Source of the DNA: Poseidonibacter ostreae | GTDB lineage: Bacteria > Campylobacterota > Campylobacteria > Campylobacterales > Arcobacteraceae | Length of the DNA stretch: 64,000 bases | Assembly (NCBI RefSeq): GCF_009208075.1 | Contig: NZ_WFKJ01000003.1 | Location: 62,001 to 126,000 of the forward strand | Reading direction: 5' to 3' | Part shown: positions 1-64,000 of the stretch, piece after piece | How the letters are laid out: every line of letters starts with the position of its first letter | Position numbering within the stretch: position 1 is the stretch's first letter | Notes under the pieces: model-generated | What the model saw: the letters and a program-made list of their open reading frames with translations, nothing else | Database searches by the model: none | Told to the model about the DNA's origin: nothing | Position numbers and translations under genes: made by a program

Positions 1-1200
1 ACTTTAAGTTCTTTATATAGTATTGAAGATGAATTAATTGATGAAGCTTTAGTTTTATATTTTAAAGCACCATTTTCTTTCACAGGTGAAGATGTAGTTG
101 AATTTCAATGTCATGGTGGAGTTGCTATTGCTAATATGATAGTAAATGAAGCTTTAAAAAGAGGTGCTAGATTAGCAAATCCTGGTGAATTTTCAAAAAG
201 AGCTTTTTTAAACAATAAAATAGATTTATCAAAAGCAGAAGCAATTTCAAAAATTATTGAAGCTAGAAGTGAAGATGCTGTTAAATTATTAGCAAGACAA
301 TTAAAAGGTGAGCTAACTTCTTTTGTAAACGATATTAGAGAAGATTTACTATTTATGCTAGCTTATACAGAAGTTTCAATTGATTATGCAGAAGATGATT
401 TACCCACTGATATTTTTGAACAAATAAAATCTAAAATGGATAAGATTATTGTTAAATTATCTAATACTTTAGATGCAAGTAAAAGACGTGAGGGAATGAT
501 TGAGGGCTTTAAAGTGGCAATCATTGGAAAACCAAATGTTGGAAAATCATCATTACTTAACAAACTTTTAAATTATGATAGAGCGATTATTTCAGATATT
601 GCAGGAACTACTAGAGATACAATTGAAGAATCTGTTAAAATTGGAACGCATATAATTAAAATAGTTGATACTGCTGGTATTAGAAATGCATCTGATGTTA
701 TTGAGCAAATAGGTATTGAAAAATCTATTGAAGCAATAAGTGAAGCAGATATTGTAATTGCATTATTTGATAATAGTAAAGTTTGCGATAGTGAAGATGA
801 AAAGATACTTGAATTATTAAATCAAAATGAAAATAAGCAGATTATAAAAGTAATAAATAAATCTGATTTAGAAAGTATGTTCGATAAATCACTTTTAAAT
901 GAGTTTATTCAATTATCAACTAAAGAAGATATAAATCCTCTTGTTAAAGAGATTGAAACAATTTTAGATTCAAATACTCATAGTGATGAAATGACTTTAA
1001 TCTCTAAAAGACAAGTAATTTCAGTAGAAGATACTTTATCTCATATAGAACAATCTATTATGCCTTTAGATAGTGGTGAATTAGAATTTTTTGCTCATCA
1101 TATAACTGAGGCTTTAGAAAATATTTCAAATATTACAAGACCATATGATAATGATCAAATGTTAGATGTAATGTTTGGTGAGTTCTGTTTAGGAAAGTAA
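1..1200 (+). CDS. mnmE: tRNA modification GTPase MnmE (5' end outside window)
   Basis: With MnmG this GTPase installs the carboxymethylaminomethyl group on wobble U34 of certain tRNAs. The frame is open from base 1, so the N-terminus lies off the left edge. About 399 codons are present against a usual length near 450. The visible 5' part matches the N-terminal folate-binding domain (APFSFTGEDVVEFQCHGG). The G domain has a P-loop GKPNVGKSS at about 526-552, DTAGI for G3 and NKSD for G4. The protein ends with the diagnostic C-terminal CLGK, whose Cys is conserved in the family. A strong hairpin follows the stop codon. Identification is secure; only the start is missing. Confidence 0.97.
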   Translation, partial: TLSSLYSIEDELIDEALVLYFKAPFSFTGEDVVEFQCHGGVAIANMIVNEALKRGARLANPGEFSKRAFLNNKIDLSKAEAISKIIEARSEDAVKLLARQLKGELTSFVNDIREDLLFMLAYTEVSIDYAEDDLPTDIFEQIKSKMDKIIVKLSNTLDASKRREGMIEGFKVAIIGKPNVGKSSLLNKLLNYDRAIISDIAGTTRDTIEESVKIGTHIIKIVDTAGIRNASDVIEQIGIEKSIEAISEADIVIALFDNSKVCDSEDEKILELLNQNENKQIIKVINKSDLESMFDKSLLNEFIQLSTKEDINPLVKEIETILDSNTHSDEMTLISKRQVISVEDTLSHIEQSIMPLDSGELEFFAHHITEALENISNITRPYDNDQMLDVMFGEFCLGK

Positions 1201-1220
1201 GACTACGTAAATAAAATAGT

Positions 1221-1260
1221 ATAAATAAAAGTAGATTGTATATTAGCTACTTTTATTTAT
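1221..1260. terminator. Bidirectional terminator between mnmE and sixA
   Basis: A perfect 14-bp inverted repeat (1221-1234 with 1247-1260) encloses a 12-base loop. The right arm is T-rich and the left arm is A-rich, so it can act in both directions between the two convergent genes. Its right arm overlaps the sixA stop codon at 1253-1255. Confidence 0.75.
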
Positions 1261-1735
1261 CAGGTAAAATATATGAAACTAATTTAGCATTCTCTTTACT
1301 TATATCAATCCATGAATTACAATCAAACTCAATTTCCATTACTCCGCCAATTTCAAACTTCTCTTTAAAGTCAATAAGCGTAATAGCTAAGGCTGTTAAA
1401 GATGGATTATGACCAATTAAAATCATTGTATCAACTGTATCAAATGTGTAAGAAATTGTTTCTAGAAGTTCATTTACAAAAGCTAGATATAAAACTTCAT
1501 TATACATAATTGATTTATCATACTCTAATATATCTGCAAAAATTTCTGCTGTTTGTCTTGTTCGAACCGCTGGACTTGAAACAATTAAATCTGTTTTAAT
1601 AGAAGTATTGCTGAGTTTTTGCGCTATTAATTTAGCTTCTTCTAAACCTTCTTGGCTTAACTCTCTATCATAATCATCTTGACCAGGTTTTTCTAATGCT
1701 TTGTGTGTATGTCTTACAATATATAACTTTTTCAT
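1253..1735 (-). CDS. sixA: Phosphohistidine phosphatase SixA family
   Basis: This 160-aa protein belongs to the histidine phosphatase superfamily. It is close to the length of E. coli SixA (about 161 aa), which removes phosphate from histidine phosphotransfer proteins. The catalytic motif near the N-terminus is RHT (residues 8-10) in place of the broader family's RHG, as is common in SixA-type members. The second active-site histidine lies in LIGHNPS, and the basic pocket residue is in SSPAVRTRQTAE. There is no signal peptide, so it should be cytoplasmic. It is convergent with mnmE and shares its terminator. The true substrate cannot be read from sequence. Confidence 0.85.
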   Translation of the reverse strand: MKKLYIVRHTHKALEKPGQDDYDRELSQEGLEEAKLIAQKLSNTSIKTDLIVSSPAVRTRQTAEIFADILEYDKSIMYNEVLYLAFVNELLETISYTFDTVDTMILIGHNPSLTALAITLIDFKEKFEIGGVMEIEFDCNSWIDISKENAKLVSYILPDK

Positions 1736-2060
1736 ATTTTAACTCTTTATAATTAGTAATTATGATTTTAAAAGAAATATCCTTTTTATATAATAAAATT
1801 TAATGACTATTGTAAATAATCAATACTAGTGTGTAATTTTTACAAGTTTTTCTTGATAAATACGATTATTATTTTATTATTTACAAATAATGTTTTTTAT
1901 ATTTTTTTTAAGGGCTTTATAAAATATAAATAATAAATATGTCGAATAACATAATAATTAATAACATTAGATTAATTTCTTTCTTCTACATATTTTATAT
2001 AAAATATATATTTTATAGTTTAATATTTGTATAATAGAAAAAAAATTAAGGTTAATAAAA
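1736..2060. other. A+T-rich intergenic region, divergent promoters
   Basis: These 325 bases separate sixA (minus) and the 5'-nucleotidase gene (plus). The region is extremely A+T-rich with frequent in-phase T and A runs, as expected upstream of Campylobacterota promoters. I see no ORF, tRNA or clear repeat in it. The only confident signal is the -10 box at 2030-2035. Confidence 0.6.
2028..2035 (+). promoter_or_regulatory. Promoter -10 box of the 5'-nucleotidase gene
   Basis: A perfect TATAAT at 2030-2035, preceded by TG, lies 25 bases before the GTG start. No -35 match is needed in this phylum, where A/T-rich periodic tracts replace it. Confidence 0.6.
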
Positions 2061-2975
2061 GTGGGATATGATTTAAACAAAAAATTAGTTATTGCAATCT
2101 CTTCTAGAGCATTATTTAATTTAGAAGATGAAAATAAAATATTTGAAGAAAAAGGTTTAGATGACTATTATAAATATCAAATAGAAAATGAAGATAAACA
2201 AATTGCACAAGGAACTGGATTTAGACTTGTAAATAATTTATTAAAAATAAATGAAGATTTTCCAGAAGATAAACAAGTTGAAGTAATAATCATGTCTAGA
2301 AATAATTCTGCAACTTCTTTACGAATTACAAAATCAATTGAAAAATATAATTTAGATATTCAACGTTCAGCTTGGACAGGTGGAAATGATATTGCAAAAT
2401 ATTTAAAACCTTTTAAAGTTGATTTGTTTTTATCAGCAAATGAAGAAGATGTTCAAAATGCTATAAATGAAGGAATTGCATCTGCTAGGATTTTACCTTA
2501 TGAAAATTTAGATAATGATTTTTCAGAACAAGTAAAAATTGCTTTTGATGGTGATGCTGTTTTATTTTCTGAAGAGTCTGAGGTTATTTATAAAACTCAA
2601 GGTTTAGAAGCATTTTTAGAACATGAAAAAATGAATGTTTCAAATGCAATGAAAGATGGCCCTTTTGCTCAATTATTAAGAGTTATCTCAAATATTCAAG
2701 CAAAATATCCACAAGAAAAAACACCAATTAGAACAGCACTTATAACAGCTAGAAACTCTCCAGCACATGAAAGAGTTATTAGAACTTTATCTGATTGGAA
2801 TGTACGATTAGATGAAGCTTTTTTCTTAGGTGGTGTTGATAAATATGAAGTGGTAAAAGCTTTTGGTGCTGATATTTTCTTTGATGATCAAGATGTGCAT
2901 TTAGAAAGTACTTCAAAGCAAACTCCAAGTGCAAAAGTATTATATAAAGAAGAGTCAATATTAAATAGAATCTAG
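2061..2975 (+). CDS. 5'-nucleotidase, cytosolic cN-I (NT5C1) type
   Basis: This 304-aa soluble protein probably dephosphorylates nucleoside 5'-monophosphates in the cytoplasm. It resembles the cN-I/NT5C1 group of the HAD-like fold: an N-terminal AISSRALFNLE segment, the nucleophile motif FDGDAVLF at about residues 166-173, a motif-II-like ITARNSPAHERVIRTL stretch, and a C-terminal acidic FGADIFFDDQD motif for the metal site. The start codon is GTG at 2061, preceded by a TAAGG stretch. No in-frame ATG lies close upstream, and the protein begins with hydrophobic strand 1 at residue 9, so the start is reasonable. It is monocistronic with its own promoter. Nucleotide specificity is unknown. Confidence 0.85.
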   Translation: MGYDLNKKLVIAISSRALFNLEDENKIFEEKGLDDYYKYQIENEDKQIAQGTGFRLVNNLLKINEDFPEDKQVEVIIMSRNNSATSLRITKSIEKYNLDIQRSAWTGGNDIAKYLKPFKVDLFLSANEEDVQNAINEGIASARILPYENLDNDFSEQVKIAFDGDAVLFSEESEVIYKTQGLEAFLEHEKMNVSNAMKDGPFAQLLRVISNIQAKYPQEKTPIRTALITARNSPAHERVIRTLSDWNVRLDEAFFLGGVDKYEVVKAFGADIFFDDQDVHLESTSKQTPSAKVLYKEESILNRI

Positions 2976-3001
2976 TTTAATATTTATTAACTTTTCTTTA
3001 T

Positions 3002-3016
3002 TATAATTGCTAAAAT
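3002..3016 (+). promoter_or_regulatory. Promoter region of htpX
   Basis: TATAAT at 3002-3007 is followed immediately by TTGCTAAAAT (extended -10 TAAAAT at 3011-3016). Initiation from the first box would give a leader of about 18 bases carrying the AAAGGA ribosome site at 3020-3025. Confidence 0.5.
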
Positions 3017-3031
3017 TATAAAAGGAATATT

Positions 3032-3877
3032 ATGGAACAAGCAAAAACAATATTTTTATTAACATCACTAACTGTACTATTTGTTTTTATAGGTTACTCT
3101 TTTGGAGGACCTACTGGAATGCTTATTGCATTTTTATTAGCTGGTGGAATGAATTTTTATGCTTACTATTATTCAGATACACAAGTGTTAAAACACTATG
3201 ATGCTACACCTTTAGAAGATACTAGACATCCTGTTTATCAAATTACACAAAGATTAGTTAAAAAAGCAGGGCTTCCTATGCCAAAAGTATATTTAATTCC
3301 AGATCATACACCAAATGCATTTGCTACAGGAAGAAATCATGAAAATGCTGCAGTTGCAGTAACTATTGGTTTATATGAAATGTTAAATGAAAAAGAATTA
3401 GAAGGTGTTATTGCTCATGAATTATCTCATGTAAAGCATTATGACATTTTAGTAGGAACTATTGCTGCTGTTTTTGCAGGTGCTATTGCAATGATTGCAA
3501 ATATGATGCAGTTTGGTGCGATATTTGGAAGTAATAGACAAAACTCAAATCCTATTATGATGATTTTAATGGCTATACTATTGCCTCTTGCTGCTTCAAT
3601 TATACAAATGACTGTAAGTCGTAGTAGAGAGTTTATGGCTGATGAGGGAGCTGCAAGAATGACAGGAAATGCAGAGGGATTACAAAGTGCTTTATCAAAG
3701 TTAGAAAATTATGCAAGAAATGGACATCAAATACATAATGCAACAGAGCAAACTGCACATATGTTTATAATCAATCCATTTTCAGGTCTTAAATCAACTT
3801 TTGGAGGTTTATTTAGAACTCATCCAACTACAGAAGATAGAATTGCAAGATTAGAAGAATTAAAAAGGGAGCTTTAA
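3032..3877 (+). CDS. htpX: Membrane zinc metalloprotease HtpX
   Basis: HtpX is an inner-membrane M48 protease that cleaves misfolded membrane proteins alongside FtsH. The 281-aa product has two N-terminal hydrophobic segments (about residues 7-24 and 28-46), the zinc site HELSH (H129, E130, H133) and a second hydrophobic pair at about 140-195. These are followed by [13 protein letters not shown], which supplies the third zinc ligand. The length matches the family (about 280-295 aa). The ATG follows an AAAGGA site at good spacing. It stands alone between its own promoter and the terminator shared with aroC. Confidence 0.95.
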
Positions 3878-3903
3878 AAGTTTAAATACAAGTCTTTAGA
3901 CAT

Positions 3904-3936
3904 AAAAAAAGCAACCCTTGACCAAAGAGTTGCTTT
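3904..3936. terminator. Terminator between htpX and aroC
   Basis: An 8-bp stem (3908-3915 with 3929-3936) has an inner CTT/AAG pairing. On the minus strand it is followed by seven T residues (A-run 3904-3910), making it a good factor-independent terminator for aroC and a weaker one for htpX. Confidence 0.7.
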
Positions 3937-3953
3937 AAGAATTTGATTATATA

Positions 3954-3978
3954 TAAAGAAAGTTTAAACTAATCTTTA
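3954..3978. repeat. Imperfect palindrome, copy 1
   Basis: A 25-base near-palindrome (TAAAG..AGTTTAAACT..CTTTA) overlaps the aroC stop codon. It shares 19 identical bases (3954-3972) with a second copy at 9063-9081. Function is unknown. Confidence 0.5.
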
Positions 3979-5052
3979 TTTAGAATATACTTTCTTAACA
4001 TTTTCAATTTTTGATGACATATTTAGAAGTGCCATATCTGCTAATACTAAAGCCATCATTGATTCAGCAACAACTGAACCTCGAACAGCTACACAAGGAT
4101 CATGTCTACCTTTTAGCTCACAATCTACTTCATTATTATTAATATCAACTGTTTCTTGTTTAATAAATATAGATGGCGTTGATTTAAAATATACTTTTAT
4201 ATTTATATCATCGCCATTTGAAATTCCACCTAGAATTCCTCCACTATGGTTTGTTTTAAAGCCATCTTTTCTAATTTGGTCATTATTATCATAACCTTTT
4301 ACTTTTGAAGAAAGTGTTCCATCTCCAATTTCAACAGCTTTAACAGCATTTATACTCATCATTGCATTTGCAATTTGTGAATCTAATTTAAAATAAAGTG
4401 GCTCACCTAAACCAATAGGTGCATTTTTTACATTTATAAGTGCAACTCCACCAACCGAGTTATGCTTATTTTTTGCTGCAAGAATTGCATCTTTTTGTTT
4501 CTGCTCAACATTTTTATCTAATGCGAATATTTCAGAATCATTTACTGAAGAAAAGTCATACTCATTAGCTTCCACTCCATCAATTGCACAAATTCCACTT
4601 TGAACTTTAATATCAAGTTCTTTAAGCATTAGTTTTGCTATTGCACCAGCAGCAACTCTAGCAGCTGTTTCTCTAGCACTACTTCTTCCACCACCTCTAT
4701 AATCTCTAGTACCATATTTGTTAAAGTATGTAAAATCTGCATGACCTGGTCTAAATAAATCTTTTACATTTGTATAATCTTTACTTTTTTGGTTTTCATT
4801 AAAAATTATCATTGAAATTGAAGTACCAGTTGTAATTCCTTCAAATACACCTGAAAGAATCTCTACTTTATCACCTTCTTTTCTAGAAGTTGCATATTTA
4901 TTTTGACCTGGTTTTCTTCTATCCATTTCACTTTGAATAAACTCTTCATCTATTTTAATACCAGCAGGAACTCCATCAACAACACAACCAAGTGCTTTCC
5001 CATGGCTTTCTCCAAAAGTTGTGAACCTAAATCTATGTCCAAAGGTATTCAT
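3976..5052 (-). CDS. aroC: Chorismate synthase
   Basis: This enzyme catalyses the last step of the shikimate pathway, EPSP to chorismate, using reduced FMN. The 358-aa product carries the family signatures: [18 protein letters not shown] near the N-terminus, the [29 protein letters not shown] block with its FMN and phosphate contacts, and a C-terminal RHDPC motif. The length is typical (about 350-365). It follows rnc with a one-base TAATG stop/start overlap, so the two are translationally coupled. The terminator at 3904-3936 ends the transcript. Confidence 0.97.
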
Positions 5053-5729
5053 TATTCACTTCCTTTTAAAATATCAATTGCTATTTTTGCAACTGCTTGT
5101 TGTGCTAGTTTTTTACTTTTACCTTTTGCTTTTCCATAAGTTTGCTCATCAATCCAAATTGATACTTCAAACTCTTTTTTATGATCTGGACCAAAAGAAG
5201 CTTCAATTTTATATTCTGGAATTGAACCAAATCTTGCTTGTGTTATTTCTTGTAAAGCTGTTTTATAATCTGAAAATAAAACATCCAAATTAATTTTGTC
5301 ATAAGATTCATCTAGTAGTTTTAATACAATTGGTTTTAAAGCACTTAATCCAGATTCTAAATAAATAGCACCCATAATTGCTTCAAATGCATCTGAAAGA
5401 ATTGAAGCTTTTGTTCTACCTTTATTTCTCTCTTCTGCACTTGATATAAAAATATATTCACCTAATTTAATATCATTTGCAAGTCTTGTAAAGCCAGTCT
5501 CATTTACTAAAGATGCTCTAATCTTTGATAACTCACCCTCATTAGATTTTGGAAATTTTAAAAATAAAAACTCTCCAACAATCAAGTTTAAAACTGCATC
5601 TCCTAAAAATTCTAATCTTTCATTATTATATGGTTTTTTAAAACTTTTATGTGTAAGTGCTTCGATTATCAGATTTTTATCGTTAAACTGATAACCCAAA
5701 CACTTTTCTAACTTTGAATAATCGCTCAT
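5052..5729 (-). CDS. rnc: Ribonuclease III
   Basis: RNase III cuts double-stranded RNA in rRNA precursors and antisense duplexes. The 225-aa product has the signature [14 protein letters not shown] (about residues 36-49) with its acidic metal-binding residues, and a second acidic cluster near [18 protein letters not shown]-terminal double-stranded-RNA-binding domain covers roughly residues 152-222, ending with the [14 protein letters not shown] helix. Length matches the family. It is the first gene of the rnc-aroC pair, an order common in Campylobacterota, and starts at an ATG preceded by purine-rich sequence (AAGGAATATAGG). Confidence 0.96.
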
Positions 5730-5806
5730 TTTCCTATATTCCTTAAATTTTTTATTGTTTTATTATTAATAAAGTCAAGATTATATCACATCTTTCTTTT
5801 ATTTTA

Positions 5807-6910
5807 TTATTGAAGTGATTGAGTAGCTTGGTCTAAAGATTTACTTAATGTATGATTTACATTAAAAGTCAAAATATTATGGCAATGAGGACATCTATTT
5901 TCATAAATTGGATGTGAGTGTTTACACGATGTACAAATAAACTCAAAATCTAAAGTAGCAGTTACTTCTTTTGAATATTTGTGAAGTAATATTAAAATAT
6001 TAAAAATGAAATCTTTACTATGCTCTAAATCATCTAAGTAACCCTTGGCATTGTATAGTTCAACTAAAAATTCATTTTTAGAAACTTTTTGAAAATCTAT
6101 ATCATCAAAATTTAAATACCACATTAAATCAATAAAAGATTTAGCATCAAACTCTTCGACATGATTCCAAAAATACTCTTTATTAAACTGTAGTAAAAAT
6201 TGCACAAATAGTCTTTGAATGTTTTTGTCTTTTTTATAAATTTCATGTAAAAGTTTTGTTCTTTTTTCATACGAATATATTGGGTCGTATAAAATTATTA
6301 GCGCATCTAAATATGTTTGATCTTTTGCTACATTTTTATTTAATTCTTCTAAGCAAGAAGTTATTTCCTTTGCTTTTTTAAAATCTTTTAATTTTTCATG
6401 AAGTATAAGTAGATGTGTTAAGGCTTCTTTATTTCTTGGAGAAAATTTAAGGATTCTTAAAAATACATCTTTTGATCTTTGTAAAAAACCACCTTTAAAG
6501 TATGTAGTTCCAAGTAGTTGTAAAAGTTCTTCTTTTTTCACTCTTTCATTTACATGTTCAAGTAGTGTTAAATATACATTTATTGCCTTATTATAATCCC
6601 CTTTATGTAAAAAAGAAGAGGCTAATAATAGTATTGAATCAAAGGGTAAATTATATGTTTTATATAAGTGTACGTAGTCATCTTCTTTTAGTTTTCCTAA
6701 TTCAAATCTACGTGATAGTTTTCTATAATCTTTTCGTGCAATTCTTTCTCTATAAATTCCATAAGAGTATGCAAGAAATGAAATTATAAATACAAGTGCA
6801 ACTAGTATTATTACACCGAACAATGGGTCTCTATATTCTAAAACTATATTATCCACTTTATGCCTTGTTTTATATCTTAAATAGACAAGTACTTTATCAT
6901 AAAAGTACAT
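5807..6910 (-). CDS. LapB/YciM-like membrane TPR protein with C-terminal zinc ribbon
   Basis: This 367-aa protein has one N-terminal membrane anchor (about residues 31-51), a long helical region with several TPR-like pairs (about 75-300), and a C-terminal CxxC...CPHC zinc-ribbon or rubredoxin-like knot (about 326-345). That order is the architecture of E. coli LapB (YciM, about 389 aa), which controls lipopolysaccharide synthesis by steering LpxC to FtsH. The domain order is seen; the role is inferred. It is divergent from dnaG with only 28 bases between them. An alternative is a generic assembly scaffold. Overall similarity to LapB cannot be measured here, so I give no gene symbol. Confidence 0.7.
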   Translation of the reverse strand: MYFYDKVLVYLRYKTRHKVDNIVLEYRDPLFGVIILVALVFIISFLAYSYGIYRERIARKDYRKLSRRFELGKLKEDDYVHLYKTYNLPFDSILLLASSFLHKGDYNKAINVYLTLLEHVNERVKKEELLQLLGTTYFKGGFLQRSKDVFLRILKFSPRNKEALTHLLILHEKLKDFKKAKEITSCLEELNKNVAKDQTYLDALIILYDPIYSYEKRTKLLHEIYKKDKNIQRLFVQFLLQFNKEYFWNHVEEFDAKSFIDLMWYLNFDDIDFQKVSKNEFLVELYNAKGYLDDLEHSKDFIFNILILLHKYSKEVTATLDFEFICTSCKHSHPIYENRCPHCHNILTFNVNHTLSKSLDQATQSLQ

Positions 6911-6924
6911 ATAAAAAAATAAAG

Positions 6925-6933
6925 TGCTATAAT
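6925..6933 (+). promoter_or_regulatory. Extended -10 promoter directly before dnaG
   Basis: TGCTATAAT is a perfect extended -10 element whose last base lies only 5 bases before the dnaG ATG. Initiation 6-8 bases downstream of the box would fall at or next to the ATG, implying a leaderless or nearly leaderless transcript. Confidence 0.6.
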
Positions 6934-6938
6934 CGCAA

Positions 6939-8576
6939 ATGATAAAAAAAGAGTCAATTGAAAACTTAAAAAATAATCTTGATATTGTTGATGTAATTTC
7001 TCAATTTTTGGAAGTTAAGAAATCTGGCGCAAACTTTAAAGCTTGTTGTCCTTTTCATGGAGAATCAACACCATCTTTTGTAGTAAGTCCTGCAAAACAA
7101 ATATATCACTGTTTTGGATGTGGTGTTGGTGGTGATGCTATTAAGTTTATGATGGAGTATGAAAAACTTTCATATCCAGAAGCTATTGAAAAATTAGCTT
7201 CAATGAATAATGTAAATTTAGAGTATGACAATGTAAATACAAAAAAACAAGATATAAAAATATTAGAAGATATAAATAAGTATTATCAAAAACTATTTGT
7301 CAATAATAATACTGCAAAAAAATATATAAATTCACGAGCTATCTCTGAGTTTTCAATTGAAAAATTTGAAATAGGTTATGCTCCAGTATCTGGTGATACT
7401 ATTAATTATTTAAAATCAAATCATTATAACTTAACAGATGCAATTGATTTAGGTGTAATTGATACAGGTACGAATGGTTTATATTCAAGATTTATTGAAA
7501 GAATTACTTTCCCTATATATGGTATAAATGGAAAAATGGTTGGTTTTGGTGGGCGAACAATCACAGGACATAATGCAAAGTATGTAAACTCTCCACAAAC
7601 AAAAGTTTTTAATAAATCAAAACTGCTTTATGGATATCACTTAGCAAAAGAGCACATTTATAAAAAGAATCAATTAATAGTTTGTGAAGGTTACTTAGAT
7701 GTAATTATGCTTCATCAAGCAGGTTTTAATACTGCAGTTGCAACTCTTGGAACTGCTCTTACAAAAGATCACTTACCACTAATAAGAAGAGGTGAACCTA
7801 AAATAATTTTAGCTTATGATGGAGATAAAGCAGGATTAGCAGCTGCATATAAAGCTTCAGTTATGTTAAGCCAAGGTGAGTTTGAAGGTGGGGTTGTGAT
7901 TTTTGGCGAGGGAGTAGATCCTGCTGATATGGTAAAAGAAGGGAAAGTTGAAGAATTAAATAAAATATTTTCAAATCCACAAGCTTTTATTCCATATGTT
8001 ATTGATTATATTATTGAAAAATATGAAATTAATAATCCTGCACAAAAACAAAAAGCCTTACTTGAAGCAAATGATTATCTTAAATCCTTAGGCGTAATTT
8101 ATCAAGATGAGTATAAAAGATATATTGCTCAAAAATTAAATATTAGAGAAAATCTAGTTCAAACTAATAGTAATATAACTCAAAGACCAGTTGATTCTAA
8201 TCTTTCTAAAATTGATATTGCAGAATTATGTATTATAAAATCAATTTTAGAAAAACCTTCAAGATTAGATTCTGTTTTAGATATAGTTGATGCCTCAATG
8301 TTTGAAGCTCATAAAAATGAGTTTGAATTACTTTTAAGTGATATCTCAAATATTTCATTAAATTCTATTACGCTAAATGAAAAATTAGAAAATTATGATG
8401 ATGATAGGTTAAACCAAGAACTTCTTACATTACTTTATAAGTTTTATACAAATAAATTAACATTAACAAAATTTGATGAAAAACTTTCATTAAAAGAAAA
8501 AAGTTTAAAACTTAGAAAAATACAAGATGCCTTAAGGCAGCTAAAGCAAGGAAAGTTAGTCAGTTATAATTTATAA
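6939..8576 (+). CDS. dnaG: DNA primase
   Basis: DnaG makes RNA primers for replication. The 545-aa product has an N-terminal CHC2 zinc domain (CPFHGE... then YHCFGCGVGGDAIKF), followed by the catalytic core with the RFIERITFPIYG and VGFGGRT motifs. The TOPRIM domain has VCEGYLDVIMLHQAGF and YDGDKAG. The C-terminal helicase-interacting part is compact, typical for this phylum (E. coli DnaG is 581 aa). The start fits the family's usual MI-x-x-E-x-I-E opening. No Shine-Dalgarno sequence precedes it, and the promoter sits almost on the start codon. Confidence 0.97.
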   Translation: MIKKESIENLKNNLDIVDVISQFLEVKKSGANFKACCPFHGESTPSFVVSPAKQIYHCFGCGVGGDAIKFMMEYEKLSYPEAIEKLASMNNVNLEYDNVNTKKQDIKILEDINKYYQKLFVNNNTAKKYINSRAISEFSIEKFEIGYAPVSGDTINYLKSNHYNLTDAIDLGVIDTGTNGLYSRFIERITFPIYGINGKMVGFGGRTITGHNAKYVNSPQTKVFNKSKLLYGYHLAKEHIYKKNQLIVCEGYLDVIMLHQAGFNTAVATLGTALTKDHLPLIRRGEPKIILAYDGDKAGLAAAYKASVMLSQGEFEGGVVIFGEGVDPADMVKEGKVEELNKIFSNPQAFIPYVIDYIIEKYEINNPAQKQKALLEANDYLKSLGVIYQDEYKRYIAQKLNIRENLVQTNSNITQRPVDSNLSKIDIAELCIIKSILEKPSRLDSVLDIVDASMFEAHKNEFELLLSDISNISLNSITLNEKLENYDDDRLNQELLTLLYKFYTNKLTLTKFDEKLSLKEKSLKLRKIQDALRQLKQGKLVSYNL

Positions 8577-8666
8577 TTGAAAATTAATATAAATGTTTAA
8601 TTTTTATTCTAGATTATTTTTTGTAGAATACAAAAAAAGTTTTATACAATACATTAAGGAAAAAAT

Positions 8667-9050
8667 ATGAAATTAATACAAAGTGATAATTTACCAGCAG
8701 CAATTGGTCCTTATTCTCCTGCGGTTAAAGTTAATGGTTTAGTTTACACATCGGCACAAGTTCCAATAACTCTTGATGGTACAATGGTTGAAAAAGACAT
8801 AAAAATTCAAACTAGACAAGTATTATCAAACTTAAGAACATTATTAGAAGATGCAGAAAGTGGAATGGAACAAGTTATAAAAGTATCTGTATATTTAGAA
8901 AATATTGATGATTTTGGTGTTGTAAATGTTTTATTTGCCGAAGCATTCGGGGAACACAAGCCAGCAAGAAGTACAATTTCAACTAATGGATTGCCAATTG
9001 GTGCAATGATTATGATTGATTGTATTGCAACTGCAGCAGATTATAGATAA
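8667..9050 (+). CDS. ridA: RidA family reactive enamine/imine deaminase
   Basis: RidA hydrolyses 2-aminoacrylate and other reactive enamines formed by pyridoxal-phosphate enzymes. The 127-aa product has the family length and the features AIGPYSPAVKVNGLVYTSAQVP at the N-terminus and KPARSTISTNGLPIGAMIMIDCIA at the C-terminus. The Arg of PARST is the catalytic carboxylate-binding residue of true RidA proteins. An AAGGA site lies just before the ATG. It is probably transcribed alone from an A+T-rich promoter in the preceding 90 bases. Identification is firm at family level. Confidence 0.92.
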   Translation: MKLIQSDNLPAAIGPYSPAVKVNGLVYTSAQVPITLDGTMVEKDIKIQTRQVLSNLRTLLEDAESGMEQVIKVSVYLENIDDFGVVNVLFAEAFGEHKPARSTISTNGLPIGAMIMIDCIATAADYR

Positions 9051-9062
9051 AAATAATTGTCT

Positions 9063-9086
9063 TAAAGAAAGTTTAAACTAACTTTA
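9063..9086. repeat. Imperfect palindrome, copy 2, at the rplU promoter
   Basis: This is the second copy of the 19-base identity with 3954-3972. It forms a 24-base near-palindrome centred on AGTTTAAACT and ends exactly where the presumed -10 (GATAAT, 9087-9092) begins. Its position would suit an operator. Confidence 0.5.
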
Positions 9087-9092
9087 GATAAT
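9087..9092 (+). promoter_or_regulatory. Probable -10 box of rplU-rpmA
   Basis: GATAAT lies 74 bases before rplU, leaving an untranslated leader of about 65 bases ending in an AGAGGAA ribosome site (9154-9160). The leader has no obvious long hairpin. Confidence 0.4.
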
Positions 9093-9165
9093 ATTCCCGT
9101 TCAAAATAAAGTTAGCATTAATAAAATGAAGTTAACACAAGAGAAGTTAATTTAGAGGAATAAAA

Positions 9166-9483
9166 ATGTACGCAATTATCAAATGTGGTGGAAAACAGTA
9201 TAAAGTTTCTGAAGGTGATATCTTAGACATTGATTATACTGGTAAAGCTGCAAAAGAAACATTAGAAATTACTGATGTATTAGCTGTAAACAACGGTGAA
9301 TTAGTTACAGGTGATGCTGTATCAAGTGCTAAAGTTGAAGCAGAAGTAGTATTAGATGGTACAGGTGTAAATAGAGACAGAAAAGTTATCATTTACAAAA
9401 AAAGAAGAAGAAAAGATTCTAAGTTAAAAAGAGGTTTTAGAAAAAGCTTCACTAAAATTAGAATTACAAAAATCGCTGCATAA
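9166..9483 (+). CDS. rplU: 50S ribosomal protein bL21
   Basis: A structural protein of the large ribosomal subunit that binds 23S rRNA. The 105-aa product opens with [14 protein letters not shown] and has a basic [26 protein letters not shown] tail, both family signatures, at the usual length (about 103 aa). It is 26 bases upstream of rpmA, the near-universal partner. A strong AGAGGAA ribosome-binding site precedes the ATG. Confidence 0.98.
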
Positions 9484-9509
9484 GCACAATCAAGTTAAGG
9501 AGATAAACT

Positions 9510-9764
9510 ATGGCACATAAGAAAGGTCAAGGAAGTACACAGAATAATAGAGATTCAGCTGGAAAAAGACTTGGTGTGAAAAAATATGGTGGTGAAGTTG
9601 TAAGATCTGGTAATATTATTATTAGACAAAGAGGTACTAAAGTTCATGTTGGACAAAATGTTGGTATCGGAAAAGATCATACAATCTATGCTTTAATTGA
9701 CGGTGTTGTTAAATTCGAAGTTAAAGATAAAAAAAGAAAGAAAGTTTCAGTTTACGCTTCGTAA
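9510..9764 (+). CDS. rpmA: 50S ribosomal protein bL27
   Basis: bL27 reaches the peptidyl-transferase centre with its N-terminal tail. The 84-aa product starts [20 protein letters not shown] and lacks the cleaved N-terminal extension found in Firmicutes, so it needs no Prp protease. An AAGGAG site precedes the ATG. It is cotranscribed with rplU and followed by a strong terminator that separates it from obgE. Confidence 0.98.
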
Positions 9765-9792
9765 TTCTGAACTTTATTTATGTCTTTAAAAA

Positions 9793-9823
9793 GGGTGTTA
9801 GCATATGCTGGCACCCTTTTTTT
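9793..9823 (+). terminator. Factor-independent terminator after rpmA
   Basis: A 10-bp stem (9793-9802 with 9807-9816, two G-U pairs), a 4-base AUAU loop and seven T residues (9817-9823). One of the cleanest terminators in the window. Confidence 0.9.
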
Positions 9824-9895
9824 ATTTATACAAAAATGGAAAATAAAAAGTTAATATAGTATTGGTTTTTTATTTTTCACAAAAGTGAGGTTAAA

Positions 9896-10987
9896 ATGTT
9901 TATAGATAGTGCTAGATTTAATGTTTCATCAGGAAAAGGTGGACAAGGTTGTGCCTCTTTTAGAAGAGAAAAGTTTGTTGTTAAAGGTGGACCAGATGGT
10001 GGAGATGGTGGAAAAGGTGGTGATGTTTACTTTTTAGTAGATTCTAATACTGATACGTTATCAAACTATAAAGGTAGAAAAGTATTTAAAGCTGATAATG
10101 GAAAGCAAGGAATGGCATCAAGAATGACTGGAAAATCTGCAGATCATTTAGTTTTAATTGTCCCTCCTGGAACACAAGTTATAGACGATGACTCAGGGGA
10201 AATTTTATTTGACTTAGTAACTGAGGGTGAAAAGGTAAGAATTTTAGAAGGTGGAAAAGGTGGGCTTGGAAATGTTCACTTTAAAAACTCTAGAAATCAA
10301 AGACCAACTTATTTTCAACCAGGTCTTCCAGGTCTTAGTCAAAATATTAGATTAGAATTAAAACTTATTGCCGATGTTGGATTAGTTGGATACCCAAATG
10401 TTGGTAAATCAACGCTAATTTCAACTACATCAAATGCAAATCCAGAGATTGCAAATTATGAATTTACAACTTTAACTCCTAAATTAGGTGTTGTTGAAGT
10501 TGGAGATTATAACTCATTTGTAATGGCAGATATTCCAGGAATTATTGATGGAGCTGCTGATGGTAGAGGTTTAGGATTAGAGTTCTTAAAACATATTGAA
10601 AGAACAAAAACTTTACTATTTATGGTAGATGTTGCAAATTATAGAACAATGATTGATCAATATAATGTATTAAAAGAAGAAGTTGCAAAATTCTCTACTG
10701 AATTATCAGGAAGAAATTATGCAATTGCATTAAGTAAAATTGATGGATATTATGGAGAAGATTTAGAAGCAGACATTAAACAATTTATTTCTGATATTGG
10801 TTTAGAGTGTACTACTTCAAATGAGTTTGGATTTGATAAAGATTATCCATATTATGTTCAAGATTTAACTTACTCAAGATTTGACAATAGTAAGCCATTT
10901 TTTGTATTACCAATTTCATCAGTTACTAGAAAAAATACAAAATCAATTACTTTTGCACTTTATAATTTATTAGAACAAAACAAATGA
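9896..10987 (+). CDS. obgE: Obg family ribosome-assembly GTPase
   Basis: An essential GTPase associated with 50S subunit maturation and stress signalling. The 363-aa protein has the glycine-rich N-terminal Obg fold (about residues 1-157; [14 protein letters not shown]) and a G domain with [18 protein letters not shown] and a SKID-type G4 motif. The C-terminal tail is short. It follows the rpmA terminator and overlaps proB by four bases (ATGA), so the two are coupled. The order rpmA-obg-proB-fmt is typical of Campylobacterota. Confidence 0.97.
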
Positions 10988-11754
10988 AACGTTTAGTTAT
11001 AAAAGTTGGTAGCGCTGTATTAAGAGAAGATACAACCTTAGCTATTAATAGATTAAATAATTTAGTCGATTTTATAGCTAAATTGAAAGAAGAAAAAAAT
11101 CTTCAAGTGATTTTAGTATCTTCAGGTGCAGTTGCAGCTGGAAATACAAAATTAAATTTAGATAGAAAAAAGATTTTAAATAGACAAGCCTTAGCAGCTA
11201 TTGGTCAGCCACTACTTATGAAATATTATAAAAAAAGATTTGCGCAACATGATATAAAATGTGCACAAATGCTTTTAGTTGCAGAAGACTTTGATTCAAG
11301 AAAAAGATCAGAGAATGCGAAAGCTGTTATGGAAATATTATTAGAAAATGATATTGTTCCTATTATAAATGAAAATGATGTTATTGCAAATGAAGAACTT
11401 TTATTTGGTGATAATGATCAACTTGGAGCTCATGCTGCTTATTTTTTTGATGCTGATATGCTAGCAATTTTAAGTGATATTGATGGTTTCTATGATTCAA
11501 ATCCACATGAAAATAAAGATGCTAAAATTTTAAAAATTGTTAATTCTATTGATGATGAAGAGTTACAAATGAAACATACTCCAAACTCAGAGTTTGCTAC
11601 AGGTGGGATTGTTACAAAACTTAAAGCTGCAAACTTTTTAATGAAGAGAAATAAAAAGATGTATTTAACATCAGGTTTTGATTTGAAAAATGCCTATGAT
11701 TATTTATTATATGACAATCATAATAGTGGAACTATTTTTCAAAAAGAAAATTAA
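10984..11754 (+). CDS. proB: Glutamate 5-kinase, short form without PUA domain
   Basis: ProB phosphorylates glutamate in the first step of proline synthesis. The 256-aa product consists only of the amino-acid kinase domain ([19 protein letters not shown], the [11 protein letters not shown] and [12 protein letters not shown] substrate motifs, [13 protein letters not shown]). The C-terminal PUA domain of the 367-aa E. coli enzyme is absent. Short forms are usual in Campylobacterota, so this is not a truncation. It is ATGA-coupled to obgE and 15 bases upstream of fmt. Confidence 0.95.
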
Positions 11755-11769
11755 ATTTAAGGAAAATTA

Positions 11770-12690
11770 ATGAGTAAAAAAATACTTTTTATGGGAACAC
11801 CAGATTATGCAACTAGGATTTTTAAAGAATTAATCAAAAGTTCTTATGAAGTAATTGGTCTTTTTACTCAACCTGATAAACCTGTTGGAAGAAAACAAGT
11901 TTTAACAGCACCTCATATTAAACAGTTTTGTATTGATGAAAATTTAAATATTCCTATTTTTCAGCCAGAAAAGTTAAGAGGAAATATTGAAGCTGCAGAA
12001 GAGATTAAAAATTTAAATCCAGATTTTATAATAGTTGCAGCTTATGGACAAATCTTACCAAAAGAGATTTTAGATATTGCTCCTTGTATCAATCTTCATG
12101 CTTCTTTATTACCAAAATATAGAGGTGCAAGCCCAATTCAAGAATCACTTTTAAATGATGATTATTTTACAGGTGTTACTTCTATGTTTATGGAAGAGGG
12201 TTTAGATTCAGGTGATATCTTAGCCTTACAATATTTAAAAATAACACCTACTATGGAAGTTGATGTAGCATTTGATAAGCTTTCAGATATCGCTGCCGCT
12301 TTAACTATTACCACTTTAGATAATTTTGATAATATAAAACCACTAAAACAAAATGAAGCAGAAGTTTCTTTTTGTAAAAAAATAAAAAAAGATGATGGTT
12401 TAGTAGACTTTAAATCAGCAAAAAAACTTTTTTTAAAGTACAAAGCATACTCATATTGGCCAGGAGTTTTCTTAACTTCTGGTTTAAAGTTAAAAAACAT
12501 TGAATTAATAGAAAATAAATCTTTAAATATTTCAGGTTCTATTTTAGCAATTGAAACTGATTATATTTTAGTTGGATGTGAAAAAGGTAGTATAAAAATA
12601 AAAACTATACAAGCTCCTTCAAAAAAAGCATTAAGCTCAATTGACTATATTAGAGGACAAAGATTAGAAATAGGTGATGTTTTAAAATAA
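11770..12690 (+). CDS. fmt: Methionyl-tRNA formyltransferase
   Basis: Formylates initiator Met-tRNA using 10-formyl-tetrahydrofolate. The 306-aa product has the N-terminal formyltransferase domain with the catalytic Asn-His-Asp set (INLHASLLPKYRGASPIQ, then TGVTSMFMEEGLDSGDIL) and a C-terminal OB-like domain ending near IRGQRLEIGDVL. Length is typical (about 300-315). An AAGGA site precedes the ATG. In relatives the next gene is birA; here a two-gene insert intervenes. Confidence 0.96.
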   Translation: MSKKILFMGTPDYATRIFKELIKSSYEVIGLFTQPDKPVGRKQVLTAPHIKQFCIDENLNIPIFQPEKLRGNIEAAEEIKNLNPDFIIVAAYGQILPKEILDIAPCINLHASLLPKYRGASPIQESLLNDDYFTGVTSMFMEEGLDSGDILALQYLKITPTMEVDVAFDKLSDIAAALTITTLDNFDNIKPLKQNEAEVSFCKKIKKDDGLVDFKSAKKLFLKYKAYSYWPGVFLTSGLKLKNIELIENKSLNISGSILAIETDYILVGCEKGSIKIKTIQAPSKKALSSIDYIRGQRLEIGDVLK

Positions 12691-12730
12691 CTTGTGTTAT
12701 TATAGTAAAAATTATTTATTAAGTAGGAAT

Positions 12731-14104
12731 ATGGCTTCAGATGATTTAAAACATATATATGACGTAAGTTTATTTAATATTAGCGACTTAGATGTTTTGC
12801 TTCATGAAATATTAAAATATACTCGAGAATTATTAAATGCAGAAGCTGGAACTATTTACATAAAACAAGAAGATTATTTAAAGTTTCATGTTTTTCAAAA
12901 TGATGTATTATCTTATGAAGATATTTACAGATTTTATCACGCTTCACACGAATATAAGCTACCACTTGATACTAAAGATAAATATTTAGCAGTTGACTCT
13001 TTTTTGAGAAAAAAGATTATAATAATTGATGATATTTATTCATCTGAAGATTATGAATTTTTAGGTGCAAAAGAGTTTGACAAAAAATTCAACTATAAAA
13101 CACACTCAACAATATCTGTTCCTTTAGTTCATCCAATTGATAATAAAGTACTAGGTGTTATTCAATTATTAAATAAAAAAGAAGATGATAAGTATTTAGT
13201 ATTTACAAAAAAAGATAAAGATATCGTTTCTATGATAAGTTCCTTTGTCTCTCTTTCTGTCTCTAAAGCGCAAGATGATGTTTTAAAACTACAAGAATTG
13301 AATAATCAGCTTATTAAATCAAATGAAGATTTAGAAACAAAGATTAAAGATAAAATTTTAGAAGACCAAAATAAATCTGCAATTATTTTCCATCAATCAA
13401 AAATGGCCTCAATGGGTGAAATGATAGGAAATATTGCTCATCAATGGAGACAACCTTTAAGTACAATTTCTACACTTGCAAGTGGAGTATGTCTTAATTT
13501 AGAAATAGGTAATAATGATGTTGAAGATAATAAAGCACAATTAAAACAAATTGTGCAAACAACACAAATTTTATCTAAGACAATTGATGATTTTAGAGAA
13601 TTCTATAACGTTAATACAATGGATGAAAACTTTAATATTGCTCATGCAATTAAAAAGAGTTTGGAAATTGCAGAAACAGAATTAATTATAAATGATATTA
13701 TCATTGTATTAGATCTTAATACTTCTTTATATACTTATGGTCTTAAAAATGAGTTTACACAATGTATTTTAAACTTATTAACTAATGCAAAAGAAGCACT
13801 TGTAGCTAATATTGAAATGACTGAAAAAAGGTATGTTTTTATTAATTTACAAGAGGAAAACAATATAATTTCTTTAAGCATAAAAGATAATGCTAAAGGC
13901 ATAGACCCTTTAATCTTAGAAGATATTTTTGAGCAAAGTCATAGTAAAAAAGAGGATAAAGACTCTTGTCAAATAGGCCTATTTTTAACTAAACTTATTA
14001 TTCAAAAACATATGCAAGGTACCTTAGCTGTTGAAAATATTGAATATAAATATGAAGGTATAGATTATAAAGGAGCAGAGTTTACAATTAATCTAGCAGG
14101 ATAA
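12731..14104 (+). CDS. Cytoplasmic GAF-domain sensor histidine kinase
   Basis: A 457-aa orphan histidine kinase. Residues about 10-170 look like a GAF sensory domain, about 185-230 form a coiled linker, and the kinase core follows: H-box GEMIGNIAHQWRQPLSTIST, N-box NLLTNAKEAL, and DNAKGI and GLFLTKLII for the ATP lid. HQWRQPL is the typical H-box of many Campylobacterota kinases. I chose ATG 12731, behind a TAGGA site, over an in-frame TTG at 12692 that adds 13 unconvincing residues. There are no membrane segments, so it senses a cytoplasmic signal. No response regulator is adjacent. It lies between fmt and birA, genes that are adjacent in C. jejuni as I recall. Confidence 0.88.
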   Translation: MASDDLKHIYDVSLFNISDLDVLLHEILKYTRELLNAEAGTIYIKQEDYLKFHVFQNDVLSYEDIYRFYHASHEYKLPLDTKDKYLAVDSFLRKKIIIIDDIYSSEDYEFLGAKEFDKKFNYKTHSTISVPLVHPIDNKVLGVIQLLNKKEDDKYLVFTKKDKDIVSMISSFVSLSVSKAQDDVLKLQELNNQLIKSNEDLETKIKDKILEDQNKSAIIFHQSKMASMGEMIGNIAHQWRQPLSTISTLASGVCLNLEIGNNDVEDNKAQLKQIVQTTQILSKTIDDFREFYNVNTMDENFNIAHAIKKSLEIAETELIINDIIIVLDLNTSLYTYGLKNEFTQCILNLLTNAKEALVANIEMTEKRYVFINLQEENNIISLSIKDNAKGIDPLILEDIFEQSHSKKEDKDSCQIGLFLTKLIIQKHMQGTLAVENIEYKYEGIDYKGAEFTINLAG

Positions 14105-14115
14105 TCATGCTAGAT
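14091..14115. terminator. Convergent hairpin spanning two stop codons
   Basis: A perfect 8-bp inverted repeat (14091-14098 with 14108-14115) surrounds a 9-base loop that contains both stop codons of the convergent kinase and transporter genes. It has no long T-run, so termination strength is uncertain. Confidence 0.4.
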
Positions 14116-14998
14116 AGGTTGTATAGGCTGTAATTGTAAGTAAACTTAATAAAACTCCTAAAACTAAAGAGTTAATTGCAACTTTCTCATCTAAACCACC
14201 TTTTATTGCTAAAACTGTTGCCATTGTCATAGGTGGCATAGCAACTTCAATAATTGTTACTTTTACCCATGTTTCATCAATGCCATAGAAAATTTGAAAC
14301 CCAATTAATACAATTATTGGAACAATTACCATTTTTAATAACATAGCCATTGAAACTATATGAAATTTAACAAAAATATGTTTAAGTTCAAGTTTCATTC
14401 CAATAGCAATCATAGCAATAGGAACTAGTGTTGCTCCTAATGTTTCAGTTGTAAGCATTATAAAGTTTGGTATTTCAAAGTTTTTAGCAAGAATAGTTAT
14501 AAAAAACATCAAACTTGGTGGAAATAATAAAACACTTTTAAATATCGATTTAGTGTCATTTTTTCTTCCACTTCCCCAAGTAATTATAAACATTCCAATA
14601 GATACTAAAAGAAGAAAAGAACCAAATAAATCATAAATTAAACCATATACAATATAATCCTGACCATAAAAAGCATCAATATATGAAAAACCAATAAATG
14701 AAGTATTACCAAATGTTGACATTATCATAAATGTTGCAAGAAGTAATCTATTTAGTTTCATCATCTTACCAATAAAGTAAGCAAGTGTTAAATTAAATAG
14801 AATAAAACCTATAAACATTAATATAAGACCAAGTATCTTTTCATCTAAAACTAAAGGATAGATTTTAGAAAATACAATTGCAGGAAGTGAGAAATATATA
14901 ATAAACTCTATTAATTGTTTAGAGTTATCATGGTAAATGATTTTAAATAAATATCCAAGAATAAGATACATTGCTATTGGTAAAACTGGATCTAACAT
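14105..14998 (-). CDS. AEC family transporter (auxin efflux carrier type)
   Basis: A 297-aa integral membrane protein with about eight to ten hydrophobic segments arranged as two related halves, as in the AEC/BASS-like fold. Conserved features include STFGNTSFIGFS (half 1) and AMPPMTMATVLAIKGG (half 2), which line the transport site. Bacterial AEC proteins export or import organic anions such as malate; the substrate here cannot be read. The gene is convergent with the histidine kinase with zero spacing, and starts at ATG 14998 with its 5' end facing birA across 64 bases. With the kinase it forms an insert in an otherwise conserved gene order. Confidence 0.88.
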   Translation of the reverse strand: MLDPVLPIAMYLILGYLFKIIYHDNSKQLIEFIIYFSLPAIVFSKIYPLVLDEKILGLILMFIGFILFNLTLAYFIGKMMKLNRLLLATFMIMSTFGNTSFIGFSYIDAFYGQDYIVYGLIYDLFGSFLLLVSIGMFIITWGSGRKNDTKSIFKSVLLFPPSLMFFITILAKNFEIPNFIMLTTETLGATLVPIAMIAIGMKLELKHIFVKFHIVSMAMLLKMVIVPIIVLIGFQIFYGIDETWVKVTIIEVAMPPMTMATVLAIKGGLDEKVAINSLVLGVLLSLLTITAYTTYLA

Positions 14999-15048
14999 AG
15001 TAACCTTTTTTGAAACATTATAATTAATATACTCTTGTAAAGTTATTA

Positions 15049-15056
15049 TGTATACT
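15049..15056 (+). promoter_or_regulatory. -10 promoter almost touching birA
   Basis: TGTATACT (hexamer TATACT 15051-15056) ends six bases before the preferred birA ATG at 15063. It implies a leaderless transcript if used. Confidence 0.4.
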
Positions 15057-15062
15057 TTTATT

Positions 15063-15698
15063 ATGAAAATAATTAAACTAAATGAAGTATCTTCTACACA
15101 TACATATCTAAAAGAGTATATTCAAAACAATGCATACAGTGAAAATATTTGTATATGTACAGATTATCAAACAAATGGAATAGGTAGTCGTGGAAACTCT
15201 TGGAGTGGAGTAAAAGGTAATCTTTTTTTCTCTTTTGTTCTACTAAAAAAAGATTTACCTGAAGATTTACCAATACAAAGTGCATCAATATACTTTTCAT
15301 ATATATTAAAAGAAGTTTTAAATCAAAACAAATCAAGTGTATGGTTAAAATGGCCAAATGATTTTTATATAAATGATAAAAAAATTGGTGGAACAATTAC
15401 AACTATATCTAAAGATTTAATATATTGTGGAATAGGTTTAAATTTAAAATCTGTAAATGAAGATTATGGAAAATTAGATATTCAAATTAATTCAAATGAT
15501 ATATTAAAATCTTATTTTGATAAATTAGAAAGAAAAGATTCATGGAAGCAGATTTTCAACTATTTTAAGATAGAATTCCAACATAGTCGAAAATTCCAAG
15601 CAACCGTTGATAATGAGAAAATATCATTAGAAAATGCAATATTAAATATTGATGGTTCAATAGAAGTAAATAATAAAAAGGTATTTAGTTTAAGATGA
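15063..15698 (+). CDS. birA: Biotin--[acetyl-CoA carboxylase] ligase
   Basis: Attaches biotin to the carrier domain of acetyl-CoA carboxylase. The 211-aa product is the short class I form: a catalytic domain only, without the N-terminal DNA-binding domain of E. coli BirA, so it is not a repressor. Visible motifs are the biotin/ATP loop TNGIGSRGNSWSG and WPNDFYINDKKIGGT. ATG 15063 gives the usual MKIIKLNEVSST opening. An in-frame ATG at 15048 adds five residues but lies upstream of or within the probable -10 box. It overlaps parA by four bases (ATGA). Confidence 0.9.
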   Translation: MKIIKLNEVSSTHTYLKEYIQNNAYSENICICTDYQTNGIGSRGNSWSGVKGNLFFSFVLLKKDLPEDLPIQSASIYFSYILKEVLNQNKSSVWLKWPNDFYINDKKIGGTITTISKDLIYCGIGLNLKSVNEDYGKLDIQINSNDILKSYFDKLERKDSWKQIFNYFKIEFQHSRKFQATVDNEKISLENAILNIDGSIEVNNKKVFSLR

Positions 15699-16471
15699 CA
15701 GAAATTATAGCAATAGCTAATCAAAAAGGTGGAGTAGGTAAAACTACTACTGCTGTAAATTTAAGTGCAGCCTTAGCATTAGAGGGTAAAAAAGTATTAT
15801 TAATAGATGCTGACCCACAAGCTAATGCAACAACATCTTTAGGCTTTCATAGAGATACATATGAGTATAATATTTACCATGTAATGTTAGGTACAAAAGA
15901 ATTAAATGAAATCATTTTAGATTCTGAAATTGAGAATTTAAAAGTAGCTCCTTCAAATATTGGACTTGTAGGAATTGAAAAAGAGTTTTATAAAAATACA
16001 AAAGAGCGGGAATTAGTATTAAAAAGAAAAATCGATCCAATAAAGAAAGATTTTGATTATATTATAATTGATTCACCTCCTGCATTAGGACCAATTACTA
16101 TTAATACATTAAGTGCATCAAACTCTGTGCTTATTCCAATACAATGTGAATTTTTTGCACTTGAGGGACTAGCACAACTATTAAGTACAATAAAACTAGT
16201 AAAACAAACAATAAATAAATCTTTACAAATTAGAGGTTTTCTTCCTACTATGTACTCTTCACAAAACAATTTATCAAAGCAAGTATTTGCAGATTTAGCA
16301 CAACACTTTGAAAATAAATTGTTTAAAATTGATGAAAGCTCGTATGTAGTAATTCCACGAAATATAAAATTAGCAGAAAGTCCAAGTTTTGGAAAACCAA
16401 TTATGTTATATGATGCAAGTGCAAGTGGTACTAAAGCATATACAAATCTAGCACGTGCAATAACTGCATAA
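15695..16471 (+). CDS. parA: Chromosome-partitioning ATPase ParA/Soj
   Basis: A ParA-type Walker ATPase that works with ParB in chromosome segregation and positioning. The 258-aa product has the deviant Walker A NQKGGVGKTTTAVNLSAALA (residues 8-27), the A' motif LLIDADPQANATT and Walker B YIIIDSPPALG. Length is standard for chromosomal Soj. It overlaps birA by four bases and precedes parB by 32 bases; the two genes then lead into the ATP synthase operon. Confidence 0.96.
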   Translation: MTEIIAIANQKGGVGKTTTAVNLSAALALEGKKVLLIDADPQANATTSLGFHRDTYEYNIYHVMLGTKELNEIILDSEIENLKVAPSNIGLVGIEKEFYKNTKERELVLKRKIDPIKKDFDYIIIDSPPALGPITINTLSASNSVLIPIQCEFFALEGLAQLLSTIKLVKQTINKSLQIRGFLPTMYSSQNNLSKQVFADLAQHFENKLFKIDESSYVVIPRNIKLAESPSFGKPIMLYDASASGTKAYTNLARAITA

Positions 16472-16503
16472 CTTACAATTAAATATTAAACTTAGGATAA
16501 ACA

Positions 16504-17361
16504 ATGGCATTAGGTAGAGGATTAGGTGAATTATTAGGTGAAGTTGAATCAGCATATGAAAGTAACAATAGTCATGATTATGCTTCAAAAGTAGTAGATT
16601 TAGATATTTCATTAATAAAAGCAAATCCAAACCAGCCAAGAAAAATCTTTGATGAAGAAAAACTTGAAGAATTAAGTTCATCTATTGTTGAGCATGGATT
16701 ATTACAACCAATTACTGTAATACAAAATGATGACAATACTTTTACATTAGTTTCAGGTGAGAGAAGACTAAGAGCACATAAATTAGCAAATGTAGAAACA
16801 ATAAAATCTATTGTATTAGATATTGACACTTTAAAATTAAGAGAATTAGCTTTAATTGAAAATATTCAAAGAGATGATTTAAATATTGTTGAATTAGCAT
16901 ATTCTTATGCACAATTAATAAATGAACATAATATTACTCATGAAGAATTATCAAAAAAAGTTTTCAAAAGTAGAACTTCGATTACAAATACATTAAGATT
17001 GTTACAATTAAGCTCATATGCCCAACAACTTTTAGCAAGTAGCAAAATTAGTGCAGGTCATGCTAAAATTATGCTTGGACTTAGTGATAATGAACAAAAA
17101 ATGGTTTGTGACTCTGTTATTGGACAAAAACTGTCAGTTAGAGAAACAGAGAAGCTTGTAAAAGACTTAAAAAATAGAATTAATCCAAGTACAAAGAAGC
17201 AAGCTAAAGCTTCAGAATTTGATTTTAAACCACTTTCAAATGTTGTATCAAAACTTGAAGCAAACGGCCTAAAAATCAAAGCTGAAAAGAATTATCTTAA
17301 AATCCAAATTAACTCACAAGAAGATATAGAAAAGATTTCCTCTTACTTTAAGTTACAATAG
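16504..17361 (+). CDS. parB: Chromosome-partitioning protein ParB
   Basis: ParB binds parS and loads partition complexes. The 285-aa protein has the N-terminal MALGRGLGELLG motif that stimulates ParA, the CTPase/ParB N domain with NPNQPRKIFDEEKLEELSSSI and VSGERRLRAHKLA (arginine-rich box II), a central helix-turn-helix around SKKVFKSRTSITNTLRLLQLS, and a C-terminal dimerisation region. It is typical in size. I found no convincing canonical parS nearby. Downstream is the promoter for the atp operon. Confidence 0.95.
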   Translation: MALGRGLGELLGEVESAYESNNSHDYASKVVDLDISLIKANPNQPRKIFDEEKLEELSSSIVEHGLLQPITVIQNDDNTFTLVSGERRLRAHKLANVETIKSIVLDIDTLKLRELALIENIQRDDLNIVELAYSYAQLINEHNITHEELSKKVFKSRTSITNTLRLLQLSSYAQQLLASSKISAGHAKIMLGLSDNEQKMVCDSVIGQKLSVRETEKLVKDLKNRINPSTKKQAKASEFDFKPLSNVVSKLEANGLKIKAEKNYLKIQINSQEDIEKISSYFKLQ

Positions 17362-17422
17362 TAACAAAATCTAAAAATTTACAATCTAATTTTTTCTTTT
17401 AATATAATTTTATAGTTAACTT

Positions 17423-17431
17423 TGCTAAAAT
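17423..17431 (+). promoter_or_regulatory. Promoter of the ATP synthase operon
   Basis: An extended -10 TGCTAAAAT (hexamer 17426-17431) lies 47 bases before atpF', preceded by T-rich periodic tracts. The same TTGCTAAAAT string occurs before htpX. A strong GGAGG ribosome site follows at 17468-17472. Confidence 0.6.
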
Positions 17432-17477
17432 ATATGAGTTTTAGTTAAACTAAACTGTAAAAAATATGGAGGAATGA

Positions 17478-17900
17478 ATGTTAGACATAAGTCCTGTATT
17501 ATTGCTTAGCTCTGGTGTTATCTTTCTTTTAGTTCTTGCTAGACTAAACAGTTGTCTATTCAAGCCATTACTTAAGCATATGGATGATAGAGCAGCTTCT
17601 ATTTCTAAAGATTTAGAAGACGCGAAATCAAACGGTGCGAACGTTGATGGAATGATTGCAGAAGCAAACAATGTGATTGCTGAAGCAAAAAAAGAAGCGG
17701 CTGCTATTAGAGAACAAGCCTATAAGGAAGCCAAAGAGAGTGCTGATGCAAAACTTGCAAGTGCTAAATCTAATTTAGACGCAAAATCTTCGGAGTTTGC
17801 TAAAAACTTACAAGATGAAACTAAAGCTCTAAGAGATTCTTTAGTATCTTCTATGCCTCAATTTAATGAGAGCCTAAAAGCTAAGCTTAGCTCAATTTAA
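17478..17900 (+). CDS. atpF': F0F1 ATP synthase subunit B'
   Basis: One of two b-type peripheral-stalk subunits. The 140-aa product has one N-terminal membrane helix (about residues 6-24) and a long Ala/Lys/Glu-rich coiled coil, ending in a short hydrophobic segment. Paired b' and b genes occur in photosynthetic bacteria and Campylobacterota, where the stalk is a heterodimer. A strong GGAGG site and the extended -10 upstream make this the first gene of the operon. Subunits a and c are not in this operon, as is normal in the phylum. Confidence 0.93.
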   Translation: MLDISPVLLLSSGVIFLLVLARLNSCLFKPLLKHMDDRAASISKDLEDAKSNGANVDGMIAEANNVIAEAKKEAAAIREQAYKEAKESADAKLASAKSNLDAKSSEFAKNLQDETKALRDSLVSSMPQFNESLKAKLSSI

Positions 17901-17915
17901 AAGGGATTAGAAAAT

Positions 17916-18431
17916 ATGAACAGAATTTTATTACTTGGATTAGCTTTAGCTCCTGTTGCATTATTTGCAAGTAGCGAAGGTGCGGTTGAAACAGATATTG
18001 TTCAAAGAACCGTTAACTTTATAATTTTTGCTGGAATTTTATGGTATTTACTTGCCGATAAAATTAAAGCATACTTTGCTGAAAGATCTTTATCTATTCA
18101 AGCAGAACTTGACAAAGTACAAGATACTTTAAAAGCTTCTGAAGATAAAGTAAATGAAGCTAAAAAACAACTTGAAGATGCAAGTAAAATTGCAGCTGAA
18201 ATAGTTGAAAATGCAAAAGCTGATATTGATTCTGTAAAAGAAAAGGTATCTTTAGCGGTTACTGCTGATATTAACAATCTAGAAAAAAATCTAGAGGAAA
18301 TGATAAAAGTAGAAACTTCAAAAGCTAAAAGAGAAGTTGTTGCAGAAGTTCTTGAAGAGCTATTAAAATCTGACAATATCAAATTATCTCAAGATGAGTT
18401 AGTTAATATTGTTTTAAAAAAGGTAGCTTAA
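17916..18431 (+). CDS. atpF: F0F1 ATP synthase subunit B
   Basis: The second b-type stalk subunit, 171 aa. It starts with a hydrophobic signal-like segment (residues 3-18, ending ALFASSEG) followed by the true membrane helix (about 31-48) and a long charged coiled coil. The N-terminal signal-like segment is a known feature of the b subunit in Campylobacterota. It sits 15 bases after atpF' and one base before atpH, consistent with coupled translation in the peripheral stalk/delta set. Confidence 0.93.
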   Translation: MNRILLLGLALAPVALFASSEGAVETDIVQRTVNFIIFAGILWYLLADKIKAYFAERSLSIQAELDKVQDTLKASEDKVNEAKKQLEDASKIAAEIVENAKADIDSVKEKVSLAVTADINNLEKNLEEMIKVETSKAKREVVAEVLEELLKSDNIKLSQDELVNIVLKKVA

Positions 18432-18432
18432 T

Positions 18433-18963
18433 ATGAATGATTTAATAGCAAAAAAATATGTTAAAGCATTAGTTGATGGAAGAGATGTTAAGAGTATTAC
18501 TTCTGTAAGTAAAGACCTTAATAATATTTCTTCAGCATTTGCTGATGATAAGTTTAACTCTATTATATCTTCTCCTGAAGTAAGTGATAGCAAAAAAGTT
18601 GAATTAGTTATTTCATTAGTGAAAAAAGCTGATAAGACTTTAACAAATTTTGTTAAATTACTTGGTGAAAAAAGAAGATTAGAGATATTACCATTTATTG
18701 CATCAGAACTTAACGTTCAAATTGCAAAAATGAATAATACTTATGTTGGAGTTGTTTATACAAATGAAGAGTTATCGAAAGATTACGTTTCTTCAATTGA
18801 AAAACAATTTAGTAAAAAATTTGATGTTAAATTATCTTTATCACAAAATGTTTGTGATTTTGATGGTATAAAAGTAGATATTGATGGATTAGGTGTTGAA
18901 ATTTCTTTCTCAAAAGAAAGATTAAAGACGCAAATGATTGATCATATTTTACAAGCAGTTTAG
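18433..18963 (+). CDS. atpH: F0F1 ATP synthase subunit delta
   Basis: Delta caps the alpha3-beta3 hexamer and joins it to the b/b' stalk. The 176-aa product matches the OSCP/delta family: N-terminal helical domain starting IAKKYVKALVDG, a central NFVKLLGEKRRLEILPFI motif, and the C-terminal IDGLGVEISFSKERLKTQ segment. Length is normal (about 175-180). It lies between atpF and atpA in the standard order. Confidence 0.95.
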   Translation: MNDLIAKKYVKALVDGRDVKSITSVSKDLNNISSAFADDKFNSIISSPEVSDSKKVELVISLVKKADKTLTNFVKLLGEKRRLEILPFIASELNVQIAKMNNTYVGVVYTNEELSKDYVSSIEKQFSKKFDVKLSLSQNVCDFDGIKVDIDGLGVEISFSKERLKTQMIDHILQAV

Positions 18964-18985
18964 AACTTAACAAAGGAGAAATTGA

Positions 18986-20503
18986 ATGGGTACAAAAATT
19001 CAAGCTGATGAAATCAGTTCGATCATAAAAGAAAGAATTGATAACTTTGAATTAAATGTAGATGTAAATGAAACTGGTAAAATCATCTCTTACGCAGATG
19101 GTGTTGCTCAAGTTTACGGTCTAAAGAACGTTATGGCTGGTGAAATTGTTGAGTTTGACAATGGAGATAGAGGACTTACTCTTAACTTAGAAGAAGCTTC
19201 TGTTGGTGTAGTTGTACTTGGTAAAGGTGATGGATTAAGAGAAGGAAGTTCTTGTAAGAGACTTGGTTCTTTATTATCTACTCCTGTAGGTGACGCAATG
19301 AAAGGAAGAGTTGTAAATGCTCTTGGTGAACCAATTGATGGTAAAGGTGCAATTGAATCAACTGAATCAAGATTAGTTGAAGAAAAAGCTCCTGGAATCA
19401 TGGCTAGAAAATCAGTTCATGAACCATTACAAACTGGTATTAAAGCAATTGATGCGCTTGTTCCAATCGGAAGAGGTCAAAGAGAGCTTATTATTGGTGA
19501 TAGACAAACTGGTAAATCTACAGTTGCTATTGATACAATCCTTAATCAAAAAGATCAAGGTGTTACTTGTATTTATGTTGCAATTGGACAAAAAGCATCT
19601 ACAGTTGCTACTGTTGTAAGAACTTTAGAAGAAGCTGGAGCAATGGACTATACTGTTATTGTTAACGCTGGCGCTGCTGATTCTTCTGCATTACAATTCT
19701 TAGCACCATATACAGGTGTTACAATTGGTGAATACTTTAGAGATAACGCACAACATGCATTAATTGTATATGATGATTTAACTAAACATGCCGTTGCATA
19801 TAGAGAAATGTCATTATTATTAAGAAGACCTCCAGGTCGAGAAGCATTCCCAGGGGATGTATTCTACCTACACTCAAGATTACTTGAGAGAGCTGCAAAA
19901 ATGTCAGATGAAAATGGTGCTGGTTCTATGACTGCATTACCAATCATTGAAACACAAGCAGGGGATGTTGCTGCATATATTCCAACAAACGTAATTTCAA
20001 TTACTGATGGACAAATCTTCTTAGAAACAAACCTATTTAACTCAGGGATTAGACCTGCAATTAATGTTGGTTTATCAGTTTCAAGAGTTGGTGGAGCTGC
20101 ACAAATTAAAGCTACTAAGCAAGTTGCTGGTACTTTAAAATTATCTTTAGCACAATTTAGAGAATTAGAAGCATTCGCACAATTTGCATCTGATCTTGAT
20201 GAAGCTACAAGAAAAGAACTTGAACTTGGTCAAAGAATGGTTGAAGTACTTAAACAAGGTGTTAACGCTCCTTTAGTAATTGAAAAACAAATTGTTATTC
20301 TTTACGCTGGTACAAAAGGTTATTTAAATGATGTTGCTGTTGAAGACGTAGTAAAATTCGAAGCAGAGTTACATACTTTCTTTGAACAAAAATATACTAA
20401 TATTTTAGATGCAATTAGATCTAAGAAAAAGATAGATGATGAAACTGAAGCAGAATTAAAAGCTGCATTAGAAGAGTTTAAAACTGTATTTAGTGCAAAC
20501 TAA
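18986..20503 (+). CDS. atpA: F0F1 ATP synthase subunit alpha
   Basis: The non-catalytic nucleotide-binding subunit of F1. The 505-aa product has Walker [10 protein letters not shown] (about residues 170-178), Walker [13 protein letters not shown], and the conserved [21 protein letters not shown] block. Length and composition are typical. A GGAG site lies before the ATG. It has higher codon regularity than the flanking minor genes, as expected for a highly expressed gene. Confidence 0.98.
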
Positions 20504-20513
20504 GGATTAGTTA

Positions 20514-21398
20514 ATGGCTAACTTAAAAGAGATTAAATTACAAATTGGTAGTGTGAAAAACACTCAGAAGACAACTAAAGCTATGAAGCTTGTATCTTCT
20601 GCAAAATTAACGCGAACTAGACAACTGTCTGATCAAGCGAGAAGTTATGCAGGTAAGATAAATGATGTACTTTCTGATATCGCTACTAGAGTTAGCAAAG
20701 TTCAAGACGAAGGAAACATCGGTAGAGCATTTGAAATAAATGATAACCCAAAAACAGTTGATATTGTTTTTGTAACTGCTGATAAGGGACTTTGCGGTGG
20801 TTTTAATATGGCAACAATTAAAACTGTTAGTAAAATGATGGAAGACTATAGTGCAAAAGGTGCAACAGTTAGATTAAGAGCTGCGGGAAGAAAAGGTGTT
20901 GATTACTTTAACTTCCAAGGTATAAGTTTACACCAAGCAGTTAGTGATTTATCTTCAGCACCTGAGTACGATAGAGCTGCTGATTTTATTAATGATGTTG
21001 TAGAAGACTTTAATAATGGAACTACTGATAAAGTAGTTGTTGTTTATAATGGATTCTTAAACATGCTAGCTCAAGAAATTAGAGTTAGAGAATTGTTACC
21101 AATTAGCTTAGAAACTGTGGAAGTAAAAGAAGCAAGTTCTATGTTAAATATTGAACCAGATGATGATGAAGAAGTGTTAAATGAATTAACAGGTAAATAT
21201 ATTGATTTCAATATGTATTACGCTCTAATTGACTCTTTAGCTGCTGAACATTCTGCAAGAATGCAAGCAATGGAAGCTGCAACTAAAAATGCAAAAGAGA
21301 AAGTTGACTCATTAACAGTAGAATATAACAAAGCTAGACAAGCTGCAATTACAACAGAGTTAATCGAAATTATCTCTGGTGTAGAATCATTAAAATAA
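20514..21398 (+). CDS. atpG: F0F1 ATP synthase subunit gamma
   Basis: The central rotating shaft. The 294-aa protein has the two terminal helices that form the coiled-coil axle: N-terminal IKLQIGSVKNTQKTTKAMKLVSSAKL and C-terminal ARMQAMEAATKNAKEKVDSL with ITTELIEIISG. The middle Rossmann-like domain contains the ADKGLCGGFN motif. Length is normal. It is 10 bases after atpA. Confidence 0.97.
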   Translation: MANLKEIKLQIGSVKNTQKTTKAMKLVSSAKLTRTRQLSDQARSYAGKINDVLSDIATRVSKVQDEGNIGRAFEINDNPKTVDIVFVTADKGLCGGFNMATIKTVSKMMEDYSAKGATVRLRAAGRKGVDYFNFQGISLHQAVSDLSSAPEYDRAADFINDVVEDFNNGTTDKVVVVYNGFLNMLAQEIRVRELLPISLETVEVKEASSMLNIEPDDDEEVLNELTGKYIDFNMYYALIDSLAAEHSARMQAMEAATKNAKEKVDSLTVEYNKARQAAITTELIEIISGVESLK

Positions 21399-22811
<1,413 letters not shown>

Positions 22812-22830
22812 TTAACCATTAAGGCATAAC

Positions 22831-23208
22831 ATGGATACAATTAAATTATCAATAGTTACACCTAATGGAGAAATTTTTAACGATGATGTAAAAACCGTGA
22901 CTCTTCCTGGAAAAGAGGGAGAGTTCGGAGTTTTACCAGGACATTCATCGTTAGTTTCTTCACTAACAGTTGGTGTAATTATTATTGAAAAAGCTGATTC
23001 AACTGAAGCTGTTGCCATAAATTGGGGACATGTTAAAGTTGATGAATATTCAGTTGACGTTCTAGCAGATGGTGCAATTGCATTAACTTCAGGACAAGAT
23101 TCGAAGATTGCTAAAAATATTGAAGCTGCAAAAGAATTAGTTAACTCTGTTAAAGATTCTAATATCTCTGTTGCATCAGTTGAAGCAAAAATTAACTCAT
23201 TCGCATAA
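22831..23208 (+). CDS. atpC: F0F1 ATP synthase subunit epsilon
   Basis: Epsilon couples the gamma shaft to the c-ring and can inhibit hydrolysis. The 125-aa product has the N-terminal beta sandwich (LSIVTPNGEIFNDDVKTVTLPGKEGEFGVLPGHSSLVSSL) and a short C-terminal helical part. It is the last atp gene, and tolQ starts six bases after its stop. Energy-coupling Tol genes are thus probably cotranscribed with ATP synthase. Confidence 0.95.
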   Translation: MDTIKLSIVTPNGEIFNDDVKTVTLPGKEGEFGVLPGHSSLVSSLTVGVIIIEKADSTEAVAINWGHVKVDEYSVDVLADGAIALTSGQDSKIAKNIEAAKELVNSVKDSNISVASVEAKINSFA

Positions 23209-23214
23209 TAGCTT

Positions 23215-23775
23215 ATGACAAATACAATACTAAATTATTTGACTAATAGTAGTGCTATAACTTATATAGTTTTAGCACTATTGTCAGTCTACCTCATTAT
23301 TACAATATGGATTTTCTTATATAGATATTTTGCACTTAATGCATTAATTAGAAATGAAGAAAAATCATTAGAATCTCTAACTTCACGAGAAGCTGCATTT
23401 TCACCATTATCTGCACTAAATAAATGTGCAAATAATACGAATTCAAAAGAACTGCTATATGCATGCGAACTTAATATTATTAAAGAAGCTAGTGTTGGTG
23501 TATCTTGGTTAGCTATTATCTCATCTACAGCACCTTTTATTGGTTTATTTGGTACCGTTGTAGGAATATTAGAATCTTTTGCAAAATTTTCAACACATTC
23601 TAAAGTTGCTTTTTCAATTATTGCTCCTGCAATCTCAGAAGCACTAATAGCTACAGCTGCAGGTATTTTTGTAGCAATTTTTGCATATACTTTTCATCAG
23701 ATTATTGTAAGAAAAGTTTATGAATTAAATACTTATATTAAGGCTCAATCTCAAATATTAATTGCTAAGGGTTAA
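23215..23775 (+). CDS. tolQ: TolQ/ExbB family proton channel subunit
   Basis: A 186-aa inner-membrane protein with three membrane helices (about residues 15-37, 95-120 and 137-162) and the MotA/TolQ/ExbB signature region IISSTAPFIGLFGTVVGILESF, then AISEALIATAAGIFVAIFAY. With TolR it converts proton flow into movement of the TonB/TolA-like partner. I name it tolQ because tolB and pal follow; the equivalent gene in C. jejuni is annotated exbB. It directly follows atpC. Confidence 0.88.
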   Translation: MTNTILNYLTNSSAITYIVLALLSVYLIITIWIFLYRYFALNALIRNEEKSLESLTSREAAFSPLSALNKCANNTNSKELLYACELNIIKEASVGVSWLAIISSTAPFIGLFGTVVGILESFAKFSTHSKVAFSIIAPAISEALIATAAGIFVAIFAYTFHQIIVRKVYELNTYIKAQSQILIAKG

Positions 23776-23780
23776 TACAC

Positions 23781-24170
23781 GTGTATGATTTCAATCAAAA
23801 ACCAGATTTAAATATAACCCCTTTAGTTGATGTTATGCTAGTTCTACTAGCAATTTTAATGGTAACTGCACCTGTAATTAATTATGAAGAATCAATAAAT
23901 CTTCCTCAAGGAAGTAAATCAAAACAAGTTTCAGATTTCAAAAAAATTGATATTCAAATTGATAAAAATAGAGTAGTTATTATAAATAAGAAAAAATACG
24001 ATATTGCAAACTTCCCGGATAGTTTTTTACTATTTGTTAATGGTAAAGATAAAAATACCCCTGTACATATTAGAGCAGATAAGTCATTGAAATATGATGA
24101 TATTATTTTTGTTTTAAAATCAGTTAAAGAGTCTGGATTTTTTAAAGTTGCTTTAGTTACAGATGGCTAA
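23781..24170 (+). CDS. tolR: TolR/ExbD family protein
   Basis: A 129-aa protein with one N-terminal membrane helix carrying the proton-accepting Asp (ITPLVDVMLVLLAILMVTAP, Asp about residue 17) and a periplasmic domain ending in the VLKSVKESGFFKVALVTDG fold. The start is GTG at 23781, behind an AAGGG site at 9-base spacing; the only nearby ATG is out of frame. The start lies within a 12-bp palindrome (23775-23786). It acts with TolQ in energising the outer-membrane Tol-Pal link. Confidence 0.88.
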   Translation: MYDFNQKPDLNITPLVDVMLVLLAILMVTAPVINYEESINLPQGSKSKQVSDFKKIDIQIDKNRVVIINKKKYDIANFPDSFLLFVNGKDKNTPVHIRADKSLKYDDIIFVLKSVKESGFFKVALVTDG

Positions 24171-24173
24171 TCT

Positions 24174-24911
24174 ATGCAAAAAAAATCATCATTTTTAATA
24201 TCTGGAATAGTATCTTTTTCTTTTTACATTCTTCTATGTTTTTTAGTTATTTATTACATTTCTTCACCTCCTGTAAAAAAATACACTACTCAAACAAAAG
24301 TTACAGTTTTAGAACTTGATGTAATAGTTGAAAAAAGCGATAAAAAAAGAATAGAAAAAAAAGAAGATAAAAAAATAGAAAAAAAAGAAGAAGTAGTTGT
24401 TGAAAAGGCTGCTTCAGTAGCTGCTGAGAAAAAACCTGATTTAAAATCTTTATTTGCAAATGTTAGTACAAAGTCAGCAAAAGTTGCAGAAAAAGAAGTA
24501 AATAAAGTTGTTAAATCAATTGATCCTAAAAGATTTAAATCAAAATTTGAAAAACAAAAAAAATCCTCAAATGTAAAACTTGATAAATTACTAAATGATA
24601 AAAAAACAACTACTAATGTAAGTAGTTCAAGTAAGAGTAAAAGTAAAGAAAGTGACGAATACTTTTCACAAGTTTCTTCTTTACTTGATGTATGGGTTCC
24701 CTTAATTAGAGAAGATGGACTTATGGCAACAGTTCTTGTAATAATTGATCCAAATGGAAGATTTGATTATAGGTTTACTAAATATTCAGGAAATAATGAC
24801 TTTGACATTTCTTTAAAAGCTTTTTTAGAAGAACAAAAAAGTATAATATACCCAAAACCTAAAAAAAGAAAAAAAGTTCAAATAAATGTTGATTTTAAAT
24901 CAAAAGGATAA
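24174..24911 (+). CDS. TolA/TonB-like energy transducer
   Basis: A 245-aa protein with a single N-terminal membrane helix (about residues 8-30), a long Lys/Glu-rich periplasmic linker (about 50-160) and a C-terminal TonB/TolA-like domain (about 165-245; LDVWVPLIREDGLMATVLVIIDPNGRFDY). This is the architecture of a transducer that reaches across the periplasm. Its position between tolR and tolB assigns it to the Tol system and so to the TolA role. Sequence alone cannot separate TolA from TonB here, so no symbol is given. Confidence 0.82.
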   Translation: MQKKSSFLISGIVSFSFYILLCFLVIYYISSPPVKKYTTQTKVTVLELDVIVEKSDKKRIEKKEDKKIEKKEEVVVEKAASVAAEKKPDLKSLFANVSTKSAKVAEKEVNKVVKSIDPKRFKSKFEKQKKSSNVKLDKLLNDKKTTTNVSSSSKSKSKESDEYFSQVSSLLDVWVPLIREDGLMATVLVIIDPNGRFDYRFTKYSGNNDFDISLKAFLEEQKSIIYPKPKKRKKVQINVDFKSKG

Positions 24912-24913
24912 AT

Positions 24914-26185
24914 ATGAAAAAAATAATACTAATTACAATATTTCTAATAAGTTCAGTTTTTGCAGCAGTTGATGCAAAGCTAGAGATCGTTAAAAAAGCA
25001 AATACTCTACCAAAGATTCTTATTTCAGTTGCAAGTGACACAGCAGAAATTTCTACACTAAGTCAAATTAAAAATTTACTTTCTAAAGATTTAGAAATTA
25101 GTGGACATTTTGAAGTATTAAATATTCAACATAATAGAAATTATAATGAACTTCCAGATTTAAATACATTATCAAATGAAAATGTTGATTTATATTTAAA
25201 TTTATCGGCAGTTAAAAATGCAACTGGAGGATATAGTTTATTAACAAAATTATATGATATTAATGCTCAAGCTATGATCTTAGAAAAAAGTTTTACAACT
25301 TCTAGAGAAAATAGATTTCCATTTTTAGCACATAGAACTGCAATATCAATTAATGACCATTTTAAAGCTCCAAGTATTAAATGGATGGATAAGTTTGTGA
25401 TTTATTCTGTATATAATGGTGCTGGAAAAGCTAATATTATGATTGGTGATTATACTTTAACGTATGAAAAAACAATTGTACAAGGTGGTTTAAATATCTT
25501 CCCTAAATGGGCAAGTAAAGATCAAAAAAGTATTTATTATACATCATATAACTATGATAGACCTACATTGGTTAAATTAAATATTTTTACTAGAGATAAA
25601 AAAGTTATTATGAGTTCAGATGGAATGATAGCTTGTTCTGATGTAAGTGATGATGCTTCCAAGCTATTAATTACTGCTTCACCTTCTGGTCAACCTGATA
25701 TTTATTCTTATGATACTAACACTGGTAAAAAAACTAGAGTTACAACATATAGTGGTATTGATGTTAGTGGACAATTTATTGAAGATGATAGTAGAATTGT
25801 TTTTGTTTCTGATCGTTTAGGAAGTCCAAATATTTTTGCTAAAAGTATTAACTCAAGAGGTGTTGAAAAGCTAGTTTATCATAGTAGAAACAACTCTTCT
25901 GCAACTTCTTATAAAGATAATATTGTGTATGCAAGTAAAGATAGTGATAATGAATTATCTGCAAAATCATTCAACCTTTATCTTATGTCAACAAAATCAG
26001 ATGATTTAAAAAGATTAACATCAAGTGGAATAAATCAATTTCCAAAGTTTTCGCCAGATGGAGAATCACTTTTATTTATTAAGTCATTTAACGGTATTAG
26101 TTCAGTTGGTATCATTAGATTGAATTTTAATAAGTCTTACTTATTCCCTTCTAATAATGGTAGAATTCAATCAATTGATTGGTAA
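24914..26185 (+). CDS. tolB: Tol-Pal system translocation protein TolB
   Basis: TolB is a periplasmic beta-propeller that binds Pal. The 423-aa product has a signal peptide (residues 1-18, ending SSVFAAVD), an N-terminal D1 domain, and a six-bladed propeller with WD40-like PD40 repeats such as KWASKDQKSIYYTSY, PSGQPDIYSYD, SDRLGSPNIFA and FPKFSPDGESLLF. Length is typical (about 400-430). It starts two bases after the transducer gene and 52 bases before pal. Confidence 0.93.
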   Translation: MKKIILITIFLISSVFAAVDAKLEIVKKANTLPKILISVASDTAEISTLSQIKNLLSKDLEISGHFEVLNIQHNRNYNELPDLNTLSNENVDLYLNLSAVKNATGGYSLLTKLYDINAQAMILEKSFTTSRENRFPFLAHRTAISINDHFKAPSIKWMDKFVIYSVYNGAGKANIMIGDYTLTYEKTIVQGGLNIFPKWASKDQKSIYYTSYNYDRPTLVKLNIFTRDKKVIMSSDGMIACSDVSDDASKLLITASPSGQPDIYSYDTNTGKKTRVTTYSGIDVSGQFIEDDSRIVFVSDRLGSPNIFAKSINSRGVEKLVYHSRNNSSATSYKDNIVYASKDSDNELSAKSFNLYLMSTKSDDLKRLTSSGINQFPKFSPDGESLLFIKSFNGISSVGIIRLNFNKSYLFPSNNGRIQSIDW

Positions 26186-26201
26186 TTAAGTTATGATTTT
26201 G

Positions 26202-26207
26202 TAAAAT
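26202..26207 (+). promoter_or_regulatory. Possible internal promoter before pal
   Basis: TGTAAAAT (hexamer 26202-26207) in the 52-base gap upstream of pal could give Pal extra expression. No -35 match; A+T-rich background makes chance matches likely. Confidence 0.3.
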
Positions 26208-26237
26208 AAGTGTAATTTTTAATTTAAGGATAAATTT

Positions 26238-26804
26238 ATGAAAAAAATTAGTATTTACTCTTTCTTAGTTGCATCTGTTCTTTTTACAACAGGTTGTAGT
26301 GAAAAAAATGTTGACATGACTGTTGACAATACTCCAAAGCAAGTTGTTGATAATTCAGAATCAGCTTTAAACACGATTCCAGAAACAACAATCAATGAAA
26401 TTACTGATGGTTCTTTCTCAATGGCTGGTGAAGCTGATAACGGTGTTTACTATATAATTAATGGTAAAAAAGTATTAATTGAAAATGTATACTTTGGATT
26501 TAACAAGTATGACTTAACAACATCTATGAAAGATGTAGTTATGAATAATGCTAATAAATTATCTGCTGTTAACACTGCTTCTACTATTAAAGTTACAGGT
26601 AACACTGATGAATGGGGAACTGATGAATATAACTACGCTTTAGGTTTAAAAAGAGCAAAAGTTGTAAAAGACGTTCTAATTAACAATGGTGTAAATGCTA
26701 ACGTTAGATTAGTTACATTAGGTGAAAGCAACCCAACTTGTACTGAGAAAACTTCTGCTTGTTGGCAAAAGAATAGAAGAGTAGAGCACGCTCTTACTAA
26801 ATAA
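26238..26804 (+). CDS. pal: Peptidoglycan-associated lipoprotein Pal
   Basis: An outer-membrane lipoprotein that binds peptidoglycan and TolB. The 188-aa product has a lipoprotein signal peptide with lipobox Cys20 (FTTGC), a low-complexity tether (about residues 21-85) and a C-terminal OmpA-like domain. That domain contains YFGFNKYDLTTSMK and the peptidoglycan-contact segment TGNTDEWGTDEYNYALGLKRAK. It is the homologue of Omp18 in C. jejuni. A clear AAGGA site precedes the ATG. Confidence 0.95.
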   Translation: MKKISIYSFLVASVLFTTGCSEKNVDMTVDNTPKQVVDNSESALNTIPETTINEITDGSFSMAGEADNGVYYIINGKKVLIENVYFGFNKYDLTTSMKDVVMNNANKLSAVNTASTIKVTGNTDEWGTDEYNYALGLKRAKVVKDVLINNGVNANVRLVTLGESNPTCTEKTSACWQKNRRVEHALTK

Positions 26805-26808
26805 TTCT

Positions 26809-27801
26809 ATGAATAAATATATTTTATCTTTTTTAATCATTAGCACATTAGCTGGAGCCGAAGAGGTTTCAGTTTTTGGAGCTGGTGATTTAAATGCTAA
26901 AAACCCTTATGGATTGAACTCTTCTGAAAAATATATTCTTAAGAATCAAAAGAAATTAAACACACTAACTTCTAAAGTAAGTGATGTTAAGTTATTGATT
27001 GATTCATTAAATAAAAGAATTGAAGGCTTAGAATCAATTTATGAAGGTGACTCTTCAAAGTTAAATTCAACAGTTTTAAAAATGAATGAAATTATTAAAA
27101 AAGTTGATTTATCATCTGATATGGCTACTAAAAATAGTACAGACACAGAAGAAATCAAAAATGTTTCAGAACAACTTTTAAATATGAAAGAAGAGACTGA
27201 CAAAGAAGTTAAAAAAAGTATTTCTACTTTAAAACGTGCAGTTTCAAAACTATCTAAATTAGTTAATAAAATCAATTCTCAATATATTTCAGAAGATGAA
27301 TTAAAAACTAATATGAATCAGTTTGTTACAAGAGCTGAATTTGAAGCATTAAAAAAAGCTGTTGGAGTTAAATCAACTTCAACTTCAGCAACAACTTCTA
27401 CTGTTAATGTAGAAAAGAAATCTGATGAAATTGATCTTTCTGATAAATCTAGTTTATCTGAAAGTGCAAAAGAAGATTTTAAAAATAGATATTTTACAAA
27501 AGCAATTCCAAAATTTGAAGCGCTTGTCGAATCAAATTATAAGCCAGCTGAAGGTAATTATTATCTAGCTGAAATGTGGTATGTAAGAAAGAAATATGAT
27601 CTTGCAATAAATCATTTCAAAAAATCTGCTATTCTTTATGATCAAGCAGCTTATATGCCTACATTATTATTGCACAGTGCTATCTCATTTGAAAAAACAA
27701 AAGATAAAGAAAATGCTAAAAGCTTTTACAGTACTTTAATAGATCTTTATCCAGATTCATCTGAGTCTAAAATAGCCAAGAAAAATTTATCAAAATTATA
27801 A
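26809..27801 (+). CDS. cpoB: Tol-associated TPR protein CpoB/YbgF
   Basis: CpoB coordinates peptidoglycan synthesis with outer-membrane constriction in other bacteria. The 330-aa protein has a signal peptide (about residues 1-17), an N-terminal coiled coil (about 35-160), a Ser/Thr-rich linker and C-terminal TPRs (about 218-330; YFTKAIPKFEALVESNYKPAEGNYYLAEMWY). Both the layout and the position after pal are typical. It starts four bases after the pal stop codon. Confidence 0.9.
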   Translation: MNKYILSFLIISTLAGAEEVSVFGAGDLNAKNPYGLNSSEKYILKNQKKLNTLTSKVSDVKLLIDSLNKRIEGLESIYEGDSSKLNSTVLKMNEIIKKVDLSSDMATKNSTDTEEIKNVSEQLLNMKEETDKEVKKSISTLKRAVSKLSKLVNKINSQYISEDELKTNMNQFVTRAEFEALKKAVGVKSTSTSATTSTVNVEKKSDEIDLSDKSSLSESAKEDFKNRYFTKAIPKFEALVESNYKPAEGNYYLAEMWYVRKKYDLAINHFKKSAILYDQAAYMPTLLLHSAISFEKTKDKENAKSFYSTLIDLYPDSSESKIAKKNLSKL

Positions 27802-27823
27802 AAAATTATAAAAAGGAACATTT

Positions 27824-28363
27824 ATGTCAAATAAAGTTATAGGTATAGAATATAATCTTAAAGATGCTAAAACTGGTGATCAGTTAGACACTAATTTAGG
27901 TCAAGCACCTTTAGAATTCATTACAGGAAAAGGTCAAATTATTCCAGGTTTAGAAGCAAAAGTTGAAACAATGACTGCTAACGAATCTGCGGATGTTTTA
28001 GTTGAACCAAAAGACGGTTACGGTGAGTACAATGAAGAAGCTGTTCAAGTTTTACCAAAAGAGCAATTTGCTGGTATTGAATTAGCTGAAGGTATGTCAT
28101 TATACGGAACAGGAGAACAAGGTGAAACTGTTCAAGTTTTAGTTAAATCATTTGATGACAAAGAAGTTACTATTGATTATAACCACCCAATGGCTGGTAA
28201 AACTTTAATGTTCTCTGTTACAATTCTATCTTTAAGAGATGCTAGTGAAGAAGAAGTTCAAACTGGTGTTGTTGGTGGAATGGCTGCAATGAGTAGCGGA
28301 TGTTGTGGTGGTGGTTCATCTGAAGCTGCACCTGCACAATCTGGTGGTTGTGGTTGTAATTAA
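27824..28363 (+). CDS. slyD: FKBP-type peptidyl-prolyl isomerase SlyD with metal-binding tail
   Basis: SlyD is a folding catalyst and chaperone that also supplies nickel to hydrogenase in E. coli. The 179-aa product has a split FKBP domain (LEFITGKGQIIPGLEAKVETM, then the insert-in-flap domain around residues 70-125) and a Gly/Cys-rich C-terminus with SSGCCGGG and SGGCGCN. The tail uses Cys rather than His as likely metal ligands. It lies 22 bases after cpoB and is followed by a strong terminator, closing the operon. Confidence 0.93.
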   Translation: MSNKVIGIEYNLKDAKTGDQLDTNLGQAPLEFITGKGQIIPGLEAKVETMTANESADVLVEPKDGYGEYNEEAVQVLPKEQFAGIELAEGMSLYGTGEQGETVQVLVKSFDDKEVTIDYNHPMAGKTLMFSVTILSLRDASEEEVQTGVVGGMAAMSSGCCGGGSSEAAPAQSGGCGCN

Positions 28364-28416
28364 TAGTTGCTAGGTTAGCAAAATATTTAATTGATTACAA
28401 ACAATTACCCCTTTTT

Positions 28417-28456
28417 TGCCCGAGTGTATTTATACACTTGGGCAAAACTATTTTTT
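28417..28456. terminator. Terminator after slyD
   Basis: A 12-bp stem (28417-28428 with 28433-28444, one G-U pair), 4-base loop, then T6 at 28451-28456. A T-run on the left also makes it usable from the other strand. Confidence 0.85.
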
Positions 28457-28535
28457 AGGGTTATGAAATTTAACTTTAACAAATAGTTTTGAAATAAACT
28501 ACAAATTTAAAAATTTAATTATACGAGGTATTATA

Positions 28536-29465
28536 ATGAAAAAAGTTGCTTTTATTTTTCCAGGACAAGGTTCACAAACTGTTGGAATGGGGAAAGATTT
28601 TTTTGAAAATAGTGATATTGCAAAAGAAATGATTTCAAAAGCTAGTGAGCGTTTAGGAATTAATTTTGAAGAATTACTATTTACTGAAAATGACAACTTA
28701 GGTAAAACTGAATTTACTCAACCAGCAATTTTACTTGTAAGTTCAATTGCAAATGCAATTTTTAAAGATAAGTACGATATCCAAGCTGAATTTGTTTTAG
28801 GACATTCACTAGGTGAATTTTCAGCATTAGTTGCTGCTGGCGCTCTTGATTATTTAGATGCAATAGAATTAGTACATAAACGTGGTTTATTTATGCTTGA
28901 TGCTTGTTCAAACGGTGGTGCTGGAATGATGGCACTTGTTGGAATGGATGATAAAGCAGTTGAAAATATTTGTGAAGAGCAAAGAGAAGCTGGAAAACAA
29001 GTTTGGCCAGCAAATTACAATATGGATGGACAACTAGTACTTGCAGGAATCAAAGCTGATTTAGAATCATTAGTTGACACATTTAAAGAAGCAGGGGCTA
29101 AAAGAGCTATTGTTTTAGATATGTCTGTTGCATCTCATTGTGAGTTATTAACAGCTGCTGTTGAGAACTTAAAACCATATTTAGAAGAGTATTTAAAAGA
29201 TGAATTCTCAGCAGTTATTTCAAATGTAACAGCAGAAGCTTATACAATGAAAGATGAAGCAATAGAATTATTATCATCACAACTTACTTCACCTGTAAAA
29301 TACAAACAATCAATCTTGGCAAATACAAACGTAGATGCATTTATTGAGTTTGGAAATGGTGCTGTATTAAAAGGTTTAAATAGAAAAATTTGTAAGCAAA
29401 TCCCTACATTAAATGTAAGTGATTTTGCATCATTAGAAAAAACAATCGAGGCATTAAATGACTAA
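28536..29465 (+). CDS. fabD: Malonyl-CoA:ACP acyltransferase
   Basis: Transfers malonyl from CoA to acyl carrier protein for fatty-acid synthesis. The 309-aa product has the FPGQGSQ motif near the N-terminus and the catalytic GHSLGEFSALVAAG with its nucleophile Ser at about residue 92. The substrate Arg is in the following helix, and the second catalytic His is in VASHCELL. Length is typical. It follows the slyD terminator after about 80 bases, so it probably has its own promoter. It overlaps mtnN by eight bases. Confidence 0.96.
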   Translation: MKKVAFIFPGQGSQTVGMGKDFFENSDIAKEMISKASERLGINFEELLFTENDNLGKTEFTQPAILLVSSIANAIFKDKYDIQAEFVLGHSLGEFSALVAAGALDYLDAIELVHKRGLFMLDACSNGGAGMMALVGMDDKAVENICEEQREAGKQVWPANYNMDGQLVLAGIKADLESLVDTFKEAGAKRAIVLDMSVASHCELLTAAVENLKPYLEEYLKDEFSAVISNVTAEAYTMKDEAIELLSSQLTSPVKYKQSILANTNVDAFIEFGNGAVLKGLNRKICKQIPTLNVSDFASLEKTIEALND

Positions 29466-30150
29466 ATTAGCAATTATGGGAGCAATGGAAGAGGAAATAG
29501 AACCTCTTTTAGCCCACTTTACAAATGTAAACGTAGTAGAGTTTGCAAATAATAAATATTATGAAGTTTCACACAATGGTTTAGATATTGTAATAGCTTA
29601 TTCAAAAATTGGAAAAGTTTTCGCAAGTTTAACAGCAACAACAATGATTGAAAAATTTGGCTGTGATACTTTACTTTTTTCAGGAGTTGCAGGTGCGATT
29701 AATCCTAAGCTTAAAATTGGTGATTTAATAATTGCAGATAAATTATGTCAACATGATTTAGATATTACTGCTTTTGGACATCCAAATGGTTTTGTTCCAG
29801 GTGGAAGTGTTTTTGTAGAAACTTCAAAAGAATTAAGAGAAATTGCAATTGAAGTAGCAAAAGAAAATGACCTAAAAGTAATTGAAGGAACAATAGCAAC
29901 TGGTGATCAGTTCGTTCACTCTACTGAGAGAAAAGAGTTTATTGAATCAACTTTTAAAGCTGATGCTTTAGAAATGGAAGGTGCAAGTGTTGCTGTAATA
30001 TGTGATGCTTTAAATGTACCATTTTTCATTTTACGTGCTATTTCAGATTCTGCTGATGGTGGAGCTGATATTGATTTTGATGAGTTTTTAAAATCAAGTG
30101 CAGTTAATTCTGCAAATTATTTAATCAAAATAGTTGAAAAATTGATTTAG
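29458..30150 (+). CDS. mtnN: MTA/SAH (and 6-amino-6-deoxyfutalosine) nucleosidase
   Basis: Cleaves the glycosidic bond of 5'-methylthioadenosine and S-adenosylhomocysteine. In Campylobacterota the same enzyme also serves the futalosine menaquinone route (established for Helicobacter and Campylobacter). The 230-aa product has MGAMEEEIEPLL at the N-terminus with the catalytic Glu, GDQFVHS, and EMEGASVAVICDALNVPF with ISDSAD (catalytic Asp). Length is normal. It is coupled to fabD through ATGACTAA, and a strong terminator follows. Confidence 0.94.
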   Translation: MTKLAIMGAMEEEIEPLLAHFTNVNVVEFANNKYYEVSHNGLDIVIAYSKIGKVFASLTATTMIEKFGCDTLLFSGVAGAINPKLKIGDLIIADKLCQHDLDITAFGHPNGFVPGGSVFVETSKELREIAIEVAKENDLKVIEGTIATGDQFVHSTERKEFIESTFKADALEMEGASVAVICDALNVPFFILRAISDSADGGADIDFDEFLKSSAVNSANYLIKIVEKLI

Positions 30151-30174
30151 TAGTTTAAATAAAAGTTAAAAAAT

Positions 30175-30208
30175 AAAGGGGAAGAATTTAGTTTCTTCCC
30201 TTTTTTTT
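30175..30208. terminator. Bidirectional terminator between mtnN and the export operon
   Basis: Stem 30178-30186 with 30193-30201 (extended by A-T pairs), six-base loop, and eight T residues from 30201. The T-run overlaps the stop codon of the minus-strand small gene. Confidence 0.85.
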
Positions 30209-30488
30209 AGTGATGAGAAGTAGTTGAACTATCACTAGAAGCTGCAACACCTATTGCTACTGCTGATACTACTGCTGCTGCGATACCAACACCTACACCA
30301 ACACTAACACCAGCTACTGCTCCTACACCCGCTGCTGTTCCTGCTGCTGCACCTGCACCCGCCGCTGCAGTTGTACCTGCAGTTGTTCCTGTAGCACCAG
30401 CTGCTCCAGCACCTGTAGTTGCTACTGCTGCATTAGCAGAAGCTAGTGCAAGTGAAATCGATAATAAAATCATAGATAGTTTTTTCAT
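30207..30488 (-). CDS. Small secreted Ala/Gly/Thr-rich protein, YjbE/GfcA-like
   Basis: A 93-aa protein with a clear signal peptide (residues 1-20, cleavage near SANA-AVA). Its low-complexity mature part consists almost only of Ala, Gly, Thr and Val, with a valine-rich segment (about residues 56-83) and a Ser/Thr/His tail (SSDSSTTSHH). It resembles YjbE/GfcA, the small exported protein that opens the yjbEFGH/gfc operon in E. coli. The match is in composition, size and neighbourhood rather than alignable sequence. It has its own extended -10 and a purine-rich ribosome site (AAAGGAAAA). Function is unknown; a role in capsule/EPS assembly is inferred from context. Confidence 0.6.
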   Translation of the reverse strand: MKKLSMILLSISLALASANAAVATTGAGAAGATGTTAGTTAAAGAGAAAGTAAGVGAVAGVSVGVGVGIAAAVVSAVAIGVAASSDSSTTSHH

Positions 30489-30515
30489 TCATTTTCCTTT
30501 TTTTAAATTATTTGA

Positions 30516-30524
30516 ATTATATCA
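30516..30524 (-). promoter_or_regulatory. Extended -10 promoter of the small secreted gene
   Basis: On the minus strand TGATATAAT is a perfect extended -10 about 28 bases before the ATG. It implies that the small protein is expressed independently of, and perhaps more strongly than, the export operon upstream. Confidence 0.6.
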
Positions 30525-30546
30525 TATTTCTTGTTACTTTTCTAAA

Positions 30547-32691
30547 TTATTCTTTAAATCTTTGAATATTTTTTTTCATTATACTACTATTATTCTCACC
30601 ATTATTCATTGGAAAAAGACTATAATTTGGACTTGCGTATTTACCAACGTCTCTTGTCCATGGACTCAATCCATAATTTAATATAGATTTAATATTTTTA
30701 TACGTGAATACCTCTAATGGAACTTTTAGATATATACCTTTATCTATATAACCTTTATTTGATTCACTATCAAAAACTTCATCACTATTTGTAATAGTTG
30801 CAAAAACTCCTAGAGTAAACTCTTTGCTATGTCTTGATATATCTATTTTTACACCTTTATCACCTGCTAAGAATTCTCCAACTTTTAATCCCATATGAAG
30901 ATCATATTTTGGTGATACTAAAGCATATAAATTCAAAAACTTAGCATCATAAGTTAGGTCATCATAAACTGCTAACATATCATCTACATGTCGTTTGTAC
31001 ATATACTGATATTGAAGCCCAACACCAAATTTCTCATTATAAAAAGTTTTATACCATTCTAAATCTAATCCAGCAAAGGCAAAATCCATATATCCAAGTT
31101 CGATTTTTGCTAAACTATTTAAGGGGGTATTTGTCATATATCCAAGAGTAAGCTTTCTTAGTTGTGTTCCATTATATTTATAGTAATCAATCATATTTGA
31201 TCTAATAGACAAGTCATTTGTTTCTAAAGCTTCATCTGTTGATATTTCATCAATATCATTGTAAAGTGGATGTTGTATCATACCTACTGCAAAAACTCCA
31301 GGAGATGGATTGTATTTTAATTTTAGGCTTGCTGATAATTTTGTTGCAAGAGGTTTATCTTGATTATTTAAATATGTTTTAATTACAGGACTAATATTAT
31401 ATGAGAAAACTTTTTCGTTGTATTCTTTTGATCTGTAAACAGTTTTCTTTTCTTCTCTAAACTCTTTATACATTTTATCAACACTTTTTGTAAGTATTAA
31501 GGCATTTTGCATATATTCATTACTAACTTTTTCATTTTCAAAAGCATCATATTCTTTTCTATTTACTTTGAAAGTTTTTACAGGAGTATTTTTTTCCTTT
31601 AAAGTAGCATAAATAATATCATAATTTTTTGGTGCAACTTCGTCAACAGTTGATATAGCTCTTCCTACAGCTTTTAAGTCACTGTTATATCTAGGATTGT
31701 CAAATTCTAGCCAAACTTTATTTTTATTTACAGAGGCTCTTACATTAGACATTTTTTCAGCTGCGACTTCATTTGCAAGTTTTTCACTTAATTGTTCTTC
31801 ATTTAAATTCTTATATTCTTCTAATTTCTTTTCATTAGCTTTCCATTTTGGATCAGGAAGTCTAGGAAACATTGCATTTCTTGAAAAACCAAATTGATAA
31901 GCATATCCAAATGAGATTTGATTTCCTCTTTGAAAAGATAGGCTTAGATTTGAATTATCATTGAAAGCATATTTAGCACCAAAATTTATTTTTGAGTCTG
32001 GCAAATCATAGCTACCTCCATTTGTAAAAGGGTTAGCTCTAGCTTTTTCATAATCAATAGGTGAATATTCAGACATAATCTTTAAATTTGGTGTTGCATT
32101 AAAAATTACACTTCCAAAAGGTTTTCCACCATCCCAACTCAAATCTTTCATAAAGTTAAAAGCTGTGTTATCAGAACTTCCACTATTTGAACTAGTTGTA
32201 GCTTCTACAGAACCTCCACCAAGTCTTCCTTTTGCATATCCAAGTGTAAAATCAAAGTATCCAATCTCTTTACCTAAAGCGACATACTTTGATGTATAAA
32301 GTCCAGTTCCCCAAATATCATCACCGCCAAATACTACACTTGGTAAGTACTTTTTTTCTTCTTGCAATATTAATTTAAAACTTAATGATTTATCTTTGTA
32401 ATCACCATAACCTGAATTTTCATCAAAGCCATCAACTCCATCGATTTCAGTCATATGAAAGTTTATTTCTAAAAAAGGTAGCGGTGTGATAGCTACTCCA
32501 TAATATGTATATGGTTTATCCTGATTTAAAAAAAGTCTCATAGACCAATCAGGCATAATTCTAGTATTTGGTGTTTCAAAAATACCTGTATTTCCAGAAT
32601 AGTTTGCAGTATCATTTTTTGCACTTAATGTAAGTGCTGATAATACAAGAGGAAATAAAATAGTCCCTAAGGGTTTACTTTTTTTCATCAT
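30547..32691 (-). CDS. YjbH/GfcD-like outer-membrane exopolysaccharide protein
   Basis: A 714-aa exported protein with signal peptide (about residues 1-24, ending LTLSAK). The N-terminal part shows YjbH-family traits: GNTGIFETPNTRIMPDWSMRLFL followed by TPLPFLEINFHMTEIDG. The C-terminal half has alternating beta-strand patterns suggesting a barrel. YjbH/GfcD proteins are outer-membrane partners in group 4 capsule/EPS secretion. It overlaps the Wzz-like gene by 17 bases, so it is translated in a coupled way. ATG at 32691 or the adjacent ATG at 32688 may be used. Family call is good; the mechanism is not known in detail for any member. Confidence 0.8.
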   Translation of the reverse strand: MMKKSKPLGTILFPLVLSALTLSAKNDTANYSGNTGIFETPNTRIMPDWSMRLFLNQDKPYTYYGVAITPLPFLEINFHMTEIDGVDGFDENSGYGDYKDKSLSFKLILQEEKKYLPSVVFGGDDIWGTGLYTSKYVALGKEIGYFDFTLGYAKGRLGGGSVEATTSSNSGSSDNTAFNFMKDLSWDGGKPFGSVIFNATPNLKIMSEYSPIDYEKARANPFTNGGSYDLPDSKINFGAKYAFNDNSNLSLSFQRGNQISFGYAYQFGFSRNAMFPRLPDPKWKANEKKLEEYKNLNEEQLSEKLANEVAAEKMSNVRASVNKNKVWLEFDNPRYNSDLKAVGRAISTVDEVAPKNYDIIYATLKEKNTPVKTFKVNRKEYDAFENEKVSNEYMQNALILTKSVDKMYKEFREEKKTVYRSKEYNEKVFSYNISPVIKTYLNNQDKPLATKLSASLKLKYNPSPGVFAVGMIQHPLYNDIDEISTDEALETNDLSIRSNMIDYYKYNGTQLRKLTLGYMTNTPLNSLAKIELGYMDFAFAGLDLEWYKTFYNEKFGVGLQYQYMYKRHVDDMLAVYDDLTYDAKFLNLYALVSPKYDLHMGLKVGEFLAGDKGVKIDISRHSKEFTLGVFATITNSDEVFDSESNKGYIDKGIYLKVPLEVFTYKNIKSILNYGLSPWTRDVGKYASPNYSLFPMNNGENNSSIMKKNIQRFKE

Positions 32692-33589
32692 TTCTATTAC
32701 TTCTAATAAATTCTAAGAAAAAAGCCATAAAAATACCTAAAATAATAGATGTTACAAACGATACAGTTAAAATAAGCGCTCGTTTAGGATTTGTTTTTTC
32801 TTTGATATAAGCAACTCTACTATCTGTAAGTTTTGAAACAAAGTAGTAATCATTAGCAAGAGAGAATACTCTTTTTTGCATAAGTGCTGAAAGAGATTTA
32901 CTAAGCTGTTCTTTTAATGAAACATCATATGTGCTACTTAACTCTTTTTTATAATAATCTATTTGCTTGTCTATTTCTTTCATATCTTGGAATTTTATTT
33001 TTGATATTAATTCTTCTAAATAAATATCTACAAGCTCTTTTGCAAGAAATCTATCTACGTGTTCTGCACTTAGAACTATAAGACCAGATTTTTTGTCACT
33101 ACTTAATGATAATATACTATTTAGTGATTTATTTGTTGAAAATATAAGTTCTTCTTTACTTATTATTTTATTATTCTTTTCTTTTTTTGAATAAAAACTA
33201 TCAATACCCATTGCAAATACTAAGTTTTGAGGATTTGCAAGTTTATCGGCTAGATTATATTTTTCAATTAACAGTTTATTAAATTCATAATCTTTCAAGG
33301 TAGTTTGCATCATAGTAAATGGATCTTTTGAGTTTCCTCCACCTAAGGATACACCAGCAAGACTAGCTAAACCAGCTAGTCCTCCACTTGCTGATTTGCT
33401 TTCACTTTGAGGTGCTAGAATAATTTCTGATTTATATGAGTTTGGAATACTTAGTACATAAAATAAAGTCAAAAGAACTACAATAAAAGAAAAAGCTGCA
33501 ATTTTGTATTTATATCTTAATATTGTATTGAAAAGTTCTCTTAAATCTATTTCATCTTCTTCTATGAATTCTTGATTGGTGTTATTCAT
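32675..33589 (-). CDS. Wzz/GumC-type polysaccharide chain-length determinant
   Basis: A 304-aa inner-membrane protein with two membrane helices (about residues 30-50 and 273-295) flanking a periplasmic helical domain, as in Wzz. It lacks the C-terminal tyrosine-kinase domain of Wzc, and no BY-kinase is visible in the window. The N-terminal segment EDEIDLRELFNTILRYK is typical. I chose ATG 33589, behind a strong TAGGTGGA site at eight bases, over an in-frame GTG at 33601 which would overlap the upstream gene. It probably sets the length of the polymer exported by the SLBB protein next to it. Confidence 0.85.
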   Translation of the reverse strand: MNNTNQEFIEEDEIDLRELFNTILRYKYKIAAFSFIVVLLTLFYVLSIPNSYKSEIILAPQSESKSASGGLAGLASLAGVSLGGGNSKDPFTMMQTTLKDYEFNKLLIEKYNLADKLANPQNLVFAMGIDSFYSKKEKNNKIISKEELIFSTNKSLNSILSLSSDKKSGLIVLSAEHVDRFLAKELVDIYLEELISKIKFQDMKEIDKQIDYYKKELSSTYDVSLKEQLSKSLSALMQKRVFSLANDYYFVSKLTDSRVAYIKEKTNPKRALILTVSFVTSIILGIFMAFFLEFIRSNRNDEKK

Positions 33590-33590
33590 A

Positions 33591-36191
33591 TTATATTCCA
33601 CCTACTGTCTTAAGTGATGCAGCAGTAATTGCTAGGTTGTAAAGTATAGATGTTACATCTTTAGCAAATGCAATATCTGAAATTGTATCTATTCTTAAAG
33701 GTACTACAACTGTATCGCCTTTAAATATATCATTTGAATTTCCCCAAAAATAGTCATTTTCAATTTTTCTTGCTTCACCATTTGCTTTTACAATATAGAT
33801 ATAATCTTCATCTGCAAGTTCTGTAGCACCACCTGCTTTTTCTAGATAATCTTTTGCATCGCTTTTTCCATCATAAACAAAAGTATTTTGATTTAATACT
33901 TCACCTACTACAGATATAGTGTCATTTATTGCAGGTATAAATAGAGTATCTAGGTTTTTTAATGTTAAATTATGAGGTGAGTTAGCAAATCTATTTAAAT
34001 CATGATATAAATCTAAAGATACTCTTCCTATAGGCTTCTTTGTATCTGCTTCTTTTTCTAATTGTGTTACTGCAATAAGCATATTTTGTTTACTTTTTTT
34101 ATCTTCACCTGCTTCATTTGCCATAGCATTTGCTTGCATTGCTTTTGTTTTTAATCTATCTAGACTTTCCTCTAATCTTTTTATTTGAAGTTTTCTTACT
34201 TCATCTCTTGTGAATACACTTCCTTCTACAAATGCATATTTTGTAAATCCACCTGCACGAGCTAACACGCTAGATAGTTTTTCACCTTCAGCAATACTAT
34301 ATTTACCTGGATATTTTACTTCACCTTTTAATTCTACATATCTTTTTTCATTCCAATTTTCTATTGCAAAAATAGTCCACTCATCATCTTCAAAAATTGG
34401 AAGCTTTAAGTCAATAGCTTTCTTAAGATCTAAACTTAATATAGTTCTGATTCGCTCATCACCTTTTACTTCATATCTTGCAAGTTCACATCTTGACATC
34501 AATGTTTTCTTTGTTAATCCACCTGAAAGTTTGATAAGATCATTTATTGTTGTGCTTTTTGAAATATTGTAAGTACCTGGTATAAAAATCTCACCTTTTA
34601 TTGTTGCTCTTTTTATTTCATTTGTTTGCTCAAAATCAAAGAAATTAATTTCGTCATATGGTTTTATTTCAAAGTTTCCATTTGTTTTTATATCAACAAA
34701 ATGTGTAATCTTTTTATTGTTTTCTATTCTTGTAACTTGCACTTTTGTTTTGTCAGGATTTAATGCTACTCTTTCTTCATCAACTTCTTTTTCAGTTTTA
34801 AAATTAACTATACTAAATAAATCTTTTGCCTTTAATCCTTCATAAAAATCATATTTACGATTATCATCACTTACTATTTCACCATTAGCATATATATAAG
34901 CGATTTCTTTAAATTCTGATTTGTTGTATATTATTATTTCATCACCACTTTTGAGAACTATATCTTCCTTCATAGAAAGAACATTTTTTAAATTAAAACT
35001 TCTTGAAATGTCTAGATTTTTAACAAGTGCATATTCATAGTTTGTATCTACTTTGAAGAAACCATTTTTACCAAATATTTTTAGCTCATTATTTAATAAA
35101 GTAGAAAGTTTATTATCTTTTGGAAGTTCTTTTTCTCCTGGAATTAAAACATTTCCAGAAATTTTTACTAGGTTTGCATTTTGTGCACTTAAAGCAAATA
35201 TTTCAATTTCATCACCATTTTCTGGCTTCATTGAATACAGTTGATTTACTGAAAGAGTATATACTTTAATTGTATTGTTTTTATATCTTTTTAATTTAAT
35301 AGCGTTTTTATTAGCTTTTGCTTTTAGTCCTGACGCAAAGTTAAAAAGTGTTCTAAAAGATTCATCATTATTTAGTTCATAAATTGCTTGATTTTTTACT
35401 TCACCTTTTATAGTGATTTCTTTTTTTACTGAATTAACTATTATAATATCACCACTTTTAAGTACTATATCAGAACTATTGTTTCCATATCTTACTAAAT
35501 TATATAGATCAAATGTTTTAATAATTTTACCATCTCTTTTAATTGATATATTTCTATATGAACCACTAGGTAAAATTCCTCCACTATTTATCAGTGCATC
35601 TTTTATAGTAGAAAAAGAAGAAAGATTATAAAGTCCTGGTGCTTTTACCAGTCCAGAAACTGTAACTTGTATAGATGTAAATTCAGATATATTTATAAGT
35701 ATATCTGTAGAATTTGGATAAGCCTTTTTTATTTCATCAGTTATTAGTTTTTTTGCTTCATAAAATGATAATCCAATCAGTTTAAATTCACCTGCTTGCG
35801 GTATAGTAATATTTCCATCTTTGTTTATATTTAAGTTGAAACTTTCGCTTACTGCTCCAAAGATTGTAACAGATAGTTTATCACCATAGTTTAATAGATA
35901 ATTTTTTGGTGTAGGTATAGAGTAGGGATCTATGTCGTTTTTATTTTGAAAAAATTGTGAAGCATATCTTTGCAGAATAATCTCATCATTTTCAATCTCA
36001 TCATTTTCAATCTCATTTTTAATAATTTGTTGTTTTTTAACAATCTGTTCTTCTTTTGAAGTAGAAGATAATGCTTTTTTTACATCATCTTGTGTATATC
36101 CTGCACTTTGTAACAATTGCAGTTGAGCTGGTGTTGGTTCTGCTGAAAATAAACTCAAACAGAATATAGAGACTAATATTAAAAACTTCAT
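33591..36191 (-). CDS. Multi-SLBB polysaccharide export protein (Wza/GfcE type)
   Basis: An 866-aa outer-membrane exporter with a signal peptide (residues 1-16, SLFSAEP). It has a polysaccharide export (PES) domain at about residues 85-180 (NYLLNYGDKLSVTIFG, GNITIPQAGEF) and then repeated SLBB-type segments (VSGLVKAPGLYNL, IKGEVKNQAIYEL, ISGNVLIPGEKEL, IKGEIFIPGTYNI, LKGEVKYPGKYSI, VVGEVLNQNTFVY). This is far longer than E. coli Wza (about 379 aa); the extra SLBB units would lengthen the periplasmic channel. It is the first gene of the minus-strand export operon, divergent from the synthesis operon. Confidence 0.9.
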   Translation of the reverse strand: MKFLILVSIFCLSLFSAEPTPAQLQLLQSAGYTQDDVKKALSSTSKEEQIVKKQQIIKNEIENDEIENDEIILQRYASQFFQNKNDIDPYSIPTPKNYLLNYGDKLSVTIFGAVSESFNLNINKDGNITIPQAGEFKLIGLSFYEAKKLITDEIKKAYPNSTDILINISEFTSIQVTVSGLVKAPGLYNLSSFSTIKDALINSGGILPSGSYRNISIKRDGKIIKTFDLYNLVRYGNNSSDIVLKSGDIIIVNSVKKEITIKGEVKNQAIYELNNDESFRTLFNFASGLKAKANKNAIKLKRYKNNTIKVYTLSVNQLYSMKPENGDEIEIFALSAQNANLVKISGNVLIPGEKELPKDNKLSTLLNNELKIFGKNGFFKVDTNYEYALVKNLDISRSFNLKNVLSMKEDIVLKSGDEIIIYNKSEFKEIAYIYANGEIVSDDNRKYDFYEGLKAKDLFSIVNFKTEKEVDEERVALNPDKTKVQVTRIENNKKITHFVDIKTNGNFEIKPYDEINFFDFEQTNEIKRATIKGEIFIPGTYNISKSTTINDLIKLSGGLTKKTLMSRCELARYEVKGDERIRTILSLDLKKAIDLKLPIFEDDEWTIFAIENWNEKRYVELKGEVKYPGKYSIAEGEKLSSVLARAGGFTKYAFVEGSVFTRDEVRKLQIKRLEESLDRLKTKAMQANAMANEAGEDKKSKQNMLIAVTQLEKEADTKKPIGRVSLDLYHDLNRFANSPHNLTLKNLDTLFIPAINDTISVVGEVLNQNTFVYDGKSDAKDYLEKAGGATELADEDYIYIVKANGEARKIENDYFWGNSNDIFKGDTVVVPLRIDTISDIAFAKDVTSILYNLAITAASLKTVGGI

Positions 36192-36220
36192 AGCTAGGTA
36201 TCCTTTTGTAAATTGTCGTG

Positions 36221-36226
36221 ATTTTA
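36221..36226 (-). promoter_or_regulatory. Probable -10 of the export operon
   Basis: TAAAAT on the minus strand, within TTTAGATAAAATCA, about 30 bases before the ATG. The same 14-base string occurs on the plus strand at 62601-62614 before a glycosyltransferase gene. An AAAAGGA ribosome site follows. Confidence 0.45.
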
Positions 36227-36286
36227 TCTAAATTTATAAAATAAAACACTTAATTATCTCTGAATTTTAATTTAAAAATAAAAAAA

Positions 36287-36304
36287 GTCCGATGCTGGTC
36301 CGAT
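36287..36304. repeat. 7-bp direct repeat with 11-bp period
   Basis: GTCCGAT occurs at 36287-36293 and 36298-36304. The G+C-rich pair is conspicuous in an A+T-rich intergenic region and is spaced by one helical turn; it may be a protein-binding site. It does not form a stable hairpin. Confidence 0.4.
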
Positions 36305-36320
36305 AGAAAATATTTTATTA

Positions 36321-36333
36321 TTCAAAATTTGTA
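36321..36333. promoter_or_regulatory. Candidate operator box 1
   Basis: TTCAAAATTTGTA, a near-palindrome differing at two positions from the perfect box at 36382-36394. The two start exactly 61 bp apart, about six helical turns. Confidence 0.4.
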
Positions 36334-36381
36334 GCTTTTTTCAAGTATTTTTATTATTTAAAAATAACTATTTTTAGTATG

Positions 36382-36394
36382 TTCAAAGTTTGAA
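36382..36394. promoter_or_regulatory. Candidate operator box 2
   Basis: TTCAAAGTTTGAA is a perfect inverted repeat around one central base. It lies just upstream of the -10 (36400-36405) of the regulator gene, where a bound repressor would block polymerase. It is a natural candidate for autoregulation by the MarR-type protein. Confidence 0.45.
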
Positions 36395-36399
36395 TAGGA

Positions 36400-36405
36400 T
36401 AGAAT
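36400..36405 (+). promoter_or_regulatory. Probable -10 of the glycan synthesis operon
   Basis: TAGAAT about 52 bases before the TTG start of the first gene. The leader contains a C6 run (36425-36430) and an AAAGGAAG ribosome site (36443-36450). Confidence 0.45.
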
Positions 36406-36456
36406 TACACAAAATTTATCAAGACCCCCCAACTTTTTTATCAAAGGAAGATTTTA

Positions 36457-36792
36457 TTGAATCAAGAAATTGAGCTAGAAATACTTAAAAATATCACAAA
36501 TGCTAAAAATCAAAAATCTATTGCAAATGAAATAGGACATAGTGTAGGTAAAGTAAACTATGTATTAAAAGCTTTGATAGAAAAAGGTTTTATCAAATCA
36601 GAAAGATTTTTAAACTCAAATAATAAAATCCAATACAAATACTTACTAACAGAAGATGGTATAAAAGAAAAGATAGATATCACAGATAAGTTTATCAAAA
36701 GAAAAAAAGAAGAGTATGAAGAGCTTCAACGTGAGATGGAAAGTTATAAATCGCAATATTCGTATGCTAAAAGTAAAGAGGGAATTAATTAA
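36457..36792 (+). CDS. EPS-associated MarR/winged-helix regulator
   Basis: A 111-aa DNA-binding protein with a winged helix-turn-helix (about residues 18-72; KSIANEIGHSVGKVNYVLKALIEKGFIKSE) and a C-terminal coiled coil. It matches the small MarR-like family found at the start of exopolysaccharide clusters. The start is TTG at 36457, six bases after a strong AAAGGAAG site; no ATG fits. It abuts manC with zero spacing. It probably controls its own operon and perhaps the divergent export genes through the palindromic boxes at 36321 and 36382; this is inferred. Confidence 0.85.
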   Translation: MNQEIELEILKNITNAKNQKSIANEIGHSVGKVNYVLKALIEKGFIKSERFLNSNNKIQYKYLLTEDGIKEKIDITDKFIKRKKEEYEELQREMESYKSQYSYAKSKEGIN

Positions 36793-38217
36793 ATGACAAA
36801 CATAATCCTATGCGGAGGCTCAGGAACAAGACTATGGCCAATCAGTAGAACACTTATGCCAAAACAATTCGTAAAACTATTTAATAACGAGTCATTATTC
36901 CAATTAACAGTAGAACGTAACTCAAAAATCTGTGATACTCAATATATAGTTTCAAATGTAGAACAATACTTCTTAGCATTAGATCAACTTGAAGAATTAA
37001 ATAAAACAAATAATAAATATCTACTAGAACCAGTAGGAAGAAACACAGCACCTGCAATTGCATTAGCTTGTCTAGATCTTCCTTATGATGAAATAGTTCT
37101 TGTAACTCCTTCTGATCATCTTATAAAAGATGAAATAGAATATGCAAAAGTATTAGATCAAGCAAAAGAACTTGCTCTTGAAGATAATCTTGTTACTTTT
37201 GGAATTACTCCACAATTTGCAGAAACAGGATTTGGATATATTGAAGCAGAAAGTATTTACCCCACTCCTGCTTTAGCATCGGGGGCATCGCCATTTAGTG
37301 GCAGAGATGTAAAAGCCTTTCATGAAAAACCAAATAAAGAAACAGCAGAACAATACGTAAAAGCAGGAAACTACTACTGGAACTCAGGTATGTTCTGTTT
37401 TAAAGCAGGAGTATTTTTAGATGAATTAAAAACATACTCTCCAAAAATATATGAAACTTCAAAAACTGCCTATGAAAATGCAAAAAATGAAGGCATTGTT
37501 AGAATTACGCATGAAGATATGAGTAATATTCCAGAAGATAGTATAGATTATGCTGTTATGGAAAAATCTAAAAAAGTAAAAGTTATACCTTCTGATATTA
37601 ACTGGAGCGATGTTGGAAGCTTTGATGCACTATTTGAAGAACTACCAAAAGATAAAGATAATAATACTTTAAACCCAAATCATATTTCAATTGATTCAAA
37701 AAATAATTTAATCTATGGAAATGAAAGAAAAATAGCAACAGTAGATATCGAAGATACTATTATAGTTGATACTGGAGATGCACTACTAATATCTAAAAAA
37801 GGAAGTTCTCAAAAAGTAAAACAAGTAGTAGCCCAGATCAGAAAAACTACACAACTTCATAATATTCATCTTACAGGACATAGACCTTGGGGAACATATA
37901 CAGTTCTAACAGAACAAGAAGGCTATAAAGTAAAAAGAATAGAAGTAAAACCAGGTAAAAGACTAAGCTTGCAAAAACACTACCATAGAAATGAACACTG
38001 GATAGTAGTATCAGGAACTGCAACAGTAACAGTTGGAAGTGAAACTAGATATGTAAGACCAAATGAATCTACATATATCAAAATGGGAGAACTTCATAGA
38101 TTAGAAAATGAAGGAAAGATTCCTGTGATTTTAATAGAAGCTCAAGTTGGTGAATATACTGGTGAAGATGATATTGTTCGTATTGACGATGATTTTAAAA
38201 GGAATACTAATGCCTAA
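36793..38217 (+). CDS. manC: Mannose-1-phosphate guanylyltransferase / mannose-6-phosphate isomerase
   Basis: A bifunctional enzyme making GDP-mannose. The 474-aa product has an N-terminal nucleotidyltransferase (ILCGGSGTRLWPISRTLMPKQF, FHEKP, IDYAVMEKS) and a C-terminal type II phosphomannose isomerase cupin (about residues 350-470; RPWGTYTVL, VKPGKRLSLQKHYHRNEHW). A short insert, roughly residues 154-171 between GYIEAES and VKAFHEKP, is richer in G+C and Pro/Ala/Gly than its surroundings. It is coupled to manB through ATGCCTAA. Confidence 0.95.
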   Translation: MTNIILCGGSGTRLWPISRTLMPKQFVKLFNNESLFQLTVERNSKICDTQYIVSNVEQYFLALDQLEELNKTNNKYLLEPVGRNTAPAIALACLDLPYDEIVLVTPSDHLIKDEIEYAKVLDQAKELALEDNLVTFGITPQFAETGFGYIEAESIYPTPALASGASPFSGRDVKAFHEKPNKETAEQYVKAGNYYWNSGMFCFKAGVFLDELKTYSPKIYETSKTAYENAKNEGIVRITHEDMSNIPEDSIDYAVMEKSKKVKVIPSDINWSDVGSFDALFEELPKDKDNNTLNPNHISIDSKNNLIYGNERKIATVDIEDTIIVDTGDALLISKKGSSQKVKQVVAQIRKTTQLHNIHLTGHRPWGTYTVLTEQEGYKVKRIEVKPGKRLSLQKHYHRNEHWIVVSGTATVTVGSETRYVRPNESTYIKMGELHRLENEGKIPVILIEAQVGEYTGEDDIVRIDDDFKRNTNA

Positions 38218-39574
38218 AAGTATATTTAGAGAGTATGATATAAGAGGAATATATCAAAAAGAGTTAAATGAAACAACAGTAAAAAAAATAGCATACTATT
38301 TTGCACAAGAAGTAAAAGCAAAAACACCAGATGCTGGATATATTTCGGTAGGATATGATGCAAGAACTCACTCAGAGCAATTATGTGAATGGTTAATAAG
38401 TGGTATTAATAAAGCAGGTTTAAAAGTTCTAACTATGGGACTGGTTGCTACTCCTGTAAACTACTTCTCAAATTTCACTAACTTTGAAGATAAAAAAACA
38501 TCTGCATCTATCATGATTACTGGATCTCATAATCCTCCTGAATATAATGGTTTTAAAATTACTATAGATAAACAACCATTTTTTGGTGAAGATATTTATG
38601 CTTTAGGTGATACAGTAATACAAAGTGATATTACAATAGAAGATAATATAAAATCAATTGATATCAATGCAAAAGAACAATATATTTCTTATATGATTGA
38701 AAACTTCTCACACTTACAACTTCAAGATAAAAAGTTTATCTTTGATTGTGGAAATGGAGCTGCTGGTTCAGTTCTTCGAGAAATATTAGATGGACTTAAG
38801 TTAAATCATAAAATTATATTTGAAACACCAGATGGTACTTTCCCAAATCATCATCCAGATCCAAGTGATGCACATAATCTAATCGATATTAAAAAAGAAC
38901 TAGATACTAAAGAATATGCTTTAGGATTTGCTTATGATGGTGATGCAGATAGAATAGCAGTACTATCTCCTAAGTATAACTTTAAAGGTGATGTGTTAGC
39001 TATTTTCTTTTCTAGATTTATAGATAATCCTACAGTAATTGGTGAAGTAAAATGTTCACAAGTTATGTATGATATTATAAATACATACGGTACTGCTATT
39101 ATGTATAAAACAGGACATTCAAATCTAAAAGTAAAAATCAAAGAAACAAACGCGTCATTTGCAGCAGAAGTATCAGGACATCTGTTTTTTAATGATAGAT
39201 ACTTTGGTTATGATGATGCTATTTACTCAACACTCCGAGCTTTAGAACTTTTACATAATGGTTTTAACTATGATGAAGAGTATGAAAAACTACCACAACT
39301 TTTTTCAACAGATGAAATAAATATAAATACAACAGAAGAAAAAAAGTTTAAAATAATAGATGATTTAAAAGAAAAACTTTCAAATCCACCAAAAGATTTT
39401 CCTTTAATAAAAGAGATAATAACAGTAGATGGAGTAAGAGTAGTATTTGAAAATGGTTGGGGATTAGTAAGAGCTTCTAATACTACTCCTAAATTAGTTA
39501 CTAGGTTTGAAGCTGATACAAAAGAGAATGCTTTACTTTATCAAAATGTATTGTTGGAATTAATTAGTGAGTAG
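38210..39574 (+). CDS. manB: Phosphomannomutase/phosphoglucomutase
   Basis: Interconverts mannose 6- and 1-phosphate to feed ManC. The 454-aa product has the phosphoserine loop MITGSHNPPEYNG (about residue 103), the metal loop DGDADR, and the C-terminal phosphate-binding segment RASNTTPKLVTRFEA. ATG 38210 follows an AAAAGGA site and gives the usual FREYDIRG opening. An in-frame start further upstream would add residues that overlap manC and have no family match. It overlaps gmm by eight bases. Confidence 0.95.
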   Translation: MPKSIFREYDIRGIYQKELNETTVKKIAYYFAQEVKAKTPDAGYISVGYDARTHSEQLCEWLISGINKAGLKVLTMGLVATPVNYFSNFTNFEDKKTSASIMITGSHNPPEYNGFKITIDKQPFFGEDIYALGDTVIQSDITIEDNIKSIDINAKEQYISYMIENFSHLQLQDKKFIFDCGNGAAGSVLREILDGLKLNHKIIFETPDGTFPNHHPDPSDAHNLIDIKKELDTKEYALGFAYDGDADRIAVLSPKYNFKGDVLAIFFSRFIDNPTVIGEVKCSQVMYDIINTYGTAIMYKTGHSNLKVKIKETNASFAAEVSGHLFFNDRYFGYDDAIYSTLRALELLHNGFNYDEEYEKLPQLFSTDEININTTEEKKFKIIDDLKEKLSNPPKDFPLIKEIITVDGVRVVFENGWGLVRASNTTPKLVTRFEADTKENALLYQNVLLELISE

Positions 39575-40040
39575 TATTCTTTCAATGCAGCAGTTTGAAA
39601 CAGTTGTTAATTTAGCTCCACTAATATCTATAGATTTTATAGTAAGAAATAGTAAAAATAAAATATTACTGGGAAGAAGAATAAATAAACCAGCAAAAGA
39701 TTTTTTATTTACTATAGGTGGAAGAATATACAAAAATGAGAAAATAGAGAATGCAAAGACAAGAATATTAAATGATGAGTTAAACTTAGAGTTTAAAGAT
39801 TTAAATCCAAAGTTTATTGGAATATTTGCACATTTTTATAAAGATAGCTTTTGTGATGATAATATATCAACACATTATGTAAACTTTGCATATGAGATAG
39901 ATATATCTTATATGCAAAACTTACCAAAGAATCAACACAATGATTATGTATGGTTAAGTTTAGATGAGCTTCTTAATTCAGAAGAAGTTCATCAATACGT
40001 TAAAAATTACTTTACAAATAGTAATTGTAATATTAAATAA
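39567..40040 (+). CDS. gmm: GDP-mannose mannosyl hydrolase (Nudix)
   Basis: Gmm hydrolyses GDP-mannose to GDP and mannose and often sits in colanic/fucose-type clusters, where it may balance GDP-sugar pools. The 157-aa product has [12 protein letters not shown], then a modified Nudix box [22 protein letters not shown]. The usual REUXEE core is altered, exactly as in Gmm enzymes that attack carbon rather than phosphorus. The start is GTG at 39567 (overlapping manB); ATG at 39585 is an alternative. It lies between manB and gmd. Confidence 0.85.
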
Positions 40041-40054
40041 TAAGGAATAAAAAA

Positions 40055-41176
40055 ATGGCAGAACAGAAAGTAGCACTAATAACAGGAATCACAGGACAAG
40101 ATGGATCATATCTTGCAGAATTTCTACTAAAAAAAGGTTATATAGTACATGGATTAAAAAGAAGATCGTCAATGTTTAATACAGACAGAATTGATCACCT
40201 TTACCAAGATCCACATGTTGAAAACCGAAACCTTATTTTACATTTTGGTGATATGACTGATTCTATGAACTTAACTAGAATTATCCAAGAAACTCAACCT
40301 GATGAAATCTATAACCTTGCAGCTATGTCTCATGTTGCTGTATCTTTTGAAACTCCTGAATATGTTGCTAATGCTGATGGAACAGGAACACTTAGAATCC
40401 TTGAAGCTGTTAAATTATTAGGTTTGACTAATAAAACTAGAATATATCAAGCATCTACTTCTGAACTTTATGGAAAAGTACAAGAAACTCCACAAAGTGA
40501 AACTACTCCTTTTTATCCAAGATCTCCATATGCAGTTGCAAAAATGTACGCATACTGGATTACTGTAAATTATAGAGAAGCATATGGAATGTTTGCTTGT
40601 AATGGTATATTGTTTAATCACGAATCGCCAGTTCGTGGTGAAACTTTCGTAACTAGAAAAATTACTCGTGCTGCTTCAAAAATCGCACTAGGATTACAAG
40701 ATAAACTTTACCTTGGAAACTTAGATGCAAAAAGAGACTGGGGACATGCAAAAGATTATGTTCGAATGATGTGGATGATTTTACAAGCTGATGAGCCAGA
40801 AGATTGGGTTATTGCAACTGGACAAACTACAACAGTAAGAGACTTCGTAACAATGGCATTTAAACACGCTGGTATTGAATTAGAATTCAAAGGAACTGGT
40901 GTTGATGAAAAAGCATATGTTGTATCTTGTTCAAATCCTGATTATCAAATCAAAGTAGGAACAAATGTAGTATCTGTTGATCCAAAATACTTTAGACCTA
41001 CAGAAGTTGATTTACTTTTAGGTGACCCTACAAAAGCTGAAACAAAACTTGGTTGGAATAGAGAATATGATTTAAAAACATTAGTAAATGATATGATGCA
41101 ATCAGATCTTAAACTAATGACAAAAGATGTTTACCTTCAAGATGGTGGATATAAAACATTAAGTTACTTTGAATAG
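40055..41176 (+). CDS. gmd: GDP-mannose 4,6-dehydratase
   Basis: Converts GDP-mannose to GDP-4-keto-6-deoxymannose. The 373-aa short-chain dehydrogenase has the nucleotide loop [17 protein letters not shown], the catalytic Thr/Glu in [12 protein letters not shown], and [15 protein letters not shown] with the Tyr/Lys pair. The specific [18 protein letters not shown] and [16 protein letters not shown] motifs of Gmd are present. Length is typical. An AAGGA site precedes the ATG. The next gene, fcl, completes GDP-L-fucose synthesis after an 87-base gap. Confidence 0.97.
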
Positions 41177-41192
41177 GTGAAAGGCGTTAAGA

Positions 41193-41214
41193 AAAAGTGA
41201 ACTGCTTCACTTTT
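41193..41214 (+). other. Perfect hairpin in the gmd-fcl gap
   Basis: A 9-bp perfect stem (41193-41201 with 41206-41214) with a CTGC tetraloop. Only four T residues end the stem and none follow, so it looks like an attenuator or an RNA-processing or stability element rather than a full terminator. Confidence 0.5.
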
Positions 41215-41236
41215 ATAGACTTGGAACTGGAAATTA

Positions 41237-41251
41237 TATGCCAAAGGCATA
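41237..41251 (+). other. Second hairpin before the fcl ribosome site
   Basis: A 6-bp stem (41237-41242 with 41246-41251) and a three-base loop sit four bases before the GGAGG ribosome site of fcl (41255-41259). It could modulate fcl translation. Confidence 0.35.
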
Positions 41252-41263
41252 ATTGGAGGGATA

Positions 41264-42316
41264 ATGAATAAAAATTCTAAAATATATATAGCAGGACATA
41301 GAGGTTTAGTAGGTTCTGCAATAGTGAAGAATCTTACAACAAAAGGTTATACCAATCTAGTTTACAGAACACATAAAGAACTGGATTTATTATCTCAAGT
41401 TGATGTAGAGAATTTCTTTAAAACAGAACAGCCAGAATATGTAATACTAGCAGCTGCTAAAGTTGGTGGTATTGTTGCAAACAATACCTATAGAGCTGAT
41501 TTCATATATGAAAACCTTCAAATTCAAAATAATGTAATTCATAATGCTTATAAATATGAAGTTAAAAAACTTCTATTTTTAGGATCAACTTGTATCTATC
41601 CTAAAATGGCACAACAACCAATGCCAGAAGATTGTTTATTAACTAGCCCTTTAGAATATACAAATGAACCCTATGCTATTTCTAAAATAGCTGGTATAAA
41701 AATGTGTGAATCATATAACTTACAATATGGTACAAACTTTATATCTGTAATGCCTACAAATCTTTATGGACCAAATGATAACTTTGATTTAGAAAAGTCT
41801 CATGTTCTTCCTGCTTTAATTAGAAAGATACATTGTGCAAAACTTCTAAATGAAAAAAAATATGATGAAGTTATAAAAGATTTAAATGTAAATTCTATTG
41901 AAGTTGCAAAAACATATCTAGAAAGCTTTGGTGTAAATGAAAACTCTGTAGAAATATGGGGATCAGGAAAACCAAGACGAGAGTTTTTATACTCTGAAGA
42001 TATGGCTGATGCTTGTGTGTTTCTTTTAGAAAATAGAGATTTTAAAGATACTTATGAAAAAGATTCAAAAGAAGTTATAAATACTCATATCAATATTGGT
42101 ACTGGTGTAGATATATCTATCAAAGAACTTGCACTGTTAATTCAAGAAGTTGTTGGATTTAAAGGTGTGTTTACTTTTAATGACACTAAGCCTGATGGTA
42201 CTATGGTTAAATTAACTGATCCTTCTAAGCTTCATGGTTTAGGTTGGAAGCATAAGGTTGAACTTAAAGATGGGGTTCGAGCTATGTATAAATGGTATTT
42301 AGTTGGAAAACTATAG
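41264..42316 (+). CDS. fcl: GDP-L-fucose synthase
   Basis: An epimerase-reductase that turns GDP-4-keto-6-deoxymannose into GDP-L-fucose. The 350-aa product has [25 protein letters not shown] and the [16 protein letters not shown] and [15 protein letters not shown] active-site motifs. It is longer than E. coli Fcl (321 aa) because of an insert of about 30 residues after [17 protein letters not shown]; similar inserts occur in Campylobacterota. Start is behind a GGAGGG site. With gmd, manC and manB it forms a full GDP-fucose pathway. Confidence 0.95.
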
Positions 42317-42318
42317 AT

Positions 42319-44334
42319 ATGATAGTGGAAAATAAATATAGAAAGAATATTTTGATTTATGCAATTTGTATTAAATTAATAATATTAATATTATTTTCAT
42401 CTGAATATAATGATTTACTTTTTTATTCATTTTTAACCTCAATATCATTTGAAAACCTTAATCCTTGGCAATATTATATTGAGAATAGTATGAATCTAGA
42501 ATCATTCCCATACCATGGGTTGATGCTTTTTTTACTTGCACCTTTTGCTTTACTAGGAGAGATTATTGGGATGGGCGAAATACTGATAAAAATTCCTTTA
42601 CTTATATCTGACGTAGGAATTTTATTTGTTCTTTTAAAGCTTTTCCCTCATAAAGAAAAAAATATTTACATGTATTATTTTTTAAACCCTATAATACTTT
42701 ATTCTACATATATTCACTCTCAATTAGATATAATTCCCACAGCTTTGCTTTTTGCAAGTGTTTATTTTTTGGCTCTACAAAGACTAAAAATATCTGCATT
42801 ATTTCTAGGCTTTGCACTTGCTACAAAATTTCATGTTATCATTGCTTTGCCATTAATTTTGTTTTATCTTTATAGAAAATTTTATTTTAAGAGTATTTTA
42901 ACATATTTAATAATTTCTATTTTAGTTTTTATCACTTTTGATTTACCCTTTATTTTTAGTGATGGTTTTATTCATATGGTACTTTTTAATCCTAAACAAT
43001 CACTACTTTTTGATACTTTTTATCTTATAGGTTCAGTAAAGATACTACTTCCTGTAGCTGCTATTTGTATGGTTTATTTTCACTTTTTTAATCAAAATAA
43101 AGTCAATGATGATTTATTGTTCTTTTACTTTGGGCTTCTCTTTACTGCTACTATATTCTTCATCTATCCTGGTCCTGCTTGGTATGTGTGGATGATTCCA
43201 TTTGTAACTATCTATTTTATACAAAATCAAAATCAAAGTAAAACGCTCATTTTATATGGTGCTTTTTCTTTTACATATCTTTTATTTTTTATATTCTTTT
43301 ATAAAAGTGAATATCAAGATATGTTATTTTTAGGTAAGGTAATAGACTTTAAAATTCATAATGAAAATTTGCAAAACCTATCATTTACATTATTAGAAGT
43401 CACGCTATTAGCGATTATGTATGCATTTTATAAGCATGGTATCAAAAGTAATTCTATTTATAAAAAACAAACGAACCTAACTATTGGTATTGGTGGAGAT
43501 AGTGGAGTTGGTAAATCAACACTTATTAAAAATCTTGAAAATATATTGGGTGATAAACTGATTCAATTAGAAGGAGATGGTGAGCATAAATGGGAAAGAG
43601 GAGATGAAAACTGGTCAAACTTTACACATCTTGATCCAAAAGCAAATCATATACATAAACAAGCAGAATCGATACTAAGACTCAAAAACAATCAAGAAAC
43701 TTATAGAAATGAGTACGATCATTCAACTGGTAAGTTTACAGAAGCTTTTAAAATTACACCAAAAGAGTTTATAGTTATAGCGGGACTTCATCCATTCTAC
43801 CTGCCAAAACTACGAAAGAACATAGATCTTAAAGTATATATAGACACTGATGAAACACTAAGAAGACATTGGAAAATCATCCGTGATACTAAAAAAAGAG
43901 GTTATTCAGTAGAAAAAATTATAGAGCAAATTGAGACTCGTGTTGAAGATGCTAGGAAATATATCTATCCACAAAAAGAGTTTGCAGACTTAGTTATCAA
44001 ATATTTTTCACTAGAAGAATTTAAACTGGGTGATAAATCTGAAATTATAAACCTTGGCTTAAAGATAACTCTAGATGCAAATATTCATATAGAAGATGTA
44101 TTAGAAAGATTAGATGTAAAAGCTGATTGGGACTATAATGAAGATTTACAATCTCAATATTTAATTTTAAAAGATATACCAAAAGTAGGTTTTGAGGATA
44201 TAGCTATAGATACTATTGAAAATATAACAGAGATTATACCATCAGGAATAATCTGGAGTAGTGGATATGATGGATTACTAGAGCTTATATCTTTAAAAAT
44301 GATAAGTGAAAAACTAAAAGAGGAAAATAGATGA
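42319..44334 (+). CDS. GT-C membrane protein fused to a uridine-kinase-like P-loop kinase
   Basis: A 671-aa fusion. Residues about 1-375 are polytopic, with roughly ten or more hydrophobic segments. They include HSQLDIIPTALLFASVYFLA and GFALATKFHVIIALPLILF, a pattern typical of GT-C glycosyltransferases that use polyprenyl-phosphate sugars. Residues about 386-600 form a phosphoribulokinase/uridine-kinase-like domain: Walker A GGDSGVGKST (392-401), EGDGEHKWERGDENW, AGLHPFYLPKLRKNIDLKVYID and RRHWKIIRDTKKRG. ATG 42319, two bases after the fcl stop, is preferred to an earlier in-frame start that would overlap fcl. It is ATGA-coupled to the HAD gene. I know of no characterised protein with this fusion; the substrate is unknown. 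Confidence 0.72.
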   Translation: MIVENKYRKNILIYAICIKLIILILFSSEYNDLLFYSFLTSISFENLNPWQYYIENSMNLESFPYHGLMLFLLAPFALLGEIIGMGEILIKIPLLISDVGILFVLLKLFPHKEKNIYMYYFLNPIILYSTYIHSQLDIIPTALLFASVYFLALQRLKISALFLGFALATKFHVIIALPLILFYLYRKFYFKSILTYLIISILVFITFDLPFIFSDGFIHMVLFNPKQSLLFDTFYLIGSVKILLPVAAICMVYFHFFNQNKVNDDLLFFYFGLLFTATIFFIYPGPAWYVWMIPFVTIYFIQNQNQSKTLILYGAFSFTYLLFFIFFYKSEYQDMLFLGKVIDFKIHNENLQNLSFTLLEVTLLAIMYAFYKHGIKSNSIYKKQTNLTIGIGGDSGVGKSTLIKNLENILGDKLIQLEGDGEHKWERGDENWSNFTHLDPKANHIHKQAESILRLKNNQETYRNEYDHSTGKFTEAFKITPKEFIVIAGLHPFYLPKLRKNIDLKVYIDTDETLRRHWKIIRDTKKRGYSVEKIIEQIETRVEDARKYIYPQKEFADLVIKYFSLEEFKLGDKSEIINLGLKITLDANIHIEDVLERLDVKADWDYNEDLQSQYLILKDIPKVGFEDIAIDTIENITEIIPSGIIWSSGYDGLLELISLKMISEKLKEENR

Positions 44335-45011
44335 GATATAAAGGATTATTATTAGATATAGACAATACTCTATATGGGTATGATTCAACACACAAAATTG
44401 CAAAAAATAGTGTTCTAGATTATTGTAATAGTAAATTTAATCTTACAAACACAAGTATTGAAGAAGCTTATGATATAGCTAGAAAAAAAGTACATATAGA
44501 GCTAAGTGAAACTGCATCTTCACACAATCGACTTTTATATATTCAAAAGATGTTAGAACATCTAAATATCAATCCACTTGAACATACTCTAGATATTTAT
44601 AACATTTACTGGGATACTTTTTTAGAAAATATGAAACCATTTGATGGAGTGTATGAATTATTAGAGATGTACAAAGGTAAAATTTGTTTAGTTACAGACC
44701 TTACTGCACATATACAGCATAGAAAAGTGCAAAAGTTAGAATTAGATAGATATTGTACAAAAATAGTGACAAGTGAAGAGTCTGGTCGAGAAAAACCACA
44801 TCCTTATATGTTTATGTCTGCATTAGGAAAGCTTGACTTAAAAGCAAAAGATGTCTGCATGATAGGAGATAGCTTAAAGAAGGATATTGTTGGAGCATCT
44901 AGTTTAAACATAAAATCAATTTGGTTAAATAGTGATAAAAAAATAGAAAACTATGATAATACTTTAGTTCAAGAAGTAAAAACATTTAATGAAATATTGG
45001 AGTTGGTATGA
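44331..45011 (+). CDS. HAD superfamily hydrolase
   Basis: A 226-aa soluble phosphatase-type protein with HAD motif I LLLDIDNTLYGYD (nucleophile Asp about residue 8), motif II VTDLTAHI, motif III Lys near REKPHPYMF, and motif IV MIGDSLKKDIVGA. The helical cap (about residues 15-90) places it in subfamily I. Four-base overlaps on both sides tie it to the kinase fusion and the aldolase. It probably dephosphorylates an intermediate of the same pathway; the substrate cannot be read. Confidence 0.85.
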   Translation: MRYKGLLLDIDNTLYGYDSTHKIAKNSVLDYCNSKFNLTNTSIEEAYDIARKKVHIELSETASSHNRLLYIQKMLEHLNINPLEHTLDIYNIYWDTFLENMKPFDGVYELLEMYKGKICLVTDLTAHIQHRKVQKLELDRYCTKIVTSEESGREKPHPYMFMSALGKLDLKAKDVCMIGDSLKKDIVGASSLNIKSIWLNSDKKIENYDNTLVQEVKTFNEILELV

Positions 45012-46078
45012 GTGAAATAAAAGATTTGGTTGAGATATCAAAGTATGCAGGTGAGAGATTTGATCTAGTTCAAGCTGGTGGTGGAAATAGTTCTGTCAAA
45101 TATGACAATGATGAAATGATTATCAAAGCATCTGGTTTTCTGCTTAGTGAGCTAGGTGAAAATAATGGATACTCTAAAGTTGTAACGTCTAAAATAGCAT
45201 CTATTGTAAAAGATCAAACTATAATAAATAGCAAAGATAAAAGAGAAAGAGAGTCTTTAACTTCACAACTTGTAAAAGATTTTACACTAGACAAAGAGAA
45301 TCGTCCATCAATAGAGACACTTTTACACTCATTTTTACATAAATATACTCTTCATACTCATCCTATTGTAGTCAATATGATAGTGATTCAAAAAGATTAC
45401 AAAAATATACTAAAAAGTATTTTTAAAGATAAAAGCATAGCAATAGTTGAGTATAAAACTCCAGGAATAGAACTAGCTTTAGCTCTTGATACAGAGTTAT
45501 CTAACATTGAAACAATTCCAAACATCATATTTTTACAAAATCATGGTTTGATAGTTACATCAAATCATAAAAATGAGATAAAACAGATTACAGAAAATGT
45601 AATAACAAAAATATCTAAATATCTAAATATAGAAATGGATAGATATAAAATGACAAATAGTATCACATATCTTTTAAATGCTATAGAAAAAAATTCAAAC
45701 ATCTCATATTTAAGCGAAGATATTTATTTAAATAATAAATTAAACACAAATAAAGAACTATTTTTTAATACACCATTTTGTCCAGATAGTTTAGTTTACT
45801 GTGGGATAAGTTGTTGTGAAATAGAAAATCTATTTGATATCGAAAGTTTACAAAACTATAAAGAAAGATACTTTGAACTACCAAAAGTAATAAGTTATAA
45901 GCACAATCTGTTCTTCATAGCTCAAAATATAAAAAAGGCAAAAGAAATAGAAGAGGTTTTTAAATTTCATATAATGGTTTTAGAGAAAAATAGGAAAAGA
46001 GATAATAGTTTTTTAGAGATGAAAGAATTAGCATACCTCAGTAATTGGGAAGCTGAAAAATATAGACAGAAAGTATAG
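45008..46078 (+). CDS. Class II aldolase/adducin family protein
   Basis: A 356-aa protein with the fuculose/rhamnulose-type class II aldolase fold. The phosphate-binding loop is QAGGGNSSVKYD (about residues 22-33), the first metal site is LHTHPIVVNMI, and the second His is in FLQNHGLIVTS. The C-terminal third, after about residue 215, extends beyond the usual 210-240-aa enzyme and has two Cys-containing stretches (TPFCPDSLVYCGISCCE). Family members split or epimerise phosphorylated sugars. ATGA overlap with the HAD gene and proximity to a kinase and a nucleotidyltransferase suggest a sugar-building role here. Confidence 0.82.
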   Translation: MSEIKDLVEISKYAGERFDLVQAGGGNSSVKYDNDEMIIKASGFLLSELGENNGYSKVVTSKIASIVKDQTIINSKDKRERESLTSQLVKDFTLDKENRPSIETLLHSFLHKYTLHTHPIVVNMIVIQKDYKNILKSIFKDKSIAIVEYKTPGIELALALDTELSNIETIPNIIFLQNHGLIVTSNHKNEIKQITENVITKISKYLNIEMDRYKMTNSITYLLNAIEKNSNISYLSEDIYLNNKLNTNKELFFNTPFCPDSLVYCGISCCEIENLFDIESLQNYKERYFELPKVISYKHNLFFIAQNIKKAKEIEEVFKFHIMVLEKNRKRDNSFLEMKELAYLSNWEAEKYRQKV

Positions 46079-46089
46079 GAGATAAAATA

Positions 46090-47736
46090 ATGCACATAAT
46101 AGTACCAATGTCAGGAATAGGAAAAAGATTTATAGACGCAGGATATAAAGATCCAAAACCATTGATAGTAATAGATGGTAAACCAATAATAGAACATGTT
46201 TGTAATTTATTTCCAAATGAAACTAAATTTACATTTATCTGTAACTCAAAGCATTTAGCAGAGACAAATATGAGAGAGGTGCTGCTAAGCATAAAACCAA
46301 ATGCAAATATTGTAGAGATACCTAACCATAAAAAAGGTCCAGTTTATGCAGTATCACTTGTAGAAGATTTTATAGAAGATGATGAAGAAGTGATAGTAAA
46401 TTATTGTGACTTTGGTACATATTGGGACTATGCTGACTTTTTAAAACACACTAGAGATAGAGATGCAGATGGAGCGGTTCCATCTTATAAAGGATTTCAT
46501 CCTCATATGTTAGGAAGTACAAACTATGCATTTATGAGAGATGAAAATCAATGGATGCTTGAGATAAAAGAGAAAGAACCATTTACAGACAATCGTATGA
46601 ACGAATACGCTTCAAATGGAACTTATTACTTCAAAAAAGGCTCTTATGTAAAAAAATATTTTAAAGAGCTAATGGATAAAGATATAAATCTTAAAGGTGA
46701 GTTTTATGTATCTCTTATTTATAATCTATTGGTTGATGATGTATTGAAAGTTTCTATTTATGATGTTCAACATATGCTTCAGTGGGGAACACCTCAAGAT
46801 GTTGAAGAGTACAATACTTGGTCAAAATATTTTAGAGATGTTATTGAGGAAAAAGAGAAACCTAAAGCACAAAAAAACAGTATTACCCTTATTCCACTTG
46901 CTGGTCGCGGAAGTAGATTTGCCAAAGTTGGATATAAAGATCCAAAACCTCTTATTGATATTAGTGGTAAGCCGATGATAATACAAGCTGCAAACTCTTT
47001 ACCAAATAGCAAAAAACATATCTTTGTCACACTACAAGAGCATTTATCTAAATATCCTCTAGAAGATACTTTAAAAAATGAATATCCAAACTCTAAAATA
47101 ATCCCAATAGATGAAGTAACAGAAGGACAAGCTATCACTTGTAGTTTAGGATTAAAAGATGTAGATACAAATGCTTCACTTCTTGTAGCAGCTACAGATA
47201 ATGGAATGATATATAATCATGAAAAATATCAAAGTTTAGTAGAAGATAAAAATGCAGATGCAATTATTTTTACATTCCGACATCATGTAAGTAGTAAAAA
47301 TAACCCTCAAATGTACGGATGGGTAAAAACGGATGATAAAGACAATGCAACTGGTGTATCTGTAAAAGTCCCTATTTCTGATAATCCATTTGAAGACCAT
47401 GCGATAGTTGGAACATTTTGGTTTAAAAAAGTTGAGTATTTTAACAAAGCTTTAGAAAAATTATTAGCCAAAGATATAAGAGTAAATGGTGAGTATTATG
47501 TAGATAGCTTAATGGGTGAGCTAATAGAACTAGGACTTAATGTTAAAGTATTTGAAGTAGATGATTATATCTGTTGGGGAACACCTGATGATTATGAAAC
47601 ATTTGTTTATTGGCAAAGTTTTTTTCATAAAGTAGATTGGCATCCATATAGCTTAGAAAAAGACATAACTGTTAATCAAGATAAAATAGAAATACTAAAT
47701 AAAAAATATAGAGCATTTAATCAAGAGAATAGATGA
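46090..47736 (+). CDS. Tandem sugar nucleotidyltransferase
   Basis: A 548-aa protein made of two related nucleotidyltransferase domains. Domain 1 (about residues 1-255) has PMSGIGKRFIDAGYKDPKPLI and a WGTPQDVEEYNTW end. Domain 2 (about 262-548) has PLAGRGSRFAKVGYKDPKPLI and WGTPDDYETFVYW. Both keep the glycine-rich NTP loop and the Lys of PKP, so both may be active, but domain 1 has SGIG where domain 2 has AGRG. It probably makes one or two NDP-activated compounds from the phosphates produced by the preceding kinase/aldolase genes. It is four-base-coupled to the GtrA gene. Confidence 0.8.
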   Translation: MHIIVPMSGIGKRFIDAGYKDPKPLIVIDGKPIIEHVCNLFPNETKFTFICNSKHLAETNMREVLLSIKPNANIVEIPNHKKGPVYAVSLVEDFIEDDEEVIVNYCDFGTYWDYADFLKHTRDRDADGAVPSYKGFHPHMLGSTNYAFMRDENQWMLEIKEKEPFTDNRMNEYASNGTYYFKKGSYVKKYFKELMDKDINLKGEFYVSLIYNLLVDDVLKVSIYDVQHMLQWGTPQDVEEYNTWSKYFRDVIEEKEKPKAQKNSITLIPLAGRGSRFAKVGYKDPKPLIDISGKPMIIQAANSLPNSKKHIFVTLQEHLSKYPLEDTLKNEYPNSKIIPIDEVTEGQAITCSLGLKDVDTNASLLVAATDNGMIYNHEKYQSLVEDKNADAIIFTFRHHVSSKNNPQMYGWVKTDDKDNATGVSVKVPISDNPFEDHAIVGTFWFKKVEYFNKALEKLLAKDIRVNGEYYVDSLMGELIELGLNVKVFEVDDYICWGTPDDYETFVYWQSFFHKVDWHPYSLEKDITVNQDKIEILNKKYRAFNQENR

Positions 47737-48101
47737 GTAAGATTAAAAAAGAGTTAAAGAGGTTTTTAGTAGCAGGGTTAAGTGCAGTTGGAACTGACTT
47801 AGTTACATACTATATGTTATTAAACTTTTTACCTCATGATATTGCAAAAGCGATCTCTTTTCTTTTAGGAACTGTAGTTGCTTTTATTATCAACAAATAT
47901 TGGACTTTTGAGAAATACGAAAGATCATATAAAGAAATATTAAAATTTGCACTACTTTATAGTGTAACACTAGGAGCGAATGTAGTGACGAATAACTTGT
48001 TTTTAGAATATACAAGTTTAGTATTTGTAGCATTTTTAGTAGCTACGGGAGTTAGTACGGTACTTAATTTTATTGGACAGAAATGGTGGGTTTTTAGATG
48101 A
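47733..48101 (+). CDS. GtrA family membrane protein
   Basis: A 122-aa protein with four membrane helices and the GtrA-family features KRFLVAGLSAVGTDLVTYYML and FLLGTVVAFIINKYWTFE. GtrA proteins are thought to flip undecaprenyl-phosphate-linked monosaccharides across the inner membrane. With the GT2 gene at 50649 and the GT39-like gene at 49081 it would complete a three-part side-branch glycosylation module. Four-base overlaps with both neighbours. Confidence 0.88.
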   Translation: MSKIKKELKRFLVAGLSAVGTDLVTYYMLLNFLPHDIAKAISFLLGTVVAFIINKYWTFEKYERSYKEILKFALLYSVTLGANVVTNNLFLEYTSLVFVAFLVATGVSTVLNFIGQKWWVFR

Positions 48102-49084
48102 CTAGAGATTTGAAATTGGACTCATTAAAAGGATTTTTAATTGTTCTTGTAGTAATTGGTCATATACCATTTGGCAGTTTTAACATAGAAAGAATATCTA
48201 TAATAAAATATTTTGGTCAATGGTTTTATATTTTTCATATGCCTTTGTTCTTTGCTGTTAGCGTATTATTTATTAAAACTGATTATCAATGGCTATTTAA
48301 AAGAGCAAGTTTAGTATTAATTCCATACTTATTTTGGTTTTTTTATGGACATAAACGAATGTTATTAGAAAATCCAATTGAGTTCATGGGGGGGGTACTC
48401 ATGGGTAATTGGAGTACACTCAATTCAATATTATGGTTTTTACCTGCTTTATTTACATTAAATTTACTTTTCTTTTTATTCAAAAAATCAAATAAGAAAA
48501 TACAAGTGCTATTTTTAATAATATCACTTGCTTCATTTATTTATGCAAGTGAAATTGCAATGCTTCATTATCAAATACCTTTTGGTTTTGATGTTGCTAT
48601 ATATTTGTTTTTATTGGTTTTGACAATTAAATACATTTATGAAAATAAAGAAAGATTTATAAAAATTAATATGTATCAAATTTTAGGATTATTAATTATT
48701 TCATCACTGTTGTTATTTAATTTTGAACCTATTAAAACTCATTCACAATGGTATAAAATTATAGATTTGGCACAATTTTCAGTTGCAACTACAGTAATAG
48801 GATATATTTCATTTTTTATTTTAAATATATCTATTTTTATATTTTTTATTAAAATCAAATCAAATCAAATATTAGAGTTTATTGGAAATTATTCATTTCC
48901 TATTTTTTTATTACATTTAATAATCTTGTACAAACTACCTAATTTAATAAAATTTGATAGTAATTATACTAACTTTTTATTTTTATTAATAAGTACTGTT
49001 TTAAGTATTTTATTGCCAATTGTAATTTCAAAAATATTAATGAAAACAAGTGATAAATTTGAATATATAGGAATGGTAAAATGA
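48098..49084 (+). CDS. Acyltransferase 3 family, with G8 tract (phase-variable candidate)
   Basis: A 328-aa polytopic membrane protein with about ten helices and the acyltransferase-3 opening RDLKLDSLKGFLIVLVVIGHI with its catalytic His. Such enzymes O-acetylate or succinylate polysaccharides. A run of eight G residues (48388-48395) lies at codons 97-99. The gene is in frame as sequenced. One G fewer leads to TAA after about 25 codons; one G more gives TAA within seven codons. It is therefore a plausible ON/OFF switch. ATGA overlaps on both sides keep it inside the operon. Confidence 0.85.
   Translation: MTRDLKLDSLKGFLIVLVVIGHIPFGSFNIERISIIKYFGQWFYIFHMPLFFAVSVLFIKTDYQWLFKRASLVLIPYLFWFFYGHKRMLLENPIEFMGGVLMGNWSTLNSILWFLPALFTLNLLFFLFKKSNKKIQVLFLIISLASFIYASEIAMLHYQIPFGFDVAIYLFLLVLTIKYIYENKERFIKINMYQILGLLIISSLLLFNFEPIKTHSQWYKIIDLAQFSVATTVIGYISFFILNISIFIFFIKIKSNQILEFIGNYSFPIFLLHLIILYKLPNLIKFDSNYTNFLFLLISTVLSILLPIVISKILMKTSDKFEYIGMVK
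48388..48395 (+). repeat. Poly-G tract (G8)
   Basis: Eight consecutive G residues inside the first acyltransferase gene. Runs of this length are strongly under-represented in such A+T-rich DNA and are the classical slipped-strand contingency signal of Campylobacterota. Confidence 0.9.
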
Positions 49085-50652
49085 AAATAATCTCAGTAAT
49101 AGTCCTAATTGCACTAGTGTATTTAAACTACAGGCACTTAAATATAGGTTTTTTATCTCTTTATAGCATAGACGAATACGCTTTTCATGGTAGTTTGCTC
49201 AACATGTACGATGGCTTAGTTTCCTTAGATATCAAAAAGCTTTTTTCTTTTGGATTTTATAGCTATGGATTTGGCTTTTTCTTTTTAAATCTTTTAGCTA
49301 CAGTTCCATTTTTTGCTACAGACAACATAGAGATGACCATATATATGCCAAGGATTATAACATCACTTTTTGCAGTTGGTTCTGTATGGTTTGTTTATAA
49401 AATAGCGAGAGTGTATGTAGATAGATATAGTTCTGTACTAATAGCCTTACTTATTTTTACCATGCCAGGTTTTTATAGAAATGCATTATGGTTTCATCCA
49501 GATTGGATGATGACTTTTTTTGTTGTATTATCTGTATATCTTTTTGTTAAAGATAATTTTAAATACAAAAAGTTTTTTTGGTGGGCAGTAGTGACTTTAG
49601 GTTTTGCTATATCTACAAAGATACAAGCTATAACATTTTTACCTTTTGTTTTTGTCTATATATTTTATGAAAGTTTTCAGAAAAAGTCTTTTATAAATAT
49701 CAAGATAGGCTTAAAACTATTTGCTAAATCATTTGTATCTTTAGTAGCTATTTTTGTAATTACTAATCCTTATTTAATACATCCAAGTGGCCTAAAAGTA
49801 TTTGTTGCTATGTTTCTTGCGAATATGGAGTCAAATGCAACAAACCATGGTAAAGTTGGAACTGTGACTATTGGAGAAAAGCTTTCAAATGCTATTAATT
49901 TTTACTACCTTGAAAGTTTTTTATTTATTATTTTAATTCTAATTTCTCTTGTAGTCTTATTTTCTATTTTTTATAAAAACAAAAGTAAATCTATTTTGCC
50001 TTTGATAGCTCTTTACATTGTTTTAAATATTGGTTATTTGTTTTTAATGGTAAATAAAGATTGGCAACACTACTATTTGACTATTTTTACACTTACTCCT
50101 TTACTTTTGATATATCTAAGAGATAAATTTCCAAAGTATAAATACTTTTTTCTAATAGGTGTATTGGTTGTTCAAGTATCTACCCACATTGATGAATATA
50201 AATATGTCTTTACAAAAGGATTTCACTCAAAAGAGATCAGTAAATCAAAACAAGATGATATAAGCCATAGTTTGATAGCAATATTGAGTCCTGTAGTTGA
50301 TAAAGATACGAATATCTTGATAAGTTCGTATCAGCCTTTTGATTTTAGAATCTTAGGATTAAACTATAAAAATATTCATGGGATATATGGACCTATAGCA
50401 CTTCATAGTATAAAACTAGATGCATATTTAGAAAAATCAAATTCTAAAGATCCATCAAAGTTTGTAGAAAAAGATTTTATTGTTTTATCTAAAGAAGATA
50501 TATATTTTGATGAGCAAAAACTATCTAAAATGGTTGATAAAGAAGGCTTTCTAAAAGCTGAACAAATCATATATAATTTCAATCAAGGTGGAAATTTAGG
50601 TTATGAAAAATACGCTGAAAATGAATACTTTTATGTATGGAGAAGAAAATGA
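49081..50652 (+). CDS. GT39/PMT-like polytopic glycosyltransferase
   Basis: A 523-aa membrane protein with roughly ten to twelve helices and a C-terminal soluble tail. The early SIDEYAFHGSLLNM loop carries the acidic residues typical of GT-C enzymes of the ArnT/PMT type, and MPRIITSLFAVGSVWFVYKIAR is a typical second helix pair. It should transfer a sugar from undecaprenyl phosphate in the periplasm. GtrA upstream and a DPM-like GT2 downstream fit this. ATGA-coupled on both sides. Confidence 0.78.
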   Translation: MKIISVIVLIALVYLNYRHLNIGFLSLYSIDEYAFHGSLLNMYDGLVSLDIKKLFSFGFYSYGFGFFFLNLLATVPFFATDNIEMTIYMPRIITSLFAVGSVWFVYKIARVYVDRYSSVLIALLIFTMPGFYRNALWFHPDWMMTFFVVLSVYLFVKDNFKYKKFFWWAVVTLGFAISTKIQAITFLPFVFVYIFYESFQKKSFINIKIGLKLFAKSFVSLVAIFVITNPYLIHPSGLKVFVAMFLANMESNATNHGKVGTVTIGEKLSNAINFYYLESFLFIILILISLVVLFSIFYKNKSKSILPLIALYIVLNIGYLFLMVNKDWQHYYLTIFTLTPLLLIYLRDKFPKYKYFFLIGVLVVQVSTHIDEYKYVFTKGFHSKEISKSKQDDISHSLIAILSPVVDKDTNILISSYQPFDFRILGLNYKNIHGIYGPIALHSIKLDAYLEKSNSKDPSKFVEKDFIVLSKEDIYFDEQKLSKMVDKEGFLKAEQIIYNFNQGGNLGYEKYAENEYFYVWRRK

Positions 50653-51350
50653 AATTATCAATAGTAGTACCTTGCTACAACGAAGAAAAAAATATACCTT
50701 TGATTTTAGAAAAATTCCAAAGCGTAATTAATAGAAATGATGTAGAGGTCCTTTTAGTGAATAACGGATCAACAGACAACAGTCAAACGGTTTTTGATGA
50801 ACTTGTCCCAAAATACACTTTTGCTAGGGTTGTAAATATAGATGAAAATCAAGGTTATGGTTTTGGTATAACATCTGGACTAAATAAAGCAACTGGAGAG
50901 TTTATAAGTTACACACATGCTGATATGCAAACAGACCCATCCGATGTACTTAAATCTCTTGGAATCATAGAAAAACAAGACAATCCTATACACTGCTATG
51001 TAAAAGGTGACAGAAAAGGCAGACCTCTTTTTGATCAGATTTTTACTATGGGGATGAGTGCATTTGAGAGTATATATTTAGGTAAAAAACTTTGGGATAT
51101 AAATGCTCAACCAAATATTTTTCACAAAAGTTTTTTTGACTCTGTAAAACTAAGTTGTCCAAAAGACTTTTCACTTGACTTATACTTTCTATATAAAGCT
51201 CAAATAGATGGACTTGATGTTATCCGATTTAATGTAGTTTTCCCTGAAAGACTTCATGGCGAATCAAGTTGGAATGATGGTTTTGCTTCAAAGTGGAAAT
51301 TTATCAAACGAACACTTGCTTTTAGTTTTAAACTTAAAAAGGAATTATAA
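50649..51350 (+). CDS. GT2 glycosyltransferase, polyprenyl-phosphate sugar synthase (GtrB/DPM1-like)
   Basis: A 233-aa family 2 glycosyltransferase with MKLSIVVPCYNEEKNIPLIL, the NNGSTDNS and SYTHADMQTDP (DxD-like) motifs, and a Rossmann-type GT-A core. It has no C-terminal membrane helices, unlike GtrB of Shigella phages, so it resembles soluble DPM1. I start it at ATG 50649, which overlaps the preceding stop as ATGA, rather than four codons earlier. Probable role: making the Und-P-sugar used by the GT39-like enzyme. Confidence 0.82.
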   Translation: MKLSIVVPCYNEEKNIPLILEKFQSVINRNDVEVLLVNNGSTDNSQTVFDELVPKYTFARVVNIDENQGYGFGITSGLNKATGEFISYTHADMQTDPSDVLKSLGIIEKQDNPIHCYVKGDRKGRPLFDQIFTMGMSAFESIYLGKKLWDINAQPNIFHKSFFDSVKLSCPKDFSLDLYFLYKAQIDGLDVIRFNVVFPERLHGESSWNDGFASKWKFIKRTLAFSFKLKKEL

Positions 51351-51352
51351 AT

Positions 51353-51943
51353 ATGGAATATATAGCACATAGAATCAACACCATTGAAGAATTGAAACAA
51401 ATACCAAAAGAGTATGGTGTAGAACTTGATTTAAGAGACTATTCAGATAGACTTGTATTGCAACACGATCCATTTACAGATGGAGAAGATTTTGAAGAGT
51501 ATCTAAAATACTATGAGCATGGTACTATGATACTAAACATTAAAAGTGAAAGAATAGAACATAAAGTCTTAGAACTTATCCAAAAGTATAACATCAAAAA
51601 ATACTTCTTTTTAGATAGCTCCTTTCCTATGACATATTTACTCTCAAAAAGTGGTGAGAAGAATATTGCTCTTAGATTTTCAGAATTTGAGGGAACAGAT
51701 ACTATTTTAAATATGAAAGATAAAGTAGATTGGATATGGGTAGATTGTTTCTCAAAACTACCAATAAACAAAGAAAATTACAAATTACTAAAAGAAAATG
51801 GCTTTCAATTTTGTCTAGTATCACCAGAACTTCAAGGTCAAAAGGATAAGATTGAAGAGTATAAAGATTACTTGAAAAAAGAAGAAATAATTTTTGATGC
51901 TATTTGCACAAAATGTTATAATGTAGAAAGGTGGAATAAATAA
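51353..51943 (+). CDS. GDPD/PLC-like TIM-barrel phosphodiesterase
   Basis: A 196-aa protein with the N-terminal glycerophosphodiesterase pattern AHR (residues 5-7), GVELDLR (about 21-27) and LQHDPF (about 35-40), which together supply the catalytic His pair and the Glu/Asp metal ligands. It has no signal peptide and is shorter than typical GDPD enzymes (about 240 aa), so the barrel may be minimal. Its place among polymer-building genes suggests it acts on a cytoplasmic phosphodiester or nucleotide-linked intermediate, or recycles a phosphoglycerol substituent. This is inference. Confidence 0.7.
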   Translation: MEYIAHRINTIEELKQIPKEYGVELDLRDYSDRLVLQHDPFTDGEDFEEYLKYYEHGTMILNIKSERIEHKVLELIQKYNIKKYFFLDSSFPMTYLLSKSGEKNIALRFSEFEGTDTILNMKDKVDWIWVDCFSKLPINKENYKLLKENGFQFCLVSPELQGQKDKIEEYKDYLKKEEIIFDAICTKCYNVERWNK

Positions 51944-53266
51944 TTGATAACAAAAATAAAATCCCTACAAAACAACCAAGGATTCATGAAGTACTTCAAA
52001 AATACTTCATGGCTTTTTGGTGAGAAAATACTTCGAATGGTAGTAGGACTTTTTGTGGGTGTTTGGGTAGCTAGGTATTTAGGACCTGAACAGTTTGGAC
52101 TTTTCTCTTATGCTCAAAGTTTTGTTGGCTTATTTACTGCTATTGCTACTCTCGGTCTTGATGGAATCGTAGTCCGTGAGCTTGTAAAAAATGAGAGTAG
52201 AACAGATGAGCTTATAGGTACTGCTTTTTGGCTCAAAGTTATAGGAGCTATTGTAGTGTTACTTATACTTGCTATTGCTATAAACTTTACTTCAAATGAC
52301 ATTTATACTAATGCTTTAGTATTTATCATTGCATCTGCTACGATATTTCAGTCTTTTAACGTAGTCGATTTGTATTTCCAATCAAAAGTTTTAAGTAAAT
52401 ATGTAGTATATACAAATGTGTTTTCACTTTTGCTAACTAGTATCGTAAAAGTAATACTTATCCTCAATGAAGCACCACTTATCGCTTTTGCATGGGTAAT
52501 ACTATTTGATAGTTTTATTTTGGCGTGTGGTTTTATTTATTTTTATATAAAAAATAATTCAGAATTCAAAATTCAAAATTTAAAATTCAAAAGAGAAATG
52601 GCAGTTTCACTTTTAAAAGACTCTTGGCCTCTTATTCTTAGTGGAATAGTTATCTCCATATATATGAAAATCGATCAAGTTATGATAAAAGAGATGATGA
52701 ATACTGAAGCAGTAGGACAATATGCAGCAGCAGTAAGAATAAGTGAACTATGGTACTTCATACCTATGGTAATAGCATCTTCACTTTTTCCTGCGATTCT
52801 AAACGCTAAAAAACAAAGTAAAGAACTCTACTACTCAAGACTCCAAAAACTTTACGACATGATGGTATGGATGGCAATAGCTATAGCTCTTCCTATGACA
52901 TTTCTCTCTGATTGGGTTGTAGAAGTACTATATGGGGAGCAGTACAATCAATCTGGGCCTGTGCTAATGATACATATTTGGACTGCAGTATTTGTATTTT
53001 TAGGGGTTGCTTTTGGTAGGTTCTTAACAGCTGAGAATTTGACAAAGAAGTCATTTTATAGAACATTACTTGGTGCTGCACTTAATATAATTTTGAATTA
53101 TATTCTAATACCTACACATGGTATTAATGGTGCAGCCGTTGCTACATTATTAGCACAAATTACGGCAAATTATATATATGATTTTTTTGATAAAGATTTA
53201 CATCAACAACTAAAAATGAAAACAAAATCATTTTTTCCAATACATATTTTAAAAGGATATAAGTAA
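51944..53266 (+). CDS. wzx: Wzx-type oligosaccharide flippase
   Basis: A 440-aa protein of the MATE/PST fold with about twelve to fourteen membrane helices. The N-terminus has [33 protein letters not shown], the hallmark of polysaccharide-unit flippases. The start is TTG 51944, directly after the upstream stop and supported by AAAGGTGG (51928-51935); ATG at 51986 is an alternative. A repetitive segment (52555-52592) encodes [14 protein letters not shown] in a cytoplasmic loop. It should flip the lipid-linked repeat unit, implying a Wzy polymerase nearby. Confidence 0.87.
52555..52592 (+). repeat. AATTCAAA mini-repeat inside wzx
   Basis: About four degenerate tandem copies of an AATTCAAAA-like unit, translated as a charged loop. 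Similar AATTC-based mini-repeats recur in many A+T-rich genomes. Confidence 0.55.
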
Positions 53267-53267
53267 A

Positions 53268-54437
53268 ATGAAAATAGCTATAGCTGGAACAGGATATGTA
53301 GGACTATCAAATGGTATTTTATTATCTCAACACAATGAAGTTGTAGCGCTAGACATAATTCCAGAAAAAGTAGAGATGCTTCAAAATAAAATAAGTCCTA
53401 TAGAAGACAAAGAAATAAGTGAGTATCTACAAAAAGATGATTTAAACTTTAGAGCAACATTAGATAAAAAAGAAGCGTATGCAAATGCTGATTTTATTAT
53501 AATTTCTACACCTACTGATTATGATCCAGAAACGAACTACTTTAATACTAAATCTATTGAGTATGTTATATCAGATGTATTAAATATAAATCCAGATGCA
53601 ACTATGGTTATAAAATCAACTGTACCTGTGGGCTACACAAAAAGTGTTAGAAAAAAGTTTAATACTCAAAATATTATCTTTAGTCCTGAGTTTTTAAGAG
53701 AGGGTAATGCTCTTCATGATAATTTATATCCAAGTAGAATAATAGTTGGTGAAAAATCAGACCGTGCAGTTATGTTTGCAGGACTTTTAGAAAGAGGTGC
53801 TATTAAAAAAAATGTTTCAGTTTTATATACAGATAGTACAGAAGCTGAGGCTATAAAATTATTTTCAAATACATATCTTGCTATGAGAGTAGCATACTTT
53901 AACGAGTTAGATTCTTATTCTGAGATACATGGTCTAAATACAAATGATATCATAGATGGTGTAGGACTAGATCAAAGAATAGGTACACATTATAATAATC
54001 CATCTTTTGGTTATGGCGGATACTGTTTCCCAAAAGATACTAAACAACTAAGAGCTAACTTTAATAATGTTCCTAATAATTTAATAGGTGCAATAGTAGA
54101 TTCAAATGAAACACGAAAAAAGTTCATAACAAATCAAATATTAAAATCGAATCCAAAAACTGTTGGAATTTATAGACTTATTATGAAAAGTGACAGTGAT
54201 AACTTTAGAAGTAGTGCTGTTCAAGGAATAATAGAAAAACTTCAAGCAAAAAACGTTCACGTTATTATATATGAACCAGTACTAGAAGAAGATAACTTTG
54301 ATGGGATAACTGTAATAAAAGATATTAATGAATTTAAAAAAATATCAGATGTAATAGTTGCAAATAGACTAGAAAATAACATTTTAGATGTAAAAGCAAA
54401 AGTTTATACAAGAGATATATTTGGGAGTGATAAGTAA
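53268..54437 (+). CDS. ugd: UDP-glucose 6-dehydrogenase
   Basis: Oxidises UDP-glucose to UDP-glucuronate. The 389-aa short-form enzyme (E. coli Ugd is 388 aa) has [27 protein letters not shown], the [20 protein letters not shown] substrate loop, and the catalytic Cys in [14 protein letters not shown]. It starts one base after wzx and overlaps the next SDR gene by one base (TAATG), suggesting the two act in sequence on one nucleotide sugar. Confidence 0.95.
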
Positions 54438-55306
54438 TGAAAAAGAAAATACTAGTAACAGGTGGAGCAGGCTTTGTCGGTAGTCATCTATGTGAAAGAC
54501 TTTCTCAAAATTCAAACTATGAAGTATATAGTTTAGATAATTATTTTACAGGAAGCAAAGATAATCATGTTCCAAATGTAACTTACATAAAAGGGAATAC
54601 TTCAGATATATCAGAACTCATTATATTTAATCCTGATATGGTATATCATCTTGGTGAATATAGTAGAGTTGAACAAAGCTTTGATGACATAGAAAAAGTA
54701 TGGGAATACAATAAAAATGGAATTTTTGCGGTGTTGGAGTTTGTACGAAAATCTGGATGTAAAATCCTTTATGCCGGAAGCTCTACAAAGTTTGGTGATG
54801 GGGGATTAGGAAGAAGTGCATCTCCTTACGCATGGACAAAAGCATCAAACACAGAACTAGTAGAAAATTACGGAGCTTGGTTTAATATACCTTATGCTAT
54901 TACATACTTTTATAATGTATATGGATCTCGTGAAATACAAACTGGAAAATATGCAACACTTATTGCTCTTTTTAAAGAAAAGATGAAGAATGATGAAACT
55001 TTAACTATCGTAAGTCCAGGAACTCAAAAAAGAAATTTCACTCATATTGATGATATCATAGATGGTCTTGTTCTAGTTGGTGAAAATGGCTATGGCGATG
55101 AGTTTGGTATAGGAAGTGAAGAAGCATTTAGTATCTTAGAAGTAGCCCAGATGTATGATGGAAAGATAGAAATGTTACCAGAACGAAGAGGAAACCGTAT
55201 GACTGCAGAAGTGATAAGTGATAAAACGAAAGCACTTGGGTGGGAACCTAAAAGAAAATTGGCTGATTATATAGAAGAAGGTAGAAAAAATGATTGGAAA
55301 GAATAA
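54437..55306 (+). CDS. NAD-dependent nucleotide-sugar epimerase/decarboxylase (SDR)
   Basis: A 289-aa extended short-chain dehydrogenase with the VTGGAGFVGSHLCERL cofactor loop, catalytic Ser/Thr in AGSSTKFGDGG, and YAWTK for the Tyr/Lys pair. It is shorter than GalE (about 338 aa). One-base overlap with ugd suggests that it uses UDP-glucuronate, as a decarboxylase (UDP-xylose) or 4-epimerase (UDP-galacturonate). The sequence does not decide between these. It precedes a glycosyltransferase by three bases. Confidence 0.82.
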   Translation: MKKKILVTGGAGFVGSHLCERLSQNSNYEVYSLDNYFTGSKDNHVPNVTYIKGNTSDISELIIFNPDMVYHLGEYSRVEQSFDDIEKVWEYNKNGIFAVLEFVRKSGCKILYAGSSTKFGDGGLGRSASPYAWTKASNTELVENYGAWFNIPYAITYFYNVYGSREIQTGKYATLIALFKEKMKNDETLTIVSPGTQKRNFTHIDDIIDGLVLVGENGYGDEFGIGSEEAFSILEVAQMYDGKIEMLPERRGNRMTAEVISDKTKALGWEPKRKLADYIEEGRKNDWKE

Positions 55307-55309
55307 GAT

Positions 55310-56227
55310 ATGAAAAAAATAGCAAAATTTATACCTCCACAACCATTAAAGACAGCAGTTTTATTTTTAGTATTTAATCGTCTTGATACAACTAAACAAG
55401 TGTTTGACTCTATCAGAAAAGCAAAACCACCAAGGCTTTATATAGCTGCAGATGGACCAAGAGAAACAAAAGAGGGAGAAAGCCAAAAAGCTCAAGAAGT
55501 AAGAGAGTATATTTTGTCAAATATAGATTGGGAATGTGAAATAAAAACACTTTTTAGAGAACAAAACTTAGGTTGTAAGATGGCTGTAAGTGGAGCTATC
55601 GACTGGTTTTTTGAAAATGAAGAGATGGGAATTATCTTAGAAGATGACTGTCTCCCAAGCCAGAGTTTTTTTTGGTTTTGTGAGGAGTTATTAGAGAAGT
55701 ATAAGAATGATATGAGGGTTGGAATGATTAGTGGTTTTAACTATGGATATAAAAATAAAGATTTAACATATGATTACTTTTTTTCAAAATATGGTTTTAT
55801 TTGGGGTTGGGCTTCATGGAAAAGAGCTTGGAAACATTATGATATTACTATGGAAAATCATATAGAAGCAAAAAAAATAGATTTATATGAAAATTATTTT
55901 AATGCAAATAAAAAACAACAAATAGCAAATTTTGAAAGTGTTTTTAATAATTCAATGAATACGTGGGACTATCAATGGTCATATGCTAGGTTAATTAATA
56001 ATTCTTATTCAATAGTTCCTTCTAAAAATTTAATTGAAAATATAGGCTTTGGTGATGATGCAACTCATACCTTTGGTAATAATCCTTATGAAAAATTACA
56101 GAAAGTTGAATATAATAATATTAACTTAAATCATCCAAGCTATATTATACAAATGAGTGATTTTTATACTATATTTGAGAAGAAAAATAACTTATTTAAT
56201 AAAGTTATAAGGAGAATACTTAAATGA
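55310..56227 (+). CDS. Glycosyltransferase, GNT-I-like GT-A type
   Basis: A 305-aa protein with AVLFLVFNRLDTTKQVFDSI, PPRLYIAADGPRETKEGE and the acidic GIILEDDCLPSQSFFWFCEELL metal motif, a pattern seen in bacterial glycosyltransferases related to N-acetylglucosaminyltransferase I. The WGWASWKRAW stretch is also typical. It overlaps the PhyH gene by four bases. The sugar transferred is unknown. Confidence 0.75.
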   Translation: MKKIAKFIPPQPLKTAVLFLVFNRLDTTKQVFDSIRKAKPPRLYIAADGPRETKEGESQKAQEVREYILSNIDWECEIKTLFREQNLGCKMAVSGAIDWFFENEEMGIILEDDCLPSQSFFWFCEELLEKYKNDMRVGMISGFNYGYKNKDLTYDYFFSKYGFIWGWASWKRAWKHYDITMENHIEAKKIDLYENYFNANKKQQIANFESVFNNSMNTWDYQWSYARLINNSYSIVPSKNLIENIGFGDDATHTFGNNPYEKLQKVEYNNINLNHPSYIIQMSDFYTIFEKKNNLFNKVIRRILK

Positions 56228-57078
56228 ATCAAGATTACAAAAAACAATTTGAAGAACAAGGTTTTGTGATACTAAAAAAAGTCTTTTCAAAAGAAAAACT
56301 TGAAGAAGTAAGAATTTTACAAGAAAAAATTGTAACTTATTCTGATATGAACTTTGAAGATCCTTTTTTACCTTGGTCATTAGAACATAGAAATGATCAA
56401 GGGGTACTGTTTGATTTATATCAAAGACATCCAGAGTTTCAGGAAATGGCAAAAAATAAAAAAATTTTAGATTGTTTAGAATCAGTTTTAGGTGAAAATA
56501 TTTATTTATATGATAACTCAATGGTGTATAAACCCAAGGGTAAACGAAATGGTGTTCCCTGGCATCAAGATTTTATTTCAAGACCGGAAGAACCTCAGAA
56601 AATAATTGTTTGGATGGCCCTAGATGATGTAACAAAGGAAAATGGTACTGTCCAAGTAATTCCTGGAAGTCATAAAGAAGGACATCTTCCCTGGCATAGA
56701 GTTGATGGGGAAACTCACCATGATAGAGTTAATATTGAATATGTGGAAAAGAAGAAAGATAAAATTATTTATGCTGAATTAGAAGCTGGTGATGTATTAC
56801 TTTTTAATATGTTAGTCTTACATGGTAGTGATGAAATACATACGGATAGACCTAGAAGAGTATTTAGATGTTCTTATCAGTCTATGGAGAAAAAAATATT
56901 TACACCAAGACAATCACCTATAGTGATGAGAGGTGGAAGTCCTGAATTTTTAGCAAAGTATTACAATAATCCATATGTTAAACCTAAGAAAAAGTCTATA
57001 CCCTTAAGAGCAATAAATAAACTAGGAAGGATTTTGGCTAACTATGGCAGTAAAACAACAACTAATTCAGCTTATTAA
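56224..57078 (+). CDS. Phytanoyl-CoA dioxygenase (PhyH) family Fe(II)/2-oxoglutarate oxygenase
   Basis: A 284-aa cupin-fold oxygenase. The iron site is the WHQD motif (His and Asp) with a distal His in VLHGSDEIHTDRPRRVFR, whose Arg likely binds 2-oxoglutarate. KENGTVQVIPGSHKEGHLPWH is a family signature. PhyH enzymes hydroxylate or oxidise small molecules, lipids or sugars. In a glycan operon, and followed by a radical SAM enzyme, it probably modifies a sugar or an acyl/amino substituent. The exact target is unknown. Confidence 0.82.
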   Translation: MNQDYKKQFEEQGFVILKKVFSKEKLEEVRILQEKIVTYSDMNFEDPFLPWSLEHRNDQGVLFDLYQRHPEFQEMAKNKKILDCLESVLGENIYLYDNSMVYKPKGKRNGVPWHQDFISRPEEPQKIIVWMALDDVTKENGTVQVIPGSHKEGHLPWHRVDGETHHDRVNIEYVEKKKDKIIYAELEAGDVLLFNMLVLHGSDEIHTDRPRRVFRCSYQSMEKKIFTPRQSPIVMRGGSPEFLAKYYNNPYVKPKKKSIPLRAINKLGRILANYGSKTTTNSAY

Positions 57079-58201
57079 AAAAAATAAAAAACTTTTTTTA
57101 ATAGCGAAAGCAATAAGATTCTTTCAAACTTCTTCATTAACTAAAATTGATGGAAGTGAGAAGAAATATCCAAAAGTAATACAACTTCCAATTACGTATA
57201 ATTGTAATAGTAAGTGTGTTATGTGTAATATTTGGAAAATGGATCATTCAAATGAAATGACAGTTGACGAATTTGGCAATTTCATGAAAGATGATATTTT
57301 CAAAGAAGTTGAATCAGTTGGGATAAATGGTGGTGAGCCATCGTTGGTACCTAATTTACCAGAATATATAAGAGAAGTATTAAACTTACCAAAACTAAAA
57401 TCTTTAAATATTATTTCTCATGGGTTTAGTCAAAAACCTCTTTTGAAATCTTTGGAAGCAATATATAAAATGTGTTGTGAAAAGAAAATAAATTTTCATG
57501 TCTCTATTTCTTTAGATGGTGTAGGTGACATACACAATACAGTTAGAGGTAAAAATGTTTTTGAGAAGACGTCTTCTACGATAGATGAAATTATGAGAAA
57601 TCAAAATAAATATTGTGATAGTTTAGAACTTGGTTGTACTATAGTAAAACAAAATATAAATCACTTGATAGAATTAGATACATATGCAAAAATGAAAAAT
57701 TATAATCTTAAATTTAGATTGGGAATTGAAAATAAAAGAATTGAAAGTGATAAGTTAAAAGATCAATATTCAGTTATATATAGTCCTTTAAAACAAAGTG
57801 CAAAAGAATTTTTTCATTATCAAATGTCACAAACAAAAGACTTTGCTAATAGATTTAAATATTATGCAATTTTCTCTTGGTTAAATAGTGAAAAGCCAAA
57901 AAGAATATTAGGTTGTACATGGAAAGATGAAGGTGTAACTCTTGATGCAAGAGGAGAACTTTACTACTGTGCTGTTGCAAGTAATAAGTTAGGAAGTTTA
58001 CGAAAAGAAAAAGGTGAGAAAATATTTTTCGATGATGAGAATATTGAATATAGAAAAAGTATTATTAATAATAGTTGTGATGGATGCATACATGATTATA
58101 CAGGAAAAGCAGAATCTAAAAATGTATTTAAATTTTTTGTAGATACATTAAAAGACAGATTTGCTATAAAATTATATGAAATAAAAGTAAGGTTTATGTA
58201 A
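57044..58201 (+). CDS. Radical SAM/SPASM-like enzyme
   Basis: A 385-aa radical SAM protein with the cluster motif TYNCNSKCVMCNIW (CxxxCxxC), a GGEPSLVP loop and C-terminal cysteines (LGCTWK, YYCAVAS, NNSCDGCIHD) that form a SPASM-type auxiliary site. It overlaps phyH by 35 bases, unusually long here, with an AGGAAGGA stretch upstream. Comparable enzymes carry out difficult sugar or peptide modifications. No precursor peptide is visible nearby, so a glycan substrate is more likely. Confidence 0.82.
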   Translation: MAVKQQLIQLIKKNKKLFLIAKAIRFFQTSSLTKIDGSEKKYPKVIQLPITYNCNSKCVMCNIWKMDHSNEMTVDEFGNFMKDDIFKEVESVGINGGEPSLVPNLPEYIREVLNLPKLKSLNIISHGFSQKPLLKSLEAIYKMCCEKKINFHVSISLDGVGDIHNTVRGKNVFEKTSSTIDEIMRNQNKYCDSLELGCTIVKQNINHLIELDTYAKMKNYNLKFRLGIENKRIESDKLKDQYSVIYSPLKQSAKEFFHYQMSQTKDFANRFKYYAIFSWLNSEKPKRILGCTWKDEGVTLDARGELYYCAVASNKLGSLRKEKGEKIFFDDENIEYRKSIINNSCDGCIHDYTGKAESKNVFKFFVDTLKDRFAIKLYEIKVRFM

Positions 58202-59286
58202 TGACGAAAGAAGTTTCACTTTACTTTGATTTGAGTAGATTCATAGCTGCTTTTCTTGTAATGGTATACCATTTTTCTTATGAGAGATTTTCAGGTGGAT
58301 TGTACCCAATGTATTTTGGACATGAAGCAGTAATAGTCTTTTTTATTTTAAGTGGATATGTAATCTCTTTTGTTGCAGATACAAAAGAAGATAATTTTAA
58401 ATCATATTTTATAAGTCGATTTTCAAGACTTTATTCTGTAGTTTTACCTGTCTTGGTTCTAATACCTGTTTTTGACATAGTAGGACAATATATTGACAGT
58501 TCTTTATATGTAGGAAAAACAGCAGATTCTTATTATATTATAAGACTAATAGCAAACTTGACTTTTTCACAAGAGTTTTGGATGTTTAGCTTTAGATATT
58601 TAAGCGATGGCCCACTTTGGTCTTTAGGATATGAATTTTGGTATTATGTTCTTTTTGGATTTAGTATATTTTTAAAAGGTAAAAAAAAATATATAATTTT
58701 AACTTTAACGACTTTGTTGATAGGACCTAAAATTTTATTGTTACTTCCTGTATGGTTATTTGGTGTATGGATATATGGTTTTCATAAAAATAATTCTTTA
58801 GACAAGTCAATAGCCAGAATAATATTTTTTATTATACCAATAGCCTTTTTGTATTGTTTTACATATTACAATGAAATAAATCAATTTATTTATTCTATTA
58901 TTGGTGATGATATAAAGTCAAAACTTGGATTTAGTGCTGGTTTTATTACAGATTATATTACAGGTTTTTTTGTAGGATTACATATCCTTAGTGTAAAATA
59001 TATTAATATTGTAAGTTTAAATAAAATGCTAGGGGGGGGGAGAAAAGTGATACGATTTTTTGCAAATAGTTCATTTAGTATTTATCTTTTTCATTTTCCA
59101 ATTTTTTTATTTTTTGCTGCATTATTAAATCATAATCCAAATTCAATACTAGATATAATAATTCTATTTAGTATTACTCTAGCTTCATGTTTAGCATTGG
59201 CACAAGTAACTGAAAATAAAAAACACATATACAAAAAATATATAACAATACTTTGGGAAAAAGTAGAGAGTAGGATTAAAAAATGA
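58201..59286 (+). CDS. Acyltransferase 3 family (OafA-like), with G9 tract (phase-variable candidate)
   Basis: A 361-aa polytopic acyltransferase with LSRFIAAFLVMVYHFS (catalytic His) and FGHEAVIVFFILSGYVISF, typical of O-antigen/EPS O-acetylases. Nine G residues (59032-59040) encode Gly278-280. The gene is ON as sequenced: loss of one G gives TGA within four codons, and gain of one gives TAG within about ten. Either change removes the last two or three helices. One-base overlap with the radical SAM gene and four-base overlap with the pyruvyltransferase gene. Confidence 0.87.
   Translation: MTKEVSLYFDLSRFIAAFLVMVYHFSYERFSGGLYPMYFGHEAVIVFFILSGYVISFVADTKEDNFKSYFISRFSRLYSVVLPVLVLIPVFDIVGQYIDSSLYVGKTADSYYIIRLIANLTFSQEFWMFSFRYLSDGPLWSLGYEFWYYVLFGFSIFLKGKKKYIILTLTTLLIGPKILLLLPVWLFGVWIYGFHKNNSLDKSIARIIFFIIPIAFLYCFTYYNEINQFIYSIIGDDIKSKLGFSAGFITDYITGFFVGLHILSVKYINIVSLNKMLGGGRKVIRFFANSSFSIYLFHFPIFLFFAALLNHNPNSILDIIILFSITLASCLALAQVTENKKHIYKKYITILWEKVESRIKK
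59032..59040 (+). repeat. Poly-G tract (G9)
   Basis: Nine consecutive G residues inside the second acyltransferase gene, the longest G/C homopolymer in the window. Confidence 0.9.
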
Positions 59287-60431
59287 AAATAACAATAATT
59301 GGATGGTATGGAACTGAGACTATAGGAGATAGAGCAATACTAGCTGGACTCTTCTCATTTTTCAACAAGTCATACGATGATTTTGAAATAAAATTAGGAA
59401 GTTTATATCCGTTTTTTAGTCAAAGAACTATCAACGAAGATTATAGTTTTTATAAAGAGATTGTAAACAAAGATTTTAAGATAGATATATTTAACTCAAA
59501 AGATTCAAAAGAATTAACAACTGCTATAAAAAGTTCTGACTTGATTGTTATGGGTGGTGGTCCTTTGATGGATTTGGGTGAATTATTTATGGTAGAATAT
59601 GCCTTTAAAAAAGCAAAAAAACTTGGTATAAAAACAGCCCTTTTAGGATGTGGAGTAGGTCCTCTTTTTCATAAAAAATATAGAAAATCGGTTTTAAATA
59701 TATCTTTACATAGTGATATTATTATTTTAAGAGATAAAAAATCAAAAGATAATTTAGAAGAAATATACAAAGAGTTTAATCAGAGTTTTAATCGTGAATT
59801 AATAAATACAAGTTTTGATCCAGCTGTTGAATGTACCCTTGAATACAATAAGCAAAATGTTAAAGTACAAAGTGATTATATTGCAGTTAATTTACGAGAA
59901 TTCCCACTTGAATATAATCAGCAGAATGATTCTAAAAATATAAATAATGATTTAAAAAACTTTATAAAAGAATTGGCTATAAAATATAGTGATAGAAAAA
60001 TCAAATTAATGCCTATGCACTATTTTTATATAGGTGGAGATGATAGAGTTTTTTTAAATAGTATTGCACTAGACTTGAAGTTAGAAAATATTGAAGTACA
60101 AAATGCAAACTTAACACTAAAAGAAACGATAGAAATATATCAAAATGCTTATTTCAATGTAGGAATGAGATTTCACTCTGTAGTTCTCCAAACTATATCT
60201 AGTGGCAAAAATTATGTACTTGATTATACAGAACCTAAAAAAGGAAAAATTTATGGCTTCTTGAAAGATATAGATAAAGACTTATTTTATAATAGTAGAT
60301 ATATTTCTCTTCAAAATGACCAAATTTCAACAGAAATAATTAATAATGAAAATAACAAATTTATTTTAAATACAAATGAAATAGAAGAATATATGACTAT
60401 TTATTTAACAAAATTAAAAGAAATAAAATGA
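59283..60431 (+). CDS. Polysaccharide pyruvyl transferase family protein
   Basis: A 382-aa enzyme of the CsaB/WcaK/ExoV family, which adds pyruvate ketals to polysaccharide sugars using phosphoenolpyruvate. Visible features are GWYGTETIGDRAILAGL, VMGGGPLMDLGE and the C-terminal VGMRFHSVVLQTISSGK with the family His. It gives the polymer extra negative charge. Four-base overlaps with both neighbours. Confidence 0.88.
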   Translation: MKITIIGWYGTETIGDRAILAGLFSFFNKSYDDFEIKLGSLYPFFSQRTINEDYSFYKEIVNKDFKIDIFNSKDSKELTTAIKSSDLIVMGGGPLMDLGELFMVEYAFKKAKKLGIKTALLGCGVGPLFHKKYRKSVLNISLHSDIIILRDKKSKDNLEEIYKEFNQSFNRELINTSFDPAVECTLEYNKQNVKVQSDYIAVNLREFPLEYNQQNDSKNINNDLKNFIKELAIKYSDRKIKLMPMHYFYIGGDDRVFLNSIALDLKLENIEVQNANLTLKETIEIYQNAYFNVGMRFHSVVLQTISSGKNYVLDYTEPKKGKIYGFLKDIDKDLFYNSRYISLQNDQISTEIINNENNKFILNTNEIEEYMTIYLTKLKEIK

Positions 60432-61669
60432 AAATCCTAATAGTAAATACATCAGATATAGAAGGTGGAGCAGCTCGTGCTGCGTACAGACTTCATAATG
60501 CTTTGTTGGCACAAGATGTAGATAGTCAGATGCTAGTAATGAGTAAAAGTAGTGATGACTATACAGTAACAGGTCCATCAACAAAGATTCAAAAAGCTTT
60601 TGGAAAATTAAGACCTACACTAGATAGTTTACCTGTAAGATTTTATAAAGAAAAAACTAAAACACTTTTTAGCCCAGCATGGCTTGGATTTAGAGGTATT
60701 GTAGATAAGATAAATGAGATAAATCCAGATATAGTACATCTTCATTGGATATGTAACGGCATGATGAGAGTTGAAGATATATCTCGTATAAAAGCTCCTA
60801 TAGTTTGGTCACTTCATGATATGTGGGCTTTTACAGGAGGATGTCATTATGATGAAGAGTGCGGTGGTTATGAAAAAGATTGTGGAAGCTGTAAAGTTCT
60901 TGGGAGTAGTAAAGAAAATGACTTAAGTAAAAAAGTATTTAAGCGAAAACAAAAAGTCTTTAAATCAAAAAAAGACATTACTATAGTGGGTTTAAGTAGT
61001 TGGCTTAACGAGTGTTCAAAAAATAGTACACTTCTAAAAGATAAAAAACATATAAATTTACCAAACCCTATAGATACAAACATCTTCAAACCATTTGATA
61101 AAGAAAAAGCAAGAGAACTTTGGAGTCTTCCACAAGATAAAAAACTAGTACTTTTTGGAGCTATGGGAGCTACAAGCGATCCAAGAAAAGGTTTTGACGA
61201 ATTAAGTGATGCTATGAAAAAATTAAAAGATTCAAATATAGAATTTGTAGTATTTGGAAGTTGGAGACCACTTAATGCCCCTAATTTTGGTTTTAAAACT
61301 CATTATCTGGGGAGTTTAGCAGATGATGTTAGTTTAGTTACATTATATAGTGCTGTTGATGTGATGGTAGTACCAAGTCTACAAGAGAATCTATCAAATG
61401 CTATTATGGAAAGTTTATCATGTGGTACGCCTGTAATTGGATTTGATATAGGTGGGAATAGTGATATGATAGTGCATAAAGAAACTGGATATTTAGTAAA
61501 AACATTCGATACTTCAGATTTAGCTGATGGAATGGAATGGATTTTAAACAGTGAAAAATATGATGAACTTTGTACAAATTCTAGAGTAAAAGGACTAAAA
61601 GAGTTTGATAGTATTGTTGTGGCTGAAAAATATATAGAACTTTATAGAAGTATTTTGAATGAAAAATAA
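60428..61669 (+). CDS. GT4 family glycosyltransferase
   Basis: A 413-aa GT-B retaining glycosyltransferase. The N-terminal DIEGGAARAAYRLHNALLAQ is typical of WcaC-like colanic acid enzymes, and the C-terminal domain has the donor-site motif VPSLQENLSNAIMESLSCGTPVI (E-x7-E). A Cys cluster (GGCHYDEECGGYEKDCGSCK) in the middle is characteristic of this subgroup and may bind zinc. It overlaps the pyruvyltransferase gene by four bases and the following broken small gene by 11. Confidence 0.88.
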   Translation: MKILIVNTSDIEGGAARAAYRLHNALLAQDVDSQMLVMSKSSDDYTVTGPSTKIQKAFGKLRPTLDSLPVRFYKEKTKTLFSPAWLGFRGIVDKINEINPDIVHLHWICNGMMRVEDISRIKAPIVWSLHDMWAFTGGCHYDEECGGYEKDCGSCKVLGSSKENDLSKKVFKRKQKVFKSKKDITIVGLSSWLNECSKNSTLLKDKKHINLPNPIDTNIFKPFDKEKARELWSLPQDKKLVLFGAMGATSDPRKGFDELSDAMKKLKDSNIEFVVFGSWRPLNAPNFGFKTHYLGSLADDVSLVTLYSAVDVMVVPSLQENLSNAIMESLSCGTPVIGFDIGGNSDMIVHKETGYLVKTFDTSDLADGMEWILNSEKYDELCTNSRVKGLKEFDSIVVAEKYIELYRSILNEK

Positions 61670-62002
61670 ATCAAATATTGTAGAAATTTTAAATAAGCTT
61701 GAATTGAAAATAAATATTTTAAAAATGACATTGATAATGATGCTCCTGAATTAACTAAAATATTGAAAATATACTATGATTATCTGAAAGAAAATAATAA
61801 AATAGAACTTGAAAAAATAAAAGAAAAAAATAAGAGAATGAGAGATGGGGCTATAATAGTAGTTGGTATTATAGGAATAATAGCGATTCTTTTTGCTTTT
61901 TGTGATTGTTACAAAAAATATGAAGAAAATTACATGATAAAAGTAGAAAAGATTAGTATCCCAGATAAGATTTCAGAAAAAAGTAGCCGAAATGGAAACT
62001 AG
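61659..62002 (+). pseudogene. Small membrane-protein gene with probable -1 frameshift
   Basis: Two frames here read as one protein if one base is added in the A5 run at 61721-61725. The first part starts at ATG 61659 (overlapping the GT4 stop by 11 bases) and runs for about 22 sensible codons before entering a short wrong frame. The second frame then continues KNDIDNDAPELTKILKIYYD to the stop at 62002. The restored product would be about 114 aa: an N-terminal helix, a charged coiled coil, and one membrane helix (DGAIIVVGIIGIIAILFAF). As sequenced, the only start for the second part is a TTG at 61763 with no ribosome site. Either a pseudogene, a slippage-controlled gene or a sequencing error. 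Confidence 0.55.
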
Positions 62003-62504
62003 TATTGTTCTTGCTATAATTGCAGGTTTCATATCTTTTATTGGACTTATTATTGCTAAAGAGCAAAAAATATCAGAATTTAGGCAAACATGGATAGATT
62101 TACTTAGAGGGGATATCTCTGAATTTATACAAGAATTACATCATTTCTATTTATCTTATGCTATTTATAAAAGTAAAGCATCAAATAATAAAGATTTTTT
62201 AGAAAACAACTTACAAATCACGAATCAAATACGATACTTATATTATAAAATAAAATTAAGATTAAATCCAAATGATAGTGATGGTCTCATAGAAATACTT
62301 GATAAGACAATTCTAATGATTACATCGAAAGATGAAATATTGAAAAATGTAAATTTTGAAAATATTGTTAAAGAATTAGATGATAAATCACACGAATTAT
62401 TTAAAAGAGAATGGGAAAGAGTAAAAAAAGGTGAACCTTGGTTTATGTTTGCAAAATTGAGAATTATTGCGATATTTTGTGCCTTTATTTATTTGAAGGT
62501 GTAA
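61992..62504 (+). CDS. Hypothetical membrane-anchored protein, 170 aa
   Basis: Not recognised as a named family. It has an N-terminal membrane helix (about residues 4-22), then the charged segment EFRQTWIDLLRGDISEFI, a helical middle, and a second weak hydrophobic stretch at the C-terminus (FAKLRIIAIFCAFIYL). Small anchored proteins with an EFRQxWID-like motif occur in many bacteria without known function (recalled, not checked). It overlaps the broken small gene by 11 bases, so the two look like a pair. No enzymatic motif is visible. It interrupts a run of sugar genes and may be a late insertion. Confidence 0.6.
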   Translation: METSIVLAIIAGFISFIGLIIAKEQKISEFRQTWIDLLRGDISEFIQELHHFYLSYAIYKSKASNNKDFLENNLQITNQIRYLYYKIKLRLNPNDSDGLIEILDKTILMITSKDEILKNVNFENIVKELDDKSHELFKREWERVKKGEPWFMFAKLRIIAIFCAFIYLKV

Positions 62505-62600
62505 GAAGATATTTTAAGAAGTAATTGATTGAAAAAGTTGCTTTATTAAGATATAAGTTCTTTAAAATAATAAAAATAATTTTTGTATTATTAAGTATAT

Positions 62601-62614
62601 TTTAGATAAAATCA
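62601..62614 (+). promoter_or_regulatory. Possible internal promoter before the last GT2 gene
   Basis: TTTAGATAAAATCA contains a TAAAAT -10 candidate (62607-62612) in the 159-base gap after the hypothetical gene. It is identical over 14 bases to the export-operon promoter on the other strand at 36219-36232. Confidence 0.4.
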
Positions 62615-62663
62615 AATCCTACTAATAAATAATATATAAATCAAAATATAAAAGAAGTAATAA

Positions 62664-63605
62664 ATGAATGACGTAATATGCTTGAATGAAGATTACAGTA
62701 CGACAAGATTGATAATAAAAGAAAAACCAGAAATAATAAATAATCCAGAAGATAAGTTTGAAAGTGTACTCTTTTTGGAAGAGGGAGAAAACCGAAAAGG
62801 AGAAGGTGGTTTACGAACAAAAGGCTATTTTAAAAAATCTCATAAAAACAAACCTTTGATAAGTATAATCACAGTTGTATACAATGGTGAAGAATATTTA
62901 GAAGAAACTATTCAAAGTGTGATAGATCAAAATTATGAGAATATTGAATATATCATTATAGATGGAAGTTCTAATGATAGAACTATTGATATTATTAAAA
63001 AATATGAAGATATGGTAGACTATTGGGTGAGTGAAAAAGATTGTGGAATTTATGATGCTATGAATAAAGGATTAGATTTAATTAGTGGTGATTGGACAAA
63101 TTTTATGAATGCAGGAGATGGATTTTATCAATCGGATACTATACAAAAATTATTTTTAAAAAATATTTACGATCAATATGTTGTAATTTATGGGGATACT
63201 CTTTTTAAATATGAAAAGTTTTCTAAAAAGAAGAAAAAACTACCAATATCATCATTTTGGAAAGAGATGATATTTTCACATCAAAGTACATTTATTTCAG
63301 TGAAAGAACATAAAAAAAGACACTATGATATTAATTTAGTAATTGGTGCAGATTATAAATTATTTTATTCTCTATATATTAATAATTTTGGATTTTATTA
63401 CACGGATAGTGTTATCTCAGTAATGGCTCCTGATGGTATATCTGATAAGTTTAGAGTTAAAAGTATTTTGGAAAGATATAAAGTTTTAAAATCTATTAAT
63501 AATAAATTTTATTATAAATTTTTCTACACCTATTTAATCATTAAAGAAATTTTAAAAAAAGTAATACCAATTCAAATTCAAAATAAATTAAGAAAGTTTT
63601 TATAG
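62664..63605 (+). CDS. GT2 family glycosyltransferase (WcaE-like) with N-terminal extension
   Basis: A 313-aa protein. The GT-A core starts at about residue 69 with PLISIITVVYNGEEYLEETIQ and contains IIIDGSSNDRTI, GIYDAMNKGLDLISGDWTNFMNAGDGF and ADYKLFYSL, a colanic-acid WcaE-like pattern. Residues 1-65 form an extra polar segment with EEGENRKGEGGLRTKGYFKKS, not part of the catalytic fold. It has its own 159-base upstream gap with a promoter candidate. The stop overlaps a GTG of the next frame. Confidence 0.87.
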   Translation: MNDVICLNEDYSTTRLIIKEKPEIINNPEDKFESVLFLEEGENRKGEGGLRTKGYFKKSHKNKPLISIITVVYNGEEYLEETIQSVIDQNYENIEYIIIDGSSNDRTIDIIKKYEDMVDYWVSEKDCGIYDAMNKGLDLISGDWTNFMNAGDGFYQSDTIQKLFLKNIYDQYVVIYGDTLFKYEKFSKKKKKLPISSFWKEMIFSHQSTFISVKEHKKRHYDINLVIGADYKLFYSLYINNFGFYYTDSVISVMAPDGISDKFRVKSILERYKVLKSINNKFYYKFFYTYLIIKEILKKVIPIQIQNKLRKFL

Positions 63606-64000
63606 TGCTACTTCTTATATCAAGTTTATTTATTATTATTATATTTTTATACTATCTAAAAGTCAGATTTATAACTCCCATAAGTTTTTTTATAGTTATA
63701 AGTTATATTTATATATTATTTCCTATTGTATTAGTTAATACAGATAATATTCAATTTAATAATATTTTAGAAAAGTTTAGATATTTTACTTATGATAGCA
63801 TGAGTAATGGTTTTGTTTTTTATTTATTATTAATCCTTCTTCCCGCATTTATTTTAGATTATAAATTAATACATAAATTAAAGAATAAAAATAGTAATAA
63901 TAATAGTAATAGTAATTATATTAATAATAATATGTTACTTATAGTAAAGTTTTTATTATATTTCTCAATTATTGGTTTTTTTATGGGTTTGAATATGTAT
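63605..64000 (+). CDS. Polytopic membrane protein, partial (possible Wzy polymerase)
   Basis: An open frame from GTG 63605 (overlapping the preceding TAG) to the right edge, 132 codons and still open. It shows hydrophobic segments at about residues 2-17, 24-42 and 74-88 and another after residue 115, separated by a Ser/Asn/Lys-rich loop (SNNNSNSNYINNN). Position in a Wzx-type cluster and many helices suggest an O-antigen/EPS polymerase, but no diagnostic motif is in the visible part. Confidence 0.55.
   Translation, partial: MLLLISSLFIIIIFLYYLKVRFITPISFFIVISYIYILFPIVLVNTDNIQFNNILEKFRYFTYDSMSNGFVFYLLLILLPAFILDYKLIHKLKNKNSNNNSNSNYINNNMLLIVKFLLYFSIIGFFMGLNMY

Follow-up and report, generated by a model that had tools for sequence, protein, structure and literature searches.

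A mobile gene cassette of Poseidonibacter ostreae and other bacteria that probably makes an unusual activated sugar

We analyzed a 64,000-nucleotide stretch of Poseidonibacter ostreae DNA (the window) and found that it carries a nine-gene run belonging to a horizontally mobile kit, which is shared across at least four bacterial phyla. The kit is probably a self-contained cassette for the synthesis of one unusual nucleotide-activated sugar and its attachment to a surface glycan. The enzymes hint at a route via a five-carbon ketose, one that is apparently undescribed.

Results

Gene organization

An earlier note on this DNA had described four consecutive genes at positions 42319 to 47736, three of them joined by 4-base overlaps. 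All four open reading frames are indeed present and intact, with their ends inside these coordinates. The kinase and HAD genes overlap by ATGA, as do the HAD and aldolase genes, and 11 bases lie between the aldolase and nucleotidyltransferase genes. An alternative in-frame ATG at 42292 is possible for the GT-C-kinase gene. Further ATGA overlaps follow at 47733, 48098, and 49081, and the conserved unit reaches 51943. The boundaries given earlier are therefore arbitrary, and the four genes represent the front half of a run of nine (Table 1).

Table 1. Genes of the nine-gene run in the window
Product	Positions	Strand	Evidence
GT-C membrane domain (~residues 1-375) fused to PRK-like P-loop kinase (~376-671)	42319..44334	+	PF00485
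HAD-IA phosphatase, nearest RuBP 5-phosphatase	44331..45011	+	NF053830
Class II aldolase with C-terminal extension	45008..46078	+	PF00596; AF2/Foldseek
Tandem nucleotidyltransferase, two RmlA/GlmU-like halves	46090..47736	+	PF00483 twice
GtrA-family membrane protein, candidate lipid-linked sugar flippase	47733..48101	+	PF04138 8.1e-23
Acyltransferase_3 membrane protein, accessory	48098..49084	+	PF01757
Second GT-C-like membrane protein (PMT_2-like), accessory	49081..50652	+	PF13231 7.8e-08
DPM1/GtrB/ArnC-like GT2, polyprenyl-phosphate sugar synthase candidate	50637..51350	+	PF00535; phmmer
Small GDPD-fold TIM-barrel protein, constant module member	51353..51943	+	AF2/Foldseek

The domains assigned earlier to the four front proteins were recovered with PF00485 (PRK/uridine kinase, E 1.9e-36), HAD_2 (8e-20), Aldolase_II (PF00596, 2.7e-14), and NTP_transferase in two stretches. 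The C-terminal extension ascribed to the aldolase is real, comprising about residues 210-356, and has no Pfam match. Approximately ten hydrophobic segments precede the kinase part of the first protein. This GT-C half gave no Pfam match in the window protein, and its orthologues matched GT87 (4/9) or ALG3 (2/9). The accessory Acyltransferase_3 protein has a clear counterpart only in the Flavobacterium locus L002 (59%) and a weaker one in L108 (32%). The second GT-C-like protein is 61% identical to that of L002, and other membrane proteins take its place elsewhere.

Co-occurrence and mobility

The window proteins, including GtrA, the DPM1/GtrB-like GT2, and the small GDPD-fold protein, occur together in 13 loci with at least five gene orders. 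These loci span Campylobacterota, Bacteroidota, the phylum of a Gastranaerophilales genome, and Pseudomonadota, the latter including IS26-flanked E. coli plasmids. One carrier is the non-pathogenic Flavobacterium gawalongense. Thus, the four families are conserved together in several phyla, and the proposal of the earlier note withstands the refuting condition of missing joint conservation that was named there. Because the HAD and GT2 profiles drift upon iteration, co-occurrence was re-counted by pairwise BLAST, and GtrA was conserved alongside the nucleotidyltransferase and the GT2 in this count. The idea of a compact four-gene module stood in that its families co-occur, but the unit is larger: the GDPD-fold protein is present in every module, and a GT2 and usually GtrA are present outside the Campylobacter-like form (GtrA was not found in locus L003). 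GtrA, the GtrB-like GT2, and a GT-C-type transferase are encoded together in the window and in most other full loci. In eight Campylobacter-like loci, the module is reduced to a core of GDPD-fold protein, kinase-HAD fusion, aldolase, and tandem nucleotidyltransferase. Since these versions lack GT-C, GtrA, and GT2, the core for biosynthesis can be separated from the genes for transfer.

Four kinds of gene fusion were observed: GT-C-kinase, HAD-kinase, a fusion of two nucleotidyltransferases, and the same tandem fused to the GT2 (locus L109). The divergence of all seven proteins is correlated (r 0.74-0.96; 0/5000 permutations), which partly reflects the shared descent of the loci. The cassette stands isolated on the IS26-flanked plasmids and also sits in one integrase-bearing island, and the aldolase is absent from nine genomes of the same genus. 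The remaining aldolase relatives in Campylobacterota (L008-L024; 23-36% identity) were rejected as unrelated, with no other core families nearby beyond generic GT2 matches. Part of the cassette also occurs in cyanophages.

Kinase and phosphatase

The window kinase scored 187 bits against the phosphoribulokinase (PRK) model NF005655, under the curated cutoff of 236; the module kinases of the E. coli plasmid, L106, and L059 reached 205, 223, and 135 bits, respectively. In all four module kinases tested, the PRK model outscored the uridine kinase model. The latter (udk) gave 82 bits for the window kinase, compared to a cutoff of 220. When columns were aligned with PRK 6kev, residues of the H45, R49, K165, R168, R173, and R186 type were found in 16/16 module kinases, where they presumably bind the sugar phosphate. 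E. coli Udk deviates at H45, R49, K165, and R186. The Walker-B Glu (PRK E131) is replaced by Ala or Ser in 10 of the 16 kinases, that of the window included, and retained in six; this replacement counts against our best explanation.

The window HAD is closest to haloarchaeal ribulose-1,5-bisphosphate (RuBP) 5-phosphatase, matching NF053830 over its full length (172 bits, 1.2e-50) while missing the curated cutoff of 330. This model matched 15/15 module HADs and was the top model for each of six that were read singly, whereas four control HADs from neighboring clusters preferred beta-PGM models. The catalytic residues D9, D11, T122, K155, and D180 are invariant in the module HADs. As both kinase and HAD scored under the curated cutoffs, their substrates probably differ from Ru5P and RuBP.

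Aldolase, nucleotidyltransferase, GT2, and GDPD-fold protein

The AF2 model of the aldolase (pLDDT 81) matched 3m4r and FucA in Foldseek. E103, H116, H118, and H179 are invariant in 16 sequences, and we take the three histidines to be Zn ligands and E103 to be the catalytic Glu. Judged from these residues, the protein has retained the zinc/Glu site known from ketose-1-phosphate aldolases. Each half of the nucleotidyltransferase contains the G-x-G-x-R motif, the PKP lysine, the metal Asp, and the second Lys; R13, K23, D107, and K162 of half one and R276, K286, D370, and K426 of half two are invariant in 14 sequences. Both halves thus look catalytic. The nearest PDB entry is 4evw, and a weak similarity exists to the nucleotidyltransferase of the 6-deoxy-mannoheptose pathway (6jq8, 5xhw). 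In locus L102, the nucleotidyltransferases are split and adjoin ribulose-phosphate 3-epimerase (Rpe) and two zinc alcohol dehydrogenases. The proximity of Rpe speaks for our best explanation.

With phmmer, the GT2 matched DPMS 5mlz, ArnC, and GtrB 5ekp. The AF2 model of the GDPD-fold protein (pLDDT 95) had GDPDs as top Foldseek matches (E 4e-7, TM 0.73), whereas the Pfam GDPD model PF03009 gave a single match, at E 0.25, among 14 members. H6, R7, E24, D26, H38, and K64 are invariant; all of these except K64 are presumably the catalytic His and metal residues.

Discussion

From these observations, we infer each reaction and the product as follows. The PRK-like kinase would add a second phosphate to a sugar phosphate and the HAD would remove the original one, the net effect being a shift of the phosphate like that in the ADP/GDP-heptose routes. 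The aldolase may make, reshape, or clear a ketose-1-phosphate, and one or both nucleotidyltransferase halves would form the NDP donor. The GT2 would then load the sugar onto polyprenyl phosphate, GtrA would flip the polyprenyl-linked sugar, and the GT-C domain would attach the sugar to the polymer in the periplasm, either during polymer growth or after its completion. A (cyclic) phosphodiester arising in the route is the most likely target of the GDPD-fold protein. The steps of phosphorylation, dephosphorylation, NDP activation, and membrane-domain transfer foreseen in the earlier note fit this scheme. Given a GT2 and, usually, GtrA in the full modules, transfer most likely takes a route via polyprenyl phosphate and does not start directly from the NDP donor. 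A ketose phosphate, perhaps of a pentulose, is the most likely substrate, and the product could plausibly be a ketopentose, for example xylulose. Since a ketose-1-phosphate is not anomeric, C2 chemistry would be needed to obtain an NDP donor suited to the GT2; this requirement counts against our best explanation.

In a more specific form, which we consider unlikely, the cassette could be the first donor pathway recognized for a ketofuranose, for instance a D-xylulofuranose residue. Starting from a pentulose phosphate, kinase and HAD would relocate the phosphate, the nucleotidyltransferase would yield an NDP-ketose and the GT2 a polyprenyl-phosphate ketose, while the GDPD-fold protein would handle cyclic phosphates to which such donors may give rise. 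Known xylulose producers include Devosia submarina KMM 9415 and Y. enterocolitica O:10. Bacterial polysaccharides with xylulose also include those of C. jejuni RM1221 and E. coli O95 (PMC8707391). Distant DNA searches for a chromosomal locus like that of the xylulose-bearing E. coli O95 matched only the two plasmids; given the low sensitivity at the DNA level, this result does not speak for absence of such a locus. The fructofuranose of C. jejuni HS:1 has been ascribed to one 849-aa protein, HS1.08 (PMC7901785, PMC11924219), and an HS:1-type fructofuranose is therefore unsupported as the cassette product.

A variant aldose-1-phosphate route to a hexose or heptose, with the kinase acting at the anomeric carbon, the HAD removing the terminal phosphate, and the nucleotidyltransferase activating the product, is rather improbable. 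Its order of steps equals that of HddA-GmhB-HddC, and the weak similarity to the 6-deoxy-mannoheptose enzyme would fit. However, the kinase belongs to the PRK family rather than to GHMP or PfkB, the HAD is not GmhB-like, and the heptose route has no step for a class II aldolase.

IspD/TarI-type nucleotidyltransferases activate polyol phosphates, and glycerophosphodiesters suit the GDPD fold. An NDP-polyol (CDP-polyol) could accordingly serve a teichoic-acid-like phosphodiester polymer, trimmed by the GDPD-fold protein; the alcohol dehydrogenases and Rpe of L102 would agree with this, as would the synthesis of CDP-6-glucitol from fructose-6-P by a nucleotidyltransferase and an SDR in C. jejuni HS:5 (PMC10918830). 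We nevertheless regard this explanation as quite improbable, and the polyol alternative of the earlier note is not favored: the conserved set has neither a reductase nor a TagF-like polymerase, kinase and HAD rather suggest a ketose bisphosphate, and the combination of GT2, GtrA, and GT-C points to a glycosyl lipid carrier.

A catabolic pentose-bisphosphate shunt (RuBP to Ru1P to DHAP and glycolaldehyde) that merely lies within a polysaccharide locus is very unlikely. The HAD and aldolase types resemble the haloarchaeal RuBP phosphatase and Ru1P aldolase steps (PMC9700705), but the tandem nucleotidyltransferase and the GDPD-fold protein are always present, on plasmids too, and a GT-C domain is fused to the kinase. 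Although polysaccharide loci are mosaics, chance neighborhood is refuted by the 13 loci with their differing gene orders, fusions, and correlated divergence.

An activated-sugar cassette would account for generic annotations ("uridine kinase", "hypothetical protein") in several phyla. Bacterial capsules and O-antigens are known to contain ketoses such as xylulose, fructose, and sorbose, and no complete donor pathway for these was found in the literature examined. The cassette would change the cell surface with its own sugar synthesis, and E. coli plasmids already carry it. About six proteins are offered for assay by this compact mobile cassette, in which a nucleotidyltransferase is combined with PRK-like, RuBP-phosphatase-like, and aldolase enzymes. 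The earlier note knew of no characterized pathway with this exact set, and our literature search for the gene combination likewise found no paper describing it.

Comparison with known systems

As is proposed for the cassette, the CDP-6-D-glucitol pathway of C. jejuni HS:5 uses a nucleotidyltransferase that acts on a ketose phosphate, here for a capsule, but it consists of two enzymes (nucleotidyltransferase and SDR reductase) and has no kinase, HAD, aldolase, or lipid-carrier step (PMC10918830). The haloarchaeal non-carboxylating pentose bisphosphate pathway pairs a RuBP 5-phosphatase-type HAD with a FucA-type aldolase (PMC9700705). The cassette would share its bisphosphate chemistry, has its most similar HAD there, and encodes a class II aldolase in the same operon. 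Unlike the cassette, this pathway is catabolic, forms RuBP via an isomerase rather than a kinase, and has neither nucleotidyltransferase nor glycosyltransferase (PMC9700705); moreover, the cassette HAD stays at 172 bits against the cutoff of 330. The ADP/GDP-heptose pathway likewise combines kinase, HAD phosphatase, and nucleotidyltransferase in one operon and follows the logic of phosphate relocation proposed for the cassette, whereas the cassette has a PRK-family kinase, a RuBP-phosphatase-like HAD, and a class II aldolase, and lacks the isomerase GmhA. The GtrA/GtrB/GtrC-type glycosylation of serotype-converting phages resembles the cassette in uniting GtrA, a DPM1/GtrB-like GT2, and a GT-C-type transferase in a small mobile unit, and the cassette was found once in an integrase-bearing island. 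In contrast to GtrB, the GT2 of the cassette is a short protein of 237 aa without C-terminal membrane helices, and compared to GtrABC the cassette has its own sugar-activation enzymes, a GT-C-kinase fusion, and an extra GDPD-fold protein.

Gene layout and domain content

The four open reading frames described in an earlier note (42319-47736) were confirmed in position, with intact reading frames, as were the 4-base overlaps reported between the first three. The close spacing continues past these four genes through a cassette of nine (Table). The G+C content of the region (27.6%) is close to that of the window (28.4%), so composition gives no distinction. GDP-mannose/GDP-fucose genes lie upstream and a flippase-like ORF downstream, placing the cassette in a polysaccharide locus. 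The upstream genes include one whose product scores above the NF011963 cutoff for GDP-mannose mannosyl hydrolase.

Table. Layout of the cassette and its upstream flank (window positions; single numbers are gene starts)
Feature	Position	Junction with preceding gene
GDP-mannose/GDP-fucose genes	36793-42316	
Nine-gene cassette	42319-51943	
GT-C-kinase fusion	42319	
HAD phosphatase	44331	ATGA overlap, 44331-44334
Class II aldolase	45008	ATGA overlap, 45008-45011
Tandem nucleotidyltransferase (NTP)	46090	11 bases between
GtrA	47733	ATGA overlap
Acyltransferase	48098	ATGA overlap
PMT_2-like protein	49081	ATGA overlap
GT2	50637	16-base overlap
GDPD-fold protein	51353	

Pfam and NCBIfam identified PRK/uridine-kinase, HAD, class II aldolase and two NTP_transferase domains, as well as GtrA, acyltransferase, PMT_2-like membrane protein and GT2, the last with DPM synthase, ArnC and GtrB as PDB relatives. 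The membrane half of the window's GT-C-kinase fusion had no Pfam or NCBIfam match of its own; among nine orthologues it matched GT87 in four and ALG3 in two. Both are GT-C families that use polyprenyl-phosphate sugars as donors. The small last protein lacked a usable Pfam match; its AlphaFold2 model (pLDDT 95.4) found glycerophosphodiester phosphodiesterases as best Foldseek matches (E 4e-7), and H6, R7, E24, D26, H38 and K64 are invariant.

Conservation, reduced versions and fusions

The earlier note had treated its four genes as one coupled set, and the co-occurrence search bore this out: kinase, HAD, aldolase and tandem NTP occur jointly in 13 loci (window included, loci truncated at contig ends left out). 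All 13 also hold GT2 and the GDPD-fold protein, and all except L003 hold GtrA, in at least five different gene orders. The aldolase scan led to a Campylobacterales MAG, Flavobacterium gawalongense (nine syntenic genes, 59-81% identity to the window) and two Gastranaerophilales MAGs. Other carriers are three Campylobacterota genomes (G044, G428, G244), two genomes each from the phyla of the Flavobacterium and Gastranaerophilales genomes, and the plasmids Hirschia baltica pHbal01, Azospirillum brasilense p5 and two from E. coli. Carriage is rare, with a close NTP match in 4/397 Campylobacterota genomes and in 3/395 and 4/292 genomes of the other two phyla just named. In G428 (L057) the module is apparently damaged, the GT-C-kinase, GT2 and GDPD-fold ORFs each being split in two.

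Pairwise identities of seven module proteins across 10-12 loci correlated with r of 0.74-0.96 (0 of 5000 permutations as high), NTP and GT2 tracking best. This shows co-inheritance, though such a correlation is expected of any genes inherited jointly.

Eight Campylobacter-like loci (L058-L065) carry, in this order, the GDPD-fold protein, a kinase-HAD fusion (split in L061), a short aldolase and the tandem NTP. Their proteins are 25-38% identical, and GT-C, GtrA and GT2 are absent; thus, a five-protein biosynthetic core is separable from the transfer part. In the two of these loci read closely, the gene after the core looks like KpsC. In L109, tandem NTP and GT2 form one 758-aa protein. The fusions support linking the kinase both to HAD and to GT-C, and the NTP to GT2.

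In L102 (5948-11680), which shares a genome with L004, the NTP halves are separate genes. Their neighbours encode a GtrA-like protein, a protein resembling xylose isomerase, two zinc alcohol dehydrogenases and a ribulose-phosphate 3-epimerase (PF00834, 1.5e-55; 199 bits on the rpe model, whose cutoff is 212.6). This locus is possibly a pentulose or pentitol version of the module. A widespread sister cluster (L067-L072, L090, L115 and related loci) combines the GDPD-fold protein with a beta-PGM-type HAD, two single NTPs and a cupin, and has neither kinase nor aldolase; in several loci one NTP lacks the GxGxR motif.

Mobility

Nine further genomes of the genus lack the aldolase, while the Flavobacterium NTP is 81% identical to the window's. 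In G044 (L055, L116-L118; G044:C1, ~1.200-1.256 Mb) the cassette adjoins a phage integrase, without other polysaccharide genes; the island also holds Rad52, Gp157-like, replication-initiator-like and restriction-type genes, and no tRNA was found nearby. On E. coli plasmids NZ_CP145712 (L086; IncR, human stool) and NZ_JCAPUP010000005 (L095; frog-farm sediment), the whole cassette lies between IS26 copies, on the latter next to an AIDA-repeat adhesin gene fragment. Synechococcus phages Bellamy and S-SM2 (L091, L092) have a large sugar-gene island in which a tandem NTP, sharing ~50% identity with that of the window, precedes a GT61 (tested in S-SM2) and a class II aldolase. We conclude that the module is real, conserved and mobile.

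Probable substrates of the enzymes

NCBIfam phosphoribulokinase (PRK) models outscored uridine kinase (Udk) models for the kinases of the window (187 versus 82 bits), an E. coli plasmid (205/94), L106 (223/79) and a Campylobacter-like locus (135/75), all below the PRK cutoff of 236. An alignment that included PRK 6kev and E. coli Udk showed that all 16 module kinases share with PRK a set of residues (H, R, N, H, GLH, K, R and Q) missing from Udk. In PRK, several of these residues bind the phosphate of ribulose-5-phosphate (Ru5P), so the module kinase, too, probably acts on a sugar phosphate. One Trp and one His found in module kinases only speak against plain Ru5P as that substrate. In 10 of the 16, Ala or Ser takes the place of the Walker-B Glu; all other kinase motifs are retained.

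The ribulose-1,5-bisphosphate (RuBP) 5-phosphatase model NF053830 matched all 15 module HADs and was the best-scoring model for each of the six examined one by one (E 1e-13 to 2e-53), whereas beta-phosphoglucomutase models scored best for all four HADs taken as controls from neighbouring or sister clusters. At 172 bits, far below the cutoff of 330, the window HAD is a relative of RuBP 5-phosphatase rather than a member. The haloarchaeal enzyme takes the C5 phosphate off RuBP and is encoded together with a FucA-type aldolase cleaving ribulose-1-phosphate (PMC9700705).

The aldolase retains its catalytic Glu and three Zn-ligand His, all invariant. In fold it is closest to 3m4r and FucA; L-ribulose-5-phosphate 4-epimerase ranks lower. 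In the class II family, Glu rather than Asp at the catalytic position speaks for an aldolase over an epimerase, and this residue favours an aldolase here. The Arg, Lys, Asp and Lys expected of active enzymes are present in each NTP half, which would allow either two separate activation steps or a single step with two active sites.

Proposed pathway and comparison with known systems

The PRK-like kinase, RuBP-phosphatase-like HAD, ketose-1-phosphate aldolase fold and ribulose-phosphate 3-epimerase link suggest a pentulose as a possible product, as does the xylulose present in several bacterial polysaccharides (PMC8707391; PMC10919079). The NTP would form a nucleotide-activated donor, GT2 would load the sugar onto polyprenyl phosphate, GtrA would flip the lipid-linked sugar, and GT-C would perform the final transfer. 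Before activation, kinase and then HAD would relocate the phosphate on the sugar, as their counterparts do in the ADP/GDP-heptose pathway. We found no description of the gene set as a whole in a literature search that reached few subscription papers. The individual parts and the general logic are already known; any novelty would lie in their combination.

Follow-up and report, generated by a model that had tools for sequence, protein, structure and literature searches.

Three-component periplasmic glycosylation is already known, and both the GtrA/GtrB/Gtr systems of O-antigen glucosylation and the GT136 pentofuranose system, whose polyprenyl phosphoribose synthase acts on PRPP and whose flippase is of the MATE family, bring together an undecaprenyl phosphate (Und-P)-sugar synthase, a flippase and a periplasmic GT-C glycosyltransferase (PMC11127046). 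Counterparts of these three components are predicted in the locus described here, which lies in a 64,000-nucleotide stretch of the Poseidonibacter ostreae genome (the window), but here the GT-C shares one polypeptide with a kinase of the phosphoribulokinase (PRK) type, and the locus has donor-synthesis enzymes of its own. Gtr systems can be phage-borne, as is the related gene module on one viral contig (L059). The GT-C fold is shared with GPI mannosyltransferase I (PIG-M), ALG3 and PimE (Z 20-29 for the predicted structure), from which the window half differs in its sequence (10-13% identity) and in carrying a fused kinase. In the heptose pathway (HldE/HddA, the HAD enzyme GmhB and a nucleotidyltransferase), a kinase makes a bisphosphate, the HAD enzyme removes one phosphate and the nucleotidyltransferase activates the product; the scheme proposed below would share this logic, with a kinase of an unrelated family and with aldolase and GDPD-like enzymes that have no counterpart there.

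The catalytic Asp-His dyad of PRK has been described (PMC9978339), and the cyanobacterial and plant enzymes (6hzk, 6kev) have the kinase fold, the dyad and a KxxRDxxxR motif in common with the fused kinase, which differs from them in having TH[LY]xPxxN for T[APV]LxPxxN and [AS]GLH for EGLH, in its fusion to a membrane domain, and in its occurrence in glycan loci of hosts without RuBisCO. The HAD/phosphoribulokinase capsule gene BN865_07180 of C. coli 76339, for which the source describes no function (PMC3928612), has by name and gene order the same type of kinase as loci L007-L014 and L020, where it has aldolase, twin nucleotidyltransferase and GDPD-like neighbours; unlike the window fusion, BN865_07180 has a HAD partner and no GT-C, with no GT2 or GtrA. 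Neither the fusion of PRK and GT-C nor the donor module around it was found described in the open-access literature searched.

The fusion gene and its two halves

The gene occupies positions 42319-44334 of the window (+ strand) as a single continuous frame of 671 codons, in which approximately ten hydrophobic helices (within residues 1-375) are followed by a complete PF00485 kinase (residues 384-671, E 1.9e-36) with the P-loop GGDSGVGKST at residues 392-401, confirming what a preliminary description of this DNA had read as one open frame joining a membrane part to a complete P-loop kinase. An alternative in-frame ATG at 42292 would give a protein of 680 aa and overlap the upstream fucose-synthase-like gene, which runs to 42316. 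Elsewhere in Campylobacterota, relatives that share this architecture over their full length occur at 62% (G038/L002, L022), 70% (G151/L005) and 70% (L021) identity, the closest named relatives being an Aliarcobacter MAG and an uncultured Campylobacterales MAG. More distant full-length relatives, at 26-28% identity over 83-96% of the length, were located on Azospirillum brasilense p5, Hirschia baltica pHbal01 and an E. coli IncR plasmid; the fusion is also encoded on two IMG/VR viral contigs, again at 26-28% identity over most of its length. The pairing of domains thus recurs in other Campylobacterota, three plasmids and two viral contigs, with the join uninterrupted in near and distant relatives alike, so that a sequencing error at the junction, which the preliminary description had raised, is ruled out by many independent genomes; the fusion of GT-C and kinase is a real gene and no artefact.

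In one homologue (G407, L006/L018) a frameshift was seen in a T8 run of the membrane half, away from the junction (L018 10653-10671); several other module genes of that locus also look broken, as pseudogenes or through phase variation or sequencing errors. The homologue of G151 (L005/L017) has a 5' end without a normal start codon that adjoins a replication-like gene, which suggests that a mobile element inserted upstream of it.

The N-terminal half (42319..43470, about 375 aa) was modelled with AF2 on its own, with two distant viral-contig homologues added to the input, giving a pLDDT of 73 and a pTM of 0.82; a model of the full-length fusion with three similar sequences reached a pLDDT of only 36. 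VIA-align placed the model of the half closest to GPI mannosyltransferase I (9wno_A, Z 29.1 over 344 residues), followed among other GT-C chains by ALG3 (Z 25.9) and ALG6 (Z 24.1), with PIG-U, PimE, ArnT, OST, Emb and AftD also ranked. The top 46 chains were all GT-C (Z 29.1 to 8.1), and the next, unrelated chain scored Z 6.6. A seven-sequence profile searched against the PDB matched GPI mannosyltransferase 1 alone (E 4.2e-7). Other searches returned less: the best Foldseek E for the model was 1e-4, the BFVD fold search gave nothing below E 0.001, single-sequence Pfam matches to GT87, ALG3 and Alg6_Alg8 all fell below cut-off, and a phage record collection held no match to the window protein across the membrane half. 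As modelled, the N-terminal half is a GT-C fold, and the GT-C character first proposed from the letters alone is borne out by both profile and predicted structure. Invariant residues of this half include W50, F63-P64-Y65, D98, D137 and K170. The acidic residue that active GT-Cs typically have in the first periplasmic loop is nearly conserved: most of the seven sequences have it at residue 32 or 33, and the E. coli plasmid copy lacks it. The modelled fold suggests that this half is probably a polyprenyl-phosphate-sugar-dependent glycosyltransferase, and the GtrA and GtrB-like partners predicted beside it are consistent with such a donor.

The C-terminal half (43471..44334, +), with its PRK-like C-terminal region, had been called uridine-kinase-like, which holds at the level of the broad family PF00485; phosphoribulokinases score far better, in PDB profile searches (203 against 80 bits for uridine kinase; 6hzk E 2.7e-59 against 1.7e-21) and in NCBIfam (187 against 82 bits), and the residues kept are those of the PRK type. 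A uridine kinase identity is ruled out by these scores together with the active-site residues. For the PRK model NF005655, the 187 bits of the window kinase and the 205.5 bits of the E. coli copy both lie below the cut-off of 236. Across 14 homologues of four architectures, D420, H423, R427, Y466, H468, K519, R522, D523, R527 and the P-loop (G398-K399) were invariant, D420 and H468 being, by alignment, the counterparts of the PRK dyad. The family signature is D..H..R....W...TH[LY].P..N, where Calvin-cycle PRKs have T[APV]L at the TH[LY] site. By family, dyad and P-loop, the C-terminal half is a predicted PRK-type kinase. RuBisCO (PF00016) was not found in the six genomes tested, with control genomes positive, which rules out a Calvin-cycle role for the kinase there. 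A tree of the kinases was compatible with a single and with multiple origins of the GT-C fusions.

The gene module and its distribution

The fusion gene lies in a surface-polysaccharide locus. Before it, at 36793, 40055 and 41264, are a mannose-1-phosphate guanylyltransferase-like gene (identified by its sequence), Gmd and a GDP-fucose-synthase-like epimerase; after it, at 51944 and 53268, are Wzx and a UDP-sugar dehydrogenase, and the locus has other transferases besides. Facing this locus is a divergent set at 30547-36191 (-) of YjbH, Wzz and SLBB/Poly_export type, which is an exopolysaccharide export set. Inside the polysaccharide locus, a radical SAM gene is overlapped by one for a PhyH-type dioxygenase (56224-58201), odd company for glycan genes.

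Seven genes recur together: those for a twin nucleotidyltransferase, GtrA, a GT2, a GDPD-like hydrolase, the GT-C-kinase fusion, a HAD enzyme and a class II aldolase. In the window, all on the + strand, the fusion is followed by a HAD phosphatase (44331..45011) whose best match is ribulose-1,5-bisphosphate 5-phosphatase (NF053830, 1.2e-50), as it is for the E. coli plasmid HAD (2.2e-49), both below the family cut-off. Next is a class II aldolase/epimerase-type enzyme (45008..46078; PF00596, 2.7e-14) with the catalytic E, HxH and H conserved in alignment, for which, as for the E. coli copy, ketose-1-phosphate aldolases were the best matches. A twin-domain sugar-phosphate nucleotidyltransferase (46090..47736; PF00483 in two stretches) and a GtrA-type candidate flippase for lipid-linked sugar (47733..48101; PF04138, 8.1e-23) are followed by an acyltransferase 3 (48098..49084; PF01757), a local addition that is absent from the modules of relatives, and by a second, variable membrane protein of PMT_2-type GT-C character (49081..50652; PF13231, 33.1 bits, cut-off 26.1), whose counterpart in other modules is an unrelated or distantly related membrane protein. 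The set ends with a GtrB/dolichyl-phosphate-mannose-synthase-like GT2 that is a candidate Und-P-sugar synthase (50637..51350; PF00535, and PDB 5mlz over residues 4-211) and a GDPD/PI-PLC-like hydrolase (51353..51943), for which sequence searches of Pfam and the PDB gave nothing significant; its relatives carry the PI-PLC/GDPD family annotation. Every complete module has such a protein with conserved HR, ExD and H, and all complete modules of the fusion type have GT2, GtrA and GT-C together.

The module occurs in Campylobacterota, Alphaproteobacteria, E. coli and two IMG/VR contigs. The fusion is rare: a kinase search within the phylum was positive in 11 of the 397 sampled genomes, mostly for the HAD-fused type (an apparent match in G216 was rejected by inspection as a RecN-like ATPase), and in E. 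coli the fusion was present in two of 5,426 complete genomes, both times on a plasmid. These copies are on NZ_CP145712.1 (L024, IncR, with IS26 nearby) and NZ_JCAPUP010000005.1, the sources being human stool and a bullfrog. Kinase and twin nucleotidyltransferase were both present in 10 of the 396 other genomes and both absent from 385, with no genome having the kinase only and one, in which the module begins at a contig edge, having the nucleotidyltransferase only (Fisher 4.7e-19, a p-value that overstates independence since the sampled genomes are related). This weakness does not touch the occurrences on three plasmids and on viral contigs. In capsule loci of the Campylobacter type the five soluble enzymes remain, without GT2, GtrA and GT-C, which indicates that the donor-making core is separable from the membrane delivery part; one of these kinase loci (L020) has neighbours that by eye look KpsC/KpsS-like. 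On plasmid NC_016588.1 (L070) and in Rhizobium/Sinorhizobium, distant relatives of the twin nucleotidyltransferase, HAD phosphatase and GDPD-like protein are grouped beside a WavE-family LPS gene, with no annotated PRK-type kinase in these groups.

The kinase also changes its fusion partner. It is fused to HAD in Campylobacter (430-442 aa) and in IMG/VR loci L063 and L065-L068, to aldolase in IMG/VR loci L052-L058 (448-489 aa), and to a putative glycosyltransferase starting MKVALLIAGYLRSY in viral contigs L047, L050 and L051. That nearly all of these partners supply functions of the module itself is strong evidence for one shared pathway, and the free exchange of GT-C, HAD, aldolase and putative glycosyltransferase makes a clear Rosetta-stone case linking all parts. 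Six of the loci with the aldolase fusion (L052, L053, L054, L055, L057 and L058, one of them on a contig of 298 kb) also hold split nucleotidyltransferases, a small HAD-like protein and a GDPD-like protein, and some adjoin GDP-mannose dehydratase and fucose synthase-like genes. On IMGVR_UViG_3300034110_001068 (L059 4588-17768), a complete seven-gene module adjoins spanin, tail fibre and baseplate genes; its GtrA matches phrog_2224 ('GtrA-like O-antigen conversion') and its GT2 phrog_841 ('GtrB-like O-antigen conversion', 7.5e-18), and the nucleotidyltransferase, GDPD-like and aldolase proteins match PHROGs of unknown function. By analogy, this arrangement resembles the serotype-conversion clusters of prophages.

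Proposed pathway and alternatives

Our main reading, to which we give a probability of roughly 0.6, is that the fusion belongs to a surface-glycan module devoted to a single unusual sugar, whose donor it would synthesise and which it would attach outside the cytoplasm. The computed results are the domain identities, the fold, the conserved residues and the conservation of the module; the reactions, their order, the sugar and the acceptor are what we infer from them. The cytoplasmic PRK-type half would convert a ketose phosphate to a bisphosphate, from which the HAD enzyme would take the other phosphate. Shaping of the carbon skeleton, or removal of an intermediate, may fall to the class II aldolase-type enzyme and to the GDPD-like hydrolase, in either order, and the twin nucleotidyltransferase would activate the product to an NDP-sugar. 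The GtrB-like GT2 would then transfer the sugar to undecaprenyl phosphate, GtrA would flip the lipid-linked sugar and the GT-C half would pass it to a polysaccharide in the periplasm, although the second GT-C-like protein could be the real transferase of the locus. Against this reading stand the scores of kinase and HAD enzyme for the PRK and RuBP phosphatase models, which lie below the curated cut-offs, and the incomplete conservation of the first-loop acid in the GT-C half. The fusion would link the last, membrane-bound step of one pathway to an enzyme that acts early in it, in the cytosol, and its simplest purpose is probably co-expression or co-regulation, or holding the donor pathway at the membrane.

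The preliminary description had suggested that phosphorylation is coupled to membrane transfer, or that the membrane part recycles a lipid carrier. Membership of one pathway is upheld by the conserved gene module, and a covalent fusion kept across several bacterial classes could be read as direct coupling, with the GT-C half using or recycling a lipid phosphate or a product handled by the kinase half. GT-C active sites are extracytoplasmic across the superfamily, however, and the kinase, which depends on ATP, has to lie on the cytoplasmic side; the K-rich tail without acids that precedes it is as expected for a cytoplasmic segment. With opposite membrane faces and several enzymes between the two steps, direct hand-over of substrate is unlikely. 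The kinase is of PRK type and no lipid kinase, and elsewhere it is fused to HAD or aldolase without a GT-C. We consider direct coupling highly improbable, and the suggestion of lipid-carrier recycling found no support. It could instead be supposed that the kinase half is without catalysis and acts as a cytoplasmic sensor or scaffold, binding ATP or a sugar phosphate and regulating or anchoring the GT-C while other enzymes make the sugar. At the Glu of EGLH, every GT-C fusion has Ala or Ser (A488 in the window) and the GT-like fusions have Cys, where HAD and aldolase fusions have Glu or Asp, so that the fused kinase may have altered or lost activity. Against this, the P-loop Lys, the base Asp420, His468 and other PRK residues are invariant in the 14 homologues, which come from distant hosts, and the fusion modules have no second kinase of the same family, the fused kinase being the only strong PF00485 match in most genomes searched; a purely sensory or structural kinase half therefore appears unlikely.

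The nature of the product allows more than one reading. The GDPD-like hydrolase of every complete module and the resemblance of the aldolase to ketose-1-phosphate aldolases would fit a module making a nucleotide-activated polyol or glycerol-like group, in which the aldolase cleaves a ketose 1-phosphate and the GDPD-like enzyme trims a phosphodiester; GtrA, a GtrB-like GT2 and a GT-C are together the usual equipment for Und-P-linked sugars, and we regard a polyol or glycerol-like product as unlikely. Our leading guess for that sugar is a pentulose derived from ribulose 5-phosphate. Glycans with D-xylulose residues have been reported from C. jejuni RM1221, E. coli O95 and Devosia (PMC8707391), and D-xylulose is among the C. 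jejuni capsule sugars (PMC10919079). No description of its donor was found in the literature searched, no xylulose gene is named for RM1221 by Fouts et al. (PMC539331), and a literature search linking RM1221 with phosphoribulokinase found nothing. The described cluster of Y. enterocolitica O:10, whose O antigen contains L-xylulose, has no such kinase, HAD or aldolase genes, which means that xylulose can be made without the GT-C-kinase module, or via genes elsewhere. That the module is a route to a nucleotide- and lipid-activated pentulose (xylulose or ribulose, for example), with the PRK-type enzyme making RuBP or a stereoisomer in the absence of RuBisCO and the whole forming a serotype-conversion cassette spread by plasmids and phages, is put forward as a tentative proposal, held at clearly less than even confidence.

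Implications for surface glycans

There is a real chance that the GT-C-kinase module represents a new sugar-activation pathway. If so, PRK-type kinases would have a role beyond the Calvin cycle and the archaeal hexulose-phosphate pathway, and the gene set of kinase, HAD, aldolase, twin nucleotidyltransferase and GDPD-like enzyme would be a marker for strains with the sugar. The module makes the question of how ketopentoses enter bacterial glycans directly testable. Because capsule loci of Campylobacter, plasmids and viral contigs all carry the gene set, it may play a part in serotype variation.
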